From Ecytonucleospora hepatopenaei (Eukaryota > Microsporidia > Enterocytozoonidae), in assembly GCA_026692725.1 (NCBI GenBank), contig JAPMUG010000005.1:124001-188000 (forward strand): a DNA stretch of 64,000 nt. Reading direction: 5' to 3'. A model generated the notes under the pieces. That model did not search any database and was not told where the DNA came from. It worked only from the letters and a program-made list of their open reading frames with translations. Positions 1-64,000 of the stretch are shown here, piece after piece. How positions within the stretch are numbered: position 1 is the stretch's first letter; each line of letters starts with the position of its first letter. The position numbers and the translations under genes are program-made.

Positions 1-711
1 TAATTGAAAATTTTAAAACAAAAATATAAAAAAAATGTCTAACAAAAAAGAAAAAAGTCTTAAAAATTAATATAAGAATTTTAATTTTAAAAAAATGATA
101 AACAATTTTAACCAATGAGGCTTAGGCTTTAAATTTGGATTGTTAAGAGCCTTATAAACAGTTTCTCCTTCACACACGGCTTTGATATAAAGCTTTTGAC
201 CATTGTTTTTTGTCAGTATTGTATATTATAGAATAGTATGAGTTTGTGTATGGTGCTCCCAAGAAGAGACGAAAGACGCAGGTTTTTTGTCTGATTTTTT
301 TATCCTAAGGGGTTGGGTTGTTTATTGCAAAAGCAAAATGATGTTTTTTATAGAATTTTATGTGAGTAATTAAGTAATGAATAAATTTATATATATAATA
401 AACAACAGTCGTTAAATATAATTCAATAAGCCAATTAATCAATAATATGTCAAACATTTATATTTTATGTTTTTAAAATTTTAAAATAATAAAAAACAAA
501 AATCTACATTTTTTTAACCTTAATTTTTCTAAATAACATAAAAAGTTTTGTCGTATCTTTTAATTATATAAAATATTTATACATTAGAAATAGCAAATAA
601 ATTTTTAGTTGTTAAAAACATAAAATAAAATCTATTATATATTAGTTTTTATATATAATATTATATTTTAAACCACAAGCTTCCTACCCTAAGTTTTAAA
701 TTTTCACCAAA
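1..711. other. Intergenic, degenerate coding-like patch
   Basis: There is no intact gene here. Most of the stretch is simple AT-rich sequence, but about 115-340 has clearly higher complexity and GC. On the minus strand a short frame reads about 45 codons (containing KLYIKAVCEGETVYKAL) without an ATG and with a stop just upstream, so it may be the relic of a gene or mobile element. An ACCCT motif at about 684-688 followed by an AAATTTT run lies just upstream of the next gene and probably belongs to its promoter. Confidence 0.35.
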
Positions 712-1188
712 ATGTTTAAAGATTTAGAAGAATTTGTTTGTCGCAAATATGGAGACAAACAACTAACAAAACAAGAAATACAAAATATTTTTATGAAAGC
801 AGTGGAACTCAAAATAATACCTTTTCCCCCTACCCACCTTTTTGCATTTTCAAAAACAAGTGAAGTACTAAATTACATAAAACACCTTGAAAATAGAGAA
901 AAAGAAACAAACACGTCAAAACAAACAAGCGGAATGCCAAACAACACACAAAATCAAATAAAAACACCAGAAGGGTTGTCAAAGAAAGTTTCAGTAGAAG
1001 TACCACAAACAAACAAAAAACCAGAAAATCTCATAAAGCTGGAAAAAGTGTTAGATGCCTTTTTAAAATACGAGCAACAAAGAATAAACAAAAAAACATA
1101 TTACCTAAGATATGCACTACTTCTTATCATAGTATTTATAATTACAACACTGTTTATTTATTTAAATTATATTCCAGAACCATATTAA
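712..1188 (+). CDS. Hypothetical tail-anchored membrane protein
   Basis: This 158-aa protein is not recognised. It is hydrophilic and Lys/Asn-rich, with one hydrophobic segment near the C-terminus (about residues 133-152, followed by YIPEPY) and no N-terminal signal sequence, the layout of a tail-anchored protein of the ER, Golgi or mitosome outer membrane. The first 65 residues look like a small folded helical domain, followed by a Thr/Asn/Lys-rich linker. The ATG is preceded by ACCCT about 25 nt upstream and an AAATTTT run. A SNARE is conceivable but no heptad core could be confirmed. Confidence 0.6.
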   Translation: MFKDLEEFVCRKYGDKQLTKQEIQNIFMKAVELKIIPFPPTHLFAFSKTSEVLNYIKHLENREKETNTSKQTSGMPNNTQNQIKTPEGLSKKVSVEVPQTNKKPENLIKLEKVLDAFLKYEQQRINKKTYYLRYALLLIIVFIITTLFIYLNYIPEPY

Positions 1189-1302
1189 GCTTATATTTAT
1201 ATAAATAAATTTATACATAAAATAAAATACGTAAACAATAAAAACATTTAAATAAACTACTAGAAAATATTTTATGGTAAAAAATATTTACTTTATAAAA
1301 AA

Positions 1303-2169
1303 TCATTTAAATTTTACATTTCCCTTTCTATCCACCGCACAATTTAGTGCCTTTATTAATGTTATAAATTTTGCCTTTGGATATTTGAAGCGCGGCAATA
1401 TGTCTATGTTTATTTCACCATTGCAATACATTAGCATCATCATGTACAGCTTTGAAACCAACTTATCCTTTCCATACTTTGTAAGTTTATTTTTAAAGAT
1501 ATCTTTTTTAATTATTTGGAAAAAAGTGCTATATTTTTGTGGTATTTTACTTTTATCCAAAAAATCACGGTCTAAAATTCCAAAAACAAAGTCCATTAAG
1601 GTTAAAAGACACTTTTTTGTAAAAAACAGTCTTTCATCTCCATGTGAAACATCAGAAACACTGGGTAGCCCCAATTTCTTACAAATTTTTGTATAAACTT
1701 CTTCTGAATCAAAAACATTTACAAGTTCTTTGCTTTTATCCACGTATTCTTTTTCAAACAAATTTTCAAGTTCTGCTTCTTTACCAACTACCTCAAAAAA
1801 TGCATCATTAGCAGTGTATTTTATTTTTTGAGAACCAGAAATCGTTCCTTCTAATTCTCTTTTTTTGATGCGATCCTTTGCTTTTTTATCTCCAAATTCT
1901 TCTATAACTTTTTTGTAATCTATTTCTTCATCTATATCAATGCCTTCATTTTCAACAAATGTATCCACTCGTATAAGTCTAGCTTCTTCAAAATCTTTTT
2001 TCCTCAAAATTCCATTTTCAACGTTGCATAAAAAATATTTTACAGGTGTTTTAACTTCAGTTCCAATATATTCAACATTTCCTTCTTTACTGTTTAAAAA
2101 GTATCTTCCACTTACAACTTTCTCAGTATAATTTTTCATCTGCTTTCCATTTGATAAAATAAATTTCAT
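1303..2169 (-). CDS. RPA49: RNA polymerase I subunit RPA49-like
   Basis: Probable A49 subunit of RNA polymerase I, which forms a heterodimer with A34.5 and acts in rRNA transcription in the nucleolus. The N-terminal third matches the dimerisation module pattern (GRYFLNS...VEYIGTE... YFLCNVENGIL). A central stretch reading VIEEFGDKKAKDRIKKRE matches the conserved FGTKKAKK segment of the A49 family. The C-terminal part would be the tandem winged-helix region. At 288 aa it is shorter than the yeast protein of about 415 aa. The open frame extends 19 codons further upstream but without ATG; the first ATG is at 2169, giving a 32-bp divergent intergenic region with eL29. The assignment rests on short motifs. 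Confidence 0.62.
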   Translation of the reverse strand: MKFILSNGKQMKNYTEKVVSGRYFLNSKEGNVEYIGTEVKTPVKYFLCNVENGILRKKDFEEARLIRVDTFVENEGIDIDEEIDYKKVIEEFGDKKAKDRIKKRELEGTISGSQKIKYTANDAFFEVVGKEAELENLFEKEYVDKSKELVNVFDSEEVYTKICKKLGLPSVSDVSHGDERLFFTKKCLLTLMDFVFGILDRDFLDKSKIPQKYSTFFQIIKKDIFKNKLTKYGKDKLVSKLYMMMLMYCNGEINIDILPRFKYPKAKFITLIKALNCAVDRKGNVKFK

Positions 2170-2201
2170 GGCATAATTTTTTTCAAAATTTTTAACCCAC
2201 A
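2170..2201. promoter_or_regulatory. 32-bp bidirectional promoter region
   Basis: This is the whole region between the divergent starts of RPA49 (minus) and eL29 (plus). It contains an AAAATTTTTAACCC core, with CCC only a few bases before the eL29 ATG. Read on the other strand it is GGGTTAAAAATTTT upstream of RPA49. AAATTT-like and CCC/GGG-like signals close to the start are a known feature of microsporidian promoters. Confidence 0.6.
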
Positions 2202-2372
2202 ATGGCAAAGCGTACACATCACTCAAACAACAACCAAAGCAGAAAAAACCACAGAAATGGAATTAAGAAACCAAAGAAAACTCCGTTAATCATGCATCCA
2301 GGAATAAACCAAAAAAGAATGCATAATGTAATGTATTCAAGGTACATACAAGAAAAGAACAGTGCAGAATGA
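2202..2372 (+). CDS. RPL29: 60S ribosomal protein eL29
   Basis: A 56-aa ribosomal protein of the large subunit. The N-terminus MAKRTHHSNNNQSRKNHRNG followed by IKKPKKT is the family signature of eL29: a basic, His/Asn-rich N-terminus, then the GIKKPKK segment that binds rRNA. The C-terminus (MHNVMYSRYIQEKNSAE) corresponds to the short helical tail. The gene is intact from ATG to TGA, with the CCC element directly upstream, and starts 32 bp from the divergent RPA49 gene. Confidence 0.93.
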   Translation: MAKRTHHSNNNQSRKNHRNGIKKPKKTPLIMHPGINQKRMHNVMYSRYIQEKNSAE

Positions 2373-2673
2373 GTTATTTAGTGGTATTACAATATATTAC
2401 AATAATACATAAAGTATATTTCTTAACAACAAATACATTTTATTTATACATAAAAAGTATACTTTACAAATAATTTTTAAGTATTTTACTTTTATTTGTT
2501 TTTTTGTTAAGAATATAATGGTTTTATATAAATTCTATAATATTTAACCTTATTTTATTTTTATATACTTATATTTATTCTATTATAACATAAACTTATT
2601 CTATTTTTATACATAATTATTTATTTTTAGGTCATAAAGTATTTTTTATTTTTTATAAAAATTTTACCCACAC
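2373..2673. other. Intergenic, AT-rich
   Basis: About 300 bp of simple AT-rich sequence between eL29 and eS27. The only recognisable element is the TTTTACCC motif at 2663-2669, immediately before the eS27 start codon. Confidence 0.6.
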
Positions 2674-2919
2674 ATGGCTGATTTACATAAACCACATTTA
2701 GAGTCCAATAAACATAAAAAGAAGAGAATATTTAGAACATGCAATAGCTACTTCATGCACTTGAAATGTAAAGATTGTGAAACAACAACCATAGGCTTTT
2801 CACACAGCCAAACACCTATAAAATGCAAATTGTGCTCAGCACTGATTCTCAAGCCAACAGGAGGAAAAGCAAAGTTAGCAGAAGGAGTGGCATTTAAGGT
2901 GGCAGAAAACGAGTATTAA
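2674..2919 (+). CDS. RPS27: 40S ribosomal protein eS27
   Basis: An 81-aa small-subunit ribosomal protein with a C4 zinc ribbon. The first pair is CKDC and the second is CKLC, separated by 14 residues, as in eS27. The zinc-binding region is followed by a PTGGKAKL segment typical of the family. The length matches the usual 82-84 aa. The ATG lies 4 bases after a CCC motif, supporting the start. The protein belongs to the 40S platform region near the 3' end of 18S rRNA. Confidence 0.93.
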   Translation: MADLHKPHLESNKHKKKRIFRTCNSYFMHLKCKDCETTTIGFSHSQTPIKCKLCSALILKPTGGKAKLAEGVAFKVAENEY

Positions 2920-3054
2920 ATACAATTTTATTTATTAAAACACTTTTTTAATTATAAAAAATATTCTTTTTTCTTTTTAAAATCTTTATATTATACTTTA
3001 TTAGCACAGTTTAAAAATAAAATTTATTAAGCATATTTTTCAAAACAAAATAAT

Positions 3055-4368
3055 TTAATGATCCTCATGCATATATTTTGGTGGTGCTTTCAATGCTATT
3101 TCCTCTTTCTGTGCCATTAAATAGTCATTTACCTCCAATACTGTTGCTACAAATTCTAATGAATACCTAAAACACCTTTCCCTGTCTGAATCAATCATAA
3201 ACATTTCTTCTACTATGCACCTGCTAACTACCGCTTCTACGTGGTTGGTGCTTTCTATTTTAACCTTCTTTCTGTTAACCTTAATTTCTTTTTCTTTCAG
3301 GGCATTTAGCAAAAATAAAAATTTCTTCTCATACTCCTCTAAAACCTCAGGAAGGCTGTGCTTCAAGACCACCGTCTGTATTTTTCCATTACCTACGATT
3401 TTAGTAAAATTTTTATTTCCTGCTCTAAAACACTCTATTTCCTCTACTTTTGCATAATTACGCTCTGTTGCTTCGAGATCGGTGTAAACTGGTGCCTTTA
3501 GGGCATGGGCCATACGCACCACATCATAGCGGTTGAACAGCGGAAGTACAAGGATATTTCTTAAATTGCAAAAATCGAGAAATTGTGCATTTATGGTACC
3601 ATTCACCAAAATAGCATTTACACAAATCCCATCAACTACCTTTTTTATTCTTTCTGTCTCATCTTTTGAGTAGTTTGCCAATTCTTCTGCATTTTTTAAA
3701 AGGACAGTGCCTTTTAGCTCTGGTCTTTTAAGGTCCAAAGGACAGTCAAAAATTCCTACGGTTGTTTTGCTCAATTTTTTTATTTTTCCTTTTGGCTGAT
3801 TTGGAACTACCATACCATTTACTCTGTAACTATCCATAAAAACACCTGTGTTTACTTTTATAACACGAATCTTTTCAGGATCAAAATCACCAACTTCTTC
3901 TACTGCATCGCACAGTAAATTAGTCAAATGCACATTTTTAAGAATGGAATTCACCAGTGTTTTTGTACCAAATGCTTCGTGTGTTTCTTCCATGCTTATT
4001 TTTATTTTCCTCAATTTGTTGGAAATGTCTTTTGCAGAGACTCCGCTGTCCAGCATTTCCATACACTCATCAACAATCCTCCTAACTGTCTTTATAAAGT
4101 ATTCCCCGCCATTGACACATTTGCTCGATTTAAGCAGAAATTCATAAAAAATTTTTATTACCGGGTGACTAAACTTTACGTTTTCATAAATTTCAGTAAT
4201 ATCTTCAGTAAGAGTGAGTTTATTAGTGTGTGTGCGTATAACCATATATCCATCTTTTTCACTTATTTCCAACAATCTTTTTATCTTGTACAGCATTGTG
4301 ATGAATTTTGTTTTTTCATGGTTTATGTTTTGCAATAAACCAGCAAGAGTAGAATTATTGAAAGTCAT
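3055..4368 (-). CDS. CCT8: CCT chaperonin subunit, theta-like, lacking ATPase motifs
   Basis: A 437-aa group II chaperonin subunit, one of the eight subunits of the cytosolic TRiC/CCT ring that folds actin and tubulin. The best match is theta: the apical region carries SYRVNGMVVPNQPKGKIKKL, then FDCPLDLKRPELKGTVLL with NAEELANYSKDE, closely following the CCT8 pattern. It is about 100 residues shorter than usual. At residues 85-89 the sequence reads VNGGE where active subunits have the catalytic GDGT(T). The C-terminal GAGA(T)E nucleotide-binding motif is not recognisable either (STNHVEAVVSRC). The subunit may be structural rather than ATP-hydrolysing. Confidence 0.75.
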   Translation of the reverse strand: MTFNNSTLAGLLQNINHEKTKFITMLYKIKRLLEISEKDGYMVIRTHTNKLTLTEDITEIYENVKFSHPVIKIFYEFLLKSSKCVNGGEYFIKTVRRIVDECMEMLDSGVSAKDISNKLRKIKISMEETHEAFGTKTLVNSILKNVHLTNLLCDAVEEVGDFDPEKIRVIKVNTGVFMDSYRVNGMVVPNQPKGKIKKLSKTTVGIFDCPLDLKRPELKGTVLLKNAEELANYSKDETERIKKVVDGICVNAILVNGTINAQFLDFCNLRNILVLPLFNRYDVVRMAHALKAPVYTDLEATERNYAKVEEIECFRAGNKNFTKIVGNGKIQTVVLKHSLPEVLEEYEKKFLFLLNALKEKEIKVNRKKVKIESTNHVEAVVSRCIVEEMFMIDSDRERCFRYSLEFVATVLEVNDYLMAQKEEIALKAPPKYMHEDH

Positions 4369-4704
4369 AAGGTATTATTATATATAAATAAATATTGTGT
4401 ATTATATAGTATATTATTTTAAATTATAAAGTATTACAGAATAAATTACAAAAAACTACAGAATAAAAGAATAAAATAGGGCAAAAATTCTTTATAAAAT
4501 TATGGATTTAATCTTAAATGTATAAAAACCTTAAAGAATAAATTTATTTCGTAAAAACATTTACATGCCATTTAACTATTTAACACAACCAGCCAAAAAA
4601 TATATAATTAAAAAGTATAATTACATAACGCTAAACTAAAACTATAGCAATTAAACTATGCACATTTTTATAATAAATCCTTACCTTTTTTCTTTTTACA
4701 TAAC
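4369..4704. other. Intergenic, AT-rich
   Basis: This 336-bp gap between two minus-strand genes contains only AT-rich simple sequence. Nothing resembling a gene or RNA was seen. Confidence 0.6.
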
Positions 4705-5322
4705 TTACAAGAAAAATCTTTTTCCCATTTGCAGGAGTCCATCGATTGTTGGCTGCATTTCTTGTAAGGCTTTTTCCTGGCTGTTTGTCAGGTGACTAAA
4801 TTCCCCTGTGTTATTTGTAACATCCGTGTATGGCTTCATATTGAGGTGTAAAAAATTCTGTGCACTGTTTACGTTTTCCCACTCATTAAAATTACATATT
4901 AAATTGTTAGGGGTATAACTTTTGCAATTAAATGGATCCATACTTGCTGTACTTTGACACTCTAAAGGTGGGTTTGAAATGAAATCCTGAGAAAATGTGG
5001 GCTGTATTTTATTTTGTATCATTTCTTGATGTATGGGTCTTGCTATTTCACCACTGTGTTTTGCCTTTGCTCTTCTGTTTTGAAACCACGTTTGGATGTT
5101 CTTGAGGGGGATCTTCAGACTTTGTGACAAGAATTTCTTTGTTTTTGCTGATGGTTTTGGATCTTTTTGGAAGTTAAATTCAAGCAAATCAATTTGAGAC
5201 GTGGATAACTTCAGTCTTTTTCTTTTGCTTGGCACGGTCAGTGCATCAATTACATCTTGTGTGTTATCAATGAACGGTCTACCAGTTAGAGATGCTTTTT
5301 TGTGTTTTTTACCATCAATCAT
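4705..5322 (-). CDS. Homeodomain transcription factor
   Basis: A 205-aa protein with a homeodomain at about residues 32-93: a basic arm (PSKRKRLKLS), helix 1-2 (QIDLLEFNFQKDPKPSAKTK) and recognition helix 3 with IQTWFQNRRAKAK, the diagnostic WFQNRR. The remainder (about 110 residues) is Asn/Gln/Pro-rich and probably disordered. Microsporidia keep a small set of divergent homeobox genes; which one this is cannot be told. The ATG is preceded within 3 bases by a run of five C on the coding strand, a strong CCC-type start signal. A second homeodomain gene lies on the far side of TPS1. Confidence 0.92.
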   Translation of the reverse strand: MIDGKKHKKASLTGRPFIDNTQDVIDALTVPSKRKRLKLSTSQIDLLEFNFQKDPKPSAKTKKFLSQSLKIPLKNIQTWFQNRRAKAKHSGEIARPIHQEMIQNKIQPTFSQDFISNPPLECQSTASMDPFNCKSYTPNNLICNFNEWENVNSAQNFLHLNMKPYTDVTNNTGEFSHLTNSQEKALQEMQPTIDGLLQMGKRFFL

Positions 5323-5812
5323 ATGGGGGCAAAATCTAATAGTTTAAAATTTTTACGTTAATTGATTAATTGGAAAAACAGTTTGGTGATTTTACATACT
5401 CCTTATCAATGATGGATTTTTGACTTTTTGAATCATTTTTTCAATAATTGGTTTTATTAACCAAAAAAACTAATAATTAAAAATTTGTAAAAAAATAAAA
5501 AGTTTATTTTTTAAAGCAGTAAAGGATGATCTTTTTATAATCAAGAATGATTTTAAAGTTTTGATTAAAAATTCTGTGTTAAATTTTATTCTTATTTGTT
5601 TTGTGAATTTTCAATGAACATTCTTTTAAATATTTTATATTTTATATTTTATAGTTTTATATTTTATAGTTTATATACTTTATACTTTATATTTTATATT
5701 TTATACTTTATACTTTATATATTATACTTAAAAACTAAAATAACCTTAATATTTTTTAGTTTTAAATTTTTTATAAAAAATAAAAATTTATAAAAAACAT
5801 ATTTTTTTTATT
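5323..5812. other. Intergenic with TTTTATA repeats
   Basis: This 490-bp gap holds a degenerate tract of TTTTATA/TTTATAC units at about 5636-5735 and otherwise simple AT-rich sequence. The run GGGGG at 5325-5329 is the promoter-proximal CCC signal of the homeodomain gene on the minus strand. No gene was seen. Confidence 0.6.
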
Positions 5813-7204
5813 TTACTTATCTTCTTTCTTTATGATTATATTCTCTTTCCACTCAGGACACACTCTGTCTAAACTTTGTGCAGCCCATCCCATCGATGTA
5901 AACTTATCAATTGCATTTCTGTTCATTTCATGGTTTTTCTTCCTCTCTTCCTCTGACAGGTTCAAACCCACTACCAGCGCATCCGCAATTTCCTCTGTTG
6001 AATTTGCATTGTGAAAAATGGACCCTATGAGGGTACACGTTGCCCCTGTAAATTCGCTAAGAATTACACTGCCACACTTTTCATCCTGACACGCAATATA
6101 CTCCATGGCAACAAGATTCATTCCATCCATAACTGACGTAATCAAAATGGCATCTGCCACGCTGTACAGTGCACAGAGCTCTTCAAAAGAAACACTGTTA
6201 AAAATCATTTGAATTGGAGTGTATGAAATACTTCCGTATTTCGAATTTACCTGTTCAATTTGTTTGTTTATTTGTTCCACGTATGCTGAATACTCTTTTA
6301 CGCTTATACGGCTGGGAATTGCCACCTGCAAGAAAACATACTCTTCCACCTTATCTTTTTGTTTTTCTAAGAATCTTTCTATCGACTTGAATCTTTGTGG
6401 GATTCCTTTAATATAATCTGTCCTATCTACCCCCAAGACTATCTTTTTACCTTTGTACATTTCTTTGTATTTTTTTACAAAATCTTGTGTTTCCTTTGTT
6501 TTTAGAGCATCTCTAAACATAGAAGGTTCTATTCCTATGCTTATGGCCCTGGTTTGGGGCATTTTTTCTATTCCATACTCTTTTAATGCTAGAGTGAAAT
6601 TACTTGCATATTCAGGTGTATGGAATCCTACGATATCGCTTTGAGAAAGAGACTCAAGGATTTTTTCTGCACACAGTAATTTTTTAAGATACGCAGGTTC
6701 ACAAAATGCAGTGTGCAGAAAAAACATAACTTTTGTTTTTGGACTTCTTTTCTTTATAATACCAGGAACTAGCATCAAGTGGTAATCGTGGACCCATACA
6801 ACATCCTCTTCACTCACATATTTTAATATTTTTTCTGCAAATATTTCATTGTATTTTATGTATGCCTCATATTCTGGAAATGTAAAACACACATTATCAG
6901 GAAAAGAATGGATAGTTGGCCATAAAATTGCATTACAAAATCCATCATAGCACAAATCATTAAGCTCAGGGCTAATAAACACAGGAACTGAATTGTATTT
7001 TTCCATTACGTCCTTTTCTATTCTTTTCTTATCATCTTCACTCAATTCCATTCCGCTAATGTTTCCAAACCATGTAAATTTTATGCGCTCTGAAAGGGAG
7101 CGTATTCCGGTTACAAGACCACCAGAAGTAGACTGGTATTCAAAACCATCATTTCCACGCTTTATTGTTAGAGGAAGTCTGTTTGCGCAAATTACTAATT
7201 TCAT
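5813..7204 (-). CDS. TPS1: Trehalose-6-phosphate synthase
   Basis: A GT20 glycosyltransferase making trehalose 6-phosphate from UDP-glucose and glucose 6-phosphate, the first step to trehalose, which microsporidian spores store and which is thought to drive germination pressure. Landmarks in order: LVICANRLPLTIKR and GGLVTG at the N-terminus, VWVHDYHLMLVPG, FFLHTAFCEP, IVGFHTPEY, GVDRTDYIKGIP, and ITSVMDGMNLVAMEY in the UDP-glucose-binding half. At 463 aa it matches stand-alone TPS1, with no phosphatase domain. An upstream ATG at 7249 is in frame, but the ATG at 7204 is chosen: it gives the expected N-terminus and has CCC 5 bases upstream. Confidence 0.95.
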   Translation of the reverse strand: MKLVICANRLPLTIKRGNDGFEYQSTSGGLVTGIRSLSERIKFTWFGNISGMELSEDDKKRIEKDVMEKYNSVPVFISPELNDLCYDGFCNAILWPTIHSFPDNVCFTFPEYEAYIKYNEIFAEKILKYVSEEDVVWVHDYHLMLVPGIIKKRSPKTKVMFFLHTAFCEPAYLKKLLCAEKILESLSQSDIVGFHTPEYASNFTLALKEYGIEKMPQTRAISIGIEPSMFRDALKTKETQDFVKKYKEMYKGKKIVLGVDRTDYIKGIPQRFKSIERFLEKQKDKVEEYVFLQVAIPSRISVKEYSAYVEQINKQIEQVNSKYGSISYTPIQMIFNSVSFEELCALYSVADAILITSVMDGMNLVAMEYIACQDEKCGSVILSEFTGATCTLIGSIFHNANSTEEIADALVVGLNLSEEERKKNHEMNRNAIDKFTSMGWAAQSLDRVCPEWKENIIIKKEDK

Positions 7205-7213
7205 AAAAAGGGA
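7205..7213 (-). promoter_or_regulatory. CCC start-proximal signal of TPS1
   Basis: On the minus strand this reads ATCCCTTTTT directly before the ATG at 7204. It supports the second in-frame methionine as the true TPS1 start, since the upstream ATG at 7249 has no such motif. Confidence 0.5.
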
Positions 7214-7411
7214 TATTTTTCTTTTAAAAGGAAGATCACAATATTTCATAAAATTTTATAGGTTGCAGTATAATTTACTTGATTTAAATTAAAATGAATT
7301 AAATTAAATTTTTATTTAAAATTCTGGTCTATTATGTAATATTTTATTAGAAAATCAAACATTTTTGTTTTTTGAAACACTTAATATAAAAATACAGTTT
7401 ATTTTGTTAAA

Positions 7412-8071
7412 ATGGACGAAAACAGCAACGATGTAATTGAAATTAAAGAGGATAATAAAATATTTTATGAAAAAACAAAAAAACATAAAAATAAAAAAGA
7501 GCATAATTTAAATACAGTTTTTTCAGAAAGTATAGGATTTGTCAGCCTACATGATTTTAAAAAGAGCAAAGATACAAAAGAAGAAAATTTATTAGAAGCT
7601 ACAAACATTTCTAGTAACCTTAAAGAAGAAACAAACGAATTAAATTGTAATTTAAAAAGTGAAAATACATTTGCATGTTTAAATGACACAATAAGCTTAG
7701 ATTTAAAAAACAACAAAAACACTAAGGAATTATCACTAATAAAAAAAGAAGAAAACACACCTGGTGATTGTTTATTACTGAAATATTACGCAACAAATCC
7801 TGGCATTGTAGGAAAAAGAATAAGATTAACTTATGAACGGGAAAAGGCATTGCTCAAGGAATACAGTGCTAACATGTATCCAGATAAAAACAAATACATG
7901 TGGATGCAGATGCATTTGAATGTGCCAATAAAAAACATAAAAATTTGGTTTCAAAATCAAAGAGCAAAAACAAGAGCGAGAGAAGAGGGAATTTCTAAAA
8001 TAAGATTTATAAAAAATAAAACAAAGTGCCCTTTTTGCGCCAAAGAATTTATGTCAGGTGATATATTTTAA
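7412..8071 (+). CDS. Homeodomain protein with C-terminal Cys pair
   Basis: A 219-aa protein with a C-terminal homeodomain (about residues 135-195): GKRIRLTYEREKALLKEY, a helix-2 region, and recognition helix NIKIWFQNQRAKTRAREE containing WFQNQR. Directly after it is CPFCAKEF, half of a zinc-finger-like motif. The first 130 residues are charged and Asn-rich, probably disordered. It is transcribed away from TPS1 and is one of two homeobox genes within 3 kb. It probably acts as a DNA-binding transcription regulator, targets unknown. Confidence 0.88.
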   Translation: MDENSNDVIEIKEDNKIFYEKTKKHKNKKEHNLNTVFSESIGFVSLHDFKKSKDTKEENLLEATNISSNLKEETNELNCNLKSENTFACLNDTISLDLKNNKNTKELSLIKKEENTPGDCLLLKYYATNPGIVGKRIRLTYEREKALLKEYSANMYPDKNKYMWMQMHLNVPIKNIKIWFQNQRAKTRAREEGISKIRFIKNKTKCPFCAKEFMSGDIF

Positions 8072-8223
8072 AAATATTTTACGTTATAAATAAAATTTTA
8101 AAATAACTTTTTTATTATAAAAAATAAAAGTATACAATAACATAAAAAAATAAAAAACAATAAAAGTAAATAGACAATTTATTAAATAAAAAAACAAGTG
8201 GGTGGTAGTTATACGAAGAAATT
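8072..8223. other. Intergenic, AT-rich
   Basis: AT-rich sequence downstream of the homeodomain gene, leading into the T-run that ends the structured RNA on the minus strand. Nothing else was seen. Confidence 0.4.
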
Positions 8224-8335
8224 AAAAAAAAATAGAAGCCAGGCATGGCCGTGCTTCCCGGTCCCCTAGGAAAACCATGCCTGGCTTCTATCATCAGGGT
8301 TCTACCAATTGAACCCTGGGCCTCCTCATCGTTAT
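8224..8335 (-). ncRNA. Unassigned structured RNA, Pol III-like
   Basis: A GC-rich island in AT-rich DNA with strong RNA structure. On the minus strand there is an 8-bp perfect hairpin (CAGGGTTC / GAACCCTG, 8311-8318 with 8295-8302, loop AATTGGTA), then a 15-bp perfect stem (8275-8289 with 8234-8248) enclosing a 26-nt apical region that can fold further (TTTTCC with GGGAAG). The transcript would end in a run of nine T (8224-8232), the RNA polymerase III stop signal. GGTTCAATTGG resembles a tRNA A box or D-arm, but no T-arm or acceptor stem can be drawn. The 5' end is a guess. The SRP54 gene begins 250 bp away, but SRP RNA hallmarks are absent. Confidence 0.55.
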
Positions 8336-8373
8336 GTTGTTTTATGCTTTCGACCTGTTTATATATTAAAAAA

Positions 8374-8400
8374 GACAAACAAAATAAAATTTTGTTTGTC
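8374..8400. repeat. 11-bp perfect inverted repeat
   Basis: GACAAACAAAA and TTTTGTTTGTC flank a 5-base spacer. It lies just upstream (minus strand) of the structured RNA and could be a promoter element or a terminator-like hairpin. Confidence 0.4.
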
Positions 8401-8491
8401 ATATTTTATGCAAAAACAATATACATAAAATCAATCTAAAAAACAAATATTTATAAAATAAATTTAACCCTTAACCTATTTTATAATAATA

Positions 8492-8546
8492 TACATTATA
8501 AAAACATACATTATAAAAACATACATTATAAAAACATACATTATAA
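8492..8546. repeat. 17-bp tandem repeat upstream of SRP54
   Basis: About three to four near-identical copies of ACATTATAAAAACATAC, 40-90 bp before the SRP54 start codon. TTTAACCCTTAACC at about 8463-8476 lies just upstream. Confidence 0.7.
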
Positions 8547-8581
8547 CAATATAATTTATAAAAACAATAATATAACTAACA

Positions 8582-9958
8582 ATGTTAAAAGATGTAGGTA
8601 ATTTTATAGGCAATAAATTAACTGAATTTATAAAAGGACCAGTGACAGATGGAGAAATTGACAAACTAGTCCAAGAAATTTGCAAGGAACTTATTTCTGC
8701 GAATGTTAATGCAAAATACATAGTAGAATTAAGAAAAAATATTTATACTTTTATAAAAGCAGAAAAAACAAACAAAAAAGCAAAAGCAGTTAGAAATGCA
8801 GTCTATAAGTGTCTTGTAGACTTTTTAGATCCAAAAACAGCTTCTTATAAAATTGTGAAAGGAAAGCAGCATTTAATTATGTTTGTGGGATTGCAAGGAG
8901 CAGGAAAAACAACAAGCATTTGCAAGTATGCGAATTTTTACAAGAAAAAAGGGTTTAAGGTAGGGATAGTTTGTGCAGATACATTTAGGGCAGGAGCATT
9001 TGATCAAATAAAGCAAAACACAGCCAAAATAAACGTGGCATGTTTTGGAATGGATGACCCTGATCCTGTAAAAGTGACAAAAAAGGGAGTCAGTCATTTT
9101 AGAAAGCAAGACTATGAGATAATTCTTGTGGATACATCAGGAAGGCATACCCAAGAAAAAGAACTCTTTACAGAAATGCAAAATATAGTATCATCGGTTT
9201 CATTTGATAACATTGTATTTGTTATGGATGCAGGAATAGGACAGTCAGCAGAGGAACAGGCGCAGGGATTCAAAAACGCAGTTTCAGTGGGTGGAATAAT
9301 CCTGACAAAATTGGACGGAGCAAAAAAAGCAGGAGGAGCATTAAGTTCAGTGGCAGCAACAGGTTGTCCAATTGAATTTGTGGGAGTAGGAGAGAAAATG
9401 GAAGATTTTCAAAAATTCAACCCAAAAACATTCGTTTCAGGGTTGCTGGGAATAAATGATTTAGAAACGATGGTAGAAAAAATAGAGGATTTGGACATAA
9501 ACGCAGAAGAAATGTCATCGAAGCTTTTTGAAGGGTCGTTTACACTCGGTGATTTTAGAATTTTTTACACGCAAATGTGTTCATTAGGACCACTTTCAAA
9601 CATGTTGAAAATGATTCCAGGAGCATCAAATTTACAGCTACCAGACGAGAAGAAACTCAAGCGTATAAATTATATTTTTGACTCCATGGCAAAAAGTGAA
9701 TTACAAAGCACAGGTGACATTTTTACAAAGGAGCCAAATAGAGTGAAAAGAGTTGCATATGGTTCAGGAACAAGCAAAGAGGCAGTGATGGAATTGTTAC
9801 AGAATTTTAAGGGAATGAGGTCAATGGCAAAGAAAATCCTGTCAATGCCAGGAATGGCAGAAATGTTTGGAATGGACAGTTCAAAAGTAAAACCTAATAA
9901 AAATCTGCAAATGAATCCAGACTTTATGAAAGGATTTGATCCAAACTTATTTAACTAA
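8582..9958 (+). CDS. SRP54: Signal recognition particle 54 kDa protein
   Basis: The GTPase of the signal recognition particle, which binds ER signal sequences and SRP RNA and docks with the SRP receptor. An N-terminal four-helix N domain (LKDVGNFIGNKL) is followed by the G domain: GLQGAGKTTSICKYA (G1), DTFRAGAFDQI, ILVDTSGRH (G3) and ILTKLDGAKKAGGALS (G4/G5). The Met-rich M domain follows (SMAKKILSMPGMAEMFGM). At 458 aa it is slightly shorter than the usual 500. It is intact, with a clear ATG. Confidence 0.96.
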   Translation: MLKDVGNFIGNKLTEFIKGPVTDGEIDKLVQEICKELISANVNAKYIVELRKNIYTFIKAEKTNKKAKAVRNAVYKCLVDFLDPKTASYKIVKGKQHLIMFVGLQGAGKTTSICKYANFYKKKGFKVGIVCADTFRAGAFDQIKQNTAKINVACFGMDDPDPVKVTKKGVSHFRKQDYEIILVDTSGRHTQEKELFTEMQNIVSSVSFDNIVFVMDAGIGQSAEEQAQGFKNAVSVGGIILTKLDGAKKAGGALSSVAATGCPIEFVGVGEKMEDFQKFNPKTFVSGLLGINDLETMVEKIEDLDINAEEMSSKLFEGSFTLGDFRIFYTQMCSLGPLSNMLKMIPGASNLQLPDEKKLKRINYIFDSMAKSELQSTGDIFTKEPNRVKRVAYGSGTSKEAVMELLQNFKGMRSMAKKILSMPGMAEMFGMDSSKVKPNKNLQMNPDFMKGFDPNLFN

Positions 9959-10095
9959 CAACAATTATATTTTATTTTATTTAACTAAATTTAATTATAT
10001 TTTAATTTTTAAATTAATTTAGATATAACTAAATTTATTTACATATTTATAACAAATATTAAAAAATATATTTAATGTAGTTTATTCATATATTT

Positions 10096-10860
10096 CTATT
10101 CTTCTTCACTTGTTTCTTCTTCTTCCATAACTTTATTGTTATTTTCTATAAAATGCATCATATTTTCACCTTCTTTTATAACTTTTATGATTTCCTGTTG
10201 AATGGTAAGAAGTAACCTTATATTTTTCTTCTTTGTCTTAATAATCCCTAAGATACAATTTACTTCCTTTCTTGTCATGTCCAGGTGTTTATATTTAACT
10301 TCAATTTTGTTTATTTTCAGCTCCTTTTCTATTTTTTCAATAATGCTTTCATCTTCTTCCAGGAAAATTTCACTGCAAATTGACTCTCCCTCGCTTACCT
10401 CCTCCTCTGTTTCATATTTTTTCAATTCTTCCATGTAAACACATATGGACAGATATTCTCTTTTTATAATGCCACGCAATTCTTCCAGCTGTATCTTTAG
10501 TCTTTTGCACTTTAAACTGTCCTGCCTGAACTTTAGCACCCTCCTTATGTCAAATTCTTGCTGGTTATTTACGTGGTGTAACAGGTCAAACTTAGGCAAA
10601 TAAAGTTCCTCATTCCTCCTGCACTCATTCTTCCTAACAAATTCATCTATGACTTTACTTGCTATTTCACTATCTGCGTCACAGGCTATTAAGTTGGCGG
10701 TATAATCGAAAAGCTGTTTATTTTTGTCAATTTTTTCAACAAACTTTTCTTTGATTTCCTCAATGTATTTCATGTCAATGCCTTTATCATTATTTATAGA
10801 GTTATCATTCTGTTCATTAGCATTATTTGTAGTAGAGTTAATACTTGTTGTTTCCGACAT
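10096..10860 (-). CDS. Hypothetical acidic coiled-coil protein
   Basis: This 254-aa protein is not recognised. A Ser/Thr/Asn-rich N-terminus (about 28 residues) leads into an almost wholly helical, charged sequence with two acidic stretches (ETEEEVSEGE around residue 152 and an EEEETSEEE C-terminus). The middle (CRRNEELYLPKFDLLHHVN) looks like a conserved core. There is no signal peptide or membrane segment. The shape resembles nuclear complex subunits, but no function is assigned. Confidence 0.6.
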   Translation of the reverse strand: MSETTSINSTTNNANEQNDNSINNDKGIDMKYIEEIKEKFVEKIDKNKQLFDYTANLIACDADSEIASKVIDEFVRKNECRRNEELYLPKFDLLHHVNNQQEFDIRRVLKFRQDSLKCKRLKIQLEELRGIIKREYLSICVYMEELKKYETEEEVSEGESICSEIFLEEDESIIEKIEKELKINKIEVKYKHLDMTRKEVNCILGIIKTKKKNIRLLLTIQQEIIKVIKEGENMMHFIENNNKVMEEEETSEEE

Positions 10861-11089
10861 TAAAATATTATTATACTGTTATAATGTTTTAAATATTATA
10901 GTGTTATAATGTTATAATGTTTTAAATATTATAGTGTTATAAATTATATTTTATAAACTATAAACTATATTTTATAAATTATATATTACACTTTTATTAA
11001 GGGTATAATAATAAAAATAAAAAACTGTAAGATTATATGAAAATCAAATAAATAACATTTTTAGGTATTTTAAAATGAACTAATTTATT

Positions 11090-14000
11090 TTATTCTTCTT
11101 TACTTCTTTCCTCTGAGTCTTCTGGATTTATTTTTTTCTTTAGCATTTCTGTGCTTTCCTTTGAGCTTTCTTTTTCTACGTTTTTCATCTTCTTTTTACT
11201 ATGCGTTAACTCCTGTATGGTTTTCTCTTGGTTCTCAATGATTCTTTCCAGTTGCTGCACTTTTATTCCCAACATACTTTCTGAAGTGTCTTCTTTAATG
11301 GCTTTATCAAACATTTCTGCAAAATACTTTTTATACTGCTCAATTTGCACATTGTGGGTTTTCTTCATTTCTTCCATTGCTTTGTATGGCTCTAACAGTA
11401 GCTTATTTGACTCTTTTAGCACGGTGGACAGTCTTTCTGTGAGGGACGCAAATGCTGCTTTACAGTTCTTTTTTATGTTCTTTAGCTCTTTTCTCATGTC
11501 TTCTAAATCTATGGAACTGACTTTCTGCTGTAGTTCATAGTTTTTCATTTCCAACTCATTTACCTTGGTTAAGTGGGATTCTCTTAATTTGACCAGTTCC
11601 TGGTGCATTGAAGAATTTCCTTCATTATTTTCTAGGTCTTCCTCTAAATCTGCTATTTTTCTTTTTAGCTGTATAATTTCTGTTTGCATTTGGTTTTTAA
11701 TTGTACTAACTACTTTTTCTGTTTTAAATGTTTCTTCTAGTTTTTCTTCATGTAAATTTAGATTTTCATTTTTTAGCTCTTCAATTTCACCTTTAAGTGT
11801 TTTTATCGTGTTATTTAATTTTTCTACTTTTTCTACATATCCATTGATTTCCTCTTCAAGTTGCTTCGTTTTCTCAGAATCTACCTTATTTATATTTTCT
11901 TCTACCATCTTATTAAACTTGTCTTTAAGCTGAACATACTTTTCCTTGTTATGTTTGACTTCTTTATTTAAAGACTCAATTTCACCCTCTAACTCTTGCT
12001 CTTTATGTTTAAATTTAGTAATTTCACTAGTTTTTTGAGTAATCTGTGCGTCTTTATCCTGTAGGTCCAACTTCAATTTACTCGTTAGTTCGACATAGCG
12101 CTGTATTTCCTCTTCATTTTCTTCTCTTTGCTTTTCAAACTTTTCAGCCGTTTTTTTGGCTTCATTTTTTAGCAGGGAAATTTCATCATCCTTTTCCTCT
12201 AATTTTTTATTTACCTTTTTAAATTCATCTTCAAATTCTTTGTTGTTCTTTTCTACTTCAATCAGCAACTTGTCTTTATTCATGATGTCTGTTCTTAATC
12301 CTTGGTTAAGCTCTTCACATTGTGTCAGATTGTATTCAAACTGATCTTTTTCTCTTTTATGGTCTTCCTGTAGGCCAACAATCTTTTTCTTCAACAAATT
12401 AACATTTTCTTGTAAATATTTGTTTTCTTCTTCTGCCTTTTCAATTGTTCCCTTTAGGTCTTCCATCTTCTTGCTAATTTCAGCCTGCTCCAGCTCCTTC
12501 GTTCTCACTGCTAAAAGTGGCTTAACTCTTTTGTAGAGTCTAAACCACTTAAGTTTTGTATACTCTTTGTAAATTTCAACATCTTTTTTAATCTGCGTAA
12601 CTGCATCTTGCATTATTTTTGCCGCATTTTCTTTCCTATTTGCGATAATTCTTCTAAGAGAACCCTGTGCAGCATTTGACATCCTTACCAAATATTGTAT
12701 CCTGTAATTTTCAATTTCTGCCACAATTCCGTGCTTAAAAAATATCATCGTTCTTCCTATCTTAACATCTTCTTTTGAAAGCAATTTCAAACTCTCAAGC
12801 TTTTCCAAAATTTTCATGGCAAACTCCTGTTTTTTAGCACGCTGTGAAGATTCATCAACATAAAAACTGTATCTGCTGCAAAAATCAGCAAATGAAATTC
12901 TAGTGGGATAACCAAGCCTTGAAATTCTCAGACCTTCTAAAATTCCATTACACCTCAATTGATCTAAAACCAGCCGTTTTTCAACTTCTCCAAATCTTTT
13001 TTTCAAATTAGGCAAAATGCACCTTACGAAATGCGGACGCGTGTTTGAAAGCATCGTCATTAACTGCTTTAATTGTTCCTTATGACCCTGTGAAACAGTT
13101 CTAAAAATACCTTTCTTTTTGCTCATGCTAACATTTCCAATTAACTCATCTATTTGGTCAGAAGAAATGTGTTTGTTTTTAGCTATCCAATCCTCAACTG
13201 TATACTCCACCAAACCAGCATAATGGTTTAAACCAAAACATTCTGGTTTTTTGCTAATTAGCTCAACACACTTCTTGTTATTCTGCATTATGTTAATGGT
13301 TTTAATTTTTCTCAAAACGCTCTCATCTGATGCACCTGGCATCACACACTCTTCATCCAAATAACTTAAAATTCCAATAGGATTATTTCCATCTATTGCT
13401 TTTATGCATGGATCCAGTCCAAGACCAAAGTCGATGTAGTCCCAAGGGATTTCTTCACTTTTGTATGTTTTTTGTTCTTCTTCAAACATTTTGGTGTTAA
13501 AAAACTGCTGCAGCTTTTCATTGGTGTAGTTAATCAAAAGCTGTTCAAAAGAGTTAATTTGAAAAATTTCAAAACCAGCAATATCCAGCACCCCTATACT
13601 TGCATCTGCATTTGTACATGCAAATACCTTGTTTATATTTTCAATTAAGCTTAAAAATAGTTTGTTATACAAATTTTTTATAATTGCCTCGACAAGTTTT
13701 ATGCATGTTTCTACGCTTGTGCTTTTCTGTATGGTTTCTCTACCAGCAGTTACAACTGGATTAACCAGTGCATCATGTAATTCTTTAAGCTCCTTGTTAA
13801 GAAGATCTGCTACTATGTTTAGCACCTCCATATTTTTTATTTCAACCTTACCATTAACCTCTGTGAATTCCAAATTACTCAAATGCATTATGGCAGCCAA
13901 TCCCCTAAAGTATGTTACGTAGTCCATTCCAAACAACTTAAAACACTTAAGTACCTCCTCAAATTCTACCTTGTCATCAATTCCATATGCTACGTCAGAC

Positions 14001-14854
14001 CCATCCCTCAAAAGCTTAAAGTCTTTATATGTTTTTCCACTTAAGCTTAATTTTCCTAACAAATCCTGATCCTCTGCCTTAAGCAAATAGTAAAAAATGT
14101 GGTAGTTTCTTTCTCCCCTCTCCTGTTTTGTAACCCTTGAAATCTCAAGCAAATACGTATCAATTTTTCCACCCGATATAATTTTATTAGTAAAAAATAC
14201 CTGAATAAACTTTCCAAATCTACTTGAATTTTCATTTTTTATGGTCTTAGCATTTCCAAAGGCTTCCACCAAAGGATTTGCACTTATAAGCAATTCGTTA
14301 ATATTTGAAGTGGCATCTCCACTAATAAAACTCAAGTATTCAATTACCTTCTTTGTATTTTCAGTCTTACCAGCACCCGATTCTCCCGTTATCAAAATAG
14401 ACTGGTTAATTCCTGTTTCCACCATTGCCTCATAGGCCAAGTCTACAGTCTTAAAAATGTGAGGGTCATCATATCTCTTAGTCTCTATTTTTCTCTTAGT
14501 TTCCTTGCTATACAGGTCAGCCATCTTCTTGTAAGGATTGACAGAAATCAAAAACATTCCGCTATTGGTGTAAATTTCAGAGATTTCCAGTCTGTTTTTC
14601 AGGCACTGAAGAACAGAAGGTTCGTTGATGTAGCTGAGCTGGCTCAAGTCACTGACAGTTGCAAATTTTTCAGGGTTGGTCTTGAATACCTCCTCCAGCT
14701 TGTATTTACTCCCATCGGTGCAAATGACAACGTTCTCGCCACCCTCCGTAGTTTCACTCTCAACAAATTTGGTGACAAAAAGGTCCCTGTCATCATAAAC
14801 CCAAATGCTCTTCCTCGAGTTAATTTCTAAATTTTCTTTACTTTTTCCTTTCAT
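11090..14854 (-). CDS. MYO2: Class II myosin heavy chain
   Basis: A 1254-aa conventional myosin motor. The head (about residues 15-740) contains the P-loop GESGAGKTENTKKV at 157-164, switch I (NENSSRFGKF), switch II (DIAGFEIF), the relay and actin-binding region (FVRCILPN) and the converter (LRISRLGYPTRI). A short neck with the class II WFRLYKRVKPLL sequence is followed by about 430 residues of heptad coiled coil. The tail is shorter than that of yeast Myo1 (1928 aa). It probably acts with actin in cytokinesis or meront division. The gene ends in a charged, probably disordered tail. Confidence 0.95.
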   Translation of the reverse strand: MKGKSKENLEINSRKSIWVYDDRDLFVTKFVESETTEGGENVVICTDGSKYKLEEVFKTNPEKFATVSDLSQLSYINEPSVLQCLKNRLEISEIYTNSGMFLISVNPYKKMADLYSKETKRKIETKRYDDPHIFKTVDLAYEAMVETGINQSILITGESGAGKTENTKKVIEYLSFISGDATSNINELLISANPLVEAFGNAKTIKNENSSRFGKFIQVFFTNKIISGGKIDTYLLEISRVTKQERGERNYHIFYYLLKAEDQDLLGKLSLSGKTYKDFKLLRDGSDVAYGIDDKVEFEEVLKCFKLFGMDYVTYFRGLAAIMHLSNLEFTEVNGKVEIKNMEVLNIVADLLNKELKELHDALVNPVVTAGRETIQKSTSVETCIKLVEAIIKNLYNKLFLSLIENINKVFACTNADASIGVLDIAGFEIFQINSFEQLLINYTNEKLQQFFNTKMFEEEQKTYKSEEIPWDYIDFGLGLDPCIKAIDGNNPIGILSYLDEECVMPGASDESVLRKIKTINIMQNNKKCVELISKKPECFGLNHYAGLVEYTVEDWIAKNKHISSDQIDELIGNVSMSKKKGIFRTVSQGHKEQLKQLMTMLSNTRPHFVRCILPNLKKRFGEVEKRLVLDQLRCNGILEGLRISRLGYPTRISFADFCSRYSFYVDESSQRAKKQEFAMKILEKLESLKLLSKEDVKIGRTMIFFKHGIVAEIENYRIQYLVRMSNAAQGSLRRIIANRKENAAKIMQDAVTQIKKDVEIYKEYTKLKWFRLYKRVKPLLAVRTKELEQAEISKKMEDLKGTIEKAEEENKYLQENVNLLKKKIVGLQEDHKREKDQFEYNLTQCEELNQGLRTDIMNKDKLLIEVEKNNKEFEDEFKKVNKKLEEKDDEISLLKNEAKKTAEKFEKQREENEEEIQRYVELTSKLKLDLQDKDAQITQKTSEITKFKHKEQELEGEIESLNKEVKHNKEKYVQLKDKFNKMVEENINKVDSEKTKQLEEEINGYVEKVEKLNNTIKTLKGEIEELKNENLNLHEEKLEETFKTEKVVSTIKNQMQTEIIQLKRKIADLEEDLENNEGNSSMHQELVKLRESHLTKVNELEMKNYELQQKVSSIDLEDMRKELKNIKKNCKAAFASLTERLSTVLKESNKLLLEPYKAMEEMKKTHNVQIEQYKKYFAEMFDKAIKEDTSESMLGIKVQQLERIIENQEKTIQELTHSKKKMKNVEKESSKESTEMLKKKINPEDSEERSKEE

Positions 14855-15329
14855 TTTATTTGTTTATGCGTTATGTTTACAGTATAAAAATATTATTCAA
14901 ATATATTATTATAGTATATTATTATAGTATATTAAATAATATATTAAATGTATAGTATATAATTGTAAATATATTTTTAATACTAATTATTTAACAAATA
15001 AATAAATTATAATATTAACCAATCAAAATATAAAATATAAAATTCAATCTAACTAACTAATAAATAAAACACAAATATAATCTAACTAATAAATAAAATA
15101 TAAATATAAAATATAATCTAACTAATAAATAAAATACAAAATATAAAATATAAAATACAAAATAAGGGTAAATAATTTTTAAATAATTTTATTGATCATT
15201 TTATATATAAACTGATTATATACAATATATACTATACAACATACTATATAATATATATAAACTGATTATATAAAATATATACTATATAATATATATAAAC
15301 TGATTATATAAAATATACTATATAATATA
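14855..15329. other. Intergenic with AT-rich tandem repeats
   Basis: This 475-bp gap marks the entry into the extreme AT zone. It contains repeats of AATCTAACTAATAAATAAA at about 15048-15165 and three copies of a roughly 40-50-bp unit (annotated separately). No gene was seen. Confidence 0.6.
15201..15328. repeat. Three-copy AT-rich tandem repeat
   Basis: Three imperfect copies of a unit containing AAACTGATTATATA followed by a TATACTATATAATATA stretch, starting at about 15205, 15255 and 15292. The array runs up to the stop codon of the first Asn-rich gene. Confidence 0.6.
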
Positions 15330-16151
15330 TTATTTCTTATTTAATTTATTATATATTTCTATTATATTAATATTTTTATCTAAATCATTTAAATCATCTA
15401 TACTAACAAACTTATTATCATTATTATCATTATTATTATCATATACATAATTATATAATTTATTATAACAAAAATATAAATTATTAATAGTATTATTATC
15501 ATATAAAATATTATTAGTATTACTATTATTTATATTATTATATTCTAATAATATTTTTATAAATATATTATATTCTTCATACATATAAAATATTATTTCA
15601 TTACTATTATATAATATATTATTATTACTATTATTTAATATATTATTACTATTATTTAATATATTATTATTACTATTATTTAATATATTATTACTATTAT
15701 TTAATATATTATTATATATTATACTCTTATTATCCTTATTATATTTTATATGTATATTATCATTTATTTCTATATAATCTATATCTATATATTTAGTATA
15801 TTTCTTATCATATACAATAGCATATATTTTAATAAATAAAGTAGAGTTATAAAATATATCACATTTTATAATAAAATAATTATTAGAATATAAACATAGA
15901 TTACTATTATTTAATATATTGATATTATATATATTATTATATAAATTACTATTACTATTATATAAATTATTATTACTATTATAATAATTACTATTACTAT
16001 TATATAAATTATTCTCTTTAAATATTTCCATATGATATTTTCTTAAATCTTCTCCACATTTAGATATATACATATTACTATCAACAATATTATATCTTTT
16101 ATATTGAAATAAGTTAAAACCAATATATACATTATTACTAATATTAAACAT
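15330..16151 (-). CDS. Hypothetical Asn-rich protein
   Basis: This 273-aa protein is not recognised. About a third is Asn in tracts of the type NNSNNILNNSNN, built from ATA/TTA/AAT codons. Between the tracts are short non-repetitive segments (MFNISNNVYIGFNLFQYKRY, YFIIKCDIFYNSTLFIKIYA, IIFYMYEEYNIFIKILLEY) that look like strands of a small conserved core. There is no signal peptide or membrane segment. A long open frame with ATG and stop argues for a real gene despite the low complexity. Confidence 0.5.
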   Translation of the reverse strand: MFNISNNVYIGFNLFQYKRYNIVDSNMYISKCGEDLRKYHMEIFKENNLYNSNSNYYNSNNNLYNSNSNLYNNIYNINILNNSNLCLYSNNYFIIKCDIFYNSTLFIKIYAIVYDKKYTKYIDIDYIEINDNIHIKYNKDNKSIIYNNILNNSNNILNNSNNNILNNSNNILNNSNNNILYNSNEIIFYMYEEYNIFIKILLEYNNINNSNTNNILYDNNTINNLYFCYNKLYNYVYDNNNDNNDNKFVSIDDLNDLDKNINIIEIYNKLNKK

Positions 16152-16395
16152 ATTATAAATAGTATATTATATAAACATAAATATATAATATTATAAAATA
16201 GTATATTATATTATAAATAGTATATAATATTATAAAATAGTATATTATATAAACATAAGTATATAAATATTAACCTTAATTTATTAACCATAAATTATAT
16301 TATTTATATATATAACATATATAAATAACATATATAAATAAAATGTTTTATTAATAATCTTATATTATTTTATATTTTACTTATAATATTCTATA

Positions 16396-19029
16396 TTATT
16401 TTATATTTTTATTAATAAATTTATATCCATTAGCAGTAATAACAAAAATATTATCATTATCATTACATATATTATCTATATTATCATTACATATATTACT
16501 ATCTATATTACTATTTATATCATATGCACCTATTATATAATTACCAACATATATTTTATTAGTATTATGTTTATTATTTTTATTTTTACTGTTATATATA
16601 TTATTTTTATTAGTATTATGTTTATTTTTATATATATTATATGTATTATCCATTATATAATTATTAGTATATGTATATCTATTATTTATTATACCTATAT
16701 TACTATTATGTTTATTATCATAGTATAATATATTATCATTACATATATCAATAATATTATCATGTATATTAATATTACATATATATTTGATAGTATATGT
16801 ATTATTATCATATATAATACTATATATATTATAATTACATATAAATAGATTATTAATATTATTACATATATTACTGTTACATATATTACTATTACATATA
16901 TTACTATTACATATATTACTATTATATGTATTAGTATTATTATATTTATTACATATATCAGTATCATTAGTATATTTAGATATATCATATACTTTATATA
17001 TATTTATATCAATATAATTATATATATTACTGTTATTATATATATTAGTATTATTATATATATTACTGTTATTTATATTTATATTATAATCTATTATATT
17101 ATATTTATATATATCAATACCATATATATTATAATTAATATCAATTAGTAGTAACATACCATATATAAATATACATTTAATACATCTACTACTATTAGTG
17201 TTACTACTTATGTTATTTATATTACTTATATTATTTAATATATTAATATCATATTTAGTAGATTTAATTAACTTAATACAATTATCATATAATGTATTAT
17301 TATCATATAATGTATTAGTATTATTAGTATTATTATCATATAATGTATTAGTATTACTCTTTATATCATATTCTAATAATATTATATTATAATTAGTTAT
17401 ATAACATATATAATATATATTATTACTCATATAATATGATATATCTAATATATTATATTTACTAATATATTTACATAATATAATATTATTATATTTATTA
17501 CTGTTTAATATATTATTATATGTATTACTGTTATATATGTTATTATATTTAAATATATCACTATTATATGTATTACTGTTATATGTATTACTGTTATATG
17601 TATTATATGTATTACTGTTATATGTATTATATGTATTACTGTTATATGTATTATATGTATTACTGTTATATATATTACTATTATATATATTATATGTATT
17701 ATATATATTTATTATATTGTTATCTACTATATAATATAATATATTAGTATTATATGTATTATATGTATTACTGTATAATATATTATTATAATATTCTTCA
17801 TATATTCTACTAACATATATATTATATTTATCATTTATGTCTATTATACTTAATATACTATCATATGCATATGTATGTAATATATTATTATATAATAATA
17901 TATTAACAGTATTACTATATAATGTATTATATGTATTACTGTTATTTATATTACTGTTATTTATGTTACTGTTATTTATATTACTATATAATGTATTATT
18001 TATATTACTGTTATTTATTGTTTCTATATGTAATATTGTCTTACTAATATATTTTATCTTATTATTACGTATATTATATAATACATATATATTACCATAT
18101 GTTACAAATATTATATCATTATATATAATTATATTAGTATTACTATTATATATGATTATATTAGTATTACTATTATATATATTACTATGTATATTATGTA
18201 ATATATTGATATTATCATATATAGTATTATTAACAATATAATATATATGAATGTTATTAATAACCATAATAAACATATTACATATATTACATATATTAGT
18301 GTTATTATCATATAATATATTATTAGTGTTAGTATTATTATCATATAATACATTAGTATTAGTATTAGTATTAGTATATTCTACTATTGATATATTTGTT
18401 ATCTCATTTATATTTAACTCACTTATATTATACTCATATAATATATTACTTAATGTACTATCATATATCATTATAGTATTATATAGTGCTATAGCATATT
18501 TATTATTAAAATATATACATTTGATAATATTATATTTATATTGTAATATAACATTATATGTATTAGTATTATTATTTATATTTGTATTATATGTATTATT
18601 GTTTGTATTATTGTTTGTATTATTATATAATACTTCTTTATCTGTACATATTACTCTATCACTAACTAACTGTCTAATATACTTTATATATGTACATTTA
18701 TTAGTTAGTATATTATATACATATAAGTCATTATTATATAAATGTAATAATATAGAATTATTATTAAGGGTAATAGCATTGATAACATAATTATTACATA
18801 CACTATTACATATATTAGTATTATTTATATTATTACATACACTATTATTACATATATTATTAGTATTAGTAGTAGCAAATATTAATTCTACCTTCCTTAT
18901 TCTTCTATAATTCTTATCTAATATATCACATGTATTGTTTAATCTAAATAACATTAACTTATCATCATATACATGGATATATGATATACCATTAAATGAT
19001 ACATTACAATTACTAACTGTTACTATCAT
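16396..19029 (-). CDS. Asn-rich protein, possible beta-propeller
   Basis: An 877-aa protein dominated by Asn/Tyr/Ser/Thr repeats (units such as NSNTYNTY). Non-repetitive segments have the alternating beta-strand character of a WD-like propeller: ISYIHVYDDKLMLFRLNNT, ILLHLYNNDLYVYNILTNKC, KYAIALYNTIMIYDSTLSN, IIFVTYGNIYVLYNIRNNK, and a final IFVITANGYKFI. No specific family could be named; a scaffold role in a nuclear or trafficking complex is possible. The repeats occupy the presumed loops. The uninterrupted frame of 877 codons in about 85 percent AT DNA suggests selection to keep it open. Confidence 0.55.
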   Translation of the reverse strand: MIVTVSNCNVSFNGISYIHVYDDKLMLFRLNNTCDILDKNYRRIRKVELIFATTNTNNICNNSVCNNINNTNICNSVCNNYVINAITLNNNSILLHLYNNDLYVYNILTNKCTYIKYIRQLVSDRVICTDKEVLYNNTNNNTNNNTYNTNINNNTNTYNVILQYKYNIIKCIYFNNKYAIALYNTIMIYDSTLSNILYEYNISELNINEITNISIVEYTNTNTNTNVLYDNNTNTNNILYDNNTNICNICNMFIMVINNIHIYYIVNNTIYDNINILHNIHSNIYNSNTNIIIYNSNTNIIIYNDIIFVTYGNIYVLYNIRNNKIKYISKTILHIETINNSNINNTLYSNINNSNINNSNINNSNTYNTLYSNTVNILLYNNILHTYAYDSILSIIDINDKYNIYVSRIYEEYYNNILYSNTYNTYNTNILYYIVDNNIINIYNTYNIYNSNIYNSNTYNTYNSNTYNTYNSNTYNTYNSNTYNSNTYNSDIFKYNNIYNSNTYNNILNSNKYNNIILCKYISKYNILDISYYMSNNIYYICYITNYNIILLEYDIKSNTNTLYDNNTNNTNTLYDNNTLYDNCIKLIKSTKYDINILNNISNINNISSNTNSSRCIKCIFIYGMLLLIDINYNIYGIDIYKYNIIDYNININNSNIYNNTNIYNNSNIYNYIDINIYKVYDISKYTNDTDICNKYNNTNTYNSNICNSNICNSNICNSNICNNINNLFICNYNIYSIIYDNNTYTIKYICNINIHDNIIDICNDNILYYDNKHNSNIGIINNRYTYTNNYIMDNTYNIYKNKHNTNKNNIYNSKNKNNKHNTNKIYVGNYIIGAYDINSNIDSNICNDNIDNICNDNDNIFVITANGYKFINKNIK

Positions 19030-19208
19030 ATATAGTATTATATAGTATTATATAGTATTATATAAATAATAAAATGGGTAAAATATTTTACAAAAATATA
19101 ATATGTATTTATATTAGTAATGTATTTTATATAATATGTTATATTAGTAATATATTATTATATTATTATATTATTATATTATTATATTATTATATTATTG
19201 TATGTATT

Positions 19209-19805
19209 TTATTTATTACTATTTCTAATTATAAATCTATTTTTATCAATATATCCACTATAAGTATTATTATATAAATATGTACTATTATATAAATCAC
19301 CACTATTTATACAATTATCTGGTAATGCATATGCCTCACTAAATATTGTATCTCCATATCCTGCCTTTATTTCCTCTGCTTGCTGCTGTATCAAACACTT
19401 CTCCACAAATACCTGCTCTTCTAATACTTTCTTTATCTTATTCATATACCTGTCACTTAGTAGATCCTGTTCATAGAGTATTTCAGCACTTTCTTCTTTA
19501 TTTCTAATATATTCACTGGTGGTAATTAAATACTTGGCAGCTTTAAGTAGTTGAGATCTAAGAATAGTATTATTAGTGTTATTAGTATTAGTGTTAGTGT
19601 TTGTATTATTTATATTACTGTTTGTATTATTAGTGTTATTTATATTAGTGTTATTAGTTGTATTATTTAATATTCTAGCCTTATCTTCAAAATATTTTAT
19701 TAATTCTGGATTTTCTGTTTCATGTATATCTACCTTTTGTTTTGTCAGGATAGAATATAAAATAACAATAAAAGCTATAACTACAGAAAATAGAATAATA
19801 ATCAT
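19209..19805 (-). CDS. SEC66: Sec66/Sec71 ER translocation subunit
   Basis: A 198-aa ER membrane protein of the Sec62/Sec63 complex for post-translational import. The N-terminal segment IIILFSVVIAFIVILYSIL is the membrane anchor. The conserved cytosolic part reads LLKAAKYLITTSEYIRNKEE, LLSDRYMNKIKKVLEEQVFV and EEIKAGYGDTIFSEA, following the Sec66 pattern (an isoleucine/leucine helix, a DxxW/Y-type helix, and GWGxxIF). Between anchor and core lies a tract of about 33 residues of Asn/Thr repeats not expected in the family. The C-terminal 35 residues are also Asn/Tyr-rich. Confidence 0.75.
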   Translation of the reverse strand: MIIILFSVVIAFIVILYSILTKQKVDIHETENPELIKYFEDKARILNNTTNNTNINNTNNTNSNINNTNTNTNTNNTNNTILRSQLLKAAKYLITTSEYIRNKEESAEILYEQDLLSDRYMNKIKKVLEEQVFVEKCLIQQQAEEIKAGYGDTIFSEAYALPDNCINSGDLYNSTYLYNNTYSGYIDKNRFIIRNSNK

Positions 19806-20137
19806 TGCTAGAATATATTATAAAATACTATTATATGTTATTTTATATTTTATATTATTATATAATGTTATAATGTTATATGTTATTATATATTATTATA
19901 TTTTATATTTTATATTTTATATTTTATATTTTATATTTTATATTTTATATTTTATATTTTATATTTTATATTTTATATTTTATATTTTATATTTTTAAGG
20001 GTATTATTTTATTTTATTTAACAAACAAATAATATTAAGCTTAAAGTATAATTTATTTTATATAGTTTATTTATGTAGTATATTTTATATATATATTACT
20101 GTTATATGTATTTTATGTATATTACTGTTATATTATT
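19806..20137. other. Intergenic with ATATTTT microsatellite
   Basis: A 332-bp gap. About 19897-19995 is a near-perfect 7-bp tandem repeat (TTTTATA, about 14 copies). The motif AAGGGTA follows at about 19997-20003. No gene was seen. Confidence 0.6.
19897..19995. repeat. TTTTATA microsatellite
   Basis: About fourteen head-to-tail copies of a 7-bp unit with almost no variation. Confidence 0.85.
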
Positions 20138-21616
20138 TTATATTATACAGTTCCTATTATAATTCCTATTCTTCTTTATATAATATATTATTATACCTAT
20201 TACCAATACTAATAATATTATACTACTACATACTATTGATACTATTATAATTATAATTTTATATTTACTATTATATACATTACTATCCTTTATATTCTTA
20301 TTATCAGTTATATTAGTATTATTAGTATTATCAGTTATATTAGTATTATTAGTATTATTAGTATTATTAGTATTATTAGTATTATTAGTATTATTAGTTA
20401 TATCATTTATATCATTTATATAATCTTTATTAGTATTAGTATTAGTATTTATATATTTATTATATAATATATTATATTTCTTATTATATTCATTATATTT
20501 TAATAATTTAAATGACAGTATAGTAGACATATCATTGATATCCTTAATAGAAGCATTAACAATATTAAACATACATTTATTAGTATTATTAGTATTATTA
20601 GTATTATTAGTATCACTGTTTATATTATCATATATCATTCTATTACCTAATAATATTATAATATCATTATTATTTAATATACTACCTATATTATAATTAT
20701 ATATATTATTATTATTATATAATATATTATTAATTCTATTTAATATCACCTGTAATACATATATATCATTATTGATTATTAATAATATATTTATATATAT
20801 ATAAGTATTTATTGCATTATTAAATATAGAATATATTATATTATTATTACTACTATTATATACATTACTACTATTATATATGTTACTACTATTATATATG
20901 TTACTACTATTATATACATTACTACTATTATATATGTTACTATCTTTTATACTATCTATCATCATACATATATCATTTATATCATATATTGTATATTTTG
21001 CTTTTAATATGTTTGGTATTCTACTATTTGTTTTATATGTATTAGTATTGATATTATAATGATGTAATAGATTATTATCAATTATATATTTATAATATAC
21101 TTTAATATAATTAAATATATCATTATTAACTTTATTACATAATATATTAGTATTATTATTTAATATATTAGTATTGTTTAATATATTTATATTATTAGTA
21201 TTATTACATAATATATTAGTATTATCTAATATATTATATTTGTTACTATTACTATTAGTATTAGTATCACTATTTATTATCAATATATTCTTATACATAT
21301 TCATATATCTCATTATGTCATATTTATTAAAATTACTTATATCATATGCATTATACATATTATGCATGTCAAATAGGATATTAAAGTGATTATCAGTGGA
21401 ATATAGGTCCATATTATTATAATCATATATAATGGGTATGGTATGAAATATAGTATCACTATTATTATGTGTATTATCTAACTGTCTAACTAATAAATTA
21501 CCATTATCTAGTGATATATCTATCATTAATATATGTTTATTGTAATTATTATTTTTATTATTGTTATTGTTAGTACAGTTATATAATATAAAATATATAA
21601 TATATATAATATACAT
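20138..21616 (-). CDS. Asn-rich type I membrane protein
   Basis: This 492-aa protein is not recognised. The N-terminus (MYIIYIIYFILYNC) is a plausible signal peptide. A hydrophobic segment near the C-terminus (IIIIIVSIVCSSIILLVLVIGIIIYYI) is followed by a short basic tail (KKNRNYNRNC), giving a type I topology. The ectodomain has Asn/Thr tracts (NTNNTNN) and Tyr/Asn/Ser repeats (NIYNSSN, five to six copies around residues 230-255) between short ordered segments. Many N-x-S/T sequons would allow N-glycosylation if the pathway exists. Architecture resembles the next gene, and they may be paralogues. Confidence 0.55.
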   Translation of the reverse strand: MYIIYIIYFILYNCTNNNNNKNNNYNKHILMIDISLDNGNLLVRQLDNTHNNSDTIFHTIPIIYDYNNMDLYSTDNHFNILFDMHNMYNAYDISNFNKYDIMRYMNMYKNILIINSDTNTNSNSNKYNILDNTNILCNNTNNINILNNTNILNNNTNILCNKVNNDIFNYIKVYYKYIIDNNLLHHYNINTNTYKTNSRIPNILKAKYTIYDINDICMMIDSIKDSNIYNSSNVYNSSNIYNSSNIYNSSNVYNSSNNNIIYSIFNNAINTYIYINILLIINNDIYVLQVILNRINNILYNNNNIYNYNIGSILNNNDIIILLGNRMIYDNINSDTNNTNNTNNTNKCMFNIVNASIKDINDMSTILSFKLLKYNEYNKKYNILYNKYINTNTNTNKDYINDINDITNNTNNTNNTNNTNNTNNTNITDNTNNTNITDNKNIKDSNVYNSKYKIIIIIVSIVCSSIILLVLVIGIIIYYIKKNRNYNRNCII

Positions 21617-21811
21617 AATATATTATACTGTTTATATATAATATAGTTATAATATAGTTATAATATATTATAATATTTTATAATATTTTATATATATAGT
21701 TATAATATATTTTATATTTTTTTAATATTTTTTTAATAACAGGGGTATAATTTAATAATATAATAATTTAATATAATATATATAACATAATATGTTATAA
21801 TATATATTTTA

Positions 21812-23815
21812 TTATTCACTTATATCACTTGTATTATTACTATCATTATATTCTGTATCATCTATATTATTAGTATATAAATTATTATCATATCTTCTAT
21901 TATATAAAGTATCATCATATCTTTTATTATATAAATTATTATTATCATTTATATTATTATCATCTTTTATACTATAATTATCATCTGTACTACTATAAAA
22001 CTTAATTACATCATTATCATTATTATATAAATTAGTATTATCATTATATAAATTAGTATTATGTTTATTATATATTTTATTATTATTTCTTTTTTTATTT
22101 AACATATTTATATATTTATAATATTGTATCATATCATTATGTATATTATTATCATTATATAAATTATTATCATTATATAAATTATTATCATTATGTTTAC
22201 TATCATTATGTATATTATCATTATATATATTATTATCATTATATTGTCTATTATGTTTATTATCATATATTTTATTATATGGTATTATATTATAATCTAT
22301 ATTACTTTTATATTTATTACCATATGATGTATTATTACCATATAATGTATATAATGTATTATTATCTTTTCTCTTATATTTCTTACTATTCTTATTTATA
22401 TAATATATTAATACTATTATAATTATTATCACTAATATTATACTTATTGATATTATAATTATAATTAATTTATATTTATTAATAAATAACAATACTTTAT
22501 TAGTGTTATTATCAATATTTATATTATCAGTATTACTACTATTATTTGATATATTGTTATTTAATATATTGTTACTATTATTTATATTATTACTATTATC
22601 AGTATTATTTAATAATTTACTATTATCTATTATACTGTTATTCATATTCATATACTGTTCTATTGAATAATATATTATATTAGTATTATATGGTTTTAAT
22701 ATACCATTATCTTTTATTTCATATATTACTATATTATTTATTTCTCTAATAAAAATATTATTATATATATCAGTATTATCAGTATTATGTGTATTATCAG
22801 TATTATCAGTATTATCAGTATTATGTATATTATCTTTTAATTTATATGGTATTATATCTATTATATTGCTATTTATCATTATACGTCCACATGTATTCTT
22901 TATATTTCTTTTATCTTTTCTATCTATATATATTTTATTATATATTACTATTCTATATGGTATATATACATTAGTAATATTATTATATAATAATATTATA
23001 ATAGAATACCATATAGATTTAGTATTTATATTATTATTAGTTATATTAGTTATATTGTTAGTTATATTGTTGTTTATATTATTATGTGTATTATTTATAT
23101 TATTTGTATTATATAAAATACTATTATATGTATATATTATATCTATTGTTGGTTTATAATATTTTATATTATCACTTACTTCTTGTAATACACACTTATA
23201 TCCTGCTATATTATCTGGTATTAGTGTATTTTTTACATAATACCTGTAGTTGTTGATTAGGATGGATGTCAACACATTGTGGTGCTGGTTTATTTGCAGC
23301 TTGAGCACTTTTTCTATTTGGCTGGTCTTTTTTAGTTTTATGGCTAATTCTTTGTATATGCTACGGATGTGATTGAGGAGGGGATTCTTTTTTATGTTTT
23401 CTTCATTTACTTCTTTGCTATTGGATGGATTGCTTACTACCTTATCTGATACATCTACATAGTGGTATAACATATTTAATAGAATATCATAGGAATAGTT
23501 AGTAATATATCCTATATAATTATTATAAGTATATTCATTAATTAGTAAATTATTATCAATTATAGAATCAGGCAATATAATCATATTATTATATATATTG
23601 GTATTATTACATATATTGGTATTATTTGTATTATTACATATATTGGTATTATTGGTATTTGTATTATTAGTATTATTATATATATTAGTATTATCATTTA
23701 TTTGTAAATTAGTATTAGTATTTTCTATTTTTATACCATTATGTTTATTATCATAATCATATGTTATATAATTTATTATACTAGAATATATTATATTATT
23801 ATAAAATATATACAT
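21812..23815 (-). CDS. Asn-rich type I membrane protein
   Basis: A 667-aa protein, not recognised. A weak hydrophobic N-terminus (MYIFYNNIIYSSIINYI) may be a signal sequence. A strong membrane segment (LIIIIISISIILVIIIIIVLIYYI, about residues 480-503) is followed by a 160-residue Asn/Asp/His/Tyr-rich cytosolic tail with NLYNDNN units. One part is conventional in composition and much less AT-rich: about residues 130-220 (coding DNA about 23160-23420), including RSIYKELAIKLKKTSQIEKV and LIPDNIAGYKCVLQEVSDN. This is the likely conserved domain, helical, possibly a coiled coil. Arranged in tandem with the similar gene at 20138-21616. Confidence 0.55.
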   Translation of the reverse strand: MYIFYNNIIYSSIINYITYDYDNKHNGIKIENTNTNLQINDNTNIYNNTNNTNTNNTNICNNTNNTNICNNTNIYNNMIILPDSIIDNNLLINEYTYNNYIGYITNYSYDILLNMLYHYVDVSDKVVSNPSNSKEVNEENIKKNPLLNHIRSIYKELAIKLKKTSQIEKVLKLQINQHHNVLTSILINNYRYYVKNTLIPDNIAGYKCVLQEVSDNIKYYKPTIDIIYTYNSILYNTNNINNTHNNINNNITNNITNITNNNINTKSIWYSIIILLYNNITNVYIPYRIVIYNKIYIDRKDKRNIKNTCGRIMINSNIIDIIPYKLKDNIHNTDNTDNTDNTHNTDNTDIYNNIFIREINNIVIYEIKDNGILKPYNTNIIYYSIEQYMNMNNSIIDNSKLLNNTDNSNNINNSNNILNNNISNNSSNTDNINIDNNTNKVLLFINKYKLIIIIISISIILVIIIIIVLIYYINKNSKKYKRKDNNTLYTLYGNNTSYGNKYKSNIDYNIIPYNKIYDNKHNRQYNDNNIYNDNIHNDSKHNDNNLYNDNNLYNDNNIHNDMIQYYKYINMLNKKRNNNKIYNKHNTNLYNDNTNLYNNDNDVIKFYSSTDDNYSIKDDNNINDNNNLYNKRYDDTLYNRRYDNNLYTNNIDDTEYNDSNNTSDISE

Positions 23816-24300
23816 TATTAGATAATATATTGTAGTATTAGTTATTATATTGTATAATAGTGTATTATTATAATAAAATATAATTTTATCTTATATATAT
23901 TTAAAAATATTTTTAATATTTTTTAATATTTTTTAATTTTTTTTAATTTATAGGGTTAAAATAAAAAATAATATAATTATATATTAACCTTAATATTATA
24001 AATTGTTATAAATATTATAAATATTATAAATATTATTATAATATATTTTAGTATAATAATATAATATATAATATACTGTTATATTTACATAATATAAAAA
24101 TAATTAGAAAATAAAATTTAAAAAAATAAAAAAATATTTTTATACCATATAAAATTATAAAAGAAAATATTTATTATACAGTATAAAATATAAAATACAT
24201 AATATTTATTATACAATATAAAATATTTATATATTTATTATACAATATACAATACATAATATTTATTATAAAACATAAATTATTTATTATAAAATACAAT
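23816..24300. other. Divergent intergenic region, AT-rich
   Basis: The 485 bp between divergently transcribed genes contains short A/T repeats (TTTTTTAATATT, ATTATAAATATTATAAA, and repeated ATACAATATAAAATATTTAT-like units at 24175-24295) and one TAGGGTTAAAA at about 23952-23962. No gene or RNA was seen. Confidence 0.6.
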
Positions 24301-27300
24301 ATGAATAATGATAACTTTCTATTTGATGAAATTCTTAATGACAACTCTTCTTTTAAATGTAATTTTACACTTGATGAAAGGTGTGTTATGCATTCATGTG
24401 ATGAATTTATAGATGGAAATACTAAACATCAAGCTATTATACCAGATGGATATAATTATACAAAATTAGAATATAACAGTAATAATTTAAATAACAGTAA
24501 TTTAAACAATAGTAATTTATATAATAGTAATTTAAATAACAGTAATTTTTATAATGATAATAATTTAGATGATACTAACAATAATTTAAATAATACTGAT
24601 AATAGTAATTTATATTTACAAAATATTATGTTTAAACACAAAGCTTATCCTTTTGAACTTGATACTTTTCAAAAAATAGCTTTGGCTGCTATTGAGGCTG
24701 ATAGGAGTCTTTTGGTTTCTGCTCACACCAGCTGTGGTAAGACTGTTGTGGCTGAATATGCCATTGCTAAGAGTTTAAACATGAAACAGAGGGTCATCTA
24801 CACCAGTCCTATAAAGGCACTGAGTAACCAGAAGTACAGGGAACTACAGGAGGAATTTACGGATGTAGGGCTAATGACTGGAGACGTAACTTTAAATCCT
24901 GAGGCAACTGTATTGGTCATGACCACCGAAATACTGAGGAATATGCTATACAGGGGCTCAGAACTTATAAGGGAAATTCACTGGATTATTTTTGATGAAA
25001 TCCACTATTTGAAGGACAGGGAGAGGGGAGTTGTTTGGGAAGAAACTTTAATTTTACTTAAGAACGTAAAATGTGTATTTTTGTCAGCTACCATTCCCAA
25101 TGCACAGGAATTTGCAGAGTGGATCTGCAAGTTAAGTGGACAGGTTGTACATGTAATTTACACAGAAAAGAGGGTAATACCACTGGAACACTGGTTTTAC
25201 AGTGATAAAATGTACTTGGTAAAAAAAGATAACTTAGACTTGAGAAACGTAAATGCAGCTATGGAAAACCCAGTAAAAAGAACGGAAATTAAAGATGGCC
25301 TTATTTCCTGCCTTGAAAATGTATCACTTCCTGCTGTTGTTTTTTCATTTGCAAGGGCTAAATGTGAATTTTATGCTCAGAAGATTTCACACAATTTTTT
25401 AACCAGGGAGGAATCAACGATGGTGGAAACGATCTTTGACAATGCCATAGCATCTTTGAGCAATGAGGACCAGTCACTTCCAGCTGTACAAAATATGAGA
25501 AGTCTTTTTGTTAAGGGTGTGGGCGTGCACCACTCTGGTCTTTTACCCATCGTAAAAGAAATAGGTGAAATTCTTTTTCAAGAGGAACTTATCAAGGTTC
25601 TTTTTGCCACAGAATCTTTTTCTATAGGATTGAACATGCCTGCAAAAACAGTCATATTTACGGCACTTAAGAAATTTGACGGGCGTGACGAAAGGGTTCT
25701 TTCCTCCAGCGAATACTGTCAGATGAGCGGTCGTGCAGGAAGGCGTGGAAAAGATACAGTAGGACACGTAGTTTCCATTTTAAGTGAGAAATTACCAACT
25801 GAAGATGTTGTTACGATGTTTAAAACATCATCAGACGAACTAAAATCAGCCTTCCGTTTGACTTACAACATGTTGTTAAATCTTATGAGGGTAGAGGAAC
25901 TCGATCCAACTTTTTTTCTAGAAAAATCTTTTTACCATTACCAGGCATATTCGAAAGCAATAAAAATGGAGAAAAAGTTACTAAAAGAAAATGAAGAATT
26001 ATCTAAAAATGATAATAATTTAGATTTATTTAATAAAGTCAACGCACTAATCAATAAAGACATTTCTAATCAGATGCAAAAAACAGACGCAATACTCAAT
26101 CAAATCAGTTCTTACCAAATTGAAAATAGATTTTGTTCCTTCCAGTTATCACGCGACGGACATTTCATAAGGATTTTCAGAGGAGTCGTAAAAGAAATCA
26201 AAGATTACAAGGCAACCATCCAAATTTTAAGCAATAAACACCCCATAATAGTTGATGTTCCACTTTCATCACTTTTGGATGTGTTTGAAAGATCAAAAAA
26301 CAACAAAATTTTAAATTTTTACAGGGATGGAATTTCTGCAGTAAAAGTAGAAGAAATTAAAAACACTGATCTAATAACTAATAGTACTAAAAATATTGAT
26401 AATTTAAACAATAACGATAATGACAATACTGACAGTAACGTATTAATTTGCTATAATTTAATTAATGACTTTTTATTGTGTGGTATTTGTTTGTTATGTG
26501 GAAAGACATCACTAGAAGGCTGTGATCTTAAAGAAGACAGATGTATGGAAACAAGTGAGGAATGTTTTATTAAAAATATTTTTAATATATCATTTGATGA
26601 TAGTAATTTAGATAGAAAAGGAACAGATAAAGAATATAAATTAAACAGAATATTTAATAATACTAATTATAACAGTATAAATAATAAAATTAATTTAAAT
26701 GATAATAATAAAAACAATATTAATTTTTTAATTAATTATAGATCATTTATCATAAACAACATAAAAAGAAAAAATATGGATGTTATTAGGGCTGATTTAA
26801 GAAAAGCTAAGGAAATTTACCACATGGAAGAATGCAAGAAAATGATAGGGGTTTTAAGAGATTTAGATTATCTTGATGGAAATGCTGTTCAGTTGAAGGG
26901 GAAGATGGCAAGTGAAATTTCTTCTGCCGATGAAATTCTTTTGACTGAAATGATTTTTAACTCTTCCTTTAATAAATTGGATATTGTTGATATGGTAGCA
27001 TTAATTAGCATTTTAGTGACTGAAAGAAGCAAAGAGGGAGACTCAGTGGTTCTTTCGGATGAAAATTTAAGGTTAAAGGAATTGTTCGATGATTCTGTGG
27101 TAAAGATAGTGGACGTAATGGTAAAAAATAAGCTTGAAATTTCCCTTGAGGAATATACGGCTAATTTTAACTATTATATGATGGATATTGTTAAACTATG
27201 GATGAGCGGGGTATCATTTGGAGAAATATGCCAAAATACTAAGGTATTTGAAGGGAGTATCATTAGAGCATTTAAGAGACTGGAAGAAGTACTTAGACAG

Positions 27301-27411
27301 CTTTCGAATGCTGCAACAGTAATTGGTAATTATGAATTAGTTAATTTATTTGGACAAGGAATATATTTAATAAAGAGAGATATAGTATTTGCAAATTCAT
27401 TATATTTATAA
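24301..27411 (+). CDS. MTR4: Mtr4-type exosome RNA helicase
   Basis: A 1036-aa DExH helicase of the Ski2/Mtr4 family that feeds RNA to the nuclear exosome and takes part in rRNA processing. Motif I is SAHTSCGKT (residues 140-148), then TSPIKALSNQKYRE (Ia), GLMTGDVTLNP, DEIHY at 232-236 (motif II), SATIPNA (III), VGVHHSGLLP, and SSSEYCQMSGRAGRRGKD (VI). Agreement with Mtr4 is closer than with Ski2. An arch-like insertion follows, with Asn-rich tracts and a CGICLLCGK Cys pair (about residues 722-730). The helical C-terminal domain ends the protein. Motif I has Cys where most family members have Ala. Residues 58-105 are an Asn-rich insertion. Confidence 0.93.
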   Translation: MNNDNFLFDEILNDNSSFKCNFTLDERCVMHSCDEFIDGNTKHQAIIPDGYNYTKLEYNSNNLNNSNLNNSNLYNSNLNNSNFYNDNNLDDTNNNLNNTDNSNLYLQNIMFKHKAYPFELDTFQKIALAAIEADRSLLVSAHTSCGKTVVAEYAIAKSLNMKQRVIYTSPIKALSNQKYRELQEEFTDVGLMTGDVTLNPEATVLVMTTEILRNMLYRGSELIREIHWIIFDEIHYLKDRERGVVWEETLILLKNVKCVFLSATIPNAQEFAEWICKLSGQVVHVIYTEKRVIPLEHWFYSDKMYLVKKDNLDLRNVNAAMENPVKRTEIKDGLISCLENVSLPAVVFSFARAKCEFYAQKISHNFLTREESTMVETIFDNAIASLSNEDQSLPAVQNMRSLFVKGVGVHHSGLLPIVKEIGEILFQEELIKVLFATESFSIGLNMPAKTVIFTALKKFDGRDERVLSSSEYCQMSGRAGRRGKDTVGHVVSILSEKLPTEDVVTMFKTSSDELKSAFRLTYNMLLNLMRVEELDPTFFLEKSFYHYQAYSKAIKMEKKLLKENEELSKNDNNLDLFNKVNALINKDISNQMQKTDAILNQISSYQIENRFCSFQLSRDGHFIRIFRGVVKEIKDYKATIQILSNKHPIIVDVPLSSLLDVFERSKNNKILNFYRDGISAVKVEEIKNTDLITNSTKNIDNLNNNDNDNTDSNVLICYNLINDFLLCGICLLCGKTSLEGCDLKEDRCMETSEECFIKNIFNISFDDSNLDRKGTDKEYKLNRIFNNTNYNSINNKINLNDNNKNNINFLINYRSFIINNIKRKNMDVIRADLRKAKEIYHMEECKKMIGVLRDLDYLDGNAVQLKGKMASEISSADEILLTEMIFNSSFNKLDIVDMVALISILVTERSKEGDSVVLSDENLRLKELFDDSVVKIVDVMVKNKLEISLEEYTANFNYYMMDIVKLWMSGVSFGEICQNTKVFEGSIIRAFKRLEEVLRQLSNAATVIGNYELVNLFGQGIYLIKRDIVFANSLYL

Positions 27412-27487
27412 TATTAAATAAAATAAATATTTAAAAACTATTAATTTATTATTTAAAATATAATTTATAAAAACGATCAATTATTAA

Positions 27488-30076
27488 TTATATTTCTATT
27501 ATTGATTCCTTTTCTACCTTACTAATTTTCTTCATTAAACTATTTTTAAATTGATTTTTACTACTTTCATCATATGATAAATTATTTCTTATCATTCCAT
27601 CTATAATAATACACTCATTGATTGTAAGACAAGATATAAATGGTACTAAACAATCTAAATGCGTATAATCAGCTATAAACTGCTTAAAAACATCAAAAAG
27701 TTCATATTTGCTAAATATTTTTTTACCAGTTGCATTTTTCTTTATGTTTTTACATAGAATTTTAGAAAGTTTGTTTTCTATAGGAATATTTCTGCTAAGA
27801 TAAAAATATAGAATTAGAGAATTATCCTTAAGAATTTCACACAGTGTAAAAATACTAAGAGAAACATTCGTATTAGACATCTTTTCTTTACTATTTTCAT
27901 TAGATAATAAATCTGGTCTTTTAAGTATGTTTGTAATTATAAAATCATATAAAATATCTTCTTCCATTTTAAAATAGTGTAAATTATACAATCTAATGGC
28001 ATTAAATATATTGCTAACAAAAACATTAAGATTTAATCTAATATACCAAGTTATAAAATCACATAGATTTATCATAATAGTGTTAATTTTAATGGATGCA
28101 TTTAAATCATCATCAAATGTTTTGTTTGTGTCATTTTCAATTTGATTATCGTTAACTAAAACATTAGTATTTTCTAAATGATTGATTTTAATATTGTTTT
28201 TTAATAAAATATCATCAATAAGTTCACAAAATGAAATTGTGGTTGAAATACCATTTTTGTTAGTAGAAAGTGGTGTTTTTATATTGAAAATCAATTCATT
28301 ATCGTTTTCATTAAAACTACTGTTTTTGTTATTTTTACTTGAATTTATATCTTCATTTAAATTTTCTTTTACCTTCTTTATAATCATTTTTATATTTTGA
28401 TAATTTTTATCTTTCATTTCCCACATTATTTTATAAAGAACCTCATTAAAACTGTTAAATGTGTTGTAATTTATTTCCACTGGATTAAAATGCTTTATAA
28501 GCAAGATCTTATCATTAACTTCACCCACATATTTTTTAAAATTATCAAAACCAACTTCTACCAATTTTTTTAGTAAGAAAACATATTCATCTGTATTTCT
28601 TATTCGTGTACTAAATAGTTGTAAAATATTTTCAATTGTTTCTGTATGCGAGAAAAAATCATTTTCTTTATTAACACCATTAAAAACATTAGAAATCAAT
28701 GCACAAAATGCCTTTAACACATTATTGTTGTTTTTAAACTTATTTAAAGCATTAAAGAGAATTTTGTTGGCAAAAACATCTCCAGTAACATTTAACAAGA
28801 AATTTTCAGAAATATTTTTATGGCCTGTAAATAATCTATTGATATTGGTTTTCTCCTTATTTGATTCGTAAGTTAAAAATTCAACAATATTTTCATAATT
28901 TTCTTCATCATTAATCATCGCACAAACATCCAAAATTCCATAAACACCACTTATACAAGAAAAATCTATTTTGTTTTTTATAAAAATCTCCAATACCTTA
29001 TTTAATGTATTAAAACTCAAAATATTAGCATTTGTACATTTGGTTAGTGTCACAATCAACAATCTTTTTGTGGAAAGCATTAATTTTAAAATGGTTGTAT
29101 TTTCTACATTTTCCTCTGTATTTTTAAGCTTAAAATGTTTTCTCAAATATTCCACAAGAGAATCATTAGTAAATAATTTGGCACTATCTGGATCATTTTT
29201 CTTAGCCTTAAGATAATTAAGAAACATTTTAAGAACATTCTCATTGTTTATGTTCATTAATTTGTTAATTGATTCTTTGCTATTAAAAAGAAAACCATTA
29301 TCAAAAGAATTCTTTTTTCCCATGTATTTATATAGAACTTTAAGTGCTTTTTTTCTTACACCTTCATTTGTGTCAAATAAAAGATTATACAATATTTTTG
29401 TAAACTTTTTATCGAATATATTTGATTGTGTGTCTAAATTATTTTTAAGATTCTTTAGTTTTCCACAATCATCTTTATTTCCATGCTTTTTTCTATTTTT
29501 ATGCAAAACATCAACAATTCCCTCCAAAAACCCCAAACATTCTTTTCTTATAGAAGAATCTACGTCTCTACTCCTTGTTAATATAACATTTTCAACATAA
29601 ATGTCGAAAAAATCTTTATTTTGTGCACAGTTTCTTTTAAAATCTTCTCTAAGATAATAAACAATCATTTTTACAGTAATGATTCTTTCTTGTCTTAAAT
29701 TTGATTCACTTAAATGGACTAAAGCATCAACTTCATAGTTAAACATATTTTCATCATCTTTAAAATGCAATTGCGTAAAAACCTCACACAATTTTTTTAT
29801 TGTCAAATTATTTTTATTAACACTGCTTTTAATTAAATGGACCAAGTCTTCTGTACAATCTGATTGTTTAATCAACATTTTTACAATAGAATCAACACTA
29901 TTACTTGAAAATAAATTATCATTATTTATGTCAAAACAAACTTCGCTTGTTAATTCTTTTTCTTCATGTAAATTATCTTCTAAAACATCAATTTTATCTT
30001 CTTTTAAAACAGTACTTTTTATACTGCTTTCTTTTAAAGAGCTGTTATGCTTTTTATTTTCTTTAGTTTTACTCAT
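27488..30076 (-). CDS. SCC3: Cohesin subunit Scc3/STAG-like
   Basis: A 862-aa helical-repeat protein, tentatively the cohesin regulator Scc3 (Irr1/STAG), which binds Scc1 and DNA. The supporting segment is around residues 150-260: FDIYVENVILTRSRDVDSS followed by IRKECLGFLEGIVDVL, then LLFDTNEGVRKKALKVLYKY. It matches the Scc3 order of a RxRDVxxxIRxxC helix and a second DxxxxVRxxxLxxL helix. The rest is HEAT-like and Asn/Lys-rich. It is shorter than yeast Scc3 (1150 aa). Condensin Ycg1 is the main alternative. It converges with Mtr4, with only 76 bp between the stop codons. Confidence 0.55.
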   Translation of the reverse strand: MSKTKENKKHNSSLKESSIKSTVLKEDKIDVLEDNLHEEKELTSEVCFDINNDNLFSSNSVDSIVKMLIKQSDCTEDLVHLIKSSVNKNNLTIKKLCEVFTQLHFKDDENMFNYEVDALVHLSESNLRQERIITVKMIVYYLREDFKRNCAQNKDFFDIYVENVILTRSRDVDSSIRKECLGFLEGIVDVLHKNRKKHGNKDDCGKLKNLKNNLDTQSNIFDKKFTKILYNLLFDTNEGVRKKALKVLYKYMGKKNSFDNGFLFNSKESINKLMNINNENVLKMFLNYLKAKKNDPDSAKLFTNDSLVEYLRKHFKLKNTEENVENTTILKLMLSTKRLLIVTLTKCTNANILSFNTLNKVLEIFIKNKIDFSCISGVYGILDVCAMINDEENYENIVEFLTYESNKEKTNINRLFTGHKNISENFLLNVTGDVFANKILFNALNKFKNNNNVLKAFCALISNVFNGVNKENDFFSHTETIENILQLFSTRIRNTDEYVFLLKKLVEVGFDNFKKYVGEVNDKILLIKHFNPVEINYNTFNSFNEVLYKIMWEMKDKNYQNIKMIIKKVKENLNEDINSSKNNKNSSFNENDNELIFNIKTPLSTNKNGISTTISFCELIDDILLKNNIKINHLENTNVLVNDNQIENDTNKTFDDDLNASIKINTIMINLCDFITWYIRLNLNVFVSNIFNAIRLYNLHYFKMEEDILYDFIITNILKRPDLLSNENSKEKMSNTNVSLSIFTLCEILKDNSLILYFYLSRNIPIENKLSKILCKNIKKNATGKKIFSKYELFDVFKQFIADYTHLDCLVPFISCLTINECIIIDGMIRNNLSYDESSKNQFKNSLMKKISKVEKESIIEI

Positions 30077-30332
30077 TATTTAAAAAATTTGTTTTTTAAA
30101 ATTAAGTATAAATATGTTTATAATAAAACTAATCCTTTTATTATATACTTTCAGCAAATAAATTAGTATAATAAATGTTTTAACAATATATTATAATATA
30201 ATAAAAATAAAAATATTATAAAAGGTTCAAATAAAGGGATAAAAATTAAGCTATTTTTGCTAACAAAGTAAAAAAATTAAGGTTAAAATATTTTTCTGAA
30301 AATACTTTAAAACAAAAACAGCTTAAACAAAT

Positions 30333-31040
30333 TTATTCAACAATATCTTCTATCAAAACATTCTCTTCAACACCTTCTCCAATTTGCAAAACCTTACCAG
30401 CTGTTTTTAACTCTACAAATGTACTTCTTCTACCTGCTATTGCTAAAAAATCATTTGCCACTATTCCTGACCCCACAATATTTTTTCCCTGATTTATCGT
30501 AGAAGCAATTACGTCTACTTTGCATAATTCAGAAAGTTCTTTTAATTGCAAAGTGTTCATGTTTGGATGCACAAGCATTCCTTTATTATTCATACATGCA
30601 TAAGAACCAACTAATTTTATGTCATCGAGTGATATCTTAAAAACAGGCACCTTTAAAACTTCTTCAAGTGCCGAGGTATTTTCAAAATCAGGATTTACCA
30701 AACATACATGGTCATTGCATAAAACATTATTTCCCAAAGCATTGCATTTATCATAAACACGTGCAACCATCACTTCTTCTGGCAAGCTATTTCTAATGTG
30801 CATAAGTTCCTGGTCATTGATAGTCTCACTACACGCTAATCCATATTTATTTCCAACGCATAAATTTCCTACAGTTTTAATATTTGCTATGGTAGTCTCA
30901 ACAACAGGAAAAGATAGTTTTTCTTTAAGAAAATCAACTACGTTAGAGTGTTCAGCCCTTCCTACAATTGCATAAGCATTTGTCAAACAAATAAAAGATT
31001 TAACTTCACTATTACCCTCAAAGTCTAATTTTGTAAGCAT
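30333..31040 (-). CDS. TIF6: Translation initiation factor 6
   Basis: A 235-aa eIF6 that binds uL14 on the pre-60S subunit and blocks premature joining with 40S. The family's repeated five-fold pseudosymmetric alpha/beta modules are visible: SFICLTNAYAIVG, TVGNLCVGNKYGLACSETI, ALGNNVLCNDHVCLVNPDF, LVGSYACMNNKGMLVHPN and IVGSGIVANDFLAIAG. The length is close to the usual 245 aa. A GGGTAAAA element about 45 nt upstream, on the plus strand at 31086, reads TTTTACCC on the coding strand. Confidence 0.95.
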   Translation of the reverse strand: MLTKLDFEGNSEVKSFICLTNAYAIVGRAEHSNVVDFLKEKLSFPVVETTIANIKTVGNLCVGNKYGLACSETINDQELMHIRNSLPEEVMVARVYDKCNALGNNVLCNDHVCLVNPDFENTSALEEVLKVPVFKISLDDIKLVGSYACMNNKGMLVHPNMNTLQLKELSELCKVDVIASTINQGKNIVGSGIVANDFLAIAGRRSTFVELKTAGKVLQIGEGVEENVLIEDIVE

Positions 31041-31325
31041 TTAAGATAAGAGAAAAATTCAAATAAAAAATCAAAGAAATTTGAATAGGGTAAAATTTTA
31101 TTTATAAAATATTTTATTTTTTTCTTATTAATATTGTAGAATATGAGTGTACTTAAAACTCTATCTAGACAAAAAATGTTATGATTGGTTAAAAAGTATA
31201 AGCTTATTTATAAGGTTCTATTCATTCAACAAATATACTAATTTGTACATTTACATTATTCTTTTTTTAAGAGTTTAAGCTTAACAATTTGACTTTTACA
31301 GTGTTCTTTAATTATTGTGAGATTT
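31041..31325. other. Intergenic, AT-rich
   Basis: No gene was seen. It contains the TIF6 promoter element at about 31086 and otherwise simple sequence. Confidence 0.4.
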
Positions 31326-31829
31326 TTAACTCCCTGTAAAATAAAAAAAATATTTATCCAATAAGCCTTTTATTTCATTAACATAATTTTCTAAATGTAT
31401 TATTACCATTGTTAAATTAAACTTTAAACAATTCATTTTATTACCTGCATCTTCATTGTTTTTGTTTTGTAAATATTCCATATATCGTGTTATATAATAA
31501 CTGTTATAATCATAGCACAAAAACAGAGAAATTTCATTAACAAAATTAAATGCTTTTGTAAAACTTTTATAAGTTTCTCTTGTATATTGTATTTGATTGC
31601 TTATCAACGCTTGCTTAAATTCACACAATGCATTTGTTAAAGAAATGCATTTTAATATTAATCTTGTATCTGGTTCATCAATGTGATTTCTTTTCTGTTT
31701 TAGAGATTTTTCTTGAAGAACAAAAAGTTCTGATATCAAAATATCAAGTTTTATCCAAGTTTTTCTTTCTATCTTAACTTTTTCTAAAGTATTGAAAATA
31801 TTCAAAATATAAACAATTAAAAGTAACAT
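31326..31829 (-). CDS. Secreted helical protein, family A
   Basis: A 167-aa predicted secreted protein with no known homologue. The hydrophobic N-terminus (MLLLIVYILNIFN) acts as signal peptide. The mature part is wholly helical, with Lys/Glu-rich amphipathic stretches and no membrane segment. Its start (KVKIERKTWIKLDILISEL) closely matches that of the next gene (KLRLERETWIKIDTLTTSV), showing recent duplication. A YDYNSYYITRYMEYLQ segment corresponds to the FDFYEIFLNELE motif in family members. AAAGGGAT about 30 nt upstream is a possible start signal. A host-directed or parasitophorous role is a guess. Confidence 0.7.
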   Translation of the reverse strand: MLLLIVYILNIFNTLEKVKIERKTWIKLDILISELFVLQEKSLKQKRNHIDEPDTRLILKCISLTNALCEFKQALISNQIQYTRETYKSFTKAFNFVNEISLFLCYDYNSYYITRYMEYLQNKNNEDAGNKMNCLKFNLTMVIIHLENYVNEIKGLLDKYFFYFTGS

Positions 31830-31915
31830 ATAAAATTAATTAATTTTCTACTTCGTTAAAGGGATATATTTTAAATTAAAAATATTTATTTATTTTTATA
31901 TTAATACAAGTATAT

Positions 31916-32458
31916 TTATAAAATTTCTGTTAGTTTGATTGCTTGTTCATCCAAGAGACTTTTAAAATTTTTAACGTCATCCTGTTGTATTGTTGGAAAG
32001 TCTGTGATTAAAAAGGTTATTGCAGATGAAAGGACTGTAAGTGAGTTATGAATTTTTCTTATTTTTTGTTTAGTTTTTTCTTTCTTTTCAGCATTTTCTG
32101 CATTTACCTCTAACTCATTTAAAAAAATTTCATAAAAATCAAATTTTAAATATGAAATAATATTACAAAAAACACAATCAATTTGAACCAATTTTTTAGC
32201 ACTAGCTTGATTTAAAGAAATTGTTTTATCAATATATAATTTTTTAATAGCCAACATATTTCCATGCAAATCTAAATATCTTTTTACTCGATCTTCATAA
32301 TTTTTAATAATTGATTTCTCAGATAAAGTTTTTAGTTCAAATTCCATTACATTTACACTTGTAGTTAAAGTGTCTATTTTGATCCACGTTTCTCTCTCCA
32401 ATCTCAATTTTTCTCTCGTGCAAAAACTTAAAAGTATAAAACAAAAAGAAAAATACAT
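31916..32458 (-). CDS. Secreted helical protein, family A
   Basis: A 180-aa predicted secreted protein with signal peptide MYFSFCFILLSFC. Helical throughout. It is a paralogue of the neighbour at 31326-31829 at its N-terminus and of the gene at 35587-36156 at its C-terminus. Shared C-terminal features are YLKFDFYEIFLNELE, then KTKQKIRKIH, then FPTIQQDDVKNFKSLLDEQAIKL, against CKFDFYDFYMDKLVKL, DTKQKILKLK and ESEIFNLKRFLVEQHQKL. The two genes are separated by 86 bp and run in the same direction. Function unknown. Confidence 0.72.
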   Translation of the reverse strand: MYFSFCFILLSFCTREKLRLERETWIKIDTLTTSVNVMEFELKTLSEKSIIKNYEDRVKRYLDLHGNMLAIKKLYIDKTISLNQASAKKLVQIDCVFCNIISYLKFDFYEIFLNELEVNAENAEKKEKTKQKIRKIHNSLTVLSSAITFLITDFPTIQQDDVKNFKSLLDEQAIKLTEIL

Positions 32459-33071
32459 AATTATGAAAAGTTAAATTTTTAAATTAAATTTAAAGGATTA
32501 TAAACCTTATAAATTTTTTAAAAATTAATTTAATGCAATCAATTCAAATTTATTTTCTATTTTCACATTTTAAACAATATTTATCATATAATTTAACATT
32601 TTTGGGATTATTAATTTTTTTGAAATGTTTTTAACTTTTAATGAATATTTTCATAAAGTTTTTTCTTTTAGTTTTTTATTTAAAAAATTGATTTATTTGA
32701 TAAATTAGCTTCGATAGTTTATATTTAATATTTTATCAAACAAGATTTTACATACATATTTAAATATAAAATAATTAATGACCTGAAAGCTTAACTATCA
32801 AATAAGAACTAAATAAATTTTAGAACAACTAAAACGAGATGTGTCACTCGCTAAATTTTCGCATTTTTGCTATTGGATAATGAAAATTCCCTTTTTATAT
32901 TTTTTGCAAAGCTTACCTAGATGTCTGAAAGATAATTAATAAAATATAGCAACAACAGATACCTTGTTAAAATGTGTATAGTTTAATAAATACGCTAACA
33001 GCTAAAAATACATCATAAACTTTTATGAGCTTTTATTTGTAAATTTTAGTTCGTATATGACAAATATTATA
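32459..33071. other. Intergenic, AT-rich
   Basis: This 613-bp stretch precedes the mobile-element remnants. About 32820-32900 has higher complexity (containing ACGAGATGTGTCACTCGC), but no frame stays open, so it may be decayed insertion sequence. Confidence 0.5.
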
Positions 33072-33307
33072 GGATAAATACAGCTACATCCTCAAAAAAA
33101 TCTCAAAGCCCTCAAAAAACCTCTAAACCAATAAATCATTTAAACCAAATATTTACCTTGGTTAATTGAAAATAAAGCTTCTAATTTATTGGTTGAAATA
33201 CATCATTTGAGGGTCAAGAAAATAATTTAAGGGGCGTCGAACAGACTTTGTTGGTGAACAAATTTTTTTGAGGGCTTTGAGATTTTTTTGAGGGTCGAGA
33301 AATATCC
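33072..33307. mobile_element. MITE-like inverted-repeat element
   Basis: The two ends form a 30-bp perfect inverted repeat: 33090-33119 (begins CCTCAAAAAAATCTC) pairs with 33264-33293. The pairing extends weakly outward to GGATA at 33072 and TATCC at 33303-33307. The 140-bp centre contains no gene. Length, perfect ends and absence of coding sequence suit a non-autonomous DNA transposon. Target-site duplications are not clear. Confidence 0.65.
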
Positions 33308-33509
33308 ACCCTTTAATATTGCTTAAAAATTCTATAAATTTATCATTTTGAAAAAATTAGTATTAAAAAACCAACAATTTACAATAGTAAGCAAAAGTAT
33401 AAAGACTGTATTTTTTGAAGGTTTAATCAAATTTTTTCATACTTCTTAAATATATATAAATACTAAAAAATTTACTAAAAACTGATTAATTCTCTTTATT
33501 TATTGTTAA

Positions 33510-33740
33510 TTTTTATGAACCCAGTGGGGTTCCGGTCTAACAAACCCCGAGTATAGAAACCCAGAATGGAGTTCCAAAGACTACAGCCAAGGCCCCCAGA
33601 AGAGTCCAAAGGTGATCGGTTGCAAAGCTGGTCAGGTTTTGGTAGGGCAAGGGCCCATATACAAGCATGGCCGGTTTTAAGTAAAACAGTTGAGGAAAAG
33701 TGTCCAGTGTGCGGTGAAATATTTAATTATTAGAAGTAGT
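33510..33740 (+). other. GC-rich insert with short frame ending in CPVCG motif
   Basis: About 230 bp of roughly 50 percent GC within about 20 percent GC surroundings. A 55-codon frame starts at the ATG at 33566 and ends at TAG 33731-33733; it is rich in Arg/Pro/Gln and ends KCPVCGEIFNY, a Cys-x2-Cys pair. An upstream in-frame segment has stops. The composition and the Cys pair suggest the tail of a decayed retroelement or transposon protein. Adjacent GGTTCC and AACCCC can form small hairpins (about 33518-33548). Confidence 0.45.
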
Positions 33741-34127
33741 AAATAAATTTTTAGTTGTAAAAAAATTTTTATGTATATTATGTAAATGAAAATTTTATTT
33801 ACGCAGATAAATAAAATTTTAACTACGCAAAAATATCAAGAATTTATTAATTTATTTTATATCAAAGGTTTTCAAATACTTATTTGCAGCGTTTCTTTAT
33901 TGTACCTATAAGTTTTTTAAATAAAATGTCTGGAATTTCTTCCTATGCTTGTAAAATTGTTTTTTAGGTCCTTTATAAACTTAAAGGAATACCTTAATCA
34001 TACACTCTACAGACCAAACCAACCCGATAAATTTTCAATTAGATTAAAGCCTAGGAACATGAAGGTCAATTTAATACTGTAATACCCTTTTCCTCAAAAA
34101 ATCCCGCCATTTCACCTTTAACATGTA
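33741..34127. other. Intergenic, possible decayed insert
   Basis: Nothing definite was seen. 33930-34120 has higher complexity than the usual AT-rich spacer but no long frame, so it may be the remains of another insertion. Confidence 0.35.
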
Positions 34128-34312
34128 CAGTACTGTAAGTAAAAAAATGAGAAATGTCTTAGACCTCTAGAAACATCTTCACATTTTCTACAAAACACTC
34201 TTTGATGCTGTTTTTATACCACTTAAAAGTATCTTTTTTGTTTTTTTAATAAACTCTTTTTTTAAAACATACATCAAAATTTATTTAAAAAGTGTAAGTA
34301 AAAAATGAGAAA
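34128..34312. repeat. Left IR/DR end of Tc1 element
   Basis: Outer repeat at 34128-34153 and inner direct repeat at 34292-34312 share the CTGTAAGTAAAA...ATGAGAA motif. The pair is probably the transposase binding sites. Confidence 0.7.
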
Positions 34313-34362
34313 TCACTTTCCCTCCATAGTACTTTAAAAAATAAATTTTTAATGTTCCTTTT

Positions 34363-35366
34363 ATGTCTAAACACATTAATTATATTAGTAAAAGACGAAT
34401 TTTGGCTTTACGTGATGAAAATTATATTTATAAGGAAATTTATAATAAAGCAAAAATACCACTGGCTACAGTGGGTAGAATCATTAAAAACAGCATGGAA
34501 AGGGGGACTACAGACCGAAAATACGATTCTGAAACATCTTTTAAAGTTCCAAGGCTCAAGAAATCTTTATAATTAAGATATTAACATCAGATGAATGTTT
34601 TTTTAAAGAAATAACTAATAAAATTGACAAAAAATTTAATTGTAAACTCAGTCGTACAACAGTGATCAATATCTAACATGAATTGACATTGTATATTTTT
34701 TGCGACTGAAAAGGTTTTTTTGAGTAAAAAATATTAATTTTAAAAATAAAAAATCAATAGATTGGATATATGTTTCAGACGACCAATGGACGCAGGTTTT
34801 ATGGTCAGATGAGTCCCTTTGAGTTATATACTAATTTTAAAAAGTTTTATGTTAGAAGAAAATATACAAAAAGTATTTATTAAAAAAATTAACAGGTACA
34901 ATTAAACATGGAGGAGGCAAAAATCAGTTTTGGGGCTGTTTTTCATATTATGGTGTTGGGAATTTGTTCTGATCAAGGGCAATATGTAAAAATTTCAATA
35001 TTTAGACATATTAAAGAATAACCTTGAAGAATCTATTAATATGATGAACCTAACTAGCCAATTTTCCAACAAGATAATGATCCGAAACATACAAGAAAGC
35101 GCGTAAAAGTGTTTTTGGAGCTTTTCAACTTCGTAACAATAAAATGACCATCTAAGTCACCGGATCTGAACCCTATTGAACATTTATGGGCCTATATTAA
35201 AAAGAAACTATCAGGTTTCAGGGCGAAAAATGATCAGGAATTATTCGCAGAGGTGGAGCAAATTTGGTACAGTATAAAACCTGAGGTGTTACAGAACCTG
35301 GTTTTAAGTATGAAAAAGAGGGTTTTAGCAGTTTATAAGGCAAAAGGAGGTCCTACTAAATATTAA
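34363..35366 (+). pseudogene. Tc1-type transposase, frameshifted
   Basis: The N-terminus is readable at 34363-34572: a helix-turn-helix region (SKRRILALRDENYIYKEIY, then LATVGRIIKN). After that the frame is broken by several shifts and stops. Later landmarks confirm the family: WSDES near 34804, QDNDPKHTRKRVK near 35072 (second catalytic Asp), SPDLNPIEHLWAYIKKKL near 35158 (third catalytic residue) and a terminal KGGPTKY before the stop at 35366, typical of Tc1 transposases. At least two frameshifts are needed to join these, so it is inactive. Insect or fish Tc1 elements are likely relatives, so transfer from a host is plausible. Confidence 0.85.
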
Positions 35367-35377
35367 ATTTATTTTTA

Positions 35378-35559
35378 TCATTTTTTACTTACATCAAGGG
35401 TATAAAAAATCATTTTTGCCGTTAAAAAATCAATTTTCAGAATTTAATAAAATAATAAATAAATGATACGTTACTTAACCCTTATAAAAATTTTATTAAA
35501 TTAAAAAACCATAATTTATTAAAGACTTAGAACGATTCTCATTTTTACTTACACTATTG
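35378..35559. repeat. Right IR/DR end of Tc1 element
   Basis: The inner copy at 35378-35394 and outer copy at 35536-35559 are inverted relative to the left end, ending with CACTATTG directly before the TA target duplication. Confidence 0.7.
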
Positions 35560-35586
35560 TAGCTTTTGTTAAAATTTATTCCCGTT

Positions 35587-36156
35587 TTATAGCATGTTGC
35601 TTAATTTTTGATGTTGTTCTACTAAAAATCTTTTTAAGTTAAAAATTTCTGATTCAAATGGAAATAAATCAAAATAAGCATTTACAAATACATTAAGTTT
35701 TTCTATGCAAAGAGTGATTACTAAAATTTTTGTTTTGATTTCTTCTTTAAGTTTTAATATTTTTTGTTTAGTATCTTTAAGAATGTTTAGCCTTTGTAAT
35801 TTTACAAGTTTATCCATGTAAAAGTCATAAAAATCAAACTTACACACTTTTGCAATTTCATCAAACATTGAACAAATCTTGTTTAACCTATGATTTATAT
35901 GATGATTTGGTGATATTCTTTCATTTAATTGTTTTTCAATTTCCAAAAAATCAGTTTTTAGCTTTATTAGTTCTTCAACAGATTTTTCTAAAGAATCCAA
36001 TGGTAAAAATCCCATTTCTAGTTTAATTTCATTACATGCTATTTCTGTTTTATATTCAAAATTTATTACTTTTTGTAGAATTATCATTTTTTCATCTTCT
36101 ACTGATGTAGCTGAATTAGAAGCACCAAATAATGTTCTAAAAAGTATTATTAACAT
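35587..36156 (-). CDS. Secreted helical protein, family A
   Basis: A 189-aa predicted secreted protein. N-terminal signal (MLIILFRTLFGAS, cleavage probably after S/N). The remainder is helical, rich in Lys/Glu/Leu. The VCKFDFYDFYMDKLVKLQ segment, the DTKQKILKLKEEI segment and the C-terminal FNLKRFLVEQHQKLSNML are shared with the gene at 31916-32458. The stop codon lies 30 bp beyond the right end of the Tc1 element (35559), so the transposon inserted between two family members. Function unknown. Confidence 0.72.
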   Translation of the reverse strand: MLIILFRTLFGASNSATSVEDEKMIILQKVINFEYKTEIACNEIKLEMGFLPLDSLEKSVEELIKLKTDFLEIEKQLNERISPNHHINHRLNKICSMFDEIAKVCKFDFYDFYMDKLVKLQRLNILKDTKQKILKLKEEIKTKILVITLCIEKLNVFVNAYFDLFPFESEIFNLKRFLVEQHQKLSNML

Positions 36157-36302
36157 TAAAATTATAATAAATATTCAAATGTTAAATTTTTTAATAAAAA
36201 TAAAAAAGGATATTTTAAATTAAAATAATTTCATATGGCATATTAAACTAATTTAAAAACAATAAGTTTTAAATCATTTGTTAAAATATCTCAAAACTAA
36301 AT

Positions 36303-36887
36303 TTATTCTATTGAATTCTCTAATTCTATAATTTTGCTTATTTGATGTTGCATAAAAAAAGATAAATCTATAATGTATTGTAAATTTGCAAGTAAATTTT
36401 CTTGAATTAGTTCTTTTAACTCTTCTAATTTATTTTCCAGTTGTTGTTTTGTATTTATCATATGGGTTTTTAATTCTTTTAGAAGTTTTTCTTCTTCTTC
36501 TTTTAGGCCATTTGATTCTTTAATTTTTTGTATTTGAGTACTAAAAGTGAGAAAAAAATCAAGCTTAAATAATACACAAACACTATTTAAAACTTCTTTT
36601 ATCTTTGCAACAAAATTAACCTTATTTCTATTATGTTCATTTATAACTTCCTGATTTACACTTCTTTTTTGTTTAAAATACTCTTTCCATAATAAAATAA
36701 AAGCATTAAATTCTTCTTCCATAAAAATAAAAGAATTTAAGTTACTGAATACTTCATCTCTTAGCGATAAAGATTTAAATAACAGTCTTTTATAAGAAGA
36801 AACACCCGTTTCTTGTAAAGTATTAGGATTAGATGCACATGTTATAATTTTAAATAAATATAATAGTTTGACAACACTGTAAAACAT
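36303..36887 (-). CDS. Secreted helical protein, family A
   Basis: A 194-aa predicted secreted protein with signal MFYSVVKLLYLFKIITCAS (Ala-rich cleavage region after TCA). It shares with the genes at 36988 and 39599 an N-terminal motif of the form FM-x2-E-x-N-x4-LW-x4-K (here IFMEEEFNAFILLWKEYFKQ). It shares KLDFFLTFSTQIQKI with the FDFY motif of the others, linking the two sub-branches into one family. AAAAGGGT lies about 35 nt upstream. Function unknown. Confidence 0.7.
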   Translation of the reverse strand: MFYSVVKLLYLFKIITCASNPNTLQETGVSSYKRLLFKSLSLRDEVFSNLNSFIFMEEEFNAFILLWKEYFKQKRSVNQEVINEHNRNKVNFVAKIKEVLNSVCVLFKLDFFLTFSTQIQKIKESNGLKEEEEKLLKELKTHMINTKQQLENKLEELKELIQENLLANLQYIIDLSFFMQHQISKIIELENSIE

Positions 36888-36987
36888 TTAGAATATAAAT
36901 TAATAAAATATTAATATTTTAAAAGGGTTTTTTATTAAAAAATAAATAAATTAAAATTAAGAAAGTATTTCAAGCATAAATTTTATT

Positions 36988-37548
36988 TTATTGTATGCGT
37001 TGTAAATTAAATAGTTGAAAATTGTAAAATTCTCTTAAAATCAACATATGATCATCTTCTTTTAATTGATAAGTTTGTTGTTGTTCATTTACCATGAATA
37101 TAAAAAGTTCTATTCGATTACAGATAGTTTTTATCTTCTCAAATAATTCTGATATTTTATTATCATTGCACCCATTTCTATTTTGAAATCTAAGCATTAA
37201 TTTATGCCGGTCTAAAACATTGGCAAGATCAACACTCATTAGAATATTGGTGATCTTACCAATAAGAATGTAAATGTCATCTTTTAAGCTTGTTAATAAA
37301 TTGTTTGGTTGTTCATCACTATTTGTATCAATTAATGAACACAATTTTAAGTTTTTTGTCCAAATTCCTAATAAATCATTTATTTCTTGTTCCATGTATT
37401 CATCTTCTTTTATATTTTCTTTTAAGTGTTCTTCAATTTGCATTGATTTTATTAATAAATTTTCTAAAGTTACCTTTAAATCCATTTCATCAATAGATGC
37501 ACATTTTAACATACAAACAAAAATAAAAAATAACACAAAATTATACAT
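36988..37548 (-). CDS. Secreted helical protein, family A
   Basis: A 186-aa predicted secreted protein with signal MYNFVLFFIFVCMLKCAS. The mature protein is helical. Its motif EDEYMEQEINDLLGIWTKNLK parallels NDFMVKEVNSLTTLWLDCLK of the gene at 39599, and DDIYILIGKITNILMSVDLAN parallels EIYTTICGITDKFKSVDFAE. GGGAAAG about 12 nt upstream of the start serves as the start-proximal signal. Function unknown. Confidence 0.72.
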   Translation of the reverse strand: MYNFVLFFIFVCMLKCASIDEMDLKVTLENLLIKSMQIEEHLKENIKEDEYMEQEINDLLGIWTKNLKLCSLIDTNSDEQPNNLLTSLKDDIYILIGKITNILMSVDLANVLDRHKLMLRFQNRNGCNDNKISELFEKIKTICNRIELFIFMVNEQQQTYQLKEDDHMLILREFYNFQLFNLQRIQ

Positions 37549-37988
37549 TTTATTTAAAGGGAAAGTATTAAGAAATATTTGTTATTAAATTAAAAAATTA
37601 AAACAAGAAAGTGACTAATGCTTCTTGTTCCAGATTTTCTTATAATTTATTAATTTAGTCTCTGAACGTTAAACTCTCAGGTTTATTAAATATTTGTCTT
37701 TAGACATGTATATTAAATAATGTCATTGAAATATTGTATATAAGCATATAAGAAAAATAGTTAAAATGTAGCAAAAAAGATATGGTAAATTTATGTAAAT
37801 TTTAAATATCAAATAAAAACAAAACACCTTAAAAAACCTTTTCAAGTTTTCAACATAAAATAAATATATCAGTTATGATGTGTTAGACATTTTTTTATTT
37901 TAAAAATTAAATTTTATTAATTAGTTCAATAATGAATTAAATATTAAAAATATTTTTAATCCTTTTTTAAATTAAAAATAAATTTAAA
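37549..37988. other. Divergent intergenic region
   Basis: The 440-bp spacer between divergent secreted-protein genes holds AT-rich sequence and the element AATCCTTTTTTA at about 37960, similar to a pyrimidine motif upstream of the small membrane-protein genes. No gene was seen. Confidence 0.5.
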
Positions 37989-39224
37989 ATGTTATTTACA
38001 TTACTATACGGATTATTAAACGTTACAATTTGTGCTGATAGCGATGATTTGTTTCTTGAACAAGATTTACAAGCATGTTTTACTGATCCAACGAATAAAG
38101 AAATAGATTATAAAATAGAAGAAGAGTTTGCTAATAAAATCAAAGAAATTTTATCCTCAAATTCTTTGCTAGCACAATTTACAACAAATCTAGACAAAAT
38201 TTATAAAGAAACACGCAATTTTTTAATTTTAAAAAATGTATCAGAAAAATTTACTGATATTTTTATCCATAAAAACAAACGTGAAATTATTTACTTTGCA
38301 ATACAATTTAAATATTTTGTTACTTTTATCACAAAGAATTTTGATAAAAATCTTAGCTCTGTGATATATTACAAAGATCCACGCTTAAACTATAAAGAAT
38401 ATTTTTATCTCTCTAATTATTTTATGGAAATTATGTTTTTTACAAAAACACCATTTTATGATAAAAAAACGGATAGTTATCCTTTTTATTATGAATATTC
38501 TTTATTTTTAATGAAAAACAGACTAATGAATTTAATTTATGTATTTTATAAATATCATAATTTATTGTTAGAAATTTATAAAAACCCAATTGTTACTTCA
38601 GAAATTTTATTGTTTTATGTTGCGTATGACATGTTTTTGAGCAGGTGTATTTTACATATGTTAGATGTAATGATGCTTTATGTTGAAAATGAAAGTTTTA
38701 TGGATCAAGTAGCAGAGGTATTTTGTTTTAACTGGACAGCAACAGAATTTTACAACAGTATTATAAGAGAAAAATTACAAAACCATGCAATTTATAATTT
38801 ATCTTGTTTTGGTAAATTTAGTTTTCCAATAAGTAATAGAAGCGCTGAGTATTTCAAAACAGTATATGATCAATGGAATGAATTAACAGTTAAAATTCCA
38901 GTAAAAATATATAGAACTACGTTAATTAATTTTTATTCAAAAAACAAACATTTAGGAACTATTTTAGAGACAAAAACAATGATGGAATATAAATCAAGAG
39001 TTGATGAAAAATTTAACAGTCAAAGAACAGAAGGTGAAGGTGCATCAACCAGTACTGCACAAAGAAGAGAGGTAGAAAATCAAGAAAGTGAAAGAGAGCA
39101 ACCAATATCAGAGGGGGAAAGAAAAAAAGAAGAAGAAGGAGAACCATCTTCAAAAAAACAGAAAATTTCTTATACAATAGCAAGCAAAGATTCTTCTGAA
39201 GATAAAGACAAAACAAATGAGTGA
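37989..39224 (+). CDS. Large secreted protein, family B
   Basis: A 411-aa predicted secreted protein, not recognised. Signal peptide MLFTLLYGLLNVTICA (cleavage after ICA). The body (residues 20-330) is helical with many aromatic residues and no further membrane segment. The last 70 residues are disordered and highly charged (SQRTEGEGAS to DKDKTNE), containing PSSKKQKIS, which resembles a monopartite nuclear localisation signal. Residues 270-330 match the protein at 51839-52978: shared pattern F-x-F-P...IY-x2-W-N...K-x5-RKTLN-x-F, and a KxxxDEKFNSQR / RAEFDRKK end. Function unknown; a host-targeted effector is a guess. Confidence 0.75.
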   Translation: MLFTLLYGLLNVTICADSDDLFLEQDLQACFTDPTNKEIDYKIEEEFANKIKEILSSNSLLAQFTTNLDKIYKETRNFLILKNVSEKFTDIFIHKNKREIIYFAIQFKYFVTFITKNFDKNLSSVIYYKDPRLNYKEYFYLSNYFMEIMFFTKTPFYDKKTDSYPFYYEYSLFLMKNRLMNLIYVFYKYHNLLLEIYKNPIVTSEILLFYVAYDMFLSRCILHMLDVMMLYVENESFMDQVAEVFCFNWTATEFYNSIIREKLQNHAIYNLSCFGKFSFPISNRSAEYFKTVYDQWNELTVKIPVKIYRTTLINFYSKNKHLGTILETKTMMEYKSRVDEKFNSQRTEGEGASTSTAQRREVENQESEREQPISEGERKKEEEGEPSSKKQKISYTIASKDSSEDKDKTNE

Positions 39225-39598
39225 AAAAATAAAATTTATAATTAATTAAATACAGGGTTTATAATATTATAAATTAAATAAAAAGTTTATTAGATTATAG
39301 ATTTAATAAATGTGTTTCTTAAATATTTTTAAAGTCATATTTCTTATTTCATGTCCACATAAAATTTTAAAAATTAACCTTAATCTTTTTTAAGTCTATT
39401 TTAAAATCATTAAGTTTATATAAAATATAAAATAAAATTATGAACATTTAAACAAATTATTTATGATCCATATAATATTTTATTTTAATACATGGCTAAA
39501 ATAATGAAAATTTATTAGATGAAATTAGTCTCATTGACCAAATGTATGGGCATACTATAAAAACTACATACATATGATAGATTAAAATTATTATCTAT
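39225..39598. other. Convergent intergenic region
   Basis: A 374-bp AT-rich spacer with AATTAACCTTAATC at about 39371 but no gene or RNA. Confidence 0.55.
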
Positions 39599-40162
39599 TT
39601 AATCGATTTTGTGCAACTTATCTGATTGTTTTATTAAATGATCAGACAACAAAAATAATGGATCATCCATTTTTATTTCATTTTGCATCGCTTGAACAAA
39701 AATTTTATTAACTATTGCATCAATTTTTTTACACATTTCTTTTATTTTAATTTTTAACTGTTTAATTTCTTCATCTTTAGAACCATCAGTATTTTGTGCT
39801 TTAAGTTGTTCATATTCCTGCTTGATATTTTCAGCAAAATCGACCGATTTAAACTTATCAGTGATTCCACAGATTGTTGTATAAATCTCTTTAAGCATTT
39901 CTTCATTTTTACTTTTTATTTGTTGATTTGTTTCTGATTCTAATGATTTCCCTGCTTTTAAACAATCTAACCAAAGTGTTGTCAAACTATTAACTTCTTT
40001 TACCATAAAATCATTTTGTTTTAAATTTTCTTCCACATATTCTTCTAATTCATTTAACGTTGTATTTAATAGTATAAGCCTATCAGTGCATTCTGAAACG
40101 CCTTCACCTACTGCGCATTTTGACACATTTAAGAAATTAAAAACATTTAATATCAATAACAT
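39599..40162 (-). CDS. Secreted helical protein, family A
   Basis: A 187-aa predicted secreted protein, the last of six family members. Signal MLLILNVFNFLNVSKCA, then Cys-containing VSECTDRLILL. Helical, Lys/Glu/Asn-rich. It is most similar to 36988-37548 (same order: FM/YM-x2-E-x-N-x-L...LW/IW, IT-x3-SVD, an LKxKIKEMCKKIDAI segment against LFEKIKTICNRIELF). A GGG triplet (CCC on the coding strand) lies 3 bases upstream of the ATG. Function unknown. Confidence 0.72.
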   Translation of the reverse strand: MLLILNVFNFLNVSKCAVGEGVSECTDRLILLNTTLNELEEYVEENLKQNDFMVKEVNSLTTLWLDCLKAGKSLESETNQQIKSKNEEMLKEIYTTICGITDKFKSVDFAENIKQEYEQLKAQNTDGSKDEEIKQLKIKIKEMCKKIDAIVNKIFVQAMQNEIKMDDPLFLLSDHLIKQSDKLHKID

Positions 40163-40320
40163 TAGGGTTCATTAAAACATTTGTTTTTATTTTAAACATT
40201 TAATATTTTAAAATTATTAAAAGTTCTGAAACTTGTTTAATCACTTAATTATTCACAAATAAATTCTGTATTATTTTTATATTAAAAACATTTATTAATG
40301 ATATAGTATATAACAAACAT

Positions 40321-40614
40321 TTAATTTTTAACTTTATCTCTTATAATCAAGATAGCTGCTATTGAAACAATAATTTTATCTTCATTATTTTTTATAAAAT
40401 TTGTTAGTTTTTTTGACACAAACAAATTTTTATTTTCTTGTTTTTCATTTTCCTCTGTGTTTGTTTCCCTTAAGAATATTCCGTCCATTATATTTTTAAA
40501 TTTGTTCATAAACATATCATTATATTTTATAATAGAGTTAGTTACATTTTTAGTATAACAGCTTGAAGTAGAATCACCAATTATTTTATCACTTGAGATA
40601 TTTATTTCTGTCAT
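40321..40614 (-). CDS. Hypothetical 97-aa protein
   Basis: Not recognised. Hydrophilic, Asn/Lys/Ser-rich, with a short hydrophobic patch at the very end (IIVSIAAILII) followed by RDKVKN, which could be a weak tail anchor. It has no signal peptide. It starts 163 bp from the divergent SPC1 gene. Confidence 0.5.
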   Translation of the reverse strand: MTEINISSDKIIGDSTSSCYTKNVTNSIIKYNDMFMNKFKNIMDGIFLRETNTEENEKQENKNLFVSKKLTNFIKNNEDKIIVSIAAILIIRDKVKN

Positions 40615-40777
40615 TATAAATTATTTTAGATATTAGAATATTATATAATATGAATTATCTTAGATTCTAAAATATTAAGTTGTTATCTTAAAAATAGTTT
40701 TTACCCTTATTTCAATATTTTTATTTTTATAAAACATTTTTTATTAAGTTAAAAATATTATAATCTTTTTTATAAAC

Positions 40778-41074
40778 ATGAAAGATATTTTAAAACGTTT
40801 ATTAAATTACATTGATCCTGTCATAGATTATCAGGGTCAACATCTTAATTTTTTATTAATGCATGGTATTTTTATATGTGGATTTTTAATTGCATTTACC
40901 ACTGGAATTATTCTAAATGATCTTAAGTACACTCTATATGTTGCAATTGTTGTTATTATTCTAAATGCTTTTATAACTTTACCAGGTTGGGGATTTTATC
41001 GTAGAAATCCTATGAAATTTAAAAAAGCTAAAAAAGATTCTAAAAAAGAGGAATTACTCAATAAAAATAAGTAA
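40778..41074 (+). CDS. SPC1: Signal peptidase complex subunit SPC1
   Basis: A 98-aa ER membrane protein, the small non-catalytic subunit (SPCS1) of signal peptidase. IDYQGQHLNFLLMHGIF corresponds to the conserved DYxGQ start. Two membrane segments follow (IFICGFLIAFTTGIILND and TLYVAIVVIILNAFITL), and LPGWGFYRRNPMKFKK is the family's LPxWPxYRRxPLxW signature. The Lys-rich C-terminus is cytosolic. Its presence amid secreted-protein genes is probably chance. Confidence 0.88.
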   Translation: MKDILKRLLNYIDPVIDYQGQHLNFLLMHGIFICGFLIAFTTGIILNDLKYTLYVAIVVIILNAFITLPGWGFYRRNPMKFKKAKKDSKKEELLNKNK

Positions 41075-41149
41075 ATATATTGTTTTAAACTTTATTTTGT
41101 ATTTATTAATTATAAAAAATTAAAAAAACATAAAAAAATACTCATTTAT

Positions 41150-41854
41150 TTAAAAAACATTAGCAAATTTCTTTTTTGAAGGTTTTACCATATGTCTTGC
41201 TATTGCATGCTTTACCCACCCTATTACAACAGTAAGAATAGGGAAAAGAATCAAAAAATTCACCAGTCTTCTGATGTTACGTGCTTCCTTGATATTTTTA
41301 TTCTGTTGAACATTGAAATAATAATTCTCTGCTTTAACTTTATCAAGAAGAGATGCAAGTGTCTGCAAAGTATTTTTAAAATTATCAAATGCCTTGGTTT
41401 CTTCATTTGTTTTCTTTATGCTATATGCAGAAATGCTATATTCAACTGATTTTTTACTTGGATTATGAACCTGAATGCAATACATTCCTTTTTTAGTTAG
41501 TTTCTTTCTCCACTCATTATGAACCAATTCACCAATATCATCAAAATCTTCATCTAACTCAGAAAAACTACTTTCTTCAATTTTTGTGCTATTTTTTACA
41601 GCTTTTTCTCCTTCGCTTGTAGAACTTTCTTTGTTTTCTAAATTTCCTTCTTTTTTAAAATTATTACTTTTTCCTCTTACTTTTGTATGGGTCATGCTGA
41701 CTCTTACAGATGCATTTCTAGTAATGACATAGATGCTTACAGAAGCTAATTCATCATTTTCTGTTACCTCTTGATAAAATACATTTTTTCCTTTTTCCAT
41801 TAATTCCTTTTCTTGCACAGTGTTACAAATAACACTTAAAATCCACAAGAACAT
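41150..41854 (-). CDS. p24 (TMED/Emp24) family cargo receptor
   Basis: A 234-aa type I membrane protein of the COPII/COPI vesicle-associated p24 family. It has a signal sequence (MFLWILSVICNTV), a GOLD-like beta domain with the typical YCIQVHNPSKKSVEYSISAY end, then a coiled stretch (LASLLDKVKAENYYFNVQQNKN, matching the L-x-E-x3-Y-x5-R linker), a membrane segment (LVNFLILFPILTVVIGWV) and a basic cytosolic tail rich in Lys (KPSKKKFANVF) that could carry coat-binding signals. A Ser/Glu-rich insertion of about 60 residues lies inside the GOLD domain. Which p24 subfamily is unclear. Confidence 0.6.
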   Translation of the reverse strand: MFLWILSVICNTVQEKELMEKGKNVFYQEVTENDELASVSIYVITRNASVRVSMTHTKVRGKSNNFKKEGNLENKESSTSEGEKAVKNSTKIEESSFSELDEDFDDIGELVHNEWRKKLTKKGMYCIQVHNPSKKSVEYSISAYSIKKTNEETKAFDNFKNTLQTLASLLDKVKAENYYFNVQQNKNIKEARNIRRLVNFLILFPILTVVIGWVKHAIARHMVKPSKKKFANVF

Positions 41855-42124
41855 TTAAATAAAAATATTGTAATTAATAATGCTACTTTTTAATCAACTA
41901 TTAGATAATAACAAGTTGTGACTATATTTTATACTCTTTATAATATTTAAATATCCTAACAAACAAATATAAAAATAAGGGCTAATAACAATTTAAATAC
42001 CAAAAGAAATAAACTTAAGAGGTTAATGCTGTTTTATATAACAATAGCAATACTGAGACAAAAATAAAATCTTATAACAAATTCTATTTATACTTTAATT
42101 TATTATACACAAAATATTTTTAAA

Positions 42125-42850
42125 TCATTTATTTTTATATTTTTTCTTGCCAAATATTCCAATTGTAATAAATGTGACCAATAAAAGTGCAAATAGAAAA
42201 AAATACAAGTATTTTTTAGTTTTCTTAGTTTTTTTGATATTTTTGTCATTTTTCTCAGGATTTCTTTCTTTTTCTTTTATACACCCTTTCATATTTTTAA
42301 AGTCTATTTGTTCTAATTTTGTTCCATCTTCTTGTTTTATACACTCTACTTTTTCTATGGTTTTACTATTTATGTTTATAATGTCATTGTTCCATTCTAA
42401 TGTACTATCAAAAAGTATGGTATCCTTATCATGTAAAAATATTTTTAACAGATGGGAGTCTAAGGTTTTTGTATTTACAATATAAAAACTAATGGGTATA
42501 TTTTTTTCAGTGTTTATAATTACGTTGGTATTAGAATTATTGCTCCGAAAGCCTAAATTATTTATGCTTTCCACATTATTATTTATTTCATCATTTATAT
42601 TTTGTGATTGAATATTTTTATTATCTTCTAAATATTCTATTTCTTCTCTAATGATGTATTTCTTATAGTTTTCTATGTATTTTTTATTACCCAGTGGTTT
42701 AATGTTTTTATTGTGTTTTAAGCTTAAAATTATGCAAAAAGTACCATCACATGAAATTTTAAGGTGATTTTGTGATGGCCTGCTTATATTTATTTTACAT
42801 TTGTATTTATATCTGTAAAAAAGATTTATAAACGTTACCCAATAAGACAT
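42125..42850 (-). CDS. Hypothetical type I membrane protein
   Basis: A 241-aa protein, not recognised. The N-terminus (MSYWVTFINLFYRYKYKC) is only weakly signal-like. A strong membrane segment near the C-terminus (YLYFFLFALLLVTFITIGIF) is followed by GKKKYKNK, a basic tail. The middle has beta-strand-like segments (ISCDGTFCIILSLKH, NIPISFYIVNTKTLDSHLLKIFL) and an Asn-rich section. It lies between the p24 gene and the start of the small membrane-protein cluster. Confidence 0.55.
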   Translation of the reverse strand: MSYWVTFINLFYRYKYKCKINISRPSQNHLKISCDGTFCIILSLKHNKNIKPLGNKKYIENYKKYIIREEIEYLEDNKNIQSQNINDEINNNVESINNLGFRSNNSNTNVIINTEKNIPISFYIVNTKTLDSHLLKIFLHDKDTILFDSTLEWNNDIININSKTIEKVECIKQEDGTKLEQIDFKNMKGCIKEKERNPEKNDKNIKKTKKTKKYLYFFLFALLLVTFITIGIFGKKKYKNK

Positions 42851-43334
42851 TAAATATTATAAAAATTTTGTTATATTTTGATTATTTTTCTATATTATAA
42901 TAAGTATTTTAAGAGGTTAAGTAAAATATTCTTTTAAATATAAGTATAAAAATGTTATTCTAAATATTAGTTTTATATATTGTACTTTAAACTAACTTTG
43001 TATTTGATATCAACAATATATTAAGGAGGCGTATAAGGAAAAATATTTTTGTTTATTTCATTGTTATACAAAATTAATAAATTTATTATTTTTACATACA
43101 TCTACACGTATAATGTTTAATCACTAAATGCAAACACCTTGTTAATATTTAAATTAAAAAAATGAAAAACAAGAATCTTAAAAAGACAAAAAAAATTAAA
43201 TGTTTAACTAATAAAATTTATTAAAAATAATTATTATTTAATAATCTTATAAGGTTAAAAAATTATTCATAAATTTTAAAAGTAAGAATTTCTTTTTAGA
43301 AATTATCAGACAATTAATATTATTTTTATACCCT
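42851..43334. other. Intergenic, AT-rich
   Basis: This 484-bp divergent spacer shows no gene or RNA. An ACCCT motif at 43330-43334 sits directly before the next start codon. Confidence 0.55.
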
Positions 43335-44390
43335 ATGGAAAAGAATAAACTAACAATAAATGACTGTATTAATGACAACCCATATGATTTTAACTATAAA
43401 AAGATAGAAAATAATACTTTGTTAAATAAAACCAAAAATTTGGATAAAATTGAAAACAATGGTGTTTTAAGGTTAGACTTGTTGAAGAAAAAAATTAAAA
43501 AGACCGCTCATTCTAATAAAAATAATAATTTACATGTTTCTAACAAAATTCTTAATAACATAACACTTGTATCAGATGAAATAATAGACTTGAATGACAT
43601 AAAATATTATACATTTCCTTATTCAAAAAATATTGATATTGTTCAGAAAAAGGAACAAAGCAATTTATTTGACTTATATAATTACTATGGAAATGCTTTA
43701 AGAGATGTTTTTGCAAATTATAAAAAATCAGTGTCTAAATACAGAAACCTTCAAAAAGAAAATGATATAATTAACATACACACTGTAAATGATCAAATAG
43801 AAACATTTGATTCTTCTTGGTTTTATATTAATTTAACACTTATAAATGGAAAAAATACTGTTATTTGTTTTGAAGATGTAATATCATGTGATTTTGAAAT
43901 GAAAAGAATACTAAAAGAGTGTGATATTATGTATTATATCAAAAATAGCAGTATAAATAATAACAATAATGTCAATAATACAAATAGTATAAATAAAGAC
44001 AATTTAAATGAAAAAATATTACAGGATAACAATGAGGAAATTAAAAATACAAGAAATATAAATCCACAAGAAAATAAAATAATAATTTCTGATTCACATA
44101 ATATGGTACTAGATACATTACTAAATATTAGAAAATACGTTAAAAATATACCATTTATAATAAGCAGAAATATGTTTGAATTTTCAATGTTACAGACATT
44201 TAAGCTTAATAAAAATAAGGTTAAAATAATAAAAAAGCTTAAAGACAAAAAAACACCTACTCTTTTAAATAATTCAGCTGTAAAAGAAAATAACATTATC
44301 TCTAATAAAATATATGTTTATAAAACAAGTGGTTATGTGTATACAGCTCATATAGAAAAATATAAAAAATACATGCAGAAATTTATTTAA
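43335..44390 (+). CDS. Hypothetical Asn/Lys-rich protein
   Basis: A 351-aa protein, not recognised. The first 95 residues are disordered and Asn/Lys-rich. A folded core seems to begin at YYTFPYSKNIDIV, with FDLYNYYGNALRDVFANYKK, WFYINLTLINGKNTVICFEDV, an Asn-rich loop, then IPFIISRNMFEFSMLQTFKL. It resembles a small alpha/beta domain with two strands around a FYINLTLI/VICFEDVI pair. No signal peptide or membrane segment. The start is well supported by CCCT immediately before ATG. A replication-factor (DONSON-like) identity was considered but could not be supported. Confidence 0.55.
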   Translation: MEKNKLTINDCINDNPYDFNYKKIENNTLLNKTKNLDKIENNGVLRLDLLKKKIKKTAHSNKNNNLHVSNKILNNITLVSDEIIDLNDIKYYTFPYSKNIDIVQKKEQSNLFDLYNYYGNALRDVFANYKKSVSKYRNLQKENDIINIHTVNDQIETFDSSWFYINLTLINGKNTVICFEDVISCDFEMKRILKECDIMYYIKNSSINNNNNVNNTNSINKDNLNEKILQDNNEEIKNTRNINPQENKIIISDSHNMVLDTLLNIRKYVKNIPFIISRNMFEFSMLQTFKLNKNKVKIIKKLKDKKTPTLLNNSAVKENNIISNKIYVYKTSGYVYTAHIEKYKKYMQKFI

Positions 44391-44625
44391 AATAAATTTG
44401 TTTTTATATTTATATGTTTTTTATAAATTGTATTTATAATTTTATATTATAAAATATTAATTAAATAAATGATTATATTTTATAAATTAAGCTTATTTTC
44501 TTAAAAAAAACCTTCAAAAAAATAATTTATACCACATTATTTATAAAAATACTAGAAAACAATTTAATTTATAGCTATAATTTATTAAGAATATATTTTA
44601 AAAAATATTTACACATAGCATAAAA

Positions 44626-45048
44626 ATGACTTTTCCTGGTGTACATTATAATGCGCACATGGTATTTAGAGGTTTTACAGACGGAAAACAAGCTGAAAAA
44701 AATTTTAATGCAATGAGAAATAACAGATACAGAAAAAACAAATTACAAAGAAAAAGAAGGCCTGCTTTTCAAAAACTTGTTAGTCCAAAAAAGATTGAAA
44801 ATGTTACTGAATTACCTGAAGAAATAATTACTCAGGATAAAAATATTGCTGAAATATCTGTTTATAAAAATCTACCTGAAACTACGCCTGTAACATTAAA
44901 TACAACAAAATCTATAAAAAATGAAAATGAAAATGATCATAACCAAATGGATTGTATTTTATCATTAAGTCTATCATTGGTTATAATTATATTTTTTATT
45001 TTTTATAAAATATACAAAACATGCAAGAAAAATAAAAACAATAATTAA
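44626..45048 (+). CDS. Small tail-anchored membrane protein
   Basis: A 140-aa protein. No signal peptide; a basic N-terminal half (RNNRYRKNKLQRKRRPAF), an acidic/Thr-rich linker, then one membrane segment (CILSLSLSLVIIIFFIFYKIY) and a Lys/Asn tail. Similar in layout to the gene at 49431-49796 (basic, KKK-rich head, C-terminal membrane segment, Lys tail), so they may be paralogues of a second sub-type within the cluster. It is the first of about 14 small single-pass proteins up to 54.3 kb. Confidence 0.65.
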   Translation: MTFPGVHYNAHMVFRGFTDGKQAEKNFNAMRNNRYRKNKLQRKRRPAFQKLVSPKKIENVTELPEEIITQDKNIAEISVYKNLPETTPVTLNTTKSIKNENENDHNQMDCILSLSLSLVIIIFFIFYKIYKTCKKNKNNN

Positions 45049-45305
45049 CAAAAGTTCTAAAGATTTTTTTATATTTAAATAAATATACTTTTAAAAACCT
45101 ATTAATAAAATAATAGTTTTATATATTTATTTTTTGATAATTATTTTTTTACTGATATTTAAAACCTGATTATTTTTGAGTCCTTATTTTTTTACAAAGT
45201 TATATTTTTACGTTATTATAATAGTTTTTACCTATATTATATTTAGTTATATATCATCTTAAATATATTTAGTTATATTATACTTAGTTTTAAGAATTAA
45301 AAAGA

Positions 45306-45680
45306 ATGTTATTAGTGTTTTTACAATATGTCATTAATATGTTTATGCCTTTACATCCTCTTTACATTCATGAAAAGGAAGATACAGTAACTGAAAAAAC
45401 AACAACCCATACTACACCTACAACAACAATACCTACAACAGAAAGCAGTAAAGCACCAATTACAACTGAAGTCATAAATTCTTGTGATATGAATGCATTT
45501 TCTTTAAAAAATGATTTATGCTCAGAAATGTCAAATGGACATTTAAATTATATTTATTTGGGCGTTGCCATAATATTTATTATTATATTGTGTTTTATTG
45601 CATTTTTTATTAAAAGAAGGTTTAAAAGAACAAGGGAATATGATCAAAGTATACCATTACCACCAGTTCCAATTGTATAA
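45306..45680 (+). CDS. Small type I membrane protein, Thr-rich ectodomain
   Basis: A 124-aa protein of the WISxHP-type family, most divergent member. Signal-like N-terminus (MLLVFLQYVINMFMPLHPL). Ectodomain residues 28-56 are Thr/Pro-rich (KTTTHTTPTTTIPTTESS), mucin-like and open to O-glycosylation. Two Cys follow (positions 60 and 72), then the membrane segment (about residues 82-101, LGVAIIFIIILCFIAFFI) and a basic tail ending EYDQSIPLPPVPIV: a Pro-rich segment of SH3-ligand type and a C-terminal Val. TCCTTATTTTTTT lies 125 bp upstream of the start, as in its paralogues. Function unknown. Confidence 0.7.
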   Translation: MLLVFLQYVINMFMPLHPLYIHEKEDTVTEKTTTHTTPTTTIPTTESSKAPITTEVINSCDMNAFSLKNDLCSEMSNGHLNYIYLGVAIIFIIILCFIAFFIKRRFKRTREYDQSIPLPPVPIV

Positions 45681-46257
45681 TTTTATTAAAAAGTTTATTT
45701 ATACTTTATTTAGATTTAAATTTTGTATGTAAAGTTTACGATTCAAATTAGTTTTTATTATTCAAATAACCTTACTCATTGTAAATAAACTTTAAAAAAT
45801 AGTATATATATTTATCATTATTTAAAATATTCTTTTATTTAAAACTTTATGTGCAACACTTTTATAAATTTAACCTTATTGTTTTTTACTAATAAATAAA
45901 CTACATAATTGTTAACAATAGATATTTAAAATTTTTTGTAAAATAAACATTTTTTTATTTAAAATAAATATATTGCAAAAATAATAATGACAATTTAAAT
46001 ATTTATAAAACAGTTTTCTAATAAAAATTCAAATAATACAGATGAAATAAAAACTAAATGTTTTTGTTTTGCTATAAATTATAATAGATTTATTTATATT
46101 TATTTTACACTAATTCAATTAAAAAATGATATTTAAAATCAAATTTAATTTAGGTCCTTCTTTTTTACAGATTTAAACTTTGATTTTTAAAAATTATTAG
46201 TGAACTTATACAAATTTAAAATTAGATATTTATAAAGTAAAAGATACGTATAAAATA
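45681..46257. other. Intergenic with shared upstream motif
   Basis: A 577-bp AT-rich spacer. It contains TCCTTCTTTTTTAC at 46155-46168, about 100 bp before the next start, a motif repeated upstream of the other paralogues. No gene was seen. Confidence 0.5.
46155..46168 (+). promoter_or_regulatory. Candidate shared upstream element (TCCTTCTTTTT)
   Basis: The best example of a pyrimidine-rich motif found 90-125 bp before the start codons of five tandem membrane-protein genes: 45181 (gene 45306), 46155 (46258), 46931 (weaker, 47024), 47978 (48069) and 48630 (48721). Confidence 0.4.
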
Positions 46258-46575
46258 ATGAAAATGATATTTATATTTTTAGCATTTATTTTATCATGGT
46301 ATTTACCACCACAAGATCAACATTTGTACATGGATGGCACAAATAACACAGATGGACCAGAAAAAGATTTAGCTTGGGATCATAGTTTTTGCAATTATCC
46401 ATCATTTTTCATTCCTGAATTTTTATGCACAACTGAAAATGGAATTAAAATTAATGAATGGATTAGTGATCATCCAGTGTATTTTTATGGTGGTATTGCA
46501 TTGTTTTCAAGCGTTTCTCTTTGGGTTATTGCATTCTGTATAAACAAAAAATTAAAAAGAAGAAGTGAATATTGA
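46258..46575 (+). CDS. Small type I membrane protein, WISxHP family
   Basis: A 105-aa protein. Signal peptide MKMIFIFLAFILSWYL. Ectodomain with the cysteine pair C45 and C57 and the family motif WISDHPVYFY (residues 68-77) directly before the membrane segment (about 75-95). Short basic tail NKKLKRRSEY. Aligned with the genes at 47024, 48069 and 48721 by: C-x5-7-x-C, N/E-W-x-S-x-HP, membrane segment, K-K/R-x4-R. Function unknown; a surface or parasitophorous interface role is inferred from layout only. Confidence 0.75.
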   Translation: MKMIFIFLAFILSWYLPPQDQHLYMDGTNNTDGPEKDLAWDHSFCNYPSFFIPEFLCTTENGIKINEWISDHPVYFYGGIALFSSVSLWVIAFCINKKLKRRSEY

Positions 46576-47023
46576 AACTTAATTAAATTGTTTTTTATTT
46601 TGTAAAAAAATATTTTTATTAATTTACTTTTAAAAGTTTAAAAAATAAATTAATTATACTTACTTGTTCTTTATTTTAAAACAATTATTTTATAATGTTT
46701 TTTGCTAACATTTTCTTTATATGAAATATTCTAAAACTAATTTTTAAATAAAAAATTATATTGTTTAAACAGTAAAATAAATATTGTATTTTAAAAATAT
46801 CTAATTATTATATTAAAAAATTTAAAAATATGCACTGATAAAACATTTGTTACATTTAAAAATGATACATGTGTTAATTTGTTTTTTAATACTTTTAAAA
46901 TTTTATATTTAAAAGTAAATTAAATTTGTATCCTCATTTAAAGTATTCTTTAGGCATTTAATTGGTATTGTATTATAAATTATATAAAAACATTAATTAT
47001 AAAAATATCTAAGGTATATAAAA
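46576..47023. other. Intergenic, AT-rich
   Basis: A 448-bp spacer. A weaker TCCTCATTTAAAG version of the shared upstream motif lies at 46931, 93 bp before the start. No gene was seen. Confidence 0.5.
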
Positions 47024-47467
47024 ATGATGTTTGTTCTTTTTTCAATAATCGTTACAGCTTATTTACAAGGTTATGATTTTCATCATTACATGAAAAAAAG
47101 CAAAACTTACATACCCAAAGCAATAAATGATTTAAAAACTACAACAGAAAAGATTAGTGGTTTACAGATTACAACAGAAAAAAGCAGTGATTTGAATATT
47201 CCAAATCCAAATATCACAAATAATATACCAGAAAGTTATTTTCTTTGTAACGATCCAATTTACAATGGTTCAGAGTATTATTGCCAAAATTTAAATGATG
47301 AAAATGTAAAATGGTATATTAGCCATCCAACCTGTGCTTATATTGGCATTGCAATAATTGGAATTTTATTTTTATGTTTAGCTACATTTATTATTAAGAA
47401 ATTCTTAAGAAACAAAAAAAATTATAAAATCAAAAATATGCCATTACCACTTACACCAGAAGTATAA
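47024..47467 (+). CDS. Small type I membrane protein, WISxHP family
   Basis: A 147-aa protein. Signal MMFVLFSIIVTAY. The ectodomain has a Thr-containing repeat (LKTTTEKISGLQI, TTEKSSDLNI), Cys residues (C75, C87), N-x-S/T sites, and WYISHPTCAYIG (residues 97-108) before the membrane segment (GIAIIGILFLCLATFII). Tail: KKFLRNKKNYKIKNMPLPLTPEV, Pro-rich with a terminal Val. Nearly identical over the WxISHPTCAYIG-membrane region to the gene at 48069. Function unknown. Confidence 0.75.
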   Translation: MMFVLFSIIVTAYLQGYDFHHYMKKSKTYIPKAINDLKTTTEKISGLQITTEKSSDLNIPNPNITNNIPESYFLCNDPIYNGSEYYCQNLNDENVKWYISHPTCAYIGIAIIGILFLCLATFIIKKFLRNKKNYKIKNMPLPLTPEV

Positions 47468-48068
47468 AACTTAAAAACATTTTTCAAAAAAAATCACAAA
47501 TACGTAATATATCATTCACGTATTTTTATTCAAATAAAGTTATATGAAATAATGTTTTGTTTAATGAGAAACCACTTTTTAATTTGTTTGTGTTTTTAAA
47601 TAGTAAAATTAATAAATCTAGCTATTATATCTTAACAACTTATTTTGCTTGATTTTAGCCATGTAAATTACATTTTCCAATAATTCTAACTATTGAAAAT
47701 AACATGAGAATAATAACATTCTTAGGAATAACTTCCCAGGTCAAGCTTTAAGCTTTAGTGAAAGACTATTAACAAATGATAATTAATATTTAATAATTGC
47801 TTAAAATATGGGTTGAATTATTAAAAACATTTATATAGTTTTAAATTAAGCTTATTTTATAAGCAAATATTAAGGTTAAATCCTATTAGATATGTTATAC
47901 GCTTATAAAAAAATTATATATAATAGATTTTTTCCTAATATTGTAAAATTCCATCTTGAAATTTTATTTAATTTTTATCCTTATTTTTAAATTATATTAG
48001 TTTTTAACAAATATTTCTTAGTAGTAAAGTTAAGAACATATAACAAGTAGCATATAATCGTATATTGA
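47468..48068. other. Intergenic
   Basis: A 601-bp spacer. About 47650-47760 has slightly higher complexity (CTTCCCAGGTCAAGC) but no coding frame. TCCTTATTTTTAA lies at 47978, 91 bp before the next start. Confidence 0.5.
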
Positions 48069-48407
48069 ATGATATTTATATTTTTAGCAATAATACTGAC
48101 AGGTGCTTATCGACCACCTGAACATTTTAAAATTATAAATCATAATGAAGATATACCAGAAGGTTTTACCATATGTAAAGAGCCAAATTTTTATATTTCA
48201 AACTATTATTGCAATAATACAAAAGATGGCAATAATATTCAAAATACAAAATGGTTTATTAGCCATCCAACATGTGCTTATATTGGAGTTGGTATGATTG
48301 GAATTATATTTTTATGTTTTATTGTTTCTTTTATTAAGAAAATGTTTAAAAAAAGAAAAGAATATCAATCAAAACGTATTTTATTACAGAAAATTACACA
48401 AGTTTAA
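48069..48407 (+). CDS. Small type I membrane protein, WISxHP family
   Basis: A 112-aa protein. Signal MIFIFLAIILTGAY. Ectodomain with CKEPNFYISNYYC (residues 36-48; compare CNDPIYNGSEYYC in its neighbour) and N-x-T sites, then WFISHPTCAYIG (62-73), the membrane segment (VGMIGIIFLCFIVSFI) and a basic tail KKMFKKRKEYQSKR...KITQV. The terminal TQV would fit a class I PDZ ligand or a C-terminal Val ER-export signal. A clear recent duplicate of the gene at 47024. Confidence 0.76.
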   Translation: MIFIFLAIILTGAYRPPEHFKIINHNEDIPEGFTICKEPNFYISNYYCNNTKDGNNIQNTKWFISHPTCAYIGVGMIGIIFLCFIVSFIKKMFKKRKEYQSKRILLQKITQV

Positions 48408-48720
48408 AATTTAATTTTTATTAAGAAATTTAAAAAAACATTAACACTTTTTTTATTTAAATATAATTGTATATAAAATAAATTAAATTTATATTAAAAT
48501 TAATATTTGTTTTTTATATACAATTTATACTATATAATTAAATGTATGTAATATTTAACAAAAGTTTATAAATTTATTTTCTAATAATTGAATTTATAAT
48601 ATGATATTTAAAACCTTGATAAATTTACATCCTTCTTTTTAATACTTAAAACATATTAATAGTTATAAAGTAAAATCATATAAAATTACAATAAATATAA
48701 CTATTAGTTAAAAATAAAAA
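48408..48720. other. Intergenic with shared upstream motif
   Basis: A 313-bp AT-rich spacer with TCCTTCTTTTTAATAC at 48630-48645, 91 bp before the next start. Confidence 0.5.
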
Positions 48721-49065
48721 ATGATAATTTTATTTTTTAAGTTTGTATTTCCATTCTTCTTTAGAAACCTTTTTATGCAGTGGTTTCAAGATAATGATGA
48801 TAAAGAAATTGAACAAAATAGCAAAACAAACACTATTCAAACTAATGAAAATGATGTAAAGTGTGAATGTTCATTATTATCAATTAAGAATCTATTTGCT
48901 TCTTCAGGTGAAAATGATAACAGTTTACAAAAATGGATTTCTGAACATCCTAGCTGTGTATATGCATTCACTGTGTTGTTTTTTGTCTTAATATTGTTTT
49001 TTGTTGTAATTTACATGAAAAGAAGATCAAAAAGATCTGTAAGATTTGAACAATCTATGGTATAA
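48721..49065 (+). CDS. Small type I membrane protein, WISxHP family
   Basis: A 114-aa protein. Signal MIILFFKFVFPFFF. The ectodomain is acidic/Asn-rich with CEC at residues 48-50, then KWISEHPSCVYAF (71-83), the membrane segment (VLFFVLILFFVVIYM) and a basic tail KRRSKRSVRFEQSMV with terminal Val. Part of the tandem family with 46258, 47024 and 48069. Function unknown. Confidence 0.73.
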   Translation: MIILFFKFVFPFFFRNLFMQWFQDNDDKEIEQNSKTNTIQTNENDVKCECSLLSIKNLFASSGENDNSLQKWISEHPSCVYAFTVLFFVLILFFVVIYMKRRSKRSVRFEQSMV

Positions 49066-49430
49066 GCATTAATAAAATAAATTATGCTTAAAATTTAAGG
49101 TTAAAAATTGATAAATCAATATAAGTAAAACAATTATAATTTTAAATTAATTGTTTTATTTACTAAAATTATAAGAATCAAGTTTCCTGATACATATTTA
49201 AAAATTAATTAATTAAAAATTTACTTATTAATTTTTTAATTAGTGATTTAATAAAATTTTTATTGAAACCCTAACATTTTAATTTCTAATAATTGATCTT
49301 TGATATTTTTTATAATTGATATTTGATTATACTATTTTATAGTTACATACTTAATAATATTATATATTTTATAAAAAAAATTTATAAAGGTTTTTATTTT
49401 TGACAAAGATTAGTTTAAAGCTTGATTAAA
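49066..49430. other. Intergenic, AT-rich
   Basis: A 365-bp AT-rich spacer with no gene or obvious element. Confidence 0.5.
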
Positions 49431-49796
49431 ATGGGAATTCCTCATAGACCAATGATTTTTAATTTAGATCAATTACACCGTTTTCAAACTTATAAACACC
49501 CAACTACCAAAAAACCAAAAAAGAAGAAGAAAATCCAAACAATCAGCACATTTTCTAGTGGTAGACCAAGATATCCAAGTATTTATCATAGTAAAAAAAC
49601 AAAAAATACAAGCTTAAATAGTGAAACTACTAATAGTTTAAAAAATATAAATGCTTTTAAAAACAAAACATCTTTAAATTTTAAAAAAGACAATACCAAT
49701 AATTACAATCATTCTTTATGTGTAGGATTGATATCTTTTTCTATTTTAGGAATTATTTTATTTATTCTTTATAAAAAATATAAAAATAAAAAATAA
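49431..49796 (+). CDS. Small tail-anchored membrane protein
   Basis: A 121-aa protein. The start is the ATG at 49431; three upstream in-frame codons begin with TTG and are not used here. The N-terminal half is strongly basic (KKPKKKKKIQT) and Ser/Asn-rich. One membrane segment near the end (CVGLISFSILGIILFILY) is followed by KKYKNKK. No signal peptide; most like 44626-45048 in layout. Function unknown. Confidence 0.62.
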   Translation: MGIPHRPMIFNLDQLHRFQTYKHPTTKKPKKKKKIQTISTFSSGRPRYPSIYHSKKTKNTSLNSETTNSLKNINAFKNKTSLNFKKDNTNNYNHSLCVGLISFSILGIILFILYKKYKNKK

Positions 49797-49948
49797 ATAT
49801 TTATTTATAAAATCTTTTATCATTGAAGTTATTGTTTTTTTTATTAAATTTATAATCAATTATTCAATTAATTTTATTATTTCAATTTTAAGGTTAAATT
49901 AGAAATTACCCTATTTTCAAATAGAATAAATTTTAAAATATAAATAAC

Positions 49949-50164
49949 ATGGAAAAAGAACAACAAATAATTTATAGTAGTATGTTTAAAGTTTTGTTAA
50001 ATCTTGAAAATGGAACTCTTTTATGGTTATTATTATCTTTTTTAGTTTTACTGTTTTACATAGCTCTTTTTATGTATTACATGTCGAGAAGGAAGAAAAT
50101 TAAACAAAGAAATAAAATACAAAATATTGTAAAATCAGGTGATATGTCAATTTTAGACGTTTAA
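49949..50164 (+). CDS. Small single-pass membrane protein
   Basis: A 71-aa protein with a long hydrophobic segment (LLWLLLSFLVLLFYIALFMYYM) at about residues 24-45 and a basic tail (SRRKKIKQRNK) ending ILDV. N-terminus out, tail cytosolic is the likely topology. The motif TTACCCT about 40 nt upstream supports the start. Function unknown. Confidence 0.6.
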   Translation: MEKEQQIIYSSMFKVLLNLENGTLLWLLLSFLVLLFYIALFMYYMSRRKKIKQRNKIQNIVKSGDMSILDV

Positions 50165-50276
50165 ACAAATTAATATCAGTATATTATTTTTAAAAAACTA
50201 TATAAAATTATACATTAAATAAAACATTATAAAATTTTGTTTTTAAATAACCTTACATAATTCAAATTATTAACGT

Positions 50277-50462
50277 ATGGGTAACTTAACAAATATTATG
50301 GATAATAAACATCTAAATAAAAATAATTCTTATAATATTGAACGCAATGTATTTTTAGTTATTGCTATTATACTTATAATATATTCAATATTAGAATTTA
50401 TATATATTTTATGTATTAAGGTAAATGAAAGAAAAAATAATGTTATGATAATACGTTATTAA
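50277..50462 (+). CDS. Very small single-pass membrane protein
   Basis: A 61-aa protein: Asn-rich N-terminus, one membrane segment (VFLVIAIILIIYSILEFIYILCI) and a short tail KVNERKNNVMIIRY. Not recognised. Kept as a gene because it fits the run of same-strand small membrane genes; low confidence by size. Confidence 0.45.
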   Translation: MGNLTNIMDNKHLNKNNSYNIERNVFLVIAIILIIYSILEFIYILCIKVNERKNNVMIIRY

Positions 50463-50706
50463 ATGAATCAAGAGAGTTTAACAATAATTTATTATAAATT
50501 AAATTTTATATGTTGTAATTTAAAACAGTTTATAGAAAAAATAATTTTTTAAAACTATCATTTTTTGTAACTTTTACATATATAAAATTATAAAAGGTAT
50601 TAAAATGGTATTTGTTTTTATTAAATTTTAAATCAAAAACATTTAATTAAAAATAAATTTATCCCTTATCAGGTTTTTAATTTAATTCTAATTTATTAAT
50701 TACAAA

Positions 50707-51114
50707 ATGTTGTCTGGTTTATTTACATTAATATCATTTGTACTATCAATCACAAAATATACAGAAAAGATTTTAAGTATAAAAGAATTTGACAGCAATG
50801 AATTAAGTCCAGATTTTTATGATAAAGAAAACATAAGTGAAAATGTTACTGGTTTATATGAGGAAGTAAAAAATAATTTGAATGAAAATAGTTTAAACAA
50901 TACGGAAGAAAATAATTTTTCACAATCAGAGAAATGGTGGTATCAACCACCTTCTTTAGGAGAAACCGTTTACAATTTTTTACTCTCCAGATCATTTGTT
51001 GGTACAGTTTGTTTGGTTTTAATGATTATAGGCATGTTTTATGCTTTTATACATTTTAAAAAGAAAGTAGGTGGTGGTAAAAAGAAAAATAAGTTAAGAG
51101 TGATATCAGTATAA
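50707..51114 (+). CDS. Small type I membrane protein
   Basis: A 135-aa protein. Signal MLSGLFTLISFVLSI; an Asn/Glu-rich ectodomain with N-x-S/T sites (e.g. NISENVT); WWYQPPSLGETVYNFL just before the membrane segment (FVGTVCLVLMIIGMFYAFI); tail KKKVGGGKKKNKLRVISV with terminal Val. The WW-x5-7 before the membrane is analogous, though not identical, to the WIS motif of the WISxHP genes. TTTATCCCTTATC lies about 45 nt upstream. Function unknown. Confidence 0.65.
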   Translation: MLSGLFTLISFVLSITKYTEKILSIKEFDSNELSPDFYDKENISENVTGLYEEVKNNLNENSLNNTEENNFSQSEKWWYQPPSLGETVYNFLLSRSFVGTVCLVLMIIGMFYAFIHFKKKVGGGKKKNKLRVISV

Positions 51115-51358
51115 AATTAAATTATGAAAATACTTGTACTTATTTTTTAACAAATTGATTAAATATCTTAAATTATTTTTGAGTAAATTTCACTAAAATG
51201 TTTTTAAGGTAAATAAAATTTAAAAGAACATTAAAAAATTAATTATCGCAGTGATATTTTTAGACCTTTTTGATAATCTTATTTTATTTATAGTATTTTA
51301 TATTCTTTAATCTTATTCTGTATTATTTGATACTTAAAATCAGTTTTATTTAATAAAG

Positions 51359-51685
51359 ATGAATAGAATAGGTTTATTTTATTTTCTATTGTTTTTGATG
51401 TTATTTTCTCATTGTAAACGAGAAACCAAAATATCTTTTTGTAGTGGAAATGTTTTAGATCAGTGGGAAGAAAGTATTTTTGATACAACTAAAGATTTAT
51501 ACGATGTAAATAAAAAAGAAACTTTAATCAAAAAAGATGCTAGCTCTTATTACGTTATTGATAAAAAATATTTAAATTGCTGTAAAGAATATTTTGTAAT
51601 ATTTTTTATATTTTGTTTACTTGTATTAATATTTTTATTAAAGTTAGGAAGAAAAAGAAGAGGAAATGATGGATATTTAATTTAA
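51359..51685 (+). CDS. Small type I membrane protein, Cys-containing
   Basis: A 108-aa protein. Signal MNRIGLFYFLLFLMLFSHC. The ectodomain has Cys at about 27 and a CC pair (YLNCCKEYF) next to the membrane segment (FFIFCLLVLIFLLKL), with an acidic middle. Tail GRKRRGNDGYLI. Not recognised. Confidence 0.62.
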   Translation: MNRIGLFYFLLFLMLFSHCKRETKISFCSGNVLDQWEESIFDTTKDLYDVNKKETLIKKDASSYYVIDKKYLNCCKEYFVIFFIFCLLVLIFLLKLGRKRRGNDGYLI

Positions 51686-51838
51686 ATTTGAATAATAATT
51701 TGATTGAAACTAGATTTTGTTAATTTAGTTTAATTCTCTCAAACATATTTTTCATGTAATTTTATTGAAATTATACAAAAATTATTCATTAACATGTATT
51801 AACGTATAAAAATATAAAATTCATTTTAACCTTAAATT

Positions 51839-52978
51839 ATGAAAATCAAGTGGTTTATTTTTATAATAAAAATTAATGCATCTATGGAATATGCTAATTA
51901 TAGTTTAGATAACATAACAGAGAGTAAAATTGTTAAATTCAACAATATTAATGATGAACTAAATCGTAGTGGTAGCAGCACAGATTCTTGCTATTCAGAA
52001 CCTTTTAAGTTAAGTGATTCTAAACAGCTGAAATATTTTGATGAAATGAGTTGTTTATTTAAAGAGTATAAAGATACACCTGGTTTATACAATATAATTG
52101 ATAAATATTTAAATGCTGCTTTCCCTAATATAGGGAAAAGTCAAAATTATAAACAAGAAATTTTAAGCTTTTTTAAATTCAAATATCAACCAAATGTTCA
52201 TGCTTTTTGTTTAGGAGTTAAAGCCTGGCTTTCTACAATAAGGTGTAAATTAAAACAAAGTAGTCTCATGTTTTTGCCTACCAAACACAAAGAAAAAGCA
52301 GATTTTGATCATATTGTTTACCTAAAAATAGGCAAGATTAATTTGAAACCTGTGAAACAAGAAACACTTAAATATAAATATAATTTATCAAAAAACTATT
52401 TTAATACTTTAATATACAATGTGACTCTTCTTATTCTTTTAGCTGATTCTGTGCATAAACTTTCAGTTGAAAATTACACTAAGGAAGATAAATATAGCAA
52501 ATTTGAAATGTTTTTTGTGGATTATTTATTACATCATTTAATTTCACATATATTAGAGTGTATTCTTACGTATGAATGTTTTGATAACATAATCATTAGA
52601 GAATTCTCATTTTTTACAACAATATTTAGTTTAGATTTTTCTTTGTACAATGAATTTTTAAAGTTTAAAGAAAGCTTTGCTGCAAATGACTTGGAACTTG
52701 GTTTAATCAATTATTTTCCTTTTGAAACAAATTTATCAGATAAAAAAGAAATTAATGATATTTATAATAACTGGAACAAGCATAACAAATTTAGATTTAA
52801 ACACAAAGTATTTTCAAGAAAGACGTTAAATAGTTTTTTTGCTGAAAACACCTTTTTAAATATTTCACTTCCTAAAGAAAGTCTAGACATGTTTAAAACC
52901 AATCTTAGAGCAGAATTTGATAGGAAAAAGGAAGGTTTAAAAGTTTGTTGTTTAACTTGTAGTAAAGAAAAAGTTTAA
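51839..52978 (+). CDS. Large secreted protein, family B
   Basis: A 379-aa protein, paralogue of 37989-39224. The N-terminus (MKIKWFIFIIKINAS) is a plausible signal sequence. The body is helical and aromatic-rich, without another membrane segment. Shared with its paralogue: EMFFVDYLLHHLISHILECI against LLFYVAYDMFLSRCILHMLD, and YFPFETNLS...IYNNWNK...RKTLNSFFAENT against FSFPISNRS...VYDQWNE...RTTLINFYSKNK. It ends in a Cys-rich VCCLTCSKEKV instead of the long charged tail of its paralogue. Function unknown. Confidence 0.72.
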   Translation: MKIKWFIFIIKINASMEYANYSLDNITESKIVKFNNINDELNRSGSSTDSCYSEPFKLSDSKQLKYFDEMSCLFKEYKDTPGLYNIIDKYLNAAFPNIGKSQNYKQEILSFFKFKYQPNVHAFCLGVKAWLSTIRCKLKQSSLMFLPTKHKEKADFDHIVYLKIGKINLKPVKQETLKYKYNLSKNYFNTLIYNVTLLILLADSVHKLSVENYTKEDKYSKFEMFFVDYLLHHLISHILECILTYECFDNIIIREFSFFTTIFSLDFSLYNEFLKFKESFAANDLELGLINYFPFETNLSDKKEINDIYNNWNKHNKFRFKHKVFSRKTLNSFFAENTFLNISLPKESLDMFKTNLRAEFDRKKEGLKVCCLTCSKEKV

Positions 52979-53103
52979 AATATTATTTAATTCTAAACTA
53001 TGGTAATTTCAACATATTTATACCATATTGGAACTTATTTTGAAATATTGAAAATTTTATAAAATTAACCTTAAATATTTTTAAAATTTTACACTTGCAT
53101 TTT

Positions 53104-53583
53104 ATGTTACTTTCAAAAACTAATCATGTTTTGTGTTTTACTTCCCTTGCACTGCTAAGTGTTGGGGTACTTATATATTTATTATATAAATTAGCTATGT
53201 ATTGTAATAATAGCATATGCAAAAGTAAAATTACAAAAAATTCTAATACAGTAACATATATTAAGGACAATAAAAATAAAAAAGAACTAACCATTGAATT
53301 TACAAATAATCAAGAAACAACATCTGAACACAACCAAACACTAGAAACAGTGGTTAATACACCAACATATGAAAATACTTTACCAGAATGTAGTTTACTA
53401 ACGTATTCTACACGTGATTCTTTTGCATTACAAGAAGAACACCATTATGAAGTGATTAAAGAACCTGAGACAAAAGCAAATAATGATGATTTTTATGAAA
53501 ATATAAACAATAAAAAAGAGAGTGTTTATTTAGATATGTCTAATACTTCTACAATATATGAAAATATGCAAAATAAAGAATAG
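53104..53583 (+). CDS. Membrane protein with multi-tyrosine (ITAM/YxxM-like) tail
   Basis: A 159-aa protein. The start is the ATG at 53104; an upstream in-frame TTG is not needed. One membrane segment near the N-terminus (about residues 9-30, VLCFTSLALLSVGVLIYLLYKL), then a soluble tail of 125 residues, so the topology could be signal-anchor with the tail on the cytosolic side. The tail holds five Tyr motifs: Y89-ENT, Y115-EVI, Y131-ENI, Y142-LDM and Y152-ENM. The spacing Y131-x-x-I-x7-Y142-x-x-M-x6-Y152-x-x-M is like immunoreceptor activation motifs, and YxxM/YxN are known SH2-docking types (PI3K p85, Grb2). Acidic residues precede several. No conventional domain. Whether the tail faces the parasite or host cytosol is unknown. 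Confidence 0.72.
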   Translation: MLLSKTNHVLCFTSLALLSVGVLIYLLYKLAMYCNNSICKSKITKNSNTVTYIKDNKNKKELTIEFTNNQETTSEHNQTLETVVNTPTYENTLPECSLLTYSTRDSFALQEEHHYEVIKEPETKANNDDFYENINNKKESVYLDMSNTSTIYENMQNKE

Positions 53584-53728
53584 TATGGTTTTTTTAAATT
53601 TTAACTTTATTTTATTATTAAAAGCTTATTTTTTATCAAAAAGCTTATTGTAATAAAATAAATTATTGTAATACTTATTTATTATAAAATAAAACTTTTT
53701 AAAATTAATAAAACCCTTTTATTACAAA

Positions 53729-53965
53729 ATGTCAAGTTCAAATCAAGACTATCTTCAAGAAAGTTCTATAAGTAATTTTATTGGAAATAACCTTAAAAAT
53801 ACTACTACTGCTAAATATAGTTTTGTTAATTACTTGTGTTGGTTTATTTTATGTTCATTTTTTATTTTTATTTGTATTACGTGGTATTTTAGAAAGAAAA
53901 TTACATACAGGTGGAAATTGATGTGCAAGAAGAAATCTAACATTTTAGCATATAAACAAATTTAG
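53729..53965 (+). CDS. Small single-pass membrane protein
   Basis: A 78-aa protein: Ser/Asn-rich N-terminus without signal peptide, a membrane segment (YLCWFILCSFFIFICITWYF), and a basic tail RKKITYRWKLMCKKKSN ending YKQI. AACCCTTTT lies about 18 nt upstream. Not recognised. Confidence 0.6.
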   Translation: MSSSNQDYLQESSISNFIGNNLKNTTTAKYSFVNYLCWFILCSFFIFICITWYFRKKITYRWKLMCKKKSNILAYKQI

Positions 53966-54098
53966 TGTTTTTAAATAAAACGACTTTATTTTTAGTTATC
54001 TTATTGTGATTAGTTTGATCAATATTTTAAACATTCTATAAAAAGGTAAATACTGCTCCTTTATCATTTCTTAAATATCAAAAATATAAACATCAAAG

Positions 54099-54275
54099 AT
54101 GAGTAATGTTAATATTGAAGTTATTTTTGTCTTAGGATTATGTGTATTTGCAATAATAGGAGCAATAGTTTCATATATTCAGAGAAGAAGAAGAATAGCA
54201 AAAAAGAAAGAACTTAAAATGGAAAGTTTAGACAACATGACTACTAGACCTATACTACAAGGTGCAACTATATAA
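54099..54275 (+). CDS. Very small single-pass membrane protein
   Basis: A 58-aa protein: MSNVNIEVIFVLGLCVFAII leads the membrane segment (about residues 8-26), then a basic stretch QRRRRIAKKKELK and a tail ending LQGATI. It is too short to be striking alone, but orientation, spacing and layout match the small membrane-protein cluster, of which it is the last member. Low confidence by size. Confidence 0.5.
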   Translation: MSNVNIEVIFVLGLCVFAIIGAIVSYIQRRRRIAKKKELKMESLDNMTTRPILQGATI

Positions 54276-54351
54276 ATAAAATATTATTAGTATATTTATA
54301 TTACTCATTGTTTTAGTTATTTATAAATTTAAAGAATTTTACCGTAACAAA

Positions 54352-54585
54352 ATGGGAAAAACTTTTAAAGATCGAAAAATACACCAAGGACAAATACAAA
54401 AAGCAATTAATCTAGAGGAAAAGAAAAAACAGGAAGAATATAGAAAAGAAGCAGAAGAAGCCAAAAGATGGGAAGATCCAAAATCCATAAGCAATGCAAG
54501 CATAAAAAAAGAAAAAGAAATGGCAAAACAGCGTAAAAAAGAAGAACTAAAGCGAAAGTATGAAGAAGAATACAGGCAGTCTTAA
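54352..54585 (+). CDS. LSO2: Ribosome hibernation factor Lso2-like
   Basis: A 77-aa basic protein of the Lso2/CCDC124 family, which binds the mRNA channel and tRNA sites of idle 80S ribosomes; Lso2 has been described bound to ribosomes of microsporidian spores. The start MGKTFKDRKIHQGQIQKAIN matches the family's MGKxF start; the middle is a charged helix (EEKKKQEEYRKEAEEAK) with RWEDPKS corresponding to the conserved W-x-x-G/P segment; then a Lys/Arg/Glu-rich helix. The length is near the 92 aa of the yeast protein. Intact. Confidence 0.8.
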   Translation: MGKTFKDRKIHQGQIQKAINLEEKKKQEEYRKEAEEAKRWEDPKSISNASIKKEKEMAKQRKKEELKRKYEEEYRQS

Positions 54586-54586
54586 T

Positions 54587-54802
54587 TTATTTGTAAAATG
54601 TTAAATAAATTTCCCTATTAATTATTTCAACATCATCTGTTTTTTCATTTATTTTTACATATGAAGTGATGGGTTCTTCTATTTTATATGAATATTTCTT
54701 ATGATTGTGAATGAGATACAGTTTGTTGTTTTTTATCTTAGCACCATTAAGTTTGTTTAAATTTTCTTTCCTTGTGCAGATTATAAATTTCTTTTGTTCC
54801 AT
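54587..54802 (-). CDS. Hypothetical 71-aa protein
   Basis: Not recognised. It is small and lysine-rich with alternating hydrophobic residues (KLYLIHNHKKYSYKIEEP), suggesting a beta-rich mini-domain. It converges with Lso2 (1-bp spacing). It may be a short subunit of a larger complex. Confidence 0.45.
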   Translation of the reverse strand: MEQKKFIICTRKENLNKLNGAKIKNNKLYLIHNHKKYSYKIEEPITSYVKINEKTDDVEIINREIYLTFYK

Positions 54803-55011
54803 ATTTTATTAAATTTAAATAATTTTATATATTTTTATGTTAAATAAATATTTATATCTATTACTTTTTATGTTAAATAATTATTGTATTAATATTGTAA
54901 TATTTCTGAAATTTAATGCAATGTTATTGTATTACTATTCTATTGTTATTGTATAAGGGTGATTTAAAAGAATAAAATATTTTAAAATAATTTATAACAA
55001 GTTTATACAAT

Positions 55012-55692
55012 TTATAACGTATTAAAATATGAAAATAAACGATTATAACTATGTAAATCTTCTTTTGGTGGATTTTCTTCTTTTTTAAGGGTTTCTCTAA
55101 TTTTCTTTGCATTATCTAAAAGAATAGGTAATTCACTTATTTTATCATATGAACTGTTGTCACGCATATTAAAGTTAAGTTCAAAATTTGTAAAATCTGT
55201 ACCATTTTTCGTCACAGGTTTATATAAAATCTTTTCTTTTATCTTCTGAACTACATTAAGTTTAAAATTTTGTTTATATTCTGAAATTACCTCTTGTCTT
55301 TTTGCACAAAGCTTATAAACCAATAGATTCATTTTATCTAGTGCTAAATTTACTTCTTCTATGGTTTTTTCACTTTCTTCTTTATTTTCAATAATTTTAC
55401 AATTTTTTCTCAGTAAATTATCTAGAAAATCAATAAAATCCTTACCTATTTTCATGTTTTTTCTTTTTAAACATGTGTTGATTTGTCTTAAAACACCTTC
55501 AACAGAACCAATTTCCAGTTTTTTAAAACAAGAATCTTGCTTTTTTATAATTTGTGGCTCTGTGTTAATTTCATTTAGTTTCTTTTCAAAATTTTCTTGT
55601 ATTTGTGGAGTATCATTTATAATATTTTTAATCGATTTCTTTTTAGTAGTAGAAAGTCTTGATTTTTTTAAACTTCCCTTATATGTTAGCAT
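55012..55692 (-). CDS. Hypothetical helical protein
   Basis: A 226-aa basic, helical protein without signal peptide or membrane segment. The N-terminus (KKSRLSTTKKKSIKN) is a possible nuclear localisation signal. The middle (KLEIGSVEGVLRQINTCLKR, DFIDFLDNLLRKN, EVNLALDKMNLLVYKLCAKR) looks like paired helices, of a kind found in kinetochore and chromatin complexes, but no family could be named. It diverges from the NOP9-like gene across a 33-bp promoter. Confidence 0.5.
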   Translation of the reverse strand: MLTYKGSLKKSRLSTTKKKSIKNIINDTPQIQENFEKKLNEINTEPQIIKKQDSCFKKLEIGSVEGVLRQINTCLKRKNMKIGKDFIDFLDNLLRKNCKIIENKEESEKTIEEVNLALDKMNLLVYKLCAKRQEVISEYKQNFKLNVVQKIKEKILYKPVTKNGTDFTNFELNFNMRDNSSYDKISELPILLDNAKKIRETLKKEENPPKEDLHSYNRLFSYFNTL

Positions 55693-55725
55693 AAATAAAA
55701 AAAGAGGGAAAATTTTACCGATAAA
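55693..55725. promoter_or_regulatory. 33-bp bidirectional promoter region
   Basis: The whole region between divergent starts at 55692 (minus) and 55726 (plus). It contains GGGAAAATTTTACC (55706-55719), near-palindromic, so both genes see a CCC/GGG element plus AAATTT within 20 nt. It mirrors the RPA49/eL29 region at 2170-2201. Confidence 0.55.
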
Positions 55726-57300
55726 ATGGAAGAAGAAAATTTAAAAATTAATAATAAAGAAATGGTTTGTACAAACCAAGAAGAAATAACAATTTTAGAT
55801 AAATTAAAAAAAGAAAAAAAGAAAGTTTGTAAGAAAAATAAAAATGTTAAAACATCAAATAGTGATAAAAGTGTGTGTAAAAATTCTCCTAAAAAGTTTA
55901 AGAAAAATAGCAATATTCAATTTAAAAAAAGTCATAATGAACTTATAAAATATTTAGAAAATATAGATACATCTGTTTTAGATAGTTACGGTGTAGAGAT
56001 TATTCTGAATGAAATTAAAGGAAAGGAAACAGAATTAGCAGTTTCCTTTGGCCCAAGTAAGAAATTGTCTGAATGTATAGAAAATGGTGAATTATCACAC
56101 TGTATGGAAATGTTTGAACGTTTAGATGTTTCTAAAGTTTTGTTCAAAAATTTAGGTTCTAAACTTTATGAGTCTATTTTAGATCGTATTTTTTTCTTTT
56201 TATATAAAAATAAAGAAAACGAAAAACATGACATTTTTGATAAAGATCAAGTATTAGATAAGATAGAAAGTGTTTTTAAGTATAAATATGCAGATATGTT
56301 GTTGGATGAAAATGCATGTTTTGTCTTGCGTAAATTATTTTCTCTTTATACAGGAAAGTGGATAGATATGAATTCAAAATATAAAAAGGGTGTAGAGTTT
56401 AAAGTCTTTAAACACCCTGATGTTAAATATATTAAACAGATAAAATATGAAATGAATTTTGTAAAATTGAATGAAATTGAAAAAAACCATATGTTTATAA
56501 CATTGACATATTTTCTAAAGTTTACTAAAAGCCAAAGTTTTATTAGAAAATTTATTGATTTTTTGAATGAACACATGAGTGAGAATATTTTTGAAGAAAA
56601 GGAATTTATAGAATTTTTTAAGGGAAAAGATGTTTTGTTAGAAGAGATTTTATTACTCAGTAATGAAGAAAACAACAAAAAATTTTCTGAAATTTTTATA
56701 AAGGAAGGTTTGATTGATCTTATGCTCAAAATTCATGGTGAAGAGCATACTGTTGATTTTTTTATGCAAACATATTTTAAGAAAAGTTCATTGTTTTTTG
56801 AAATTGATGAAAACATTGTAAATGGGGAGTTAAATGAAAATTTGCGTATGGCGTATTTTATACATTGTTTAAGACATGACAAAGGTGATATTGTTGAAAA
56901 TTTTTTACAAAAGAAAGGAATTGTTTCCGTTTTTAGTCATTTTGTAATTAAAAATGATAGTTTAAACACTAAATATATTGATTTTATATGTGAAATATGG
57001 AACAGAACATGTGAATATGACATCTGTAATGGTGAAGAAATAGCTAAAGAGTTTATAAAAAAATTTCATAAAAAATGGGTTAATACAAAAGCAGGAAAAA
57101 CTTTGTTAGAGTCTTTTGTTTGTGGTAATTTTGATAATAACATAAAAAGTTCATTTTTTGATCATAATGTACATATTTTTAGTAAAATAGAAAAGTGGAA
57201 CACTTTTGATAAATTTATTAGAAATGTTCTTAATGTAACTTCAGGCCATACAAAGAAAAGGTTTGGAGAAATATTACGAAAAGTAAATCAAAAGAATTAA
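55726..57300 (+). CDS. NOP9: Nop9-like PUF repeat protein
   Basis: A 524-aa protein, tentatively the nucleolar PUF-repeat protein Nop9, needed for 40S ribosome maturation. The N-terminal 70 residues are Lys-rich (KKEKKKVCKKNKN). Helical-repeat-like segments follow: LFKNLGSKLYESILDRIFFF (repeat-like), LLDENACFVLRKLFSLYTGKW (matching the Nop9 pattern H/FVLRxLLxLLSGK) and GKTLLESFVCGNFDNNIKSS with SSFFDHNVHIFSKIEKW near the end, in place of GSxxxD...HxxxxxY/FGSHVVEKxW. Other PUF proteins are alternatives. Confidence 0.45.
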   Translation: MEEENLKINNKEMVCTNQEEITILDKLKKEKKKVCKKNKNVKTSNSDKSVCKNSPKKFKKNSNIQFKKSHNELIKYLENIDTSVLDSYGVEIILNEIKGKETELAVSFGPSKKLSECIENGELSHCMEMFERLDVSKVLFKNLGSKLYESILDRIFFFLYKNKENEKHDIFDKDQVLDKIESVFKYKYADMLLDENACFVLRKLFSLYTGKWIDMNSKYKKGVEFKVFKHPDVKYIKQIKYEMNFVKLNEIEKNHMFITLTYFLKFTKSQSFIRKFIDFLNEHMSENIFEEKEFIEFFKGKDVLLEEILLLSNEENNKKFSEIFIKEGLIDLMLKIHGEEHTVDFFMQTYFKKSSLFFEIDENIVNGELNENLRMAYFIHCLRHDKGDIVENFLQKKGIVSVFSHFVIKNDSLNTKYIDFICEIWNRTCEYDICNGEEIAKEFIKKFHKKWVNTKAGKTLLESFVCGNFDNNIKSSFFDHNVHIFSKIEKWNTFDKFIRNVLNVTSGHTKKRFGEILRKVNQKN

Positions 57301-57343
57301 ACAGAATAGAATTATAAAAAGTAAATTTATTGCCCTTATTTTT

Positions 57344-57565
57344 ATGTCTGTTTTAACAAGTTTTGAGTCATTTGTAAGAGCATTTTTGTTGGTGGTAGTT
57401 ACTTTTACAATAGCAAAAAGAAAGTTTCCTTCTTTTTTTGAACAAAAGGAAGGAATAACCTCATTATACTACAAATTAAGTGTGATAGGAGAAAGGATGA
57501 GCCTTTATATAGGAATAATGTTATTTTATTTTGGTGTGAAAAAAATAGTAAACTTTTTTGTGTGA
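57344..57565 (+). CDS. KSH1: Kish/TMEM167 secretory pathway protein
   Basis: A 73-aa two-pass membrane protein of the Kish family (yeast Ksh1), essential for early secretory traffic. The signature starts at MSVLTSFESFVRAFLL (against MSAxFNFQSLLxxILL) and includes APSxFF-like FPSFFEQKEGI and YYKLSVIGERMSLYIGI, which matches the family's WKCARIGERKSPYVAV. TGCCCTTA lies 11 nt upstream. The gene starts 43 bp after the Nop9-like gene. Confidence 0.86.
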   Translation: MSVLTSFESFVRAFLLVVVTFTIAKRKFPSFFEQKEGITSLYYKLSVIGERMSLYIGIMLFYFGVKKIVNFFV

Positions 57566-57750
57566 TTTTTTATTTTTTGAATAATTTTTATTAAATATAA
57601 GGTAAAATTTATTATAAATATACAGTTTAAATCTATAATAAATATATAGTAAAATAATATATTAAAATATTACAAACATTTAAAGAAGTAAAATGTAAAT
57701 AAATAAAATTTATTTAAATATAAAAAACTAAAAAATTAAAGACAAATATA

Positions 57751-58953
57751 TTAACTTTTAGTATCCTTAGTTAATTCAATATATTTGTCTTTAATTTTTC
57801 TATATTGTTCTATAAGAACACTTTGTTTTTGAATTTTGGTCTCAAGTTCCTGTTTTTGTGAAATATTTGCAGTACATGCGCTTGATAAGCCCATGATTGC
57901 ATCTTTTACTGCACAAATATGCATTTTAAGACGACCTAATTCTTCGTGTATCAAATAAAAACTTTCTAAACAATTTTGTTGTTTTATAAAAAGTGTGTTA
58001 TATTCAATATTACTTTGTTTAAGTTCAGATTTTAAATTTTGAAAATCTTCTTCATGTAATGGTTTTTGGTGTTCTGTACTTTTACCACTTCCAGTTGATT
58101 CTTTAAGCATTTTATTTTCTTCTTCAAGTTTTTTACAAAAGTCTTCTAAAGCCAATGTTCTTTCTTGTGATTCTTCTAGTTTAAATTTTAATGTATCATT
58201 ATTTTGCAAACTATTGTATTTGCTTTTTATTTGATCATATTTTTCCTTAATTTCTTTGTATTCTTTTTCAAACGTATTTTGACTTTTTTGTTTTTTAATG
58301 ATAATGTCATGTTCTTCAGAATTATTTTCATAGGTATTTTTTAATACTTTAATTTCATTAAATCTATTGTCTGATAGTTTTTTTACATCTTCAATTTCCT
58401 TGTGAATTTTTTCTGCATTATTTTGTAATTCTAAATTTTGTTTTTTAACAGCTGAAAGTTCAATTAATAAATTTTTGTTTTCTTCTTCTTTGTTTTTATT
58501 TTCATTTTTTAACTGTAAAATCAATTCATCTTTTTTATCTATCAAACATTGATTTTCTAAAGGTAAAAAAGATTCAAAATTGTTTTTTTCATTTATAGTT
58601 TGGTCAACTTTTTTATCATCATCTTCAGAAAGAAGTTTTGAAGTTAGTGTTATTTTTTCTCTTTCTAATTCTTCTATTTTATTTAATAATTGAATCTTTT
58701 CTTCTGCTCTCTTTAAAAGTTCTTCTTGTAAAATCTCTTTGTTTTTTTCATATGCTTCTAACTCACATATTTTATTAACATATTTTTCAATTTCCTTAAT
58801 TAGATCAGGATAAGAATAGTCATTGTAATCAAACTCTGCATATGTGCATTTGTATAATTTGTATTTAAAATCAATAAGACTAAATTCTTCCAATTTTATT
58901 CGTAATTTTCTATTTTCCTCAATCAAAAAGTTTATTTCTTCTGTGTTGTCCAT
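57751..58953 (-). CDS. Hypothetical coiled-coil protein
   Basis: A 400-aa protein, almost wholly coiled coil from residue 50 on (heptads such as QLLNKIEELEREKITLTSKL). The N-terminal 50 residues (FKYKLYKCTYAEFDYNDYSYPDLIKEIEKY) look like a short conserved head. Possibly a spindle, golgin-like or polar-tube-organising protein; no assignment. TTTTAGGGTC lies about 15 nt upstream of the ATG on the coding strand (read GACCCTAAAA). Confidence 0.55.
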   Translation of the reverse strand: MDNTEEINFLIEENRKLRIKLEEFSLIDFKYKLYKCTYAEFDYNDYSYPDLIKEIEKYVNKICELEAYEKNKEILQEELLKRAEEKIQLLNKIEELEREKITLTSKLLSEDDDKKVDQTINEKNNFESFLPLENQCLIDKKDELILQLKNENKNKEEENKNLLIELSAVKKQNLELQNNAEKIHKEIEDVKKLSDNRFNEIKVLKNTYENNSEEHDIIIKKQKSQNTFEKEYKEIKEKYDQIKSKYNSLQNNDTLKFKLEESQERTLALEDFCKKLEEENKMLKESTGSGKSTEHQKPLHEEDFQNLKSELKQSNIEYNTLFIKQQNCLESFYLIHEELGRLKMHICAVKDAIMGLSSACTANISQKQELETKIQKQSVLIEQYRKIKDKYIELTKDTKS

Positions 58954-59146
58954 TTAAATTATAAAATATTTTAGGGTCAAATTTTTATTTTCTTTACTTA
59001 TATAATTTTATAAGAATAAAAATAGCATGAATAAATAATACTTAATGATATAAAATAATATAGTTTATAATATTTGCTAATATAAAATATTACTTAAAAA
59101 TATGAATAGTATAATTTATAATAATTAAGAAATATAATACAAATGT

Positions 59147-59370
59147 TTATTTAAAATCTATATAAAATGGATAATCTTTGATACTTTCATTTTGTAACAA
59201 ATTAAACACATTTTGTGCTTGTTTAAAATTATAACAATTTATAAATCCCACGCCCTTGCATAGACCTAATTGTCTATCCATCATTAAAACAATACAACTC
59301 AATTTCAATGTTATTCCTTTTTTCACCAAAAGCTCATACACATCCTCTTCTGTTGTGTAACAAGACAAAT
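59147..59370 (-). pseudogene. CBP20-like RRM, C-terminal part of a split gene
   Basis: About 73 codons of an RRM: LSCYTTEEDVYELLVKK matches CBP20 (nuclear cap-binding protein 2; family pattern NLSFYTTEEQIYELF), RNP1 is KGVGFINCYN, and the end is YPFYIDFK. The first strand of the RRM (YVGN) is missing: upstream in the same frame, there is no ATG before a stop, and the sequence becomes G-rich (C-rich on this strand). A possible 5' part lies at 59979-60083. Function would be cap binding with CBP80. As it stands it seems broken, unless the junction is an assembly error. Confidence 0.55.
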
Positions 59371-59978
59371 GAGATGTTCGTGTGTTGTGGCTTGTGGAGT
59401 GGGTGACGTTCCGTAGGGTGTCGGTTGTGGCTTATTTTACATGTTGTGTTTCACCATTGTCATAAATAGTGCTTTGGTTGTGTATTTATTAGATGACTTG
59501 AGAGTATGTTTTTTTGATTAATATTTGGGGCAGAGTGTGTTATCTTTTGGTGTGTGGGTGGGGTGGGTGGTTAGGCTGGGGGGTAGGTTGGTGTTTCTGG
59601 TTTTGATGGTATATGTGGGGTGTGGTGTGTGTGGGGTGGCGGGGGGTAGCAGTTAGGGGGGTGTATACGTTAGGTTGGATATTTGGGGGGTGGAGGGCGG
59701 TGAGCTGTGTTGATGGGGGATGGGTGGGATGTTATAGGTGGGAGATGGACGGTCGATGCGGTCGGGGTGATTTGAGGTATGTGGGAAGGAGTGACTGTTG
59801 GGAAGTGGGGGAATGGGAGGGGTGGGAGGGACGGAGGGTGCGGTTGGAAGGTTGTGCGGTGAATGAGAGGAAGGGGTGATCATTGGTGGGGTATTTTCGA
59901 TGAGTGGGAAGCAGGGTGGAGAGTTCGCGGACGCGTGTGAAATGGTGGGACTTTCAACTCTTGAAGGTATCTCTATAA
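59371..59978. other. G-rich low-complexity island
   Basis: About 600 bp, strongly G- (and T-) rich on the plus strand with few C, unlike anything else in the window. It includes runs such as GTGGGTGGGGTGGGTGG and GGGGGG, which can form G-quadruplexes. Frames through it are open only because of composition (low-complexity W/G/R/V) and look non-functional. It separates the two parts of the CBP20-like gene. It may be inserted foreign or telomere-derived DNA, or a misassembled low-quality piece. Confidence 0.6.
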
Positions 59979-60083
59979 TTAGTGATGCGGTGGGTGGCTC
60001 TTCCCATTATAAAATCTGTCTTCATTTCTTTCATAACTTGAATTGTCTCTTTTATATCTATTTCTTCTTGGATAATATGCCAT
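59979..60083 (-). pseudogene. Possible 5' part of split CBP20-like gene
   Basis: A 34-codon frame starting at the ATG at 60083 with a CCC motif 7 nt upstream (GGG at 60090-60092). It reads MAYYPRRNRYKRDNSSYERN and then EDRFYNG before entering the G-rich island and a stop. The Arg/Tyr-rich start is the kind of flexible N-terminus placed before an RRM. It is in the same orientation as the RRM at 59147-59370. The link is inferred from position and missing parts. Confidence 0.4.
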
Positions 60084-60207
60084 TCTTAAGGGTGAATTTA
60101 AAATTATAAAATTTATGCATAAAACTTATGATACATTTTAGATATTGTAATATTAATGTTAAAAGGTTTAAATTAATTAAATGTTTGGTTTATAATAATC
60201 TATTGGT

Positions 60208-60534
60208 TCAGATTTTATTTTTCAAATGATTTTTTTCAAACTTTTTTAATAAGAAATGTATTCTCGATACAATGCCCATAACTAACATGTTAAAATGTAG
60301 AAAAAATCCGCTAACAACTTCTCTTGAACATAATACATATACATTTTTACATAATTCTATACTTTTTAAAAATATTTTTTTATTTTCAAAAATATTTTTG
60401 TTTTTTAAAAGAATGTTGTTAAGCATAACTAAATTATTCATAACTTTATGTCCTTTAAATTGTTTTTTGTGTCTTAAAACTATCTTTTTAAGCAAATTAA
60501 CTTCTGAATTGTACATTTTATCATACTTATCCAT
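60208..60534 (-). CDS. RMP1: RNase MRP subunit Rmp1-like
   Basis: A 108-aa helical protein, tentatively RMP1, a protein subunit of RNase MRP, which cleaves pre-rRNA. The arrangement LLKKIVLRHKKQFKGHKVMNN matches the family's LLxxLYHRNKNQHRxxKWW, and the second half (ELCKNVYVLCSREVVSGFFL, then HFNMLVMGIVSRIHFLLKK) matches CYxAFSxVVADxQFxxLGLVLLALLARVxxLL. The length fits the domain alone (yeast protein 201 aa). Confidence 0.5.
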   Translation of the reverse strand: MDKYDKMYNSEVNLLKKIVLRHKKQFKGHKVMNNLVMLNNILLKNKNIFENKKIFLKSIELCKNVYVLCSREVVSGFFLHFNMLVMGIVSRIHFLLKKFEKNHLKNKI

Positions 60535-60752
60535 GTAAATATTAGAAATATTCGATTTTTATTTTTTTAACCATATAATAACAATGTATTTAAAATATTT
60601 TGGTTTATTTTATTTCTTAAAATTTAAAAAAATAATTATATCAAGTGTTTTATAACTAAAAACATCAAAACCTGTGAAATATTTTATAAATATTATTTTA
60701 TTACTCAATCAACAAAAAATAATAAACAACAAAATACTACCAATAATTTATT

Positions 60753-61619
60753 TTAATATCTTCTTTGTCTTTCCTTGCTAAAATCAATACGAATGCTGTC
60801 ACAATTTGGTAATGGACCAGCCCTTTCCAAAGCTTCTTTTGCATTTTTTGCAGCATCAATAGATTGGAAATTCATAAAACAAAATCCTTTTGATCTTCTT
60901 GTTTCCCTGTCACACACAACATTCAAATCAAAATCATCTCTAATGTGTCTTGATAAAACATCTCTTAATGTATCATTGTTATATTCATAACCAATTCCAA
61001 ATACAACCAGCCCAGCTGAAGGTTCATTTTCTCTTCTCCTGTCATCTCTTCTCCTATCATCATTAACTCTGTCACCGAAATCCCTTCTGTCATCTCTTCT
61101 GTCATCTCTCCTGTCGTCACGTCTGTCATAATGACCTTCTCTTCCTCTGTCATTGTAACCACCCCTTCTGTCATCTCTCCTGTCGTCACGTCTGTCATTG
61201 TAACCACCTCTCCTGTCATCACGCCTGTCATCTCTCCTGTCGTTGTAACCACCACGACGATCGTCAAACTCTCTTCTTCTGTCATCACCTCTGTTGAAAT
61301 CTCTCCTTTCATCTCTTCTGTCATTATATCCAGGTCTCCTATCATCTCTTCTGTCATTGTAACCACCTCTTCTGTCATCACCTCTGTTGAAATCTCTCCT
61401 TTCATCACGTCTGTCATTATAGCCACCTCTCCTGTCGTCACGCCTGTCATCTCTTCTGTCATTATATCCACCTGTTGATTCTTTGTATTCTCCTAATACA
61501 GCATCTGCTTTGCTTTTAAACCCTTCAACGTTTCTTTCCTTTTTAGGAGTTTCTTCCTCCCATCCTACTGTTTGCTCTGTAGAATTTGCTTCCTTTGACT
61601 TTGCTTTGGCTCTTGGCAT
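60753..61619 (-). CDS. Tra2/SR-like RRM protein with RDDRR repeats
   Basis: A 288-aa RNA-binding protein. The start is the ATG at 61619 (MPRAKAKSKEANS); the frame continues upstream to a TTG, but TTTACCC 12 nt before this ATG supports it. Residues 50-195 are repeats of the kind GGYNDRRDDRR, arginine/aspartate/glycine/tyrosine-rich and disordered, likely RNA-binding and condensate-prone. One C-terminal RRM (LVVFGIGYEYNND..., RNP1 KGFCFMNF, ending IRIDFSKERQ) resembles transformer-2 and SR proteins. Probably a splicing or mRNP factor. Confidence 0.72.
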   Translation of the reverse strand: MPRAKAKSKEANSTEQTVGWEEETPKKERNVEGFKSKADAVLGEYKESTGGYNDRRDDRRDDRRGGYNDRRDERRDFNRGDDRRGGYNDRRDDRRPGYNDRRDERRDFNRGDDRRREFDDRRGGYNDRRDDRRDDRRGGYNDRRDDRRDDRRGGYNDRGREGHYDRRDDRRDDRRDDRRDFGDRVNDDRRRDDRRRENEPSAGLVVFGIGYEYNNDTLRDVLSRHIRDDFDLNVVCDRETRRSKGFCFMNFQSIDAAKNAKEALERAGPLPNCDSIRIDFSKERQRRY

Positions 61620-61804
61620 TTGATAAGTGAGGGTAAATTTTTGCAAAGACCAAATAGGAAAAATAATTTTAGACTATTCTTAAAATATCAAAAACAATTT
61701 GCAGTAAGTTAGAAACATACCAATATATAACACAATACAAATATTTGTCTAGCATAAAAATAGTGTTTATAATTTAATATAATCAACCAGGATCATGTAA
61801 TAAT

Positions 61805-63061
61805 TCATTTATTGCTTTGCAATATCTTGTTTTGTGTTTCAGTAACCAATAAAATACGCATAATATTTATAAACTCATTTTTTGTTATACAAATATCCAA
61901 TGCCTTTTTATACACTGAAATATCCTTTGTTTCTCCTCCTAAATAAACATATAGCTTATAATACGTCTCATTATTCTCAATACCTTTTCGTAAAATCTCA
62001 ACTTTATCTGTATTCAAATGCATAAAATTGAAATTTTGTTTGTTTTTTTCTGATAATTTTTCAACAAAGTTAACAATTAAATATGTAAATACATATAACC
62101 TACAATCCACATATGTATCTATATCACCTTGTAAATACATATCACTTATTTTTTTGACAAAATCAATGTTTTCATTTATTATACTCCACTCTATAGAAAT
62201 TCCAATTATATTTAAAACAGTATTTGTAGTTTCATGTTTTTTAGATAAGAAACTTTCTATCATTTCATTAACTAAATTAACATTTTTATTTTCAATGTCA
62301 CTTGTTTTTATTAAATTTATAAGAAGATGTTGTAACCTTAAATTTTCTTGTAATTCATTTTGTGGTTCAATGCTATTCAAAAGGTCAATCTGCTCTTTAT
62401 ACATATTGTTTTTATCCATAATGTAACTTTTTAAAAATAAAAATTTATCATCTTTTAAAGCATTTTTAACATGCCTTTTATGTGCAGATTTATCAAGTTT
62501 TTCTAGTTCATCTGAAAAATAGCAAATAACCAAAGAAACAAAAGTATTCTTGTCTGAATTTGTGCTCGATAAAAAAATATCCTGTCCTTTTTTGAAATTT
62601 CCGTTTAAACACTCTTCTATACCAAGTTTGATGTCTGCTTTTAAAGAACTTGGTTCACATGTTGCTTCAATCAAATCATAAAAATTCTCCCTGTAAATAT
62701 TTCTTCCTGTTTTTTTCTTTTTGTTTATTCTTAAAAATTTCTTAGAAGATTGTTTGACATACTCTTCCAATGTTTCTTGTGCCATTTGATTATATTTTTC
62801 TAGGCTTTCTATTCCTTCTATCATGGTCAAAAATAGAATAGCTTTAAATTTATCATCCAGGTTTATTTCTTCTTTGTAAATTTTTAAAATTTCTCTCTCT
62901 ATTTCCTCTTTGGAAAAATTCTTAGAAATTGAGCTAAAGTCATTTAAGTAAAACAAGGATTTTATACTTTGCTTTTTTGGTCTATCAGTAAAATATTTAA
63001 AAACAGCAACACCAACACCAACTACGACAGCAGCAAGTAAACTTTTTTCTTTTTTGTTCAT
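61805..63061 (-). CDS. TOM70: Tom70-like mitosome import receptor
   Basis: A 418-aa protein with an N-terminal membrane anchor (LLAAVVVGVGVAVFKYF, residues 9-25) and a long helical solvent-exposed region of TPR-like character. The N-in anchor, Pro/Lys after it (TDRPKKQS) and helical rest fit Tom70, known in microsporidia as part of mitosome import. No canonical TPR consensus (W-x2-L-x-Y...) could be seen, so other N-anchored helical proteins are not excluded. Runs convergent to nothing nearby; intact. Confidence 0.42.
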   Translation of the reverse strand: MNKKEKSLLAAVVVGVGVAVFKYFTDRPKKQSIKSLFYLNDFSSISKNFSKEEIEREILKIYKEEINLDDKFKAILFLTMIEGIESLEKYNQMAQETLEEYVKQSSKKFLRINKKKKTGRNIYRENFYDLIEATCEPSSLKADIKLGIEECLNGNFKKGQDIFLSSTNSDKNTFVSLVICYFSDELEKLDKSAHKRHVKNALKDDKFLFLKSYIMDKNNMYKEQIDLLNSIEPQNELQENLRLQHLLINLIKTSDIENKNVNLVNEMIESFLSKKHETTNTVLNIIGISIEWSIINENIDFVKKISDMYLQGDIDTYVDCRLYVFTYLIVNFVEKLSEKNKQNFNFMHLNTDKVEILRKGIENNETYYKLYVYLGGETKDISVYKKALDICITKNEFINIMRILLVTETQNKILQSNK

Positions 63062-63289
63062 TATATTTAATAATATTTATAAAATCTTATAACTTAATGT
63101 ATGTAATATTTTATAATATATTTTATAATATATTCACAAAATATTTATAATATATTCACAAAATATTTATAATATATTCACAAAATATTTATAATATGAA
63201 GGGTATGTTATAAAAATATTTTATAATTTTATTTTTATAGTAAAATAATCTATTACCAATAAATTTAAATATTTATTAACTTGAATTAT
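63062..63289. other. Intergenic with short tandem repeat
   Basis: This gap contains three copies of a 22-bp unit (AATATATTCACAAAATATTTAT) at about 63123-63196, then GAAGGGTATG at 63198-63207. No gene was seen. Confidence 0.55.
63123..63196. repeat. 22-bp tandem repeat
   Basis: Three head-to-tail copies containing TATTCACAAAATATTTATAA, just upstream of the Tom70-like gene on its strand. Confidence 0.75.
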
Positions 63290-64000
63290 TTATTCGTTGG
63301 ATGTTAATGTTTCATTGTTTATTTCACTTTCAGATGGAGTTGGCTTTTTATGGTCATCTTTACCAGATGGTAAGGTGGTTGGCCTGTGTACTGTGTGGAT
63401 GCTATCGCTAACATTGACAATCATAGACATTGGATCGCATGTGTTCTTGCACTCTGCAAATGCACCTTCTGTGGTGTTAGCAAAGTCGCTGCATGGCCTG
63501 CAATCCTTTGCAATGTCCTTCTTTTCGTTAGGCTTACCCTGTGAATTGATCATATCTCCTGCCCTGTTTACGTCCATCTTATATGAAGGTCTTTTAAAGA
63601 AAGACTTGCATACTTTTGGTGGTAAAATTAACTCGTACTTTGGTGTTTCATGAACAATCATTGCTATCAACTTTTCTTTTTCTGTGTTCCATATTTCAAC
63701 TACGTTCTTAAACACATCCAAACTGTATTTTGAACCCTTGAGCCATTCCTTGAGTGCTGCCTTTGTGTAGCAGTTTTTGGTTGCCTGGTTTAATTTGACC
63801 ACGCATGGCTTTTGAATTGGCTTTGACATTTCATTTTTAATGAGTGAATTGATTGACTTTGACAACTGGAATAATTTCTTCTTTTTTGCTTCAACACACG
63901 CAGTAAACTCAGAAGGATCTACTTTTTGTTGTGCACCATCTACCTGTACGTTTTTCTCTATGAGGCTCTGCTGGCATTCTGCTGCAGCCCTTCTTTTTGC
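63290..64000 (-). CDS. Hypothetical protein, partial at window edge
   Basis: The frame stays open from the stop at 63290 to the window edge (about 236 codons), so the N-terminus lies outside. Internal TTG/ATG at 63865 and 63829 are not needed as starts. Visible protein: Lys/Ala/Gln-rich helical part (RAAAECQQSLIEKN, FTACVEAKKKKLF), then CVVKLNQATKNCYTKAAL, KVCKSFFKRPSYK, CRPCSDFANTTEG, CKNTCDP, ending in a Ser/Pro/Glu-rich tail. Repeated Cys pairs suggest a secreted structural protein, such as polar tube or spore wall component, but no family is recognised. Confidence 0.55.
   Translation of the reverse strand, partial: AKRRAAAECQQSLIEKNVQVDGAQQKVDPSEFTACVEAKKKKLFQLSKSINSLIKNEMSKPIQKPCVVKLNQATKNCYTKAALKEWLKGSKYSLDVFKNVVEIWNTEKEKLIAMIVHETPKYELILPPKVCKSFFKRPSYKMDVNRAGDMINSQGKPNEKKDIAKDCRPCSDFANTTEGAFAECKNTCDPMSMIVNVSDSIHTVHRPTTLPSGKDDHKKPTPSESEINNETLTSNE

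Follow-up and report, generated by a model that had tools for sequence, protein, structure and literature searches.

A predicted single-pass orphan protein with a tyrosine-motif tail in a membrane-protein gene block of a microsporidian

The locus and its setting

The window analysed here is a stretch of 64,000 nucleotides (C9:124001-188000), and the genome to which it belongs was searched as 3.09 Mb in 13 contigs. On its + strand, the open reading frame (ORF) that begins at 53104 has the start, the stop, and the 159-residue length that a preliminary description had given it, and the small membrane protein proposed there is borne out by one predicted N-terminal segment, of the single-pass kind (Table 1). 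Hydropathy finds this hydrophobic segment only. AlphaFold2, run from the single sequence, places one helix at residues 5-37 and gives pLDDT <50 for residues 39-159, which is consistent with a disordered tail. Tyrosines lie at residues 25, 28, 33, 52, 89, 101, 115, 131, 142, and 152, seven of them in the tail.

The gene sits within a block of co-directional ORFs, ~25 kb from a telomere-like end. Contig C9 ends on the right, at 205.3 kb, in a degenerate TTAG-type array that begins at ~202.5 kb, and we have taken this array for a telomere. At another contig end (L036:1035-7275), three arrays follow one another: one with an 8-nt unit, one with ~33 identical copies of a 30-nt unit, and a telomere-like one, degenerate and of TTAG type, 2.7 kb long. 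Membrane segments are predicted in 14 of the 15 block ORFs, or 13 at a stricter cut-off. Among ORFs of at least 80 aa, a segment is found in 10/11 within the block versus 54/190 elsewhere (Fisher P 5.2e-5), a test to be read in the knowledge that the region was picked after inspection and that the hydropathy predictor is crude.

Flank charges give a hint of orientation. Counted over up to 15 residues, they come to +2 before the 53104 segment, the start amine being counted in, and to +3 behind it; in the 12 further block members whose segment was scored, the charge that follows ranges from +1 to +7. The charges lean weakly toward a tail inside the parasite, the bias being small and the predictor crude. 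The host-facing tail that the preliminary description entertained is disfavoured, if weakly, by these charges; a reverse anchor or a cleaved signal may be an alternative topology.

Five block ORFs (45306, 46258, 47024, 48069, and 48721) align as a type I set, being 17-43% identical to 47024. One Cys before the membrane segment is invariant among them, and a basic tail follows the segment in all four members that were scored. A profile search with the set returned five proteins from 3249 candidates, all virtually identical to the window's own, with one 99% variant. With 47024 as single query at E ≤ 0.1, there were four matches (itself, 48069, 46258, and 45306); 53104 is not among them, but neither is the set member 48721, so this test is weak. 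A 47-nt element is shared by four of the ORFs (45306, 46258, 47024, and 48721), lying 127-161 nt ahead of the start codon. A matrix scores 41 to 51 at these four source sites and 11.7 (at -127) for 48069, which had been left out; outside the four source sites, no + strand place in the window scores higher than the latter, though one on the - strand, at 37819, reaches 18.9. Upstream of 53104 the best matrix score is -1.0, and 53104 was rejected as a member of the set because the element is missing.

The upstream neighbour, 51839, is a member of a dispersed family for which the genome gives 28 matches at E ≤ 0.001, 51839 included. Seventeen of these lie no more than 15 kb from a contig end, and nine of the 28 contain internal stops; L035:7522-8151 is also a member. 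The ORF at 37989-39224 of the window matches the family by local BLAST only, with composition correction off (E 1.2e-8), and is not one of the 28 places.

Some other features of the window may be recorded here. Six - strand ORFs (31326-40162), each 167-194 aa long and with a start that looks like a signal, resemble a tandem secreted set by eye. A further - strand ORF (60753-61619), also judged by eye, has many GYNDRRDDRR-type repeats before an apparent RNA-binding domain. Between ~15330 and 23815, GC drops to as little as 14% and the ORFs are very rich in Asn and Tyr.

Table 1. Features of the 53104 locus and its surroundings, in window coordinates
Feature	Position	Strand	Remark
Six signal-like ORFs	31326, 31916, 35587, 36303, 36988, 39599	-	By eye
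Block of 15 co-directional ORFs	44626..54275	+	53104 lies within; 14 with predicted membrane segment
47-nt element, copies	45145-45191, 46119-46165, 46895-46941, 48594-48640		Weaker copy at 47942
Upstream neighbour, dispersed-family member	51839..52978	+	28 genome places, itself included
Orphan ORF, 159 aa	53104..53583	+	Standard code, stop included; only itself found in protein and genome searches
Predicted membrane helix, residues 9-27	53128..53184	+	Hydropathy; within AlphaFold2 helix
125-aa tail, residues 35-159	53206..53580	+	Predicted disordered from residue 39
Y89ENT	53368..53379	+	Motif scan of tail
Y115EVI	53446..53457	+	YxxPhi; first half of loose ITAM, with Y131ENI at x12
Y131ENI	53494..53505	+	YxxPhi, YxN
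27-nt direct repeat, copy 1	53494..53520	+	In frame; 22/27 identical, spacing 63
Y142LDM	53527..53538	+	YxxPhi, YxxM
Y152ENM	53557..53568	+	YxxPhi, YxN, YxxM
27-nt direct repeat, copy 2	53557..53583	+	In frame; ends at stop codon

Tyrosine motifs and their frequency

The positions of the five tail motifs, and the YxxI-x7-YxxM-x6-YxxM spacing that the preliminary description had compared to an ITAM, are all correct. The comparison itself survives in part. The ITAM consensus is Yxx[LI]-x6-8-Yxx[LI], with a looser x6-12 form; a pattern scan of the tail finds no match to the strict pattern, which rules out a strict ITAM, and the looser form is present as Y115EVI-x12-Y131ENI, with an acidic residue at -3.

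Two simpler motif classes are also represented. Of the seven tyrosines in the tail, four belong to YxxPhi motifs (Phi being I or M) that stand well clear of the membrane; four such motifs in a protein with one predicted membrane segment are what would be looked for in adaptor (AP) cargo. Ligands of the PI3K p85 SH2 domains have the form YxxM, often paired, and Y142LDM and Y152ENM, 10 residues apart, are by motif candidate ligands of this type.

How much of this could be chance? We compared the tail with 20,000 composition shuffles of its 125 residues, using patterns chosen post hoc on a sequence that had already been inspected. On these terms, P was 0.0053 for four Yxx[ILM], 0.0035 for two YxxM, 0.00015 for three YEN, 0.068 for three YxN, and 0.00005 for the relaxed triple Yxx[ILM]. 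The looser ITAM form gave P 0.024 (0.004 with the acidic residue at -3), and any Tyr-tripeptide occurring at least three times P 0.0025.

The second yardstick was a background of 201 ORFs, each 80 aa or longer and the target among them, taken from 324 kb, with counts expressed per 125 aa. This set is leaky: it is biased to contig ends and kinase loci, some of its ORFs are unlikely to be genes, and where kinase loci overlap (for example, L010 and L020) a few are counted twice. At least four Yxx[ILM] occur in 41/201 ORFs, at least three YxN in 31/201, the relaxed triple Yxx[ILM] in 18/201, and the strict ITAM pattern in 16/201. Rarer are two or more YxxM (10/201) and the loose ITAM with acidic -3 (4/201), both counts including 53104, and three or more YEN are found in 53104 alone (1/201). 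When each ORF was shuffled separately, Yxx[ILM] reached P ≤ 0.01 in 5/191. Some Tyr-tripeptide recurs at least three times in 28/201 ORFs, 18 of which have ≥15% Asn. Since YxxPhi and ITAM-like patterns are commonplace in the ORF set they are weak evidence; the genuine oddity is the triple YEN. Overall, the tyrosine motifs are real and somewhat commoner than chance, and the statistical signal is modest.

The oddity has a possible source in the DNA. YEN is carried both by the in-frame 27-nt repeat (codon-shuffle P 0.017) and by a 15-nt repeat (93%), so short duplication may account for some of the excess of YEN.

Relatives and candidate motif readers

The microsporidian source presumed in the preliminary description is upheld by the SRP54 protein encoded in the window. 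Among the best 120 of 749 hits, one database protein matches it at 100% identity and the next two at 72% and 64%; the nearest named match among those listed (7997 candidates scored) is Nucleospora cyclopteri at 62%. These similarities indicate a microsporidian whose nearest lineage, among those compared, is that of N. cyclopteri.

For the 53104 protein itself, a search of its own genome at E ≤ 10 found it once, and no second copy; a search of 5.8 billion proteins returned, from 25 candidates, its own sequence only, on six contigs. There was no match among PDB sequences at E ≤ 10 or in Pfam at E ≤ 0.5, and of 12 pattern matches in viral contigs none was confirmed. Because the protein search relies on words of five residues in common, it could pass over a diverged relative or orthologue. 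On these searches, 53104 appears to be an orphan, known so far from this microsporidian alone.

What in the parasite could read such motifs? Catalytic-loop rules separate Ser/Thr-type from tyrosine-type protein kinases. The genome has at least 19 protein-kinase matches, 18 of them over the cut-off. Read by pattern around each match, the loop is of the Ser/Thr type, D-[LIM]-K-x-x-N, in 18/19 and HGDLTTMN in the remaining one; no tyrosine-kinase-type loop was seen among the 19, in keeping with the earlier expectation that typical tyrosine kinases would not be found here. This favours a reading of the motifs without phosphate. One tyrosine-phosphatase-type match is present. The SH2 profile (PF00017) has no genome match, but the controls were likewise matchless, so absence is not demonstrated; SH2_2 has a single sub-threshold match, to an 875-aa frame that is probably Spt6.

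A mu-adaptin, at the locus L041, matches PF00928 above the Pfam cut-off (E 2.6e-17). It has no match among solved structures at E 0.001, and its C-domain matches AP-2 mu weakly (best E 0.17). In that alignment the Asp of an FxD-type strand is paired with the AP-2 mu Asp, within a 1.1-bit stretch, and WVK occurs in the C-terminus; an Asp and a Trp of this kind line the YxxPhi pocket. L041 is a likely phosphate-free YxxPhi reader with a putative pocket. The protein also carries Asn/Tyr runs like those of the low-GC stretch of the window. Further adaptor subunits matched are one of sigma type and three large chains of adaptin type, some of which may be COPI. Another adaptor match, L042, falls short of the Pfam cut-off and matches no solved structure at E 0.001; presumably it is a delta-COP-like protein. 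With a mu-adaptin encoded in the genome, sorting by YxxPhi within the parasite is an ordinary reading of the tail.

Explanations and known systems

The explanation that we prefer, and hold tentatively, is that 53104 encodes a lineage-specific single-pass protein with an internal sorting tail read by the parasite's mu-adaptin. The tail would lie in the parasite's own cytoplasm, where Y115EVI, Y131ENI, Y142LDM, and Y152ENM would serve as unphosphorylated sorting signals; mu-adaptin, on binding them, would send the protein on to the cell surface or spore membranes. Several observations tell against this: four or more Yxx[ILM] are frequent in the ORF set, adaptor binding leaves the repeated EN of YEN unexplained, the charge bias is small, and the structure matches of L041 are weak.

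It is conceivable, if somewhat doubtful, that the motifs have no dedicated function. A fast-drifting, disordered tail rich in Asn, Thr, Glu, and Lys, in an AT-rich genome, would come to repeat TATGAAAAT through composition and short duplication. The two YEN-bearing repeats fit this account, as do the commonness of YxxPhi and the recurrence of Tyr-tripeptides in other, often Asn-rich ORFs. However, the tail is unlike the Asn/Tyr-repeat sequence elsewhere in the window, and its three YEN and two YxxM exceed its composition.

Mimicry of host signalling strikes us as unlikely. Here, the tail would face the host, Src-type kinases would phosphorylate its tyrosines, and the YxN and YxxM sites would recruit Grb2-like and PI3K p85-like SH2 domains. 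The rarity of the triple YEN and the close pair of YxxM argue for such a role, and the kinase matches, having no tyrosine-kinase loop, imply that a kinase of the host would probably be required for phosphorylation. The setting also fits, with a membrane block near a telomere-like end, a large family adjoining, and no relatives where searched, all in line with the traits published for microsporidian host-exposed proteins (PMC5423893); a setting so like that of published host-exposed proteins makes host mimicry possible, although unproven. On the other side, the charge bias leans tail-in, the strict ITAM is missing while ITAM-like patterns occur in other ORFs, the YEN excess may partly be micro-duplication, and the searches made found no orthologue. 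More specifically, the telomere-proximal tail could mimic the docking tail of an animal receptor, with host kinases phosphorylating it and Grb2-like and PI3K-like SH2 proteins drawn to the parasite surface; this we rate as distinctly unlikely, and host exposure, phosphorylation, and SH2 binding are all steps that we infer. Any explanation besides sorting, lack of function, and host mimicry is very unlikely in our estimation. Among open-licence PMC papers, judged by titles and the starts of abstracts, no report of phosphotyrosine mimicry by microsporidia was found, and the papers listed on ITAM mimicry by parasites included none on microsporidia by title.

Three known systems invite comparison. 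ITAM-bearing receptors and their viral mimics are single-pass proteins with spaced Yxx[I/M] motifs in a disordered tail. The 53104 protein is like them in its predicted single pass, its spaced Yxx[I/M], and its predicted disordered tail, and unlike them in having no strict Yxx[LI]-x6-8-Yxx[LI] and in being known from sequence alone. AP adaptor complexes, for their part, take YxxPhi cargo and do not need the YEN pattern. The likeness is in the four YxxPhi of a membrane-anchored tail and in the mu-adaptin of the genome; the difference is that YEN goes beyond the adaptor requirement and that the cytosolic side of the tail is a prediction.

The third system is the class of microsporidian host-exposed proteins, which, according to Reinke et al. 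(2017, PMC5423893), are marked by a targeting signal, clade specificity, and large gene families. Of these marks, 53104 has the first two, in a predicted segment and in searches that found only itself; it resembles the class in that no relatives were found outside the organism, and in having one membrane segment, and a large dispersed family adjoining, and departs from it in being a singleton rather than a large-family member and, so far, a protein read from DNA. Whichever way the 53104 tail points, the block at 44626-54275 brings candidate surface proteins together in a compact set. A tail on the host side would exemplify phosphotyrosine mimicry by a microsporidian; with the tail on the inner side, as sorting by mu-adaptin would have it, the protein would be a candidate cargo of a reduced adaptor-sorting system.
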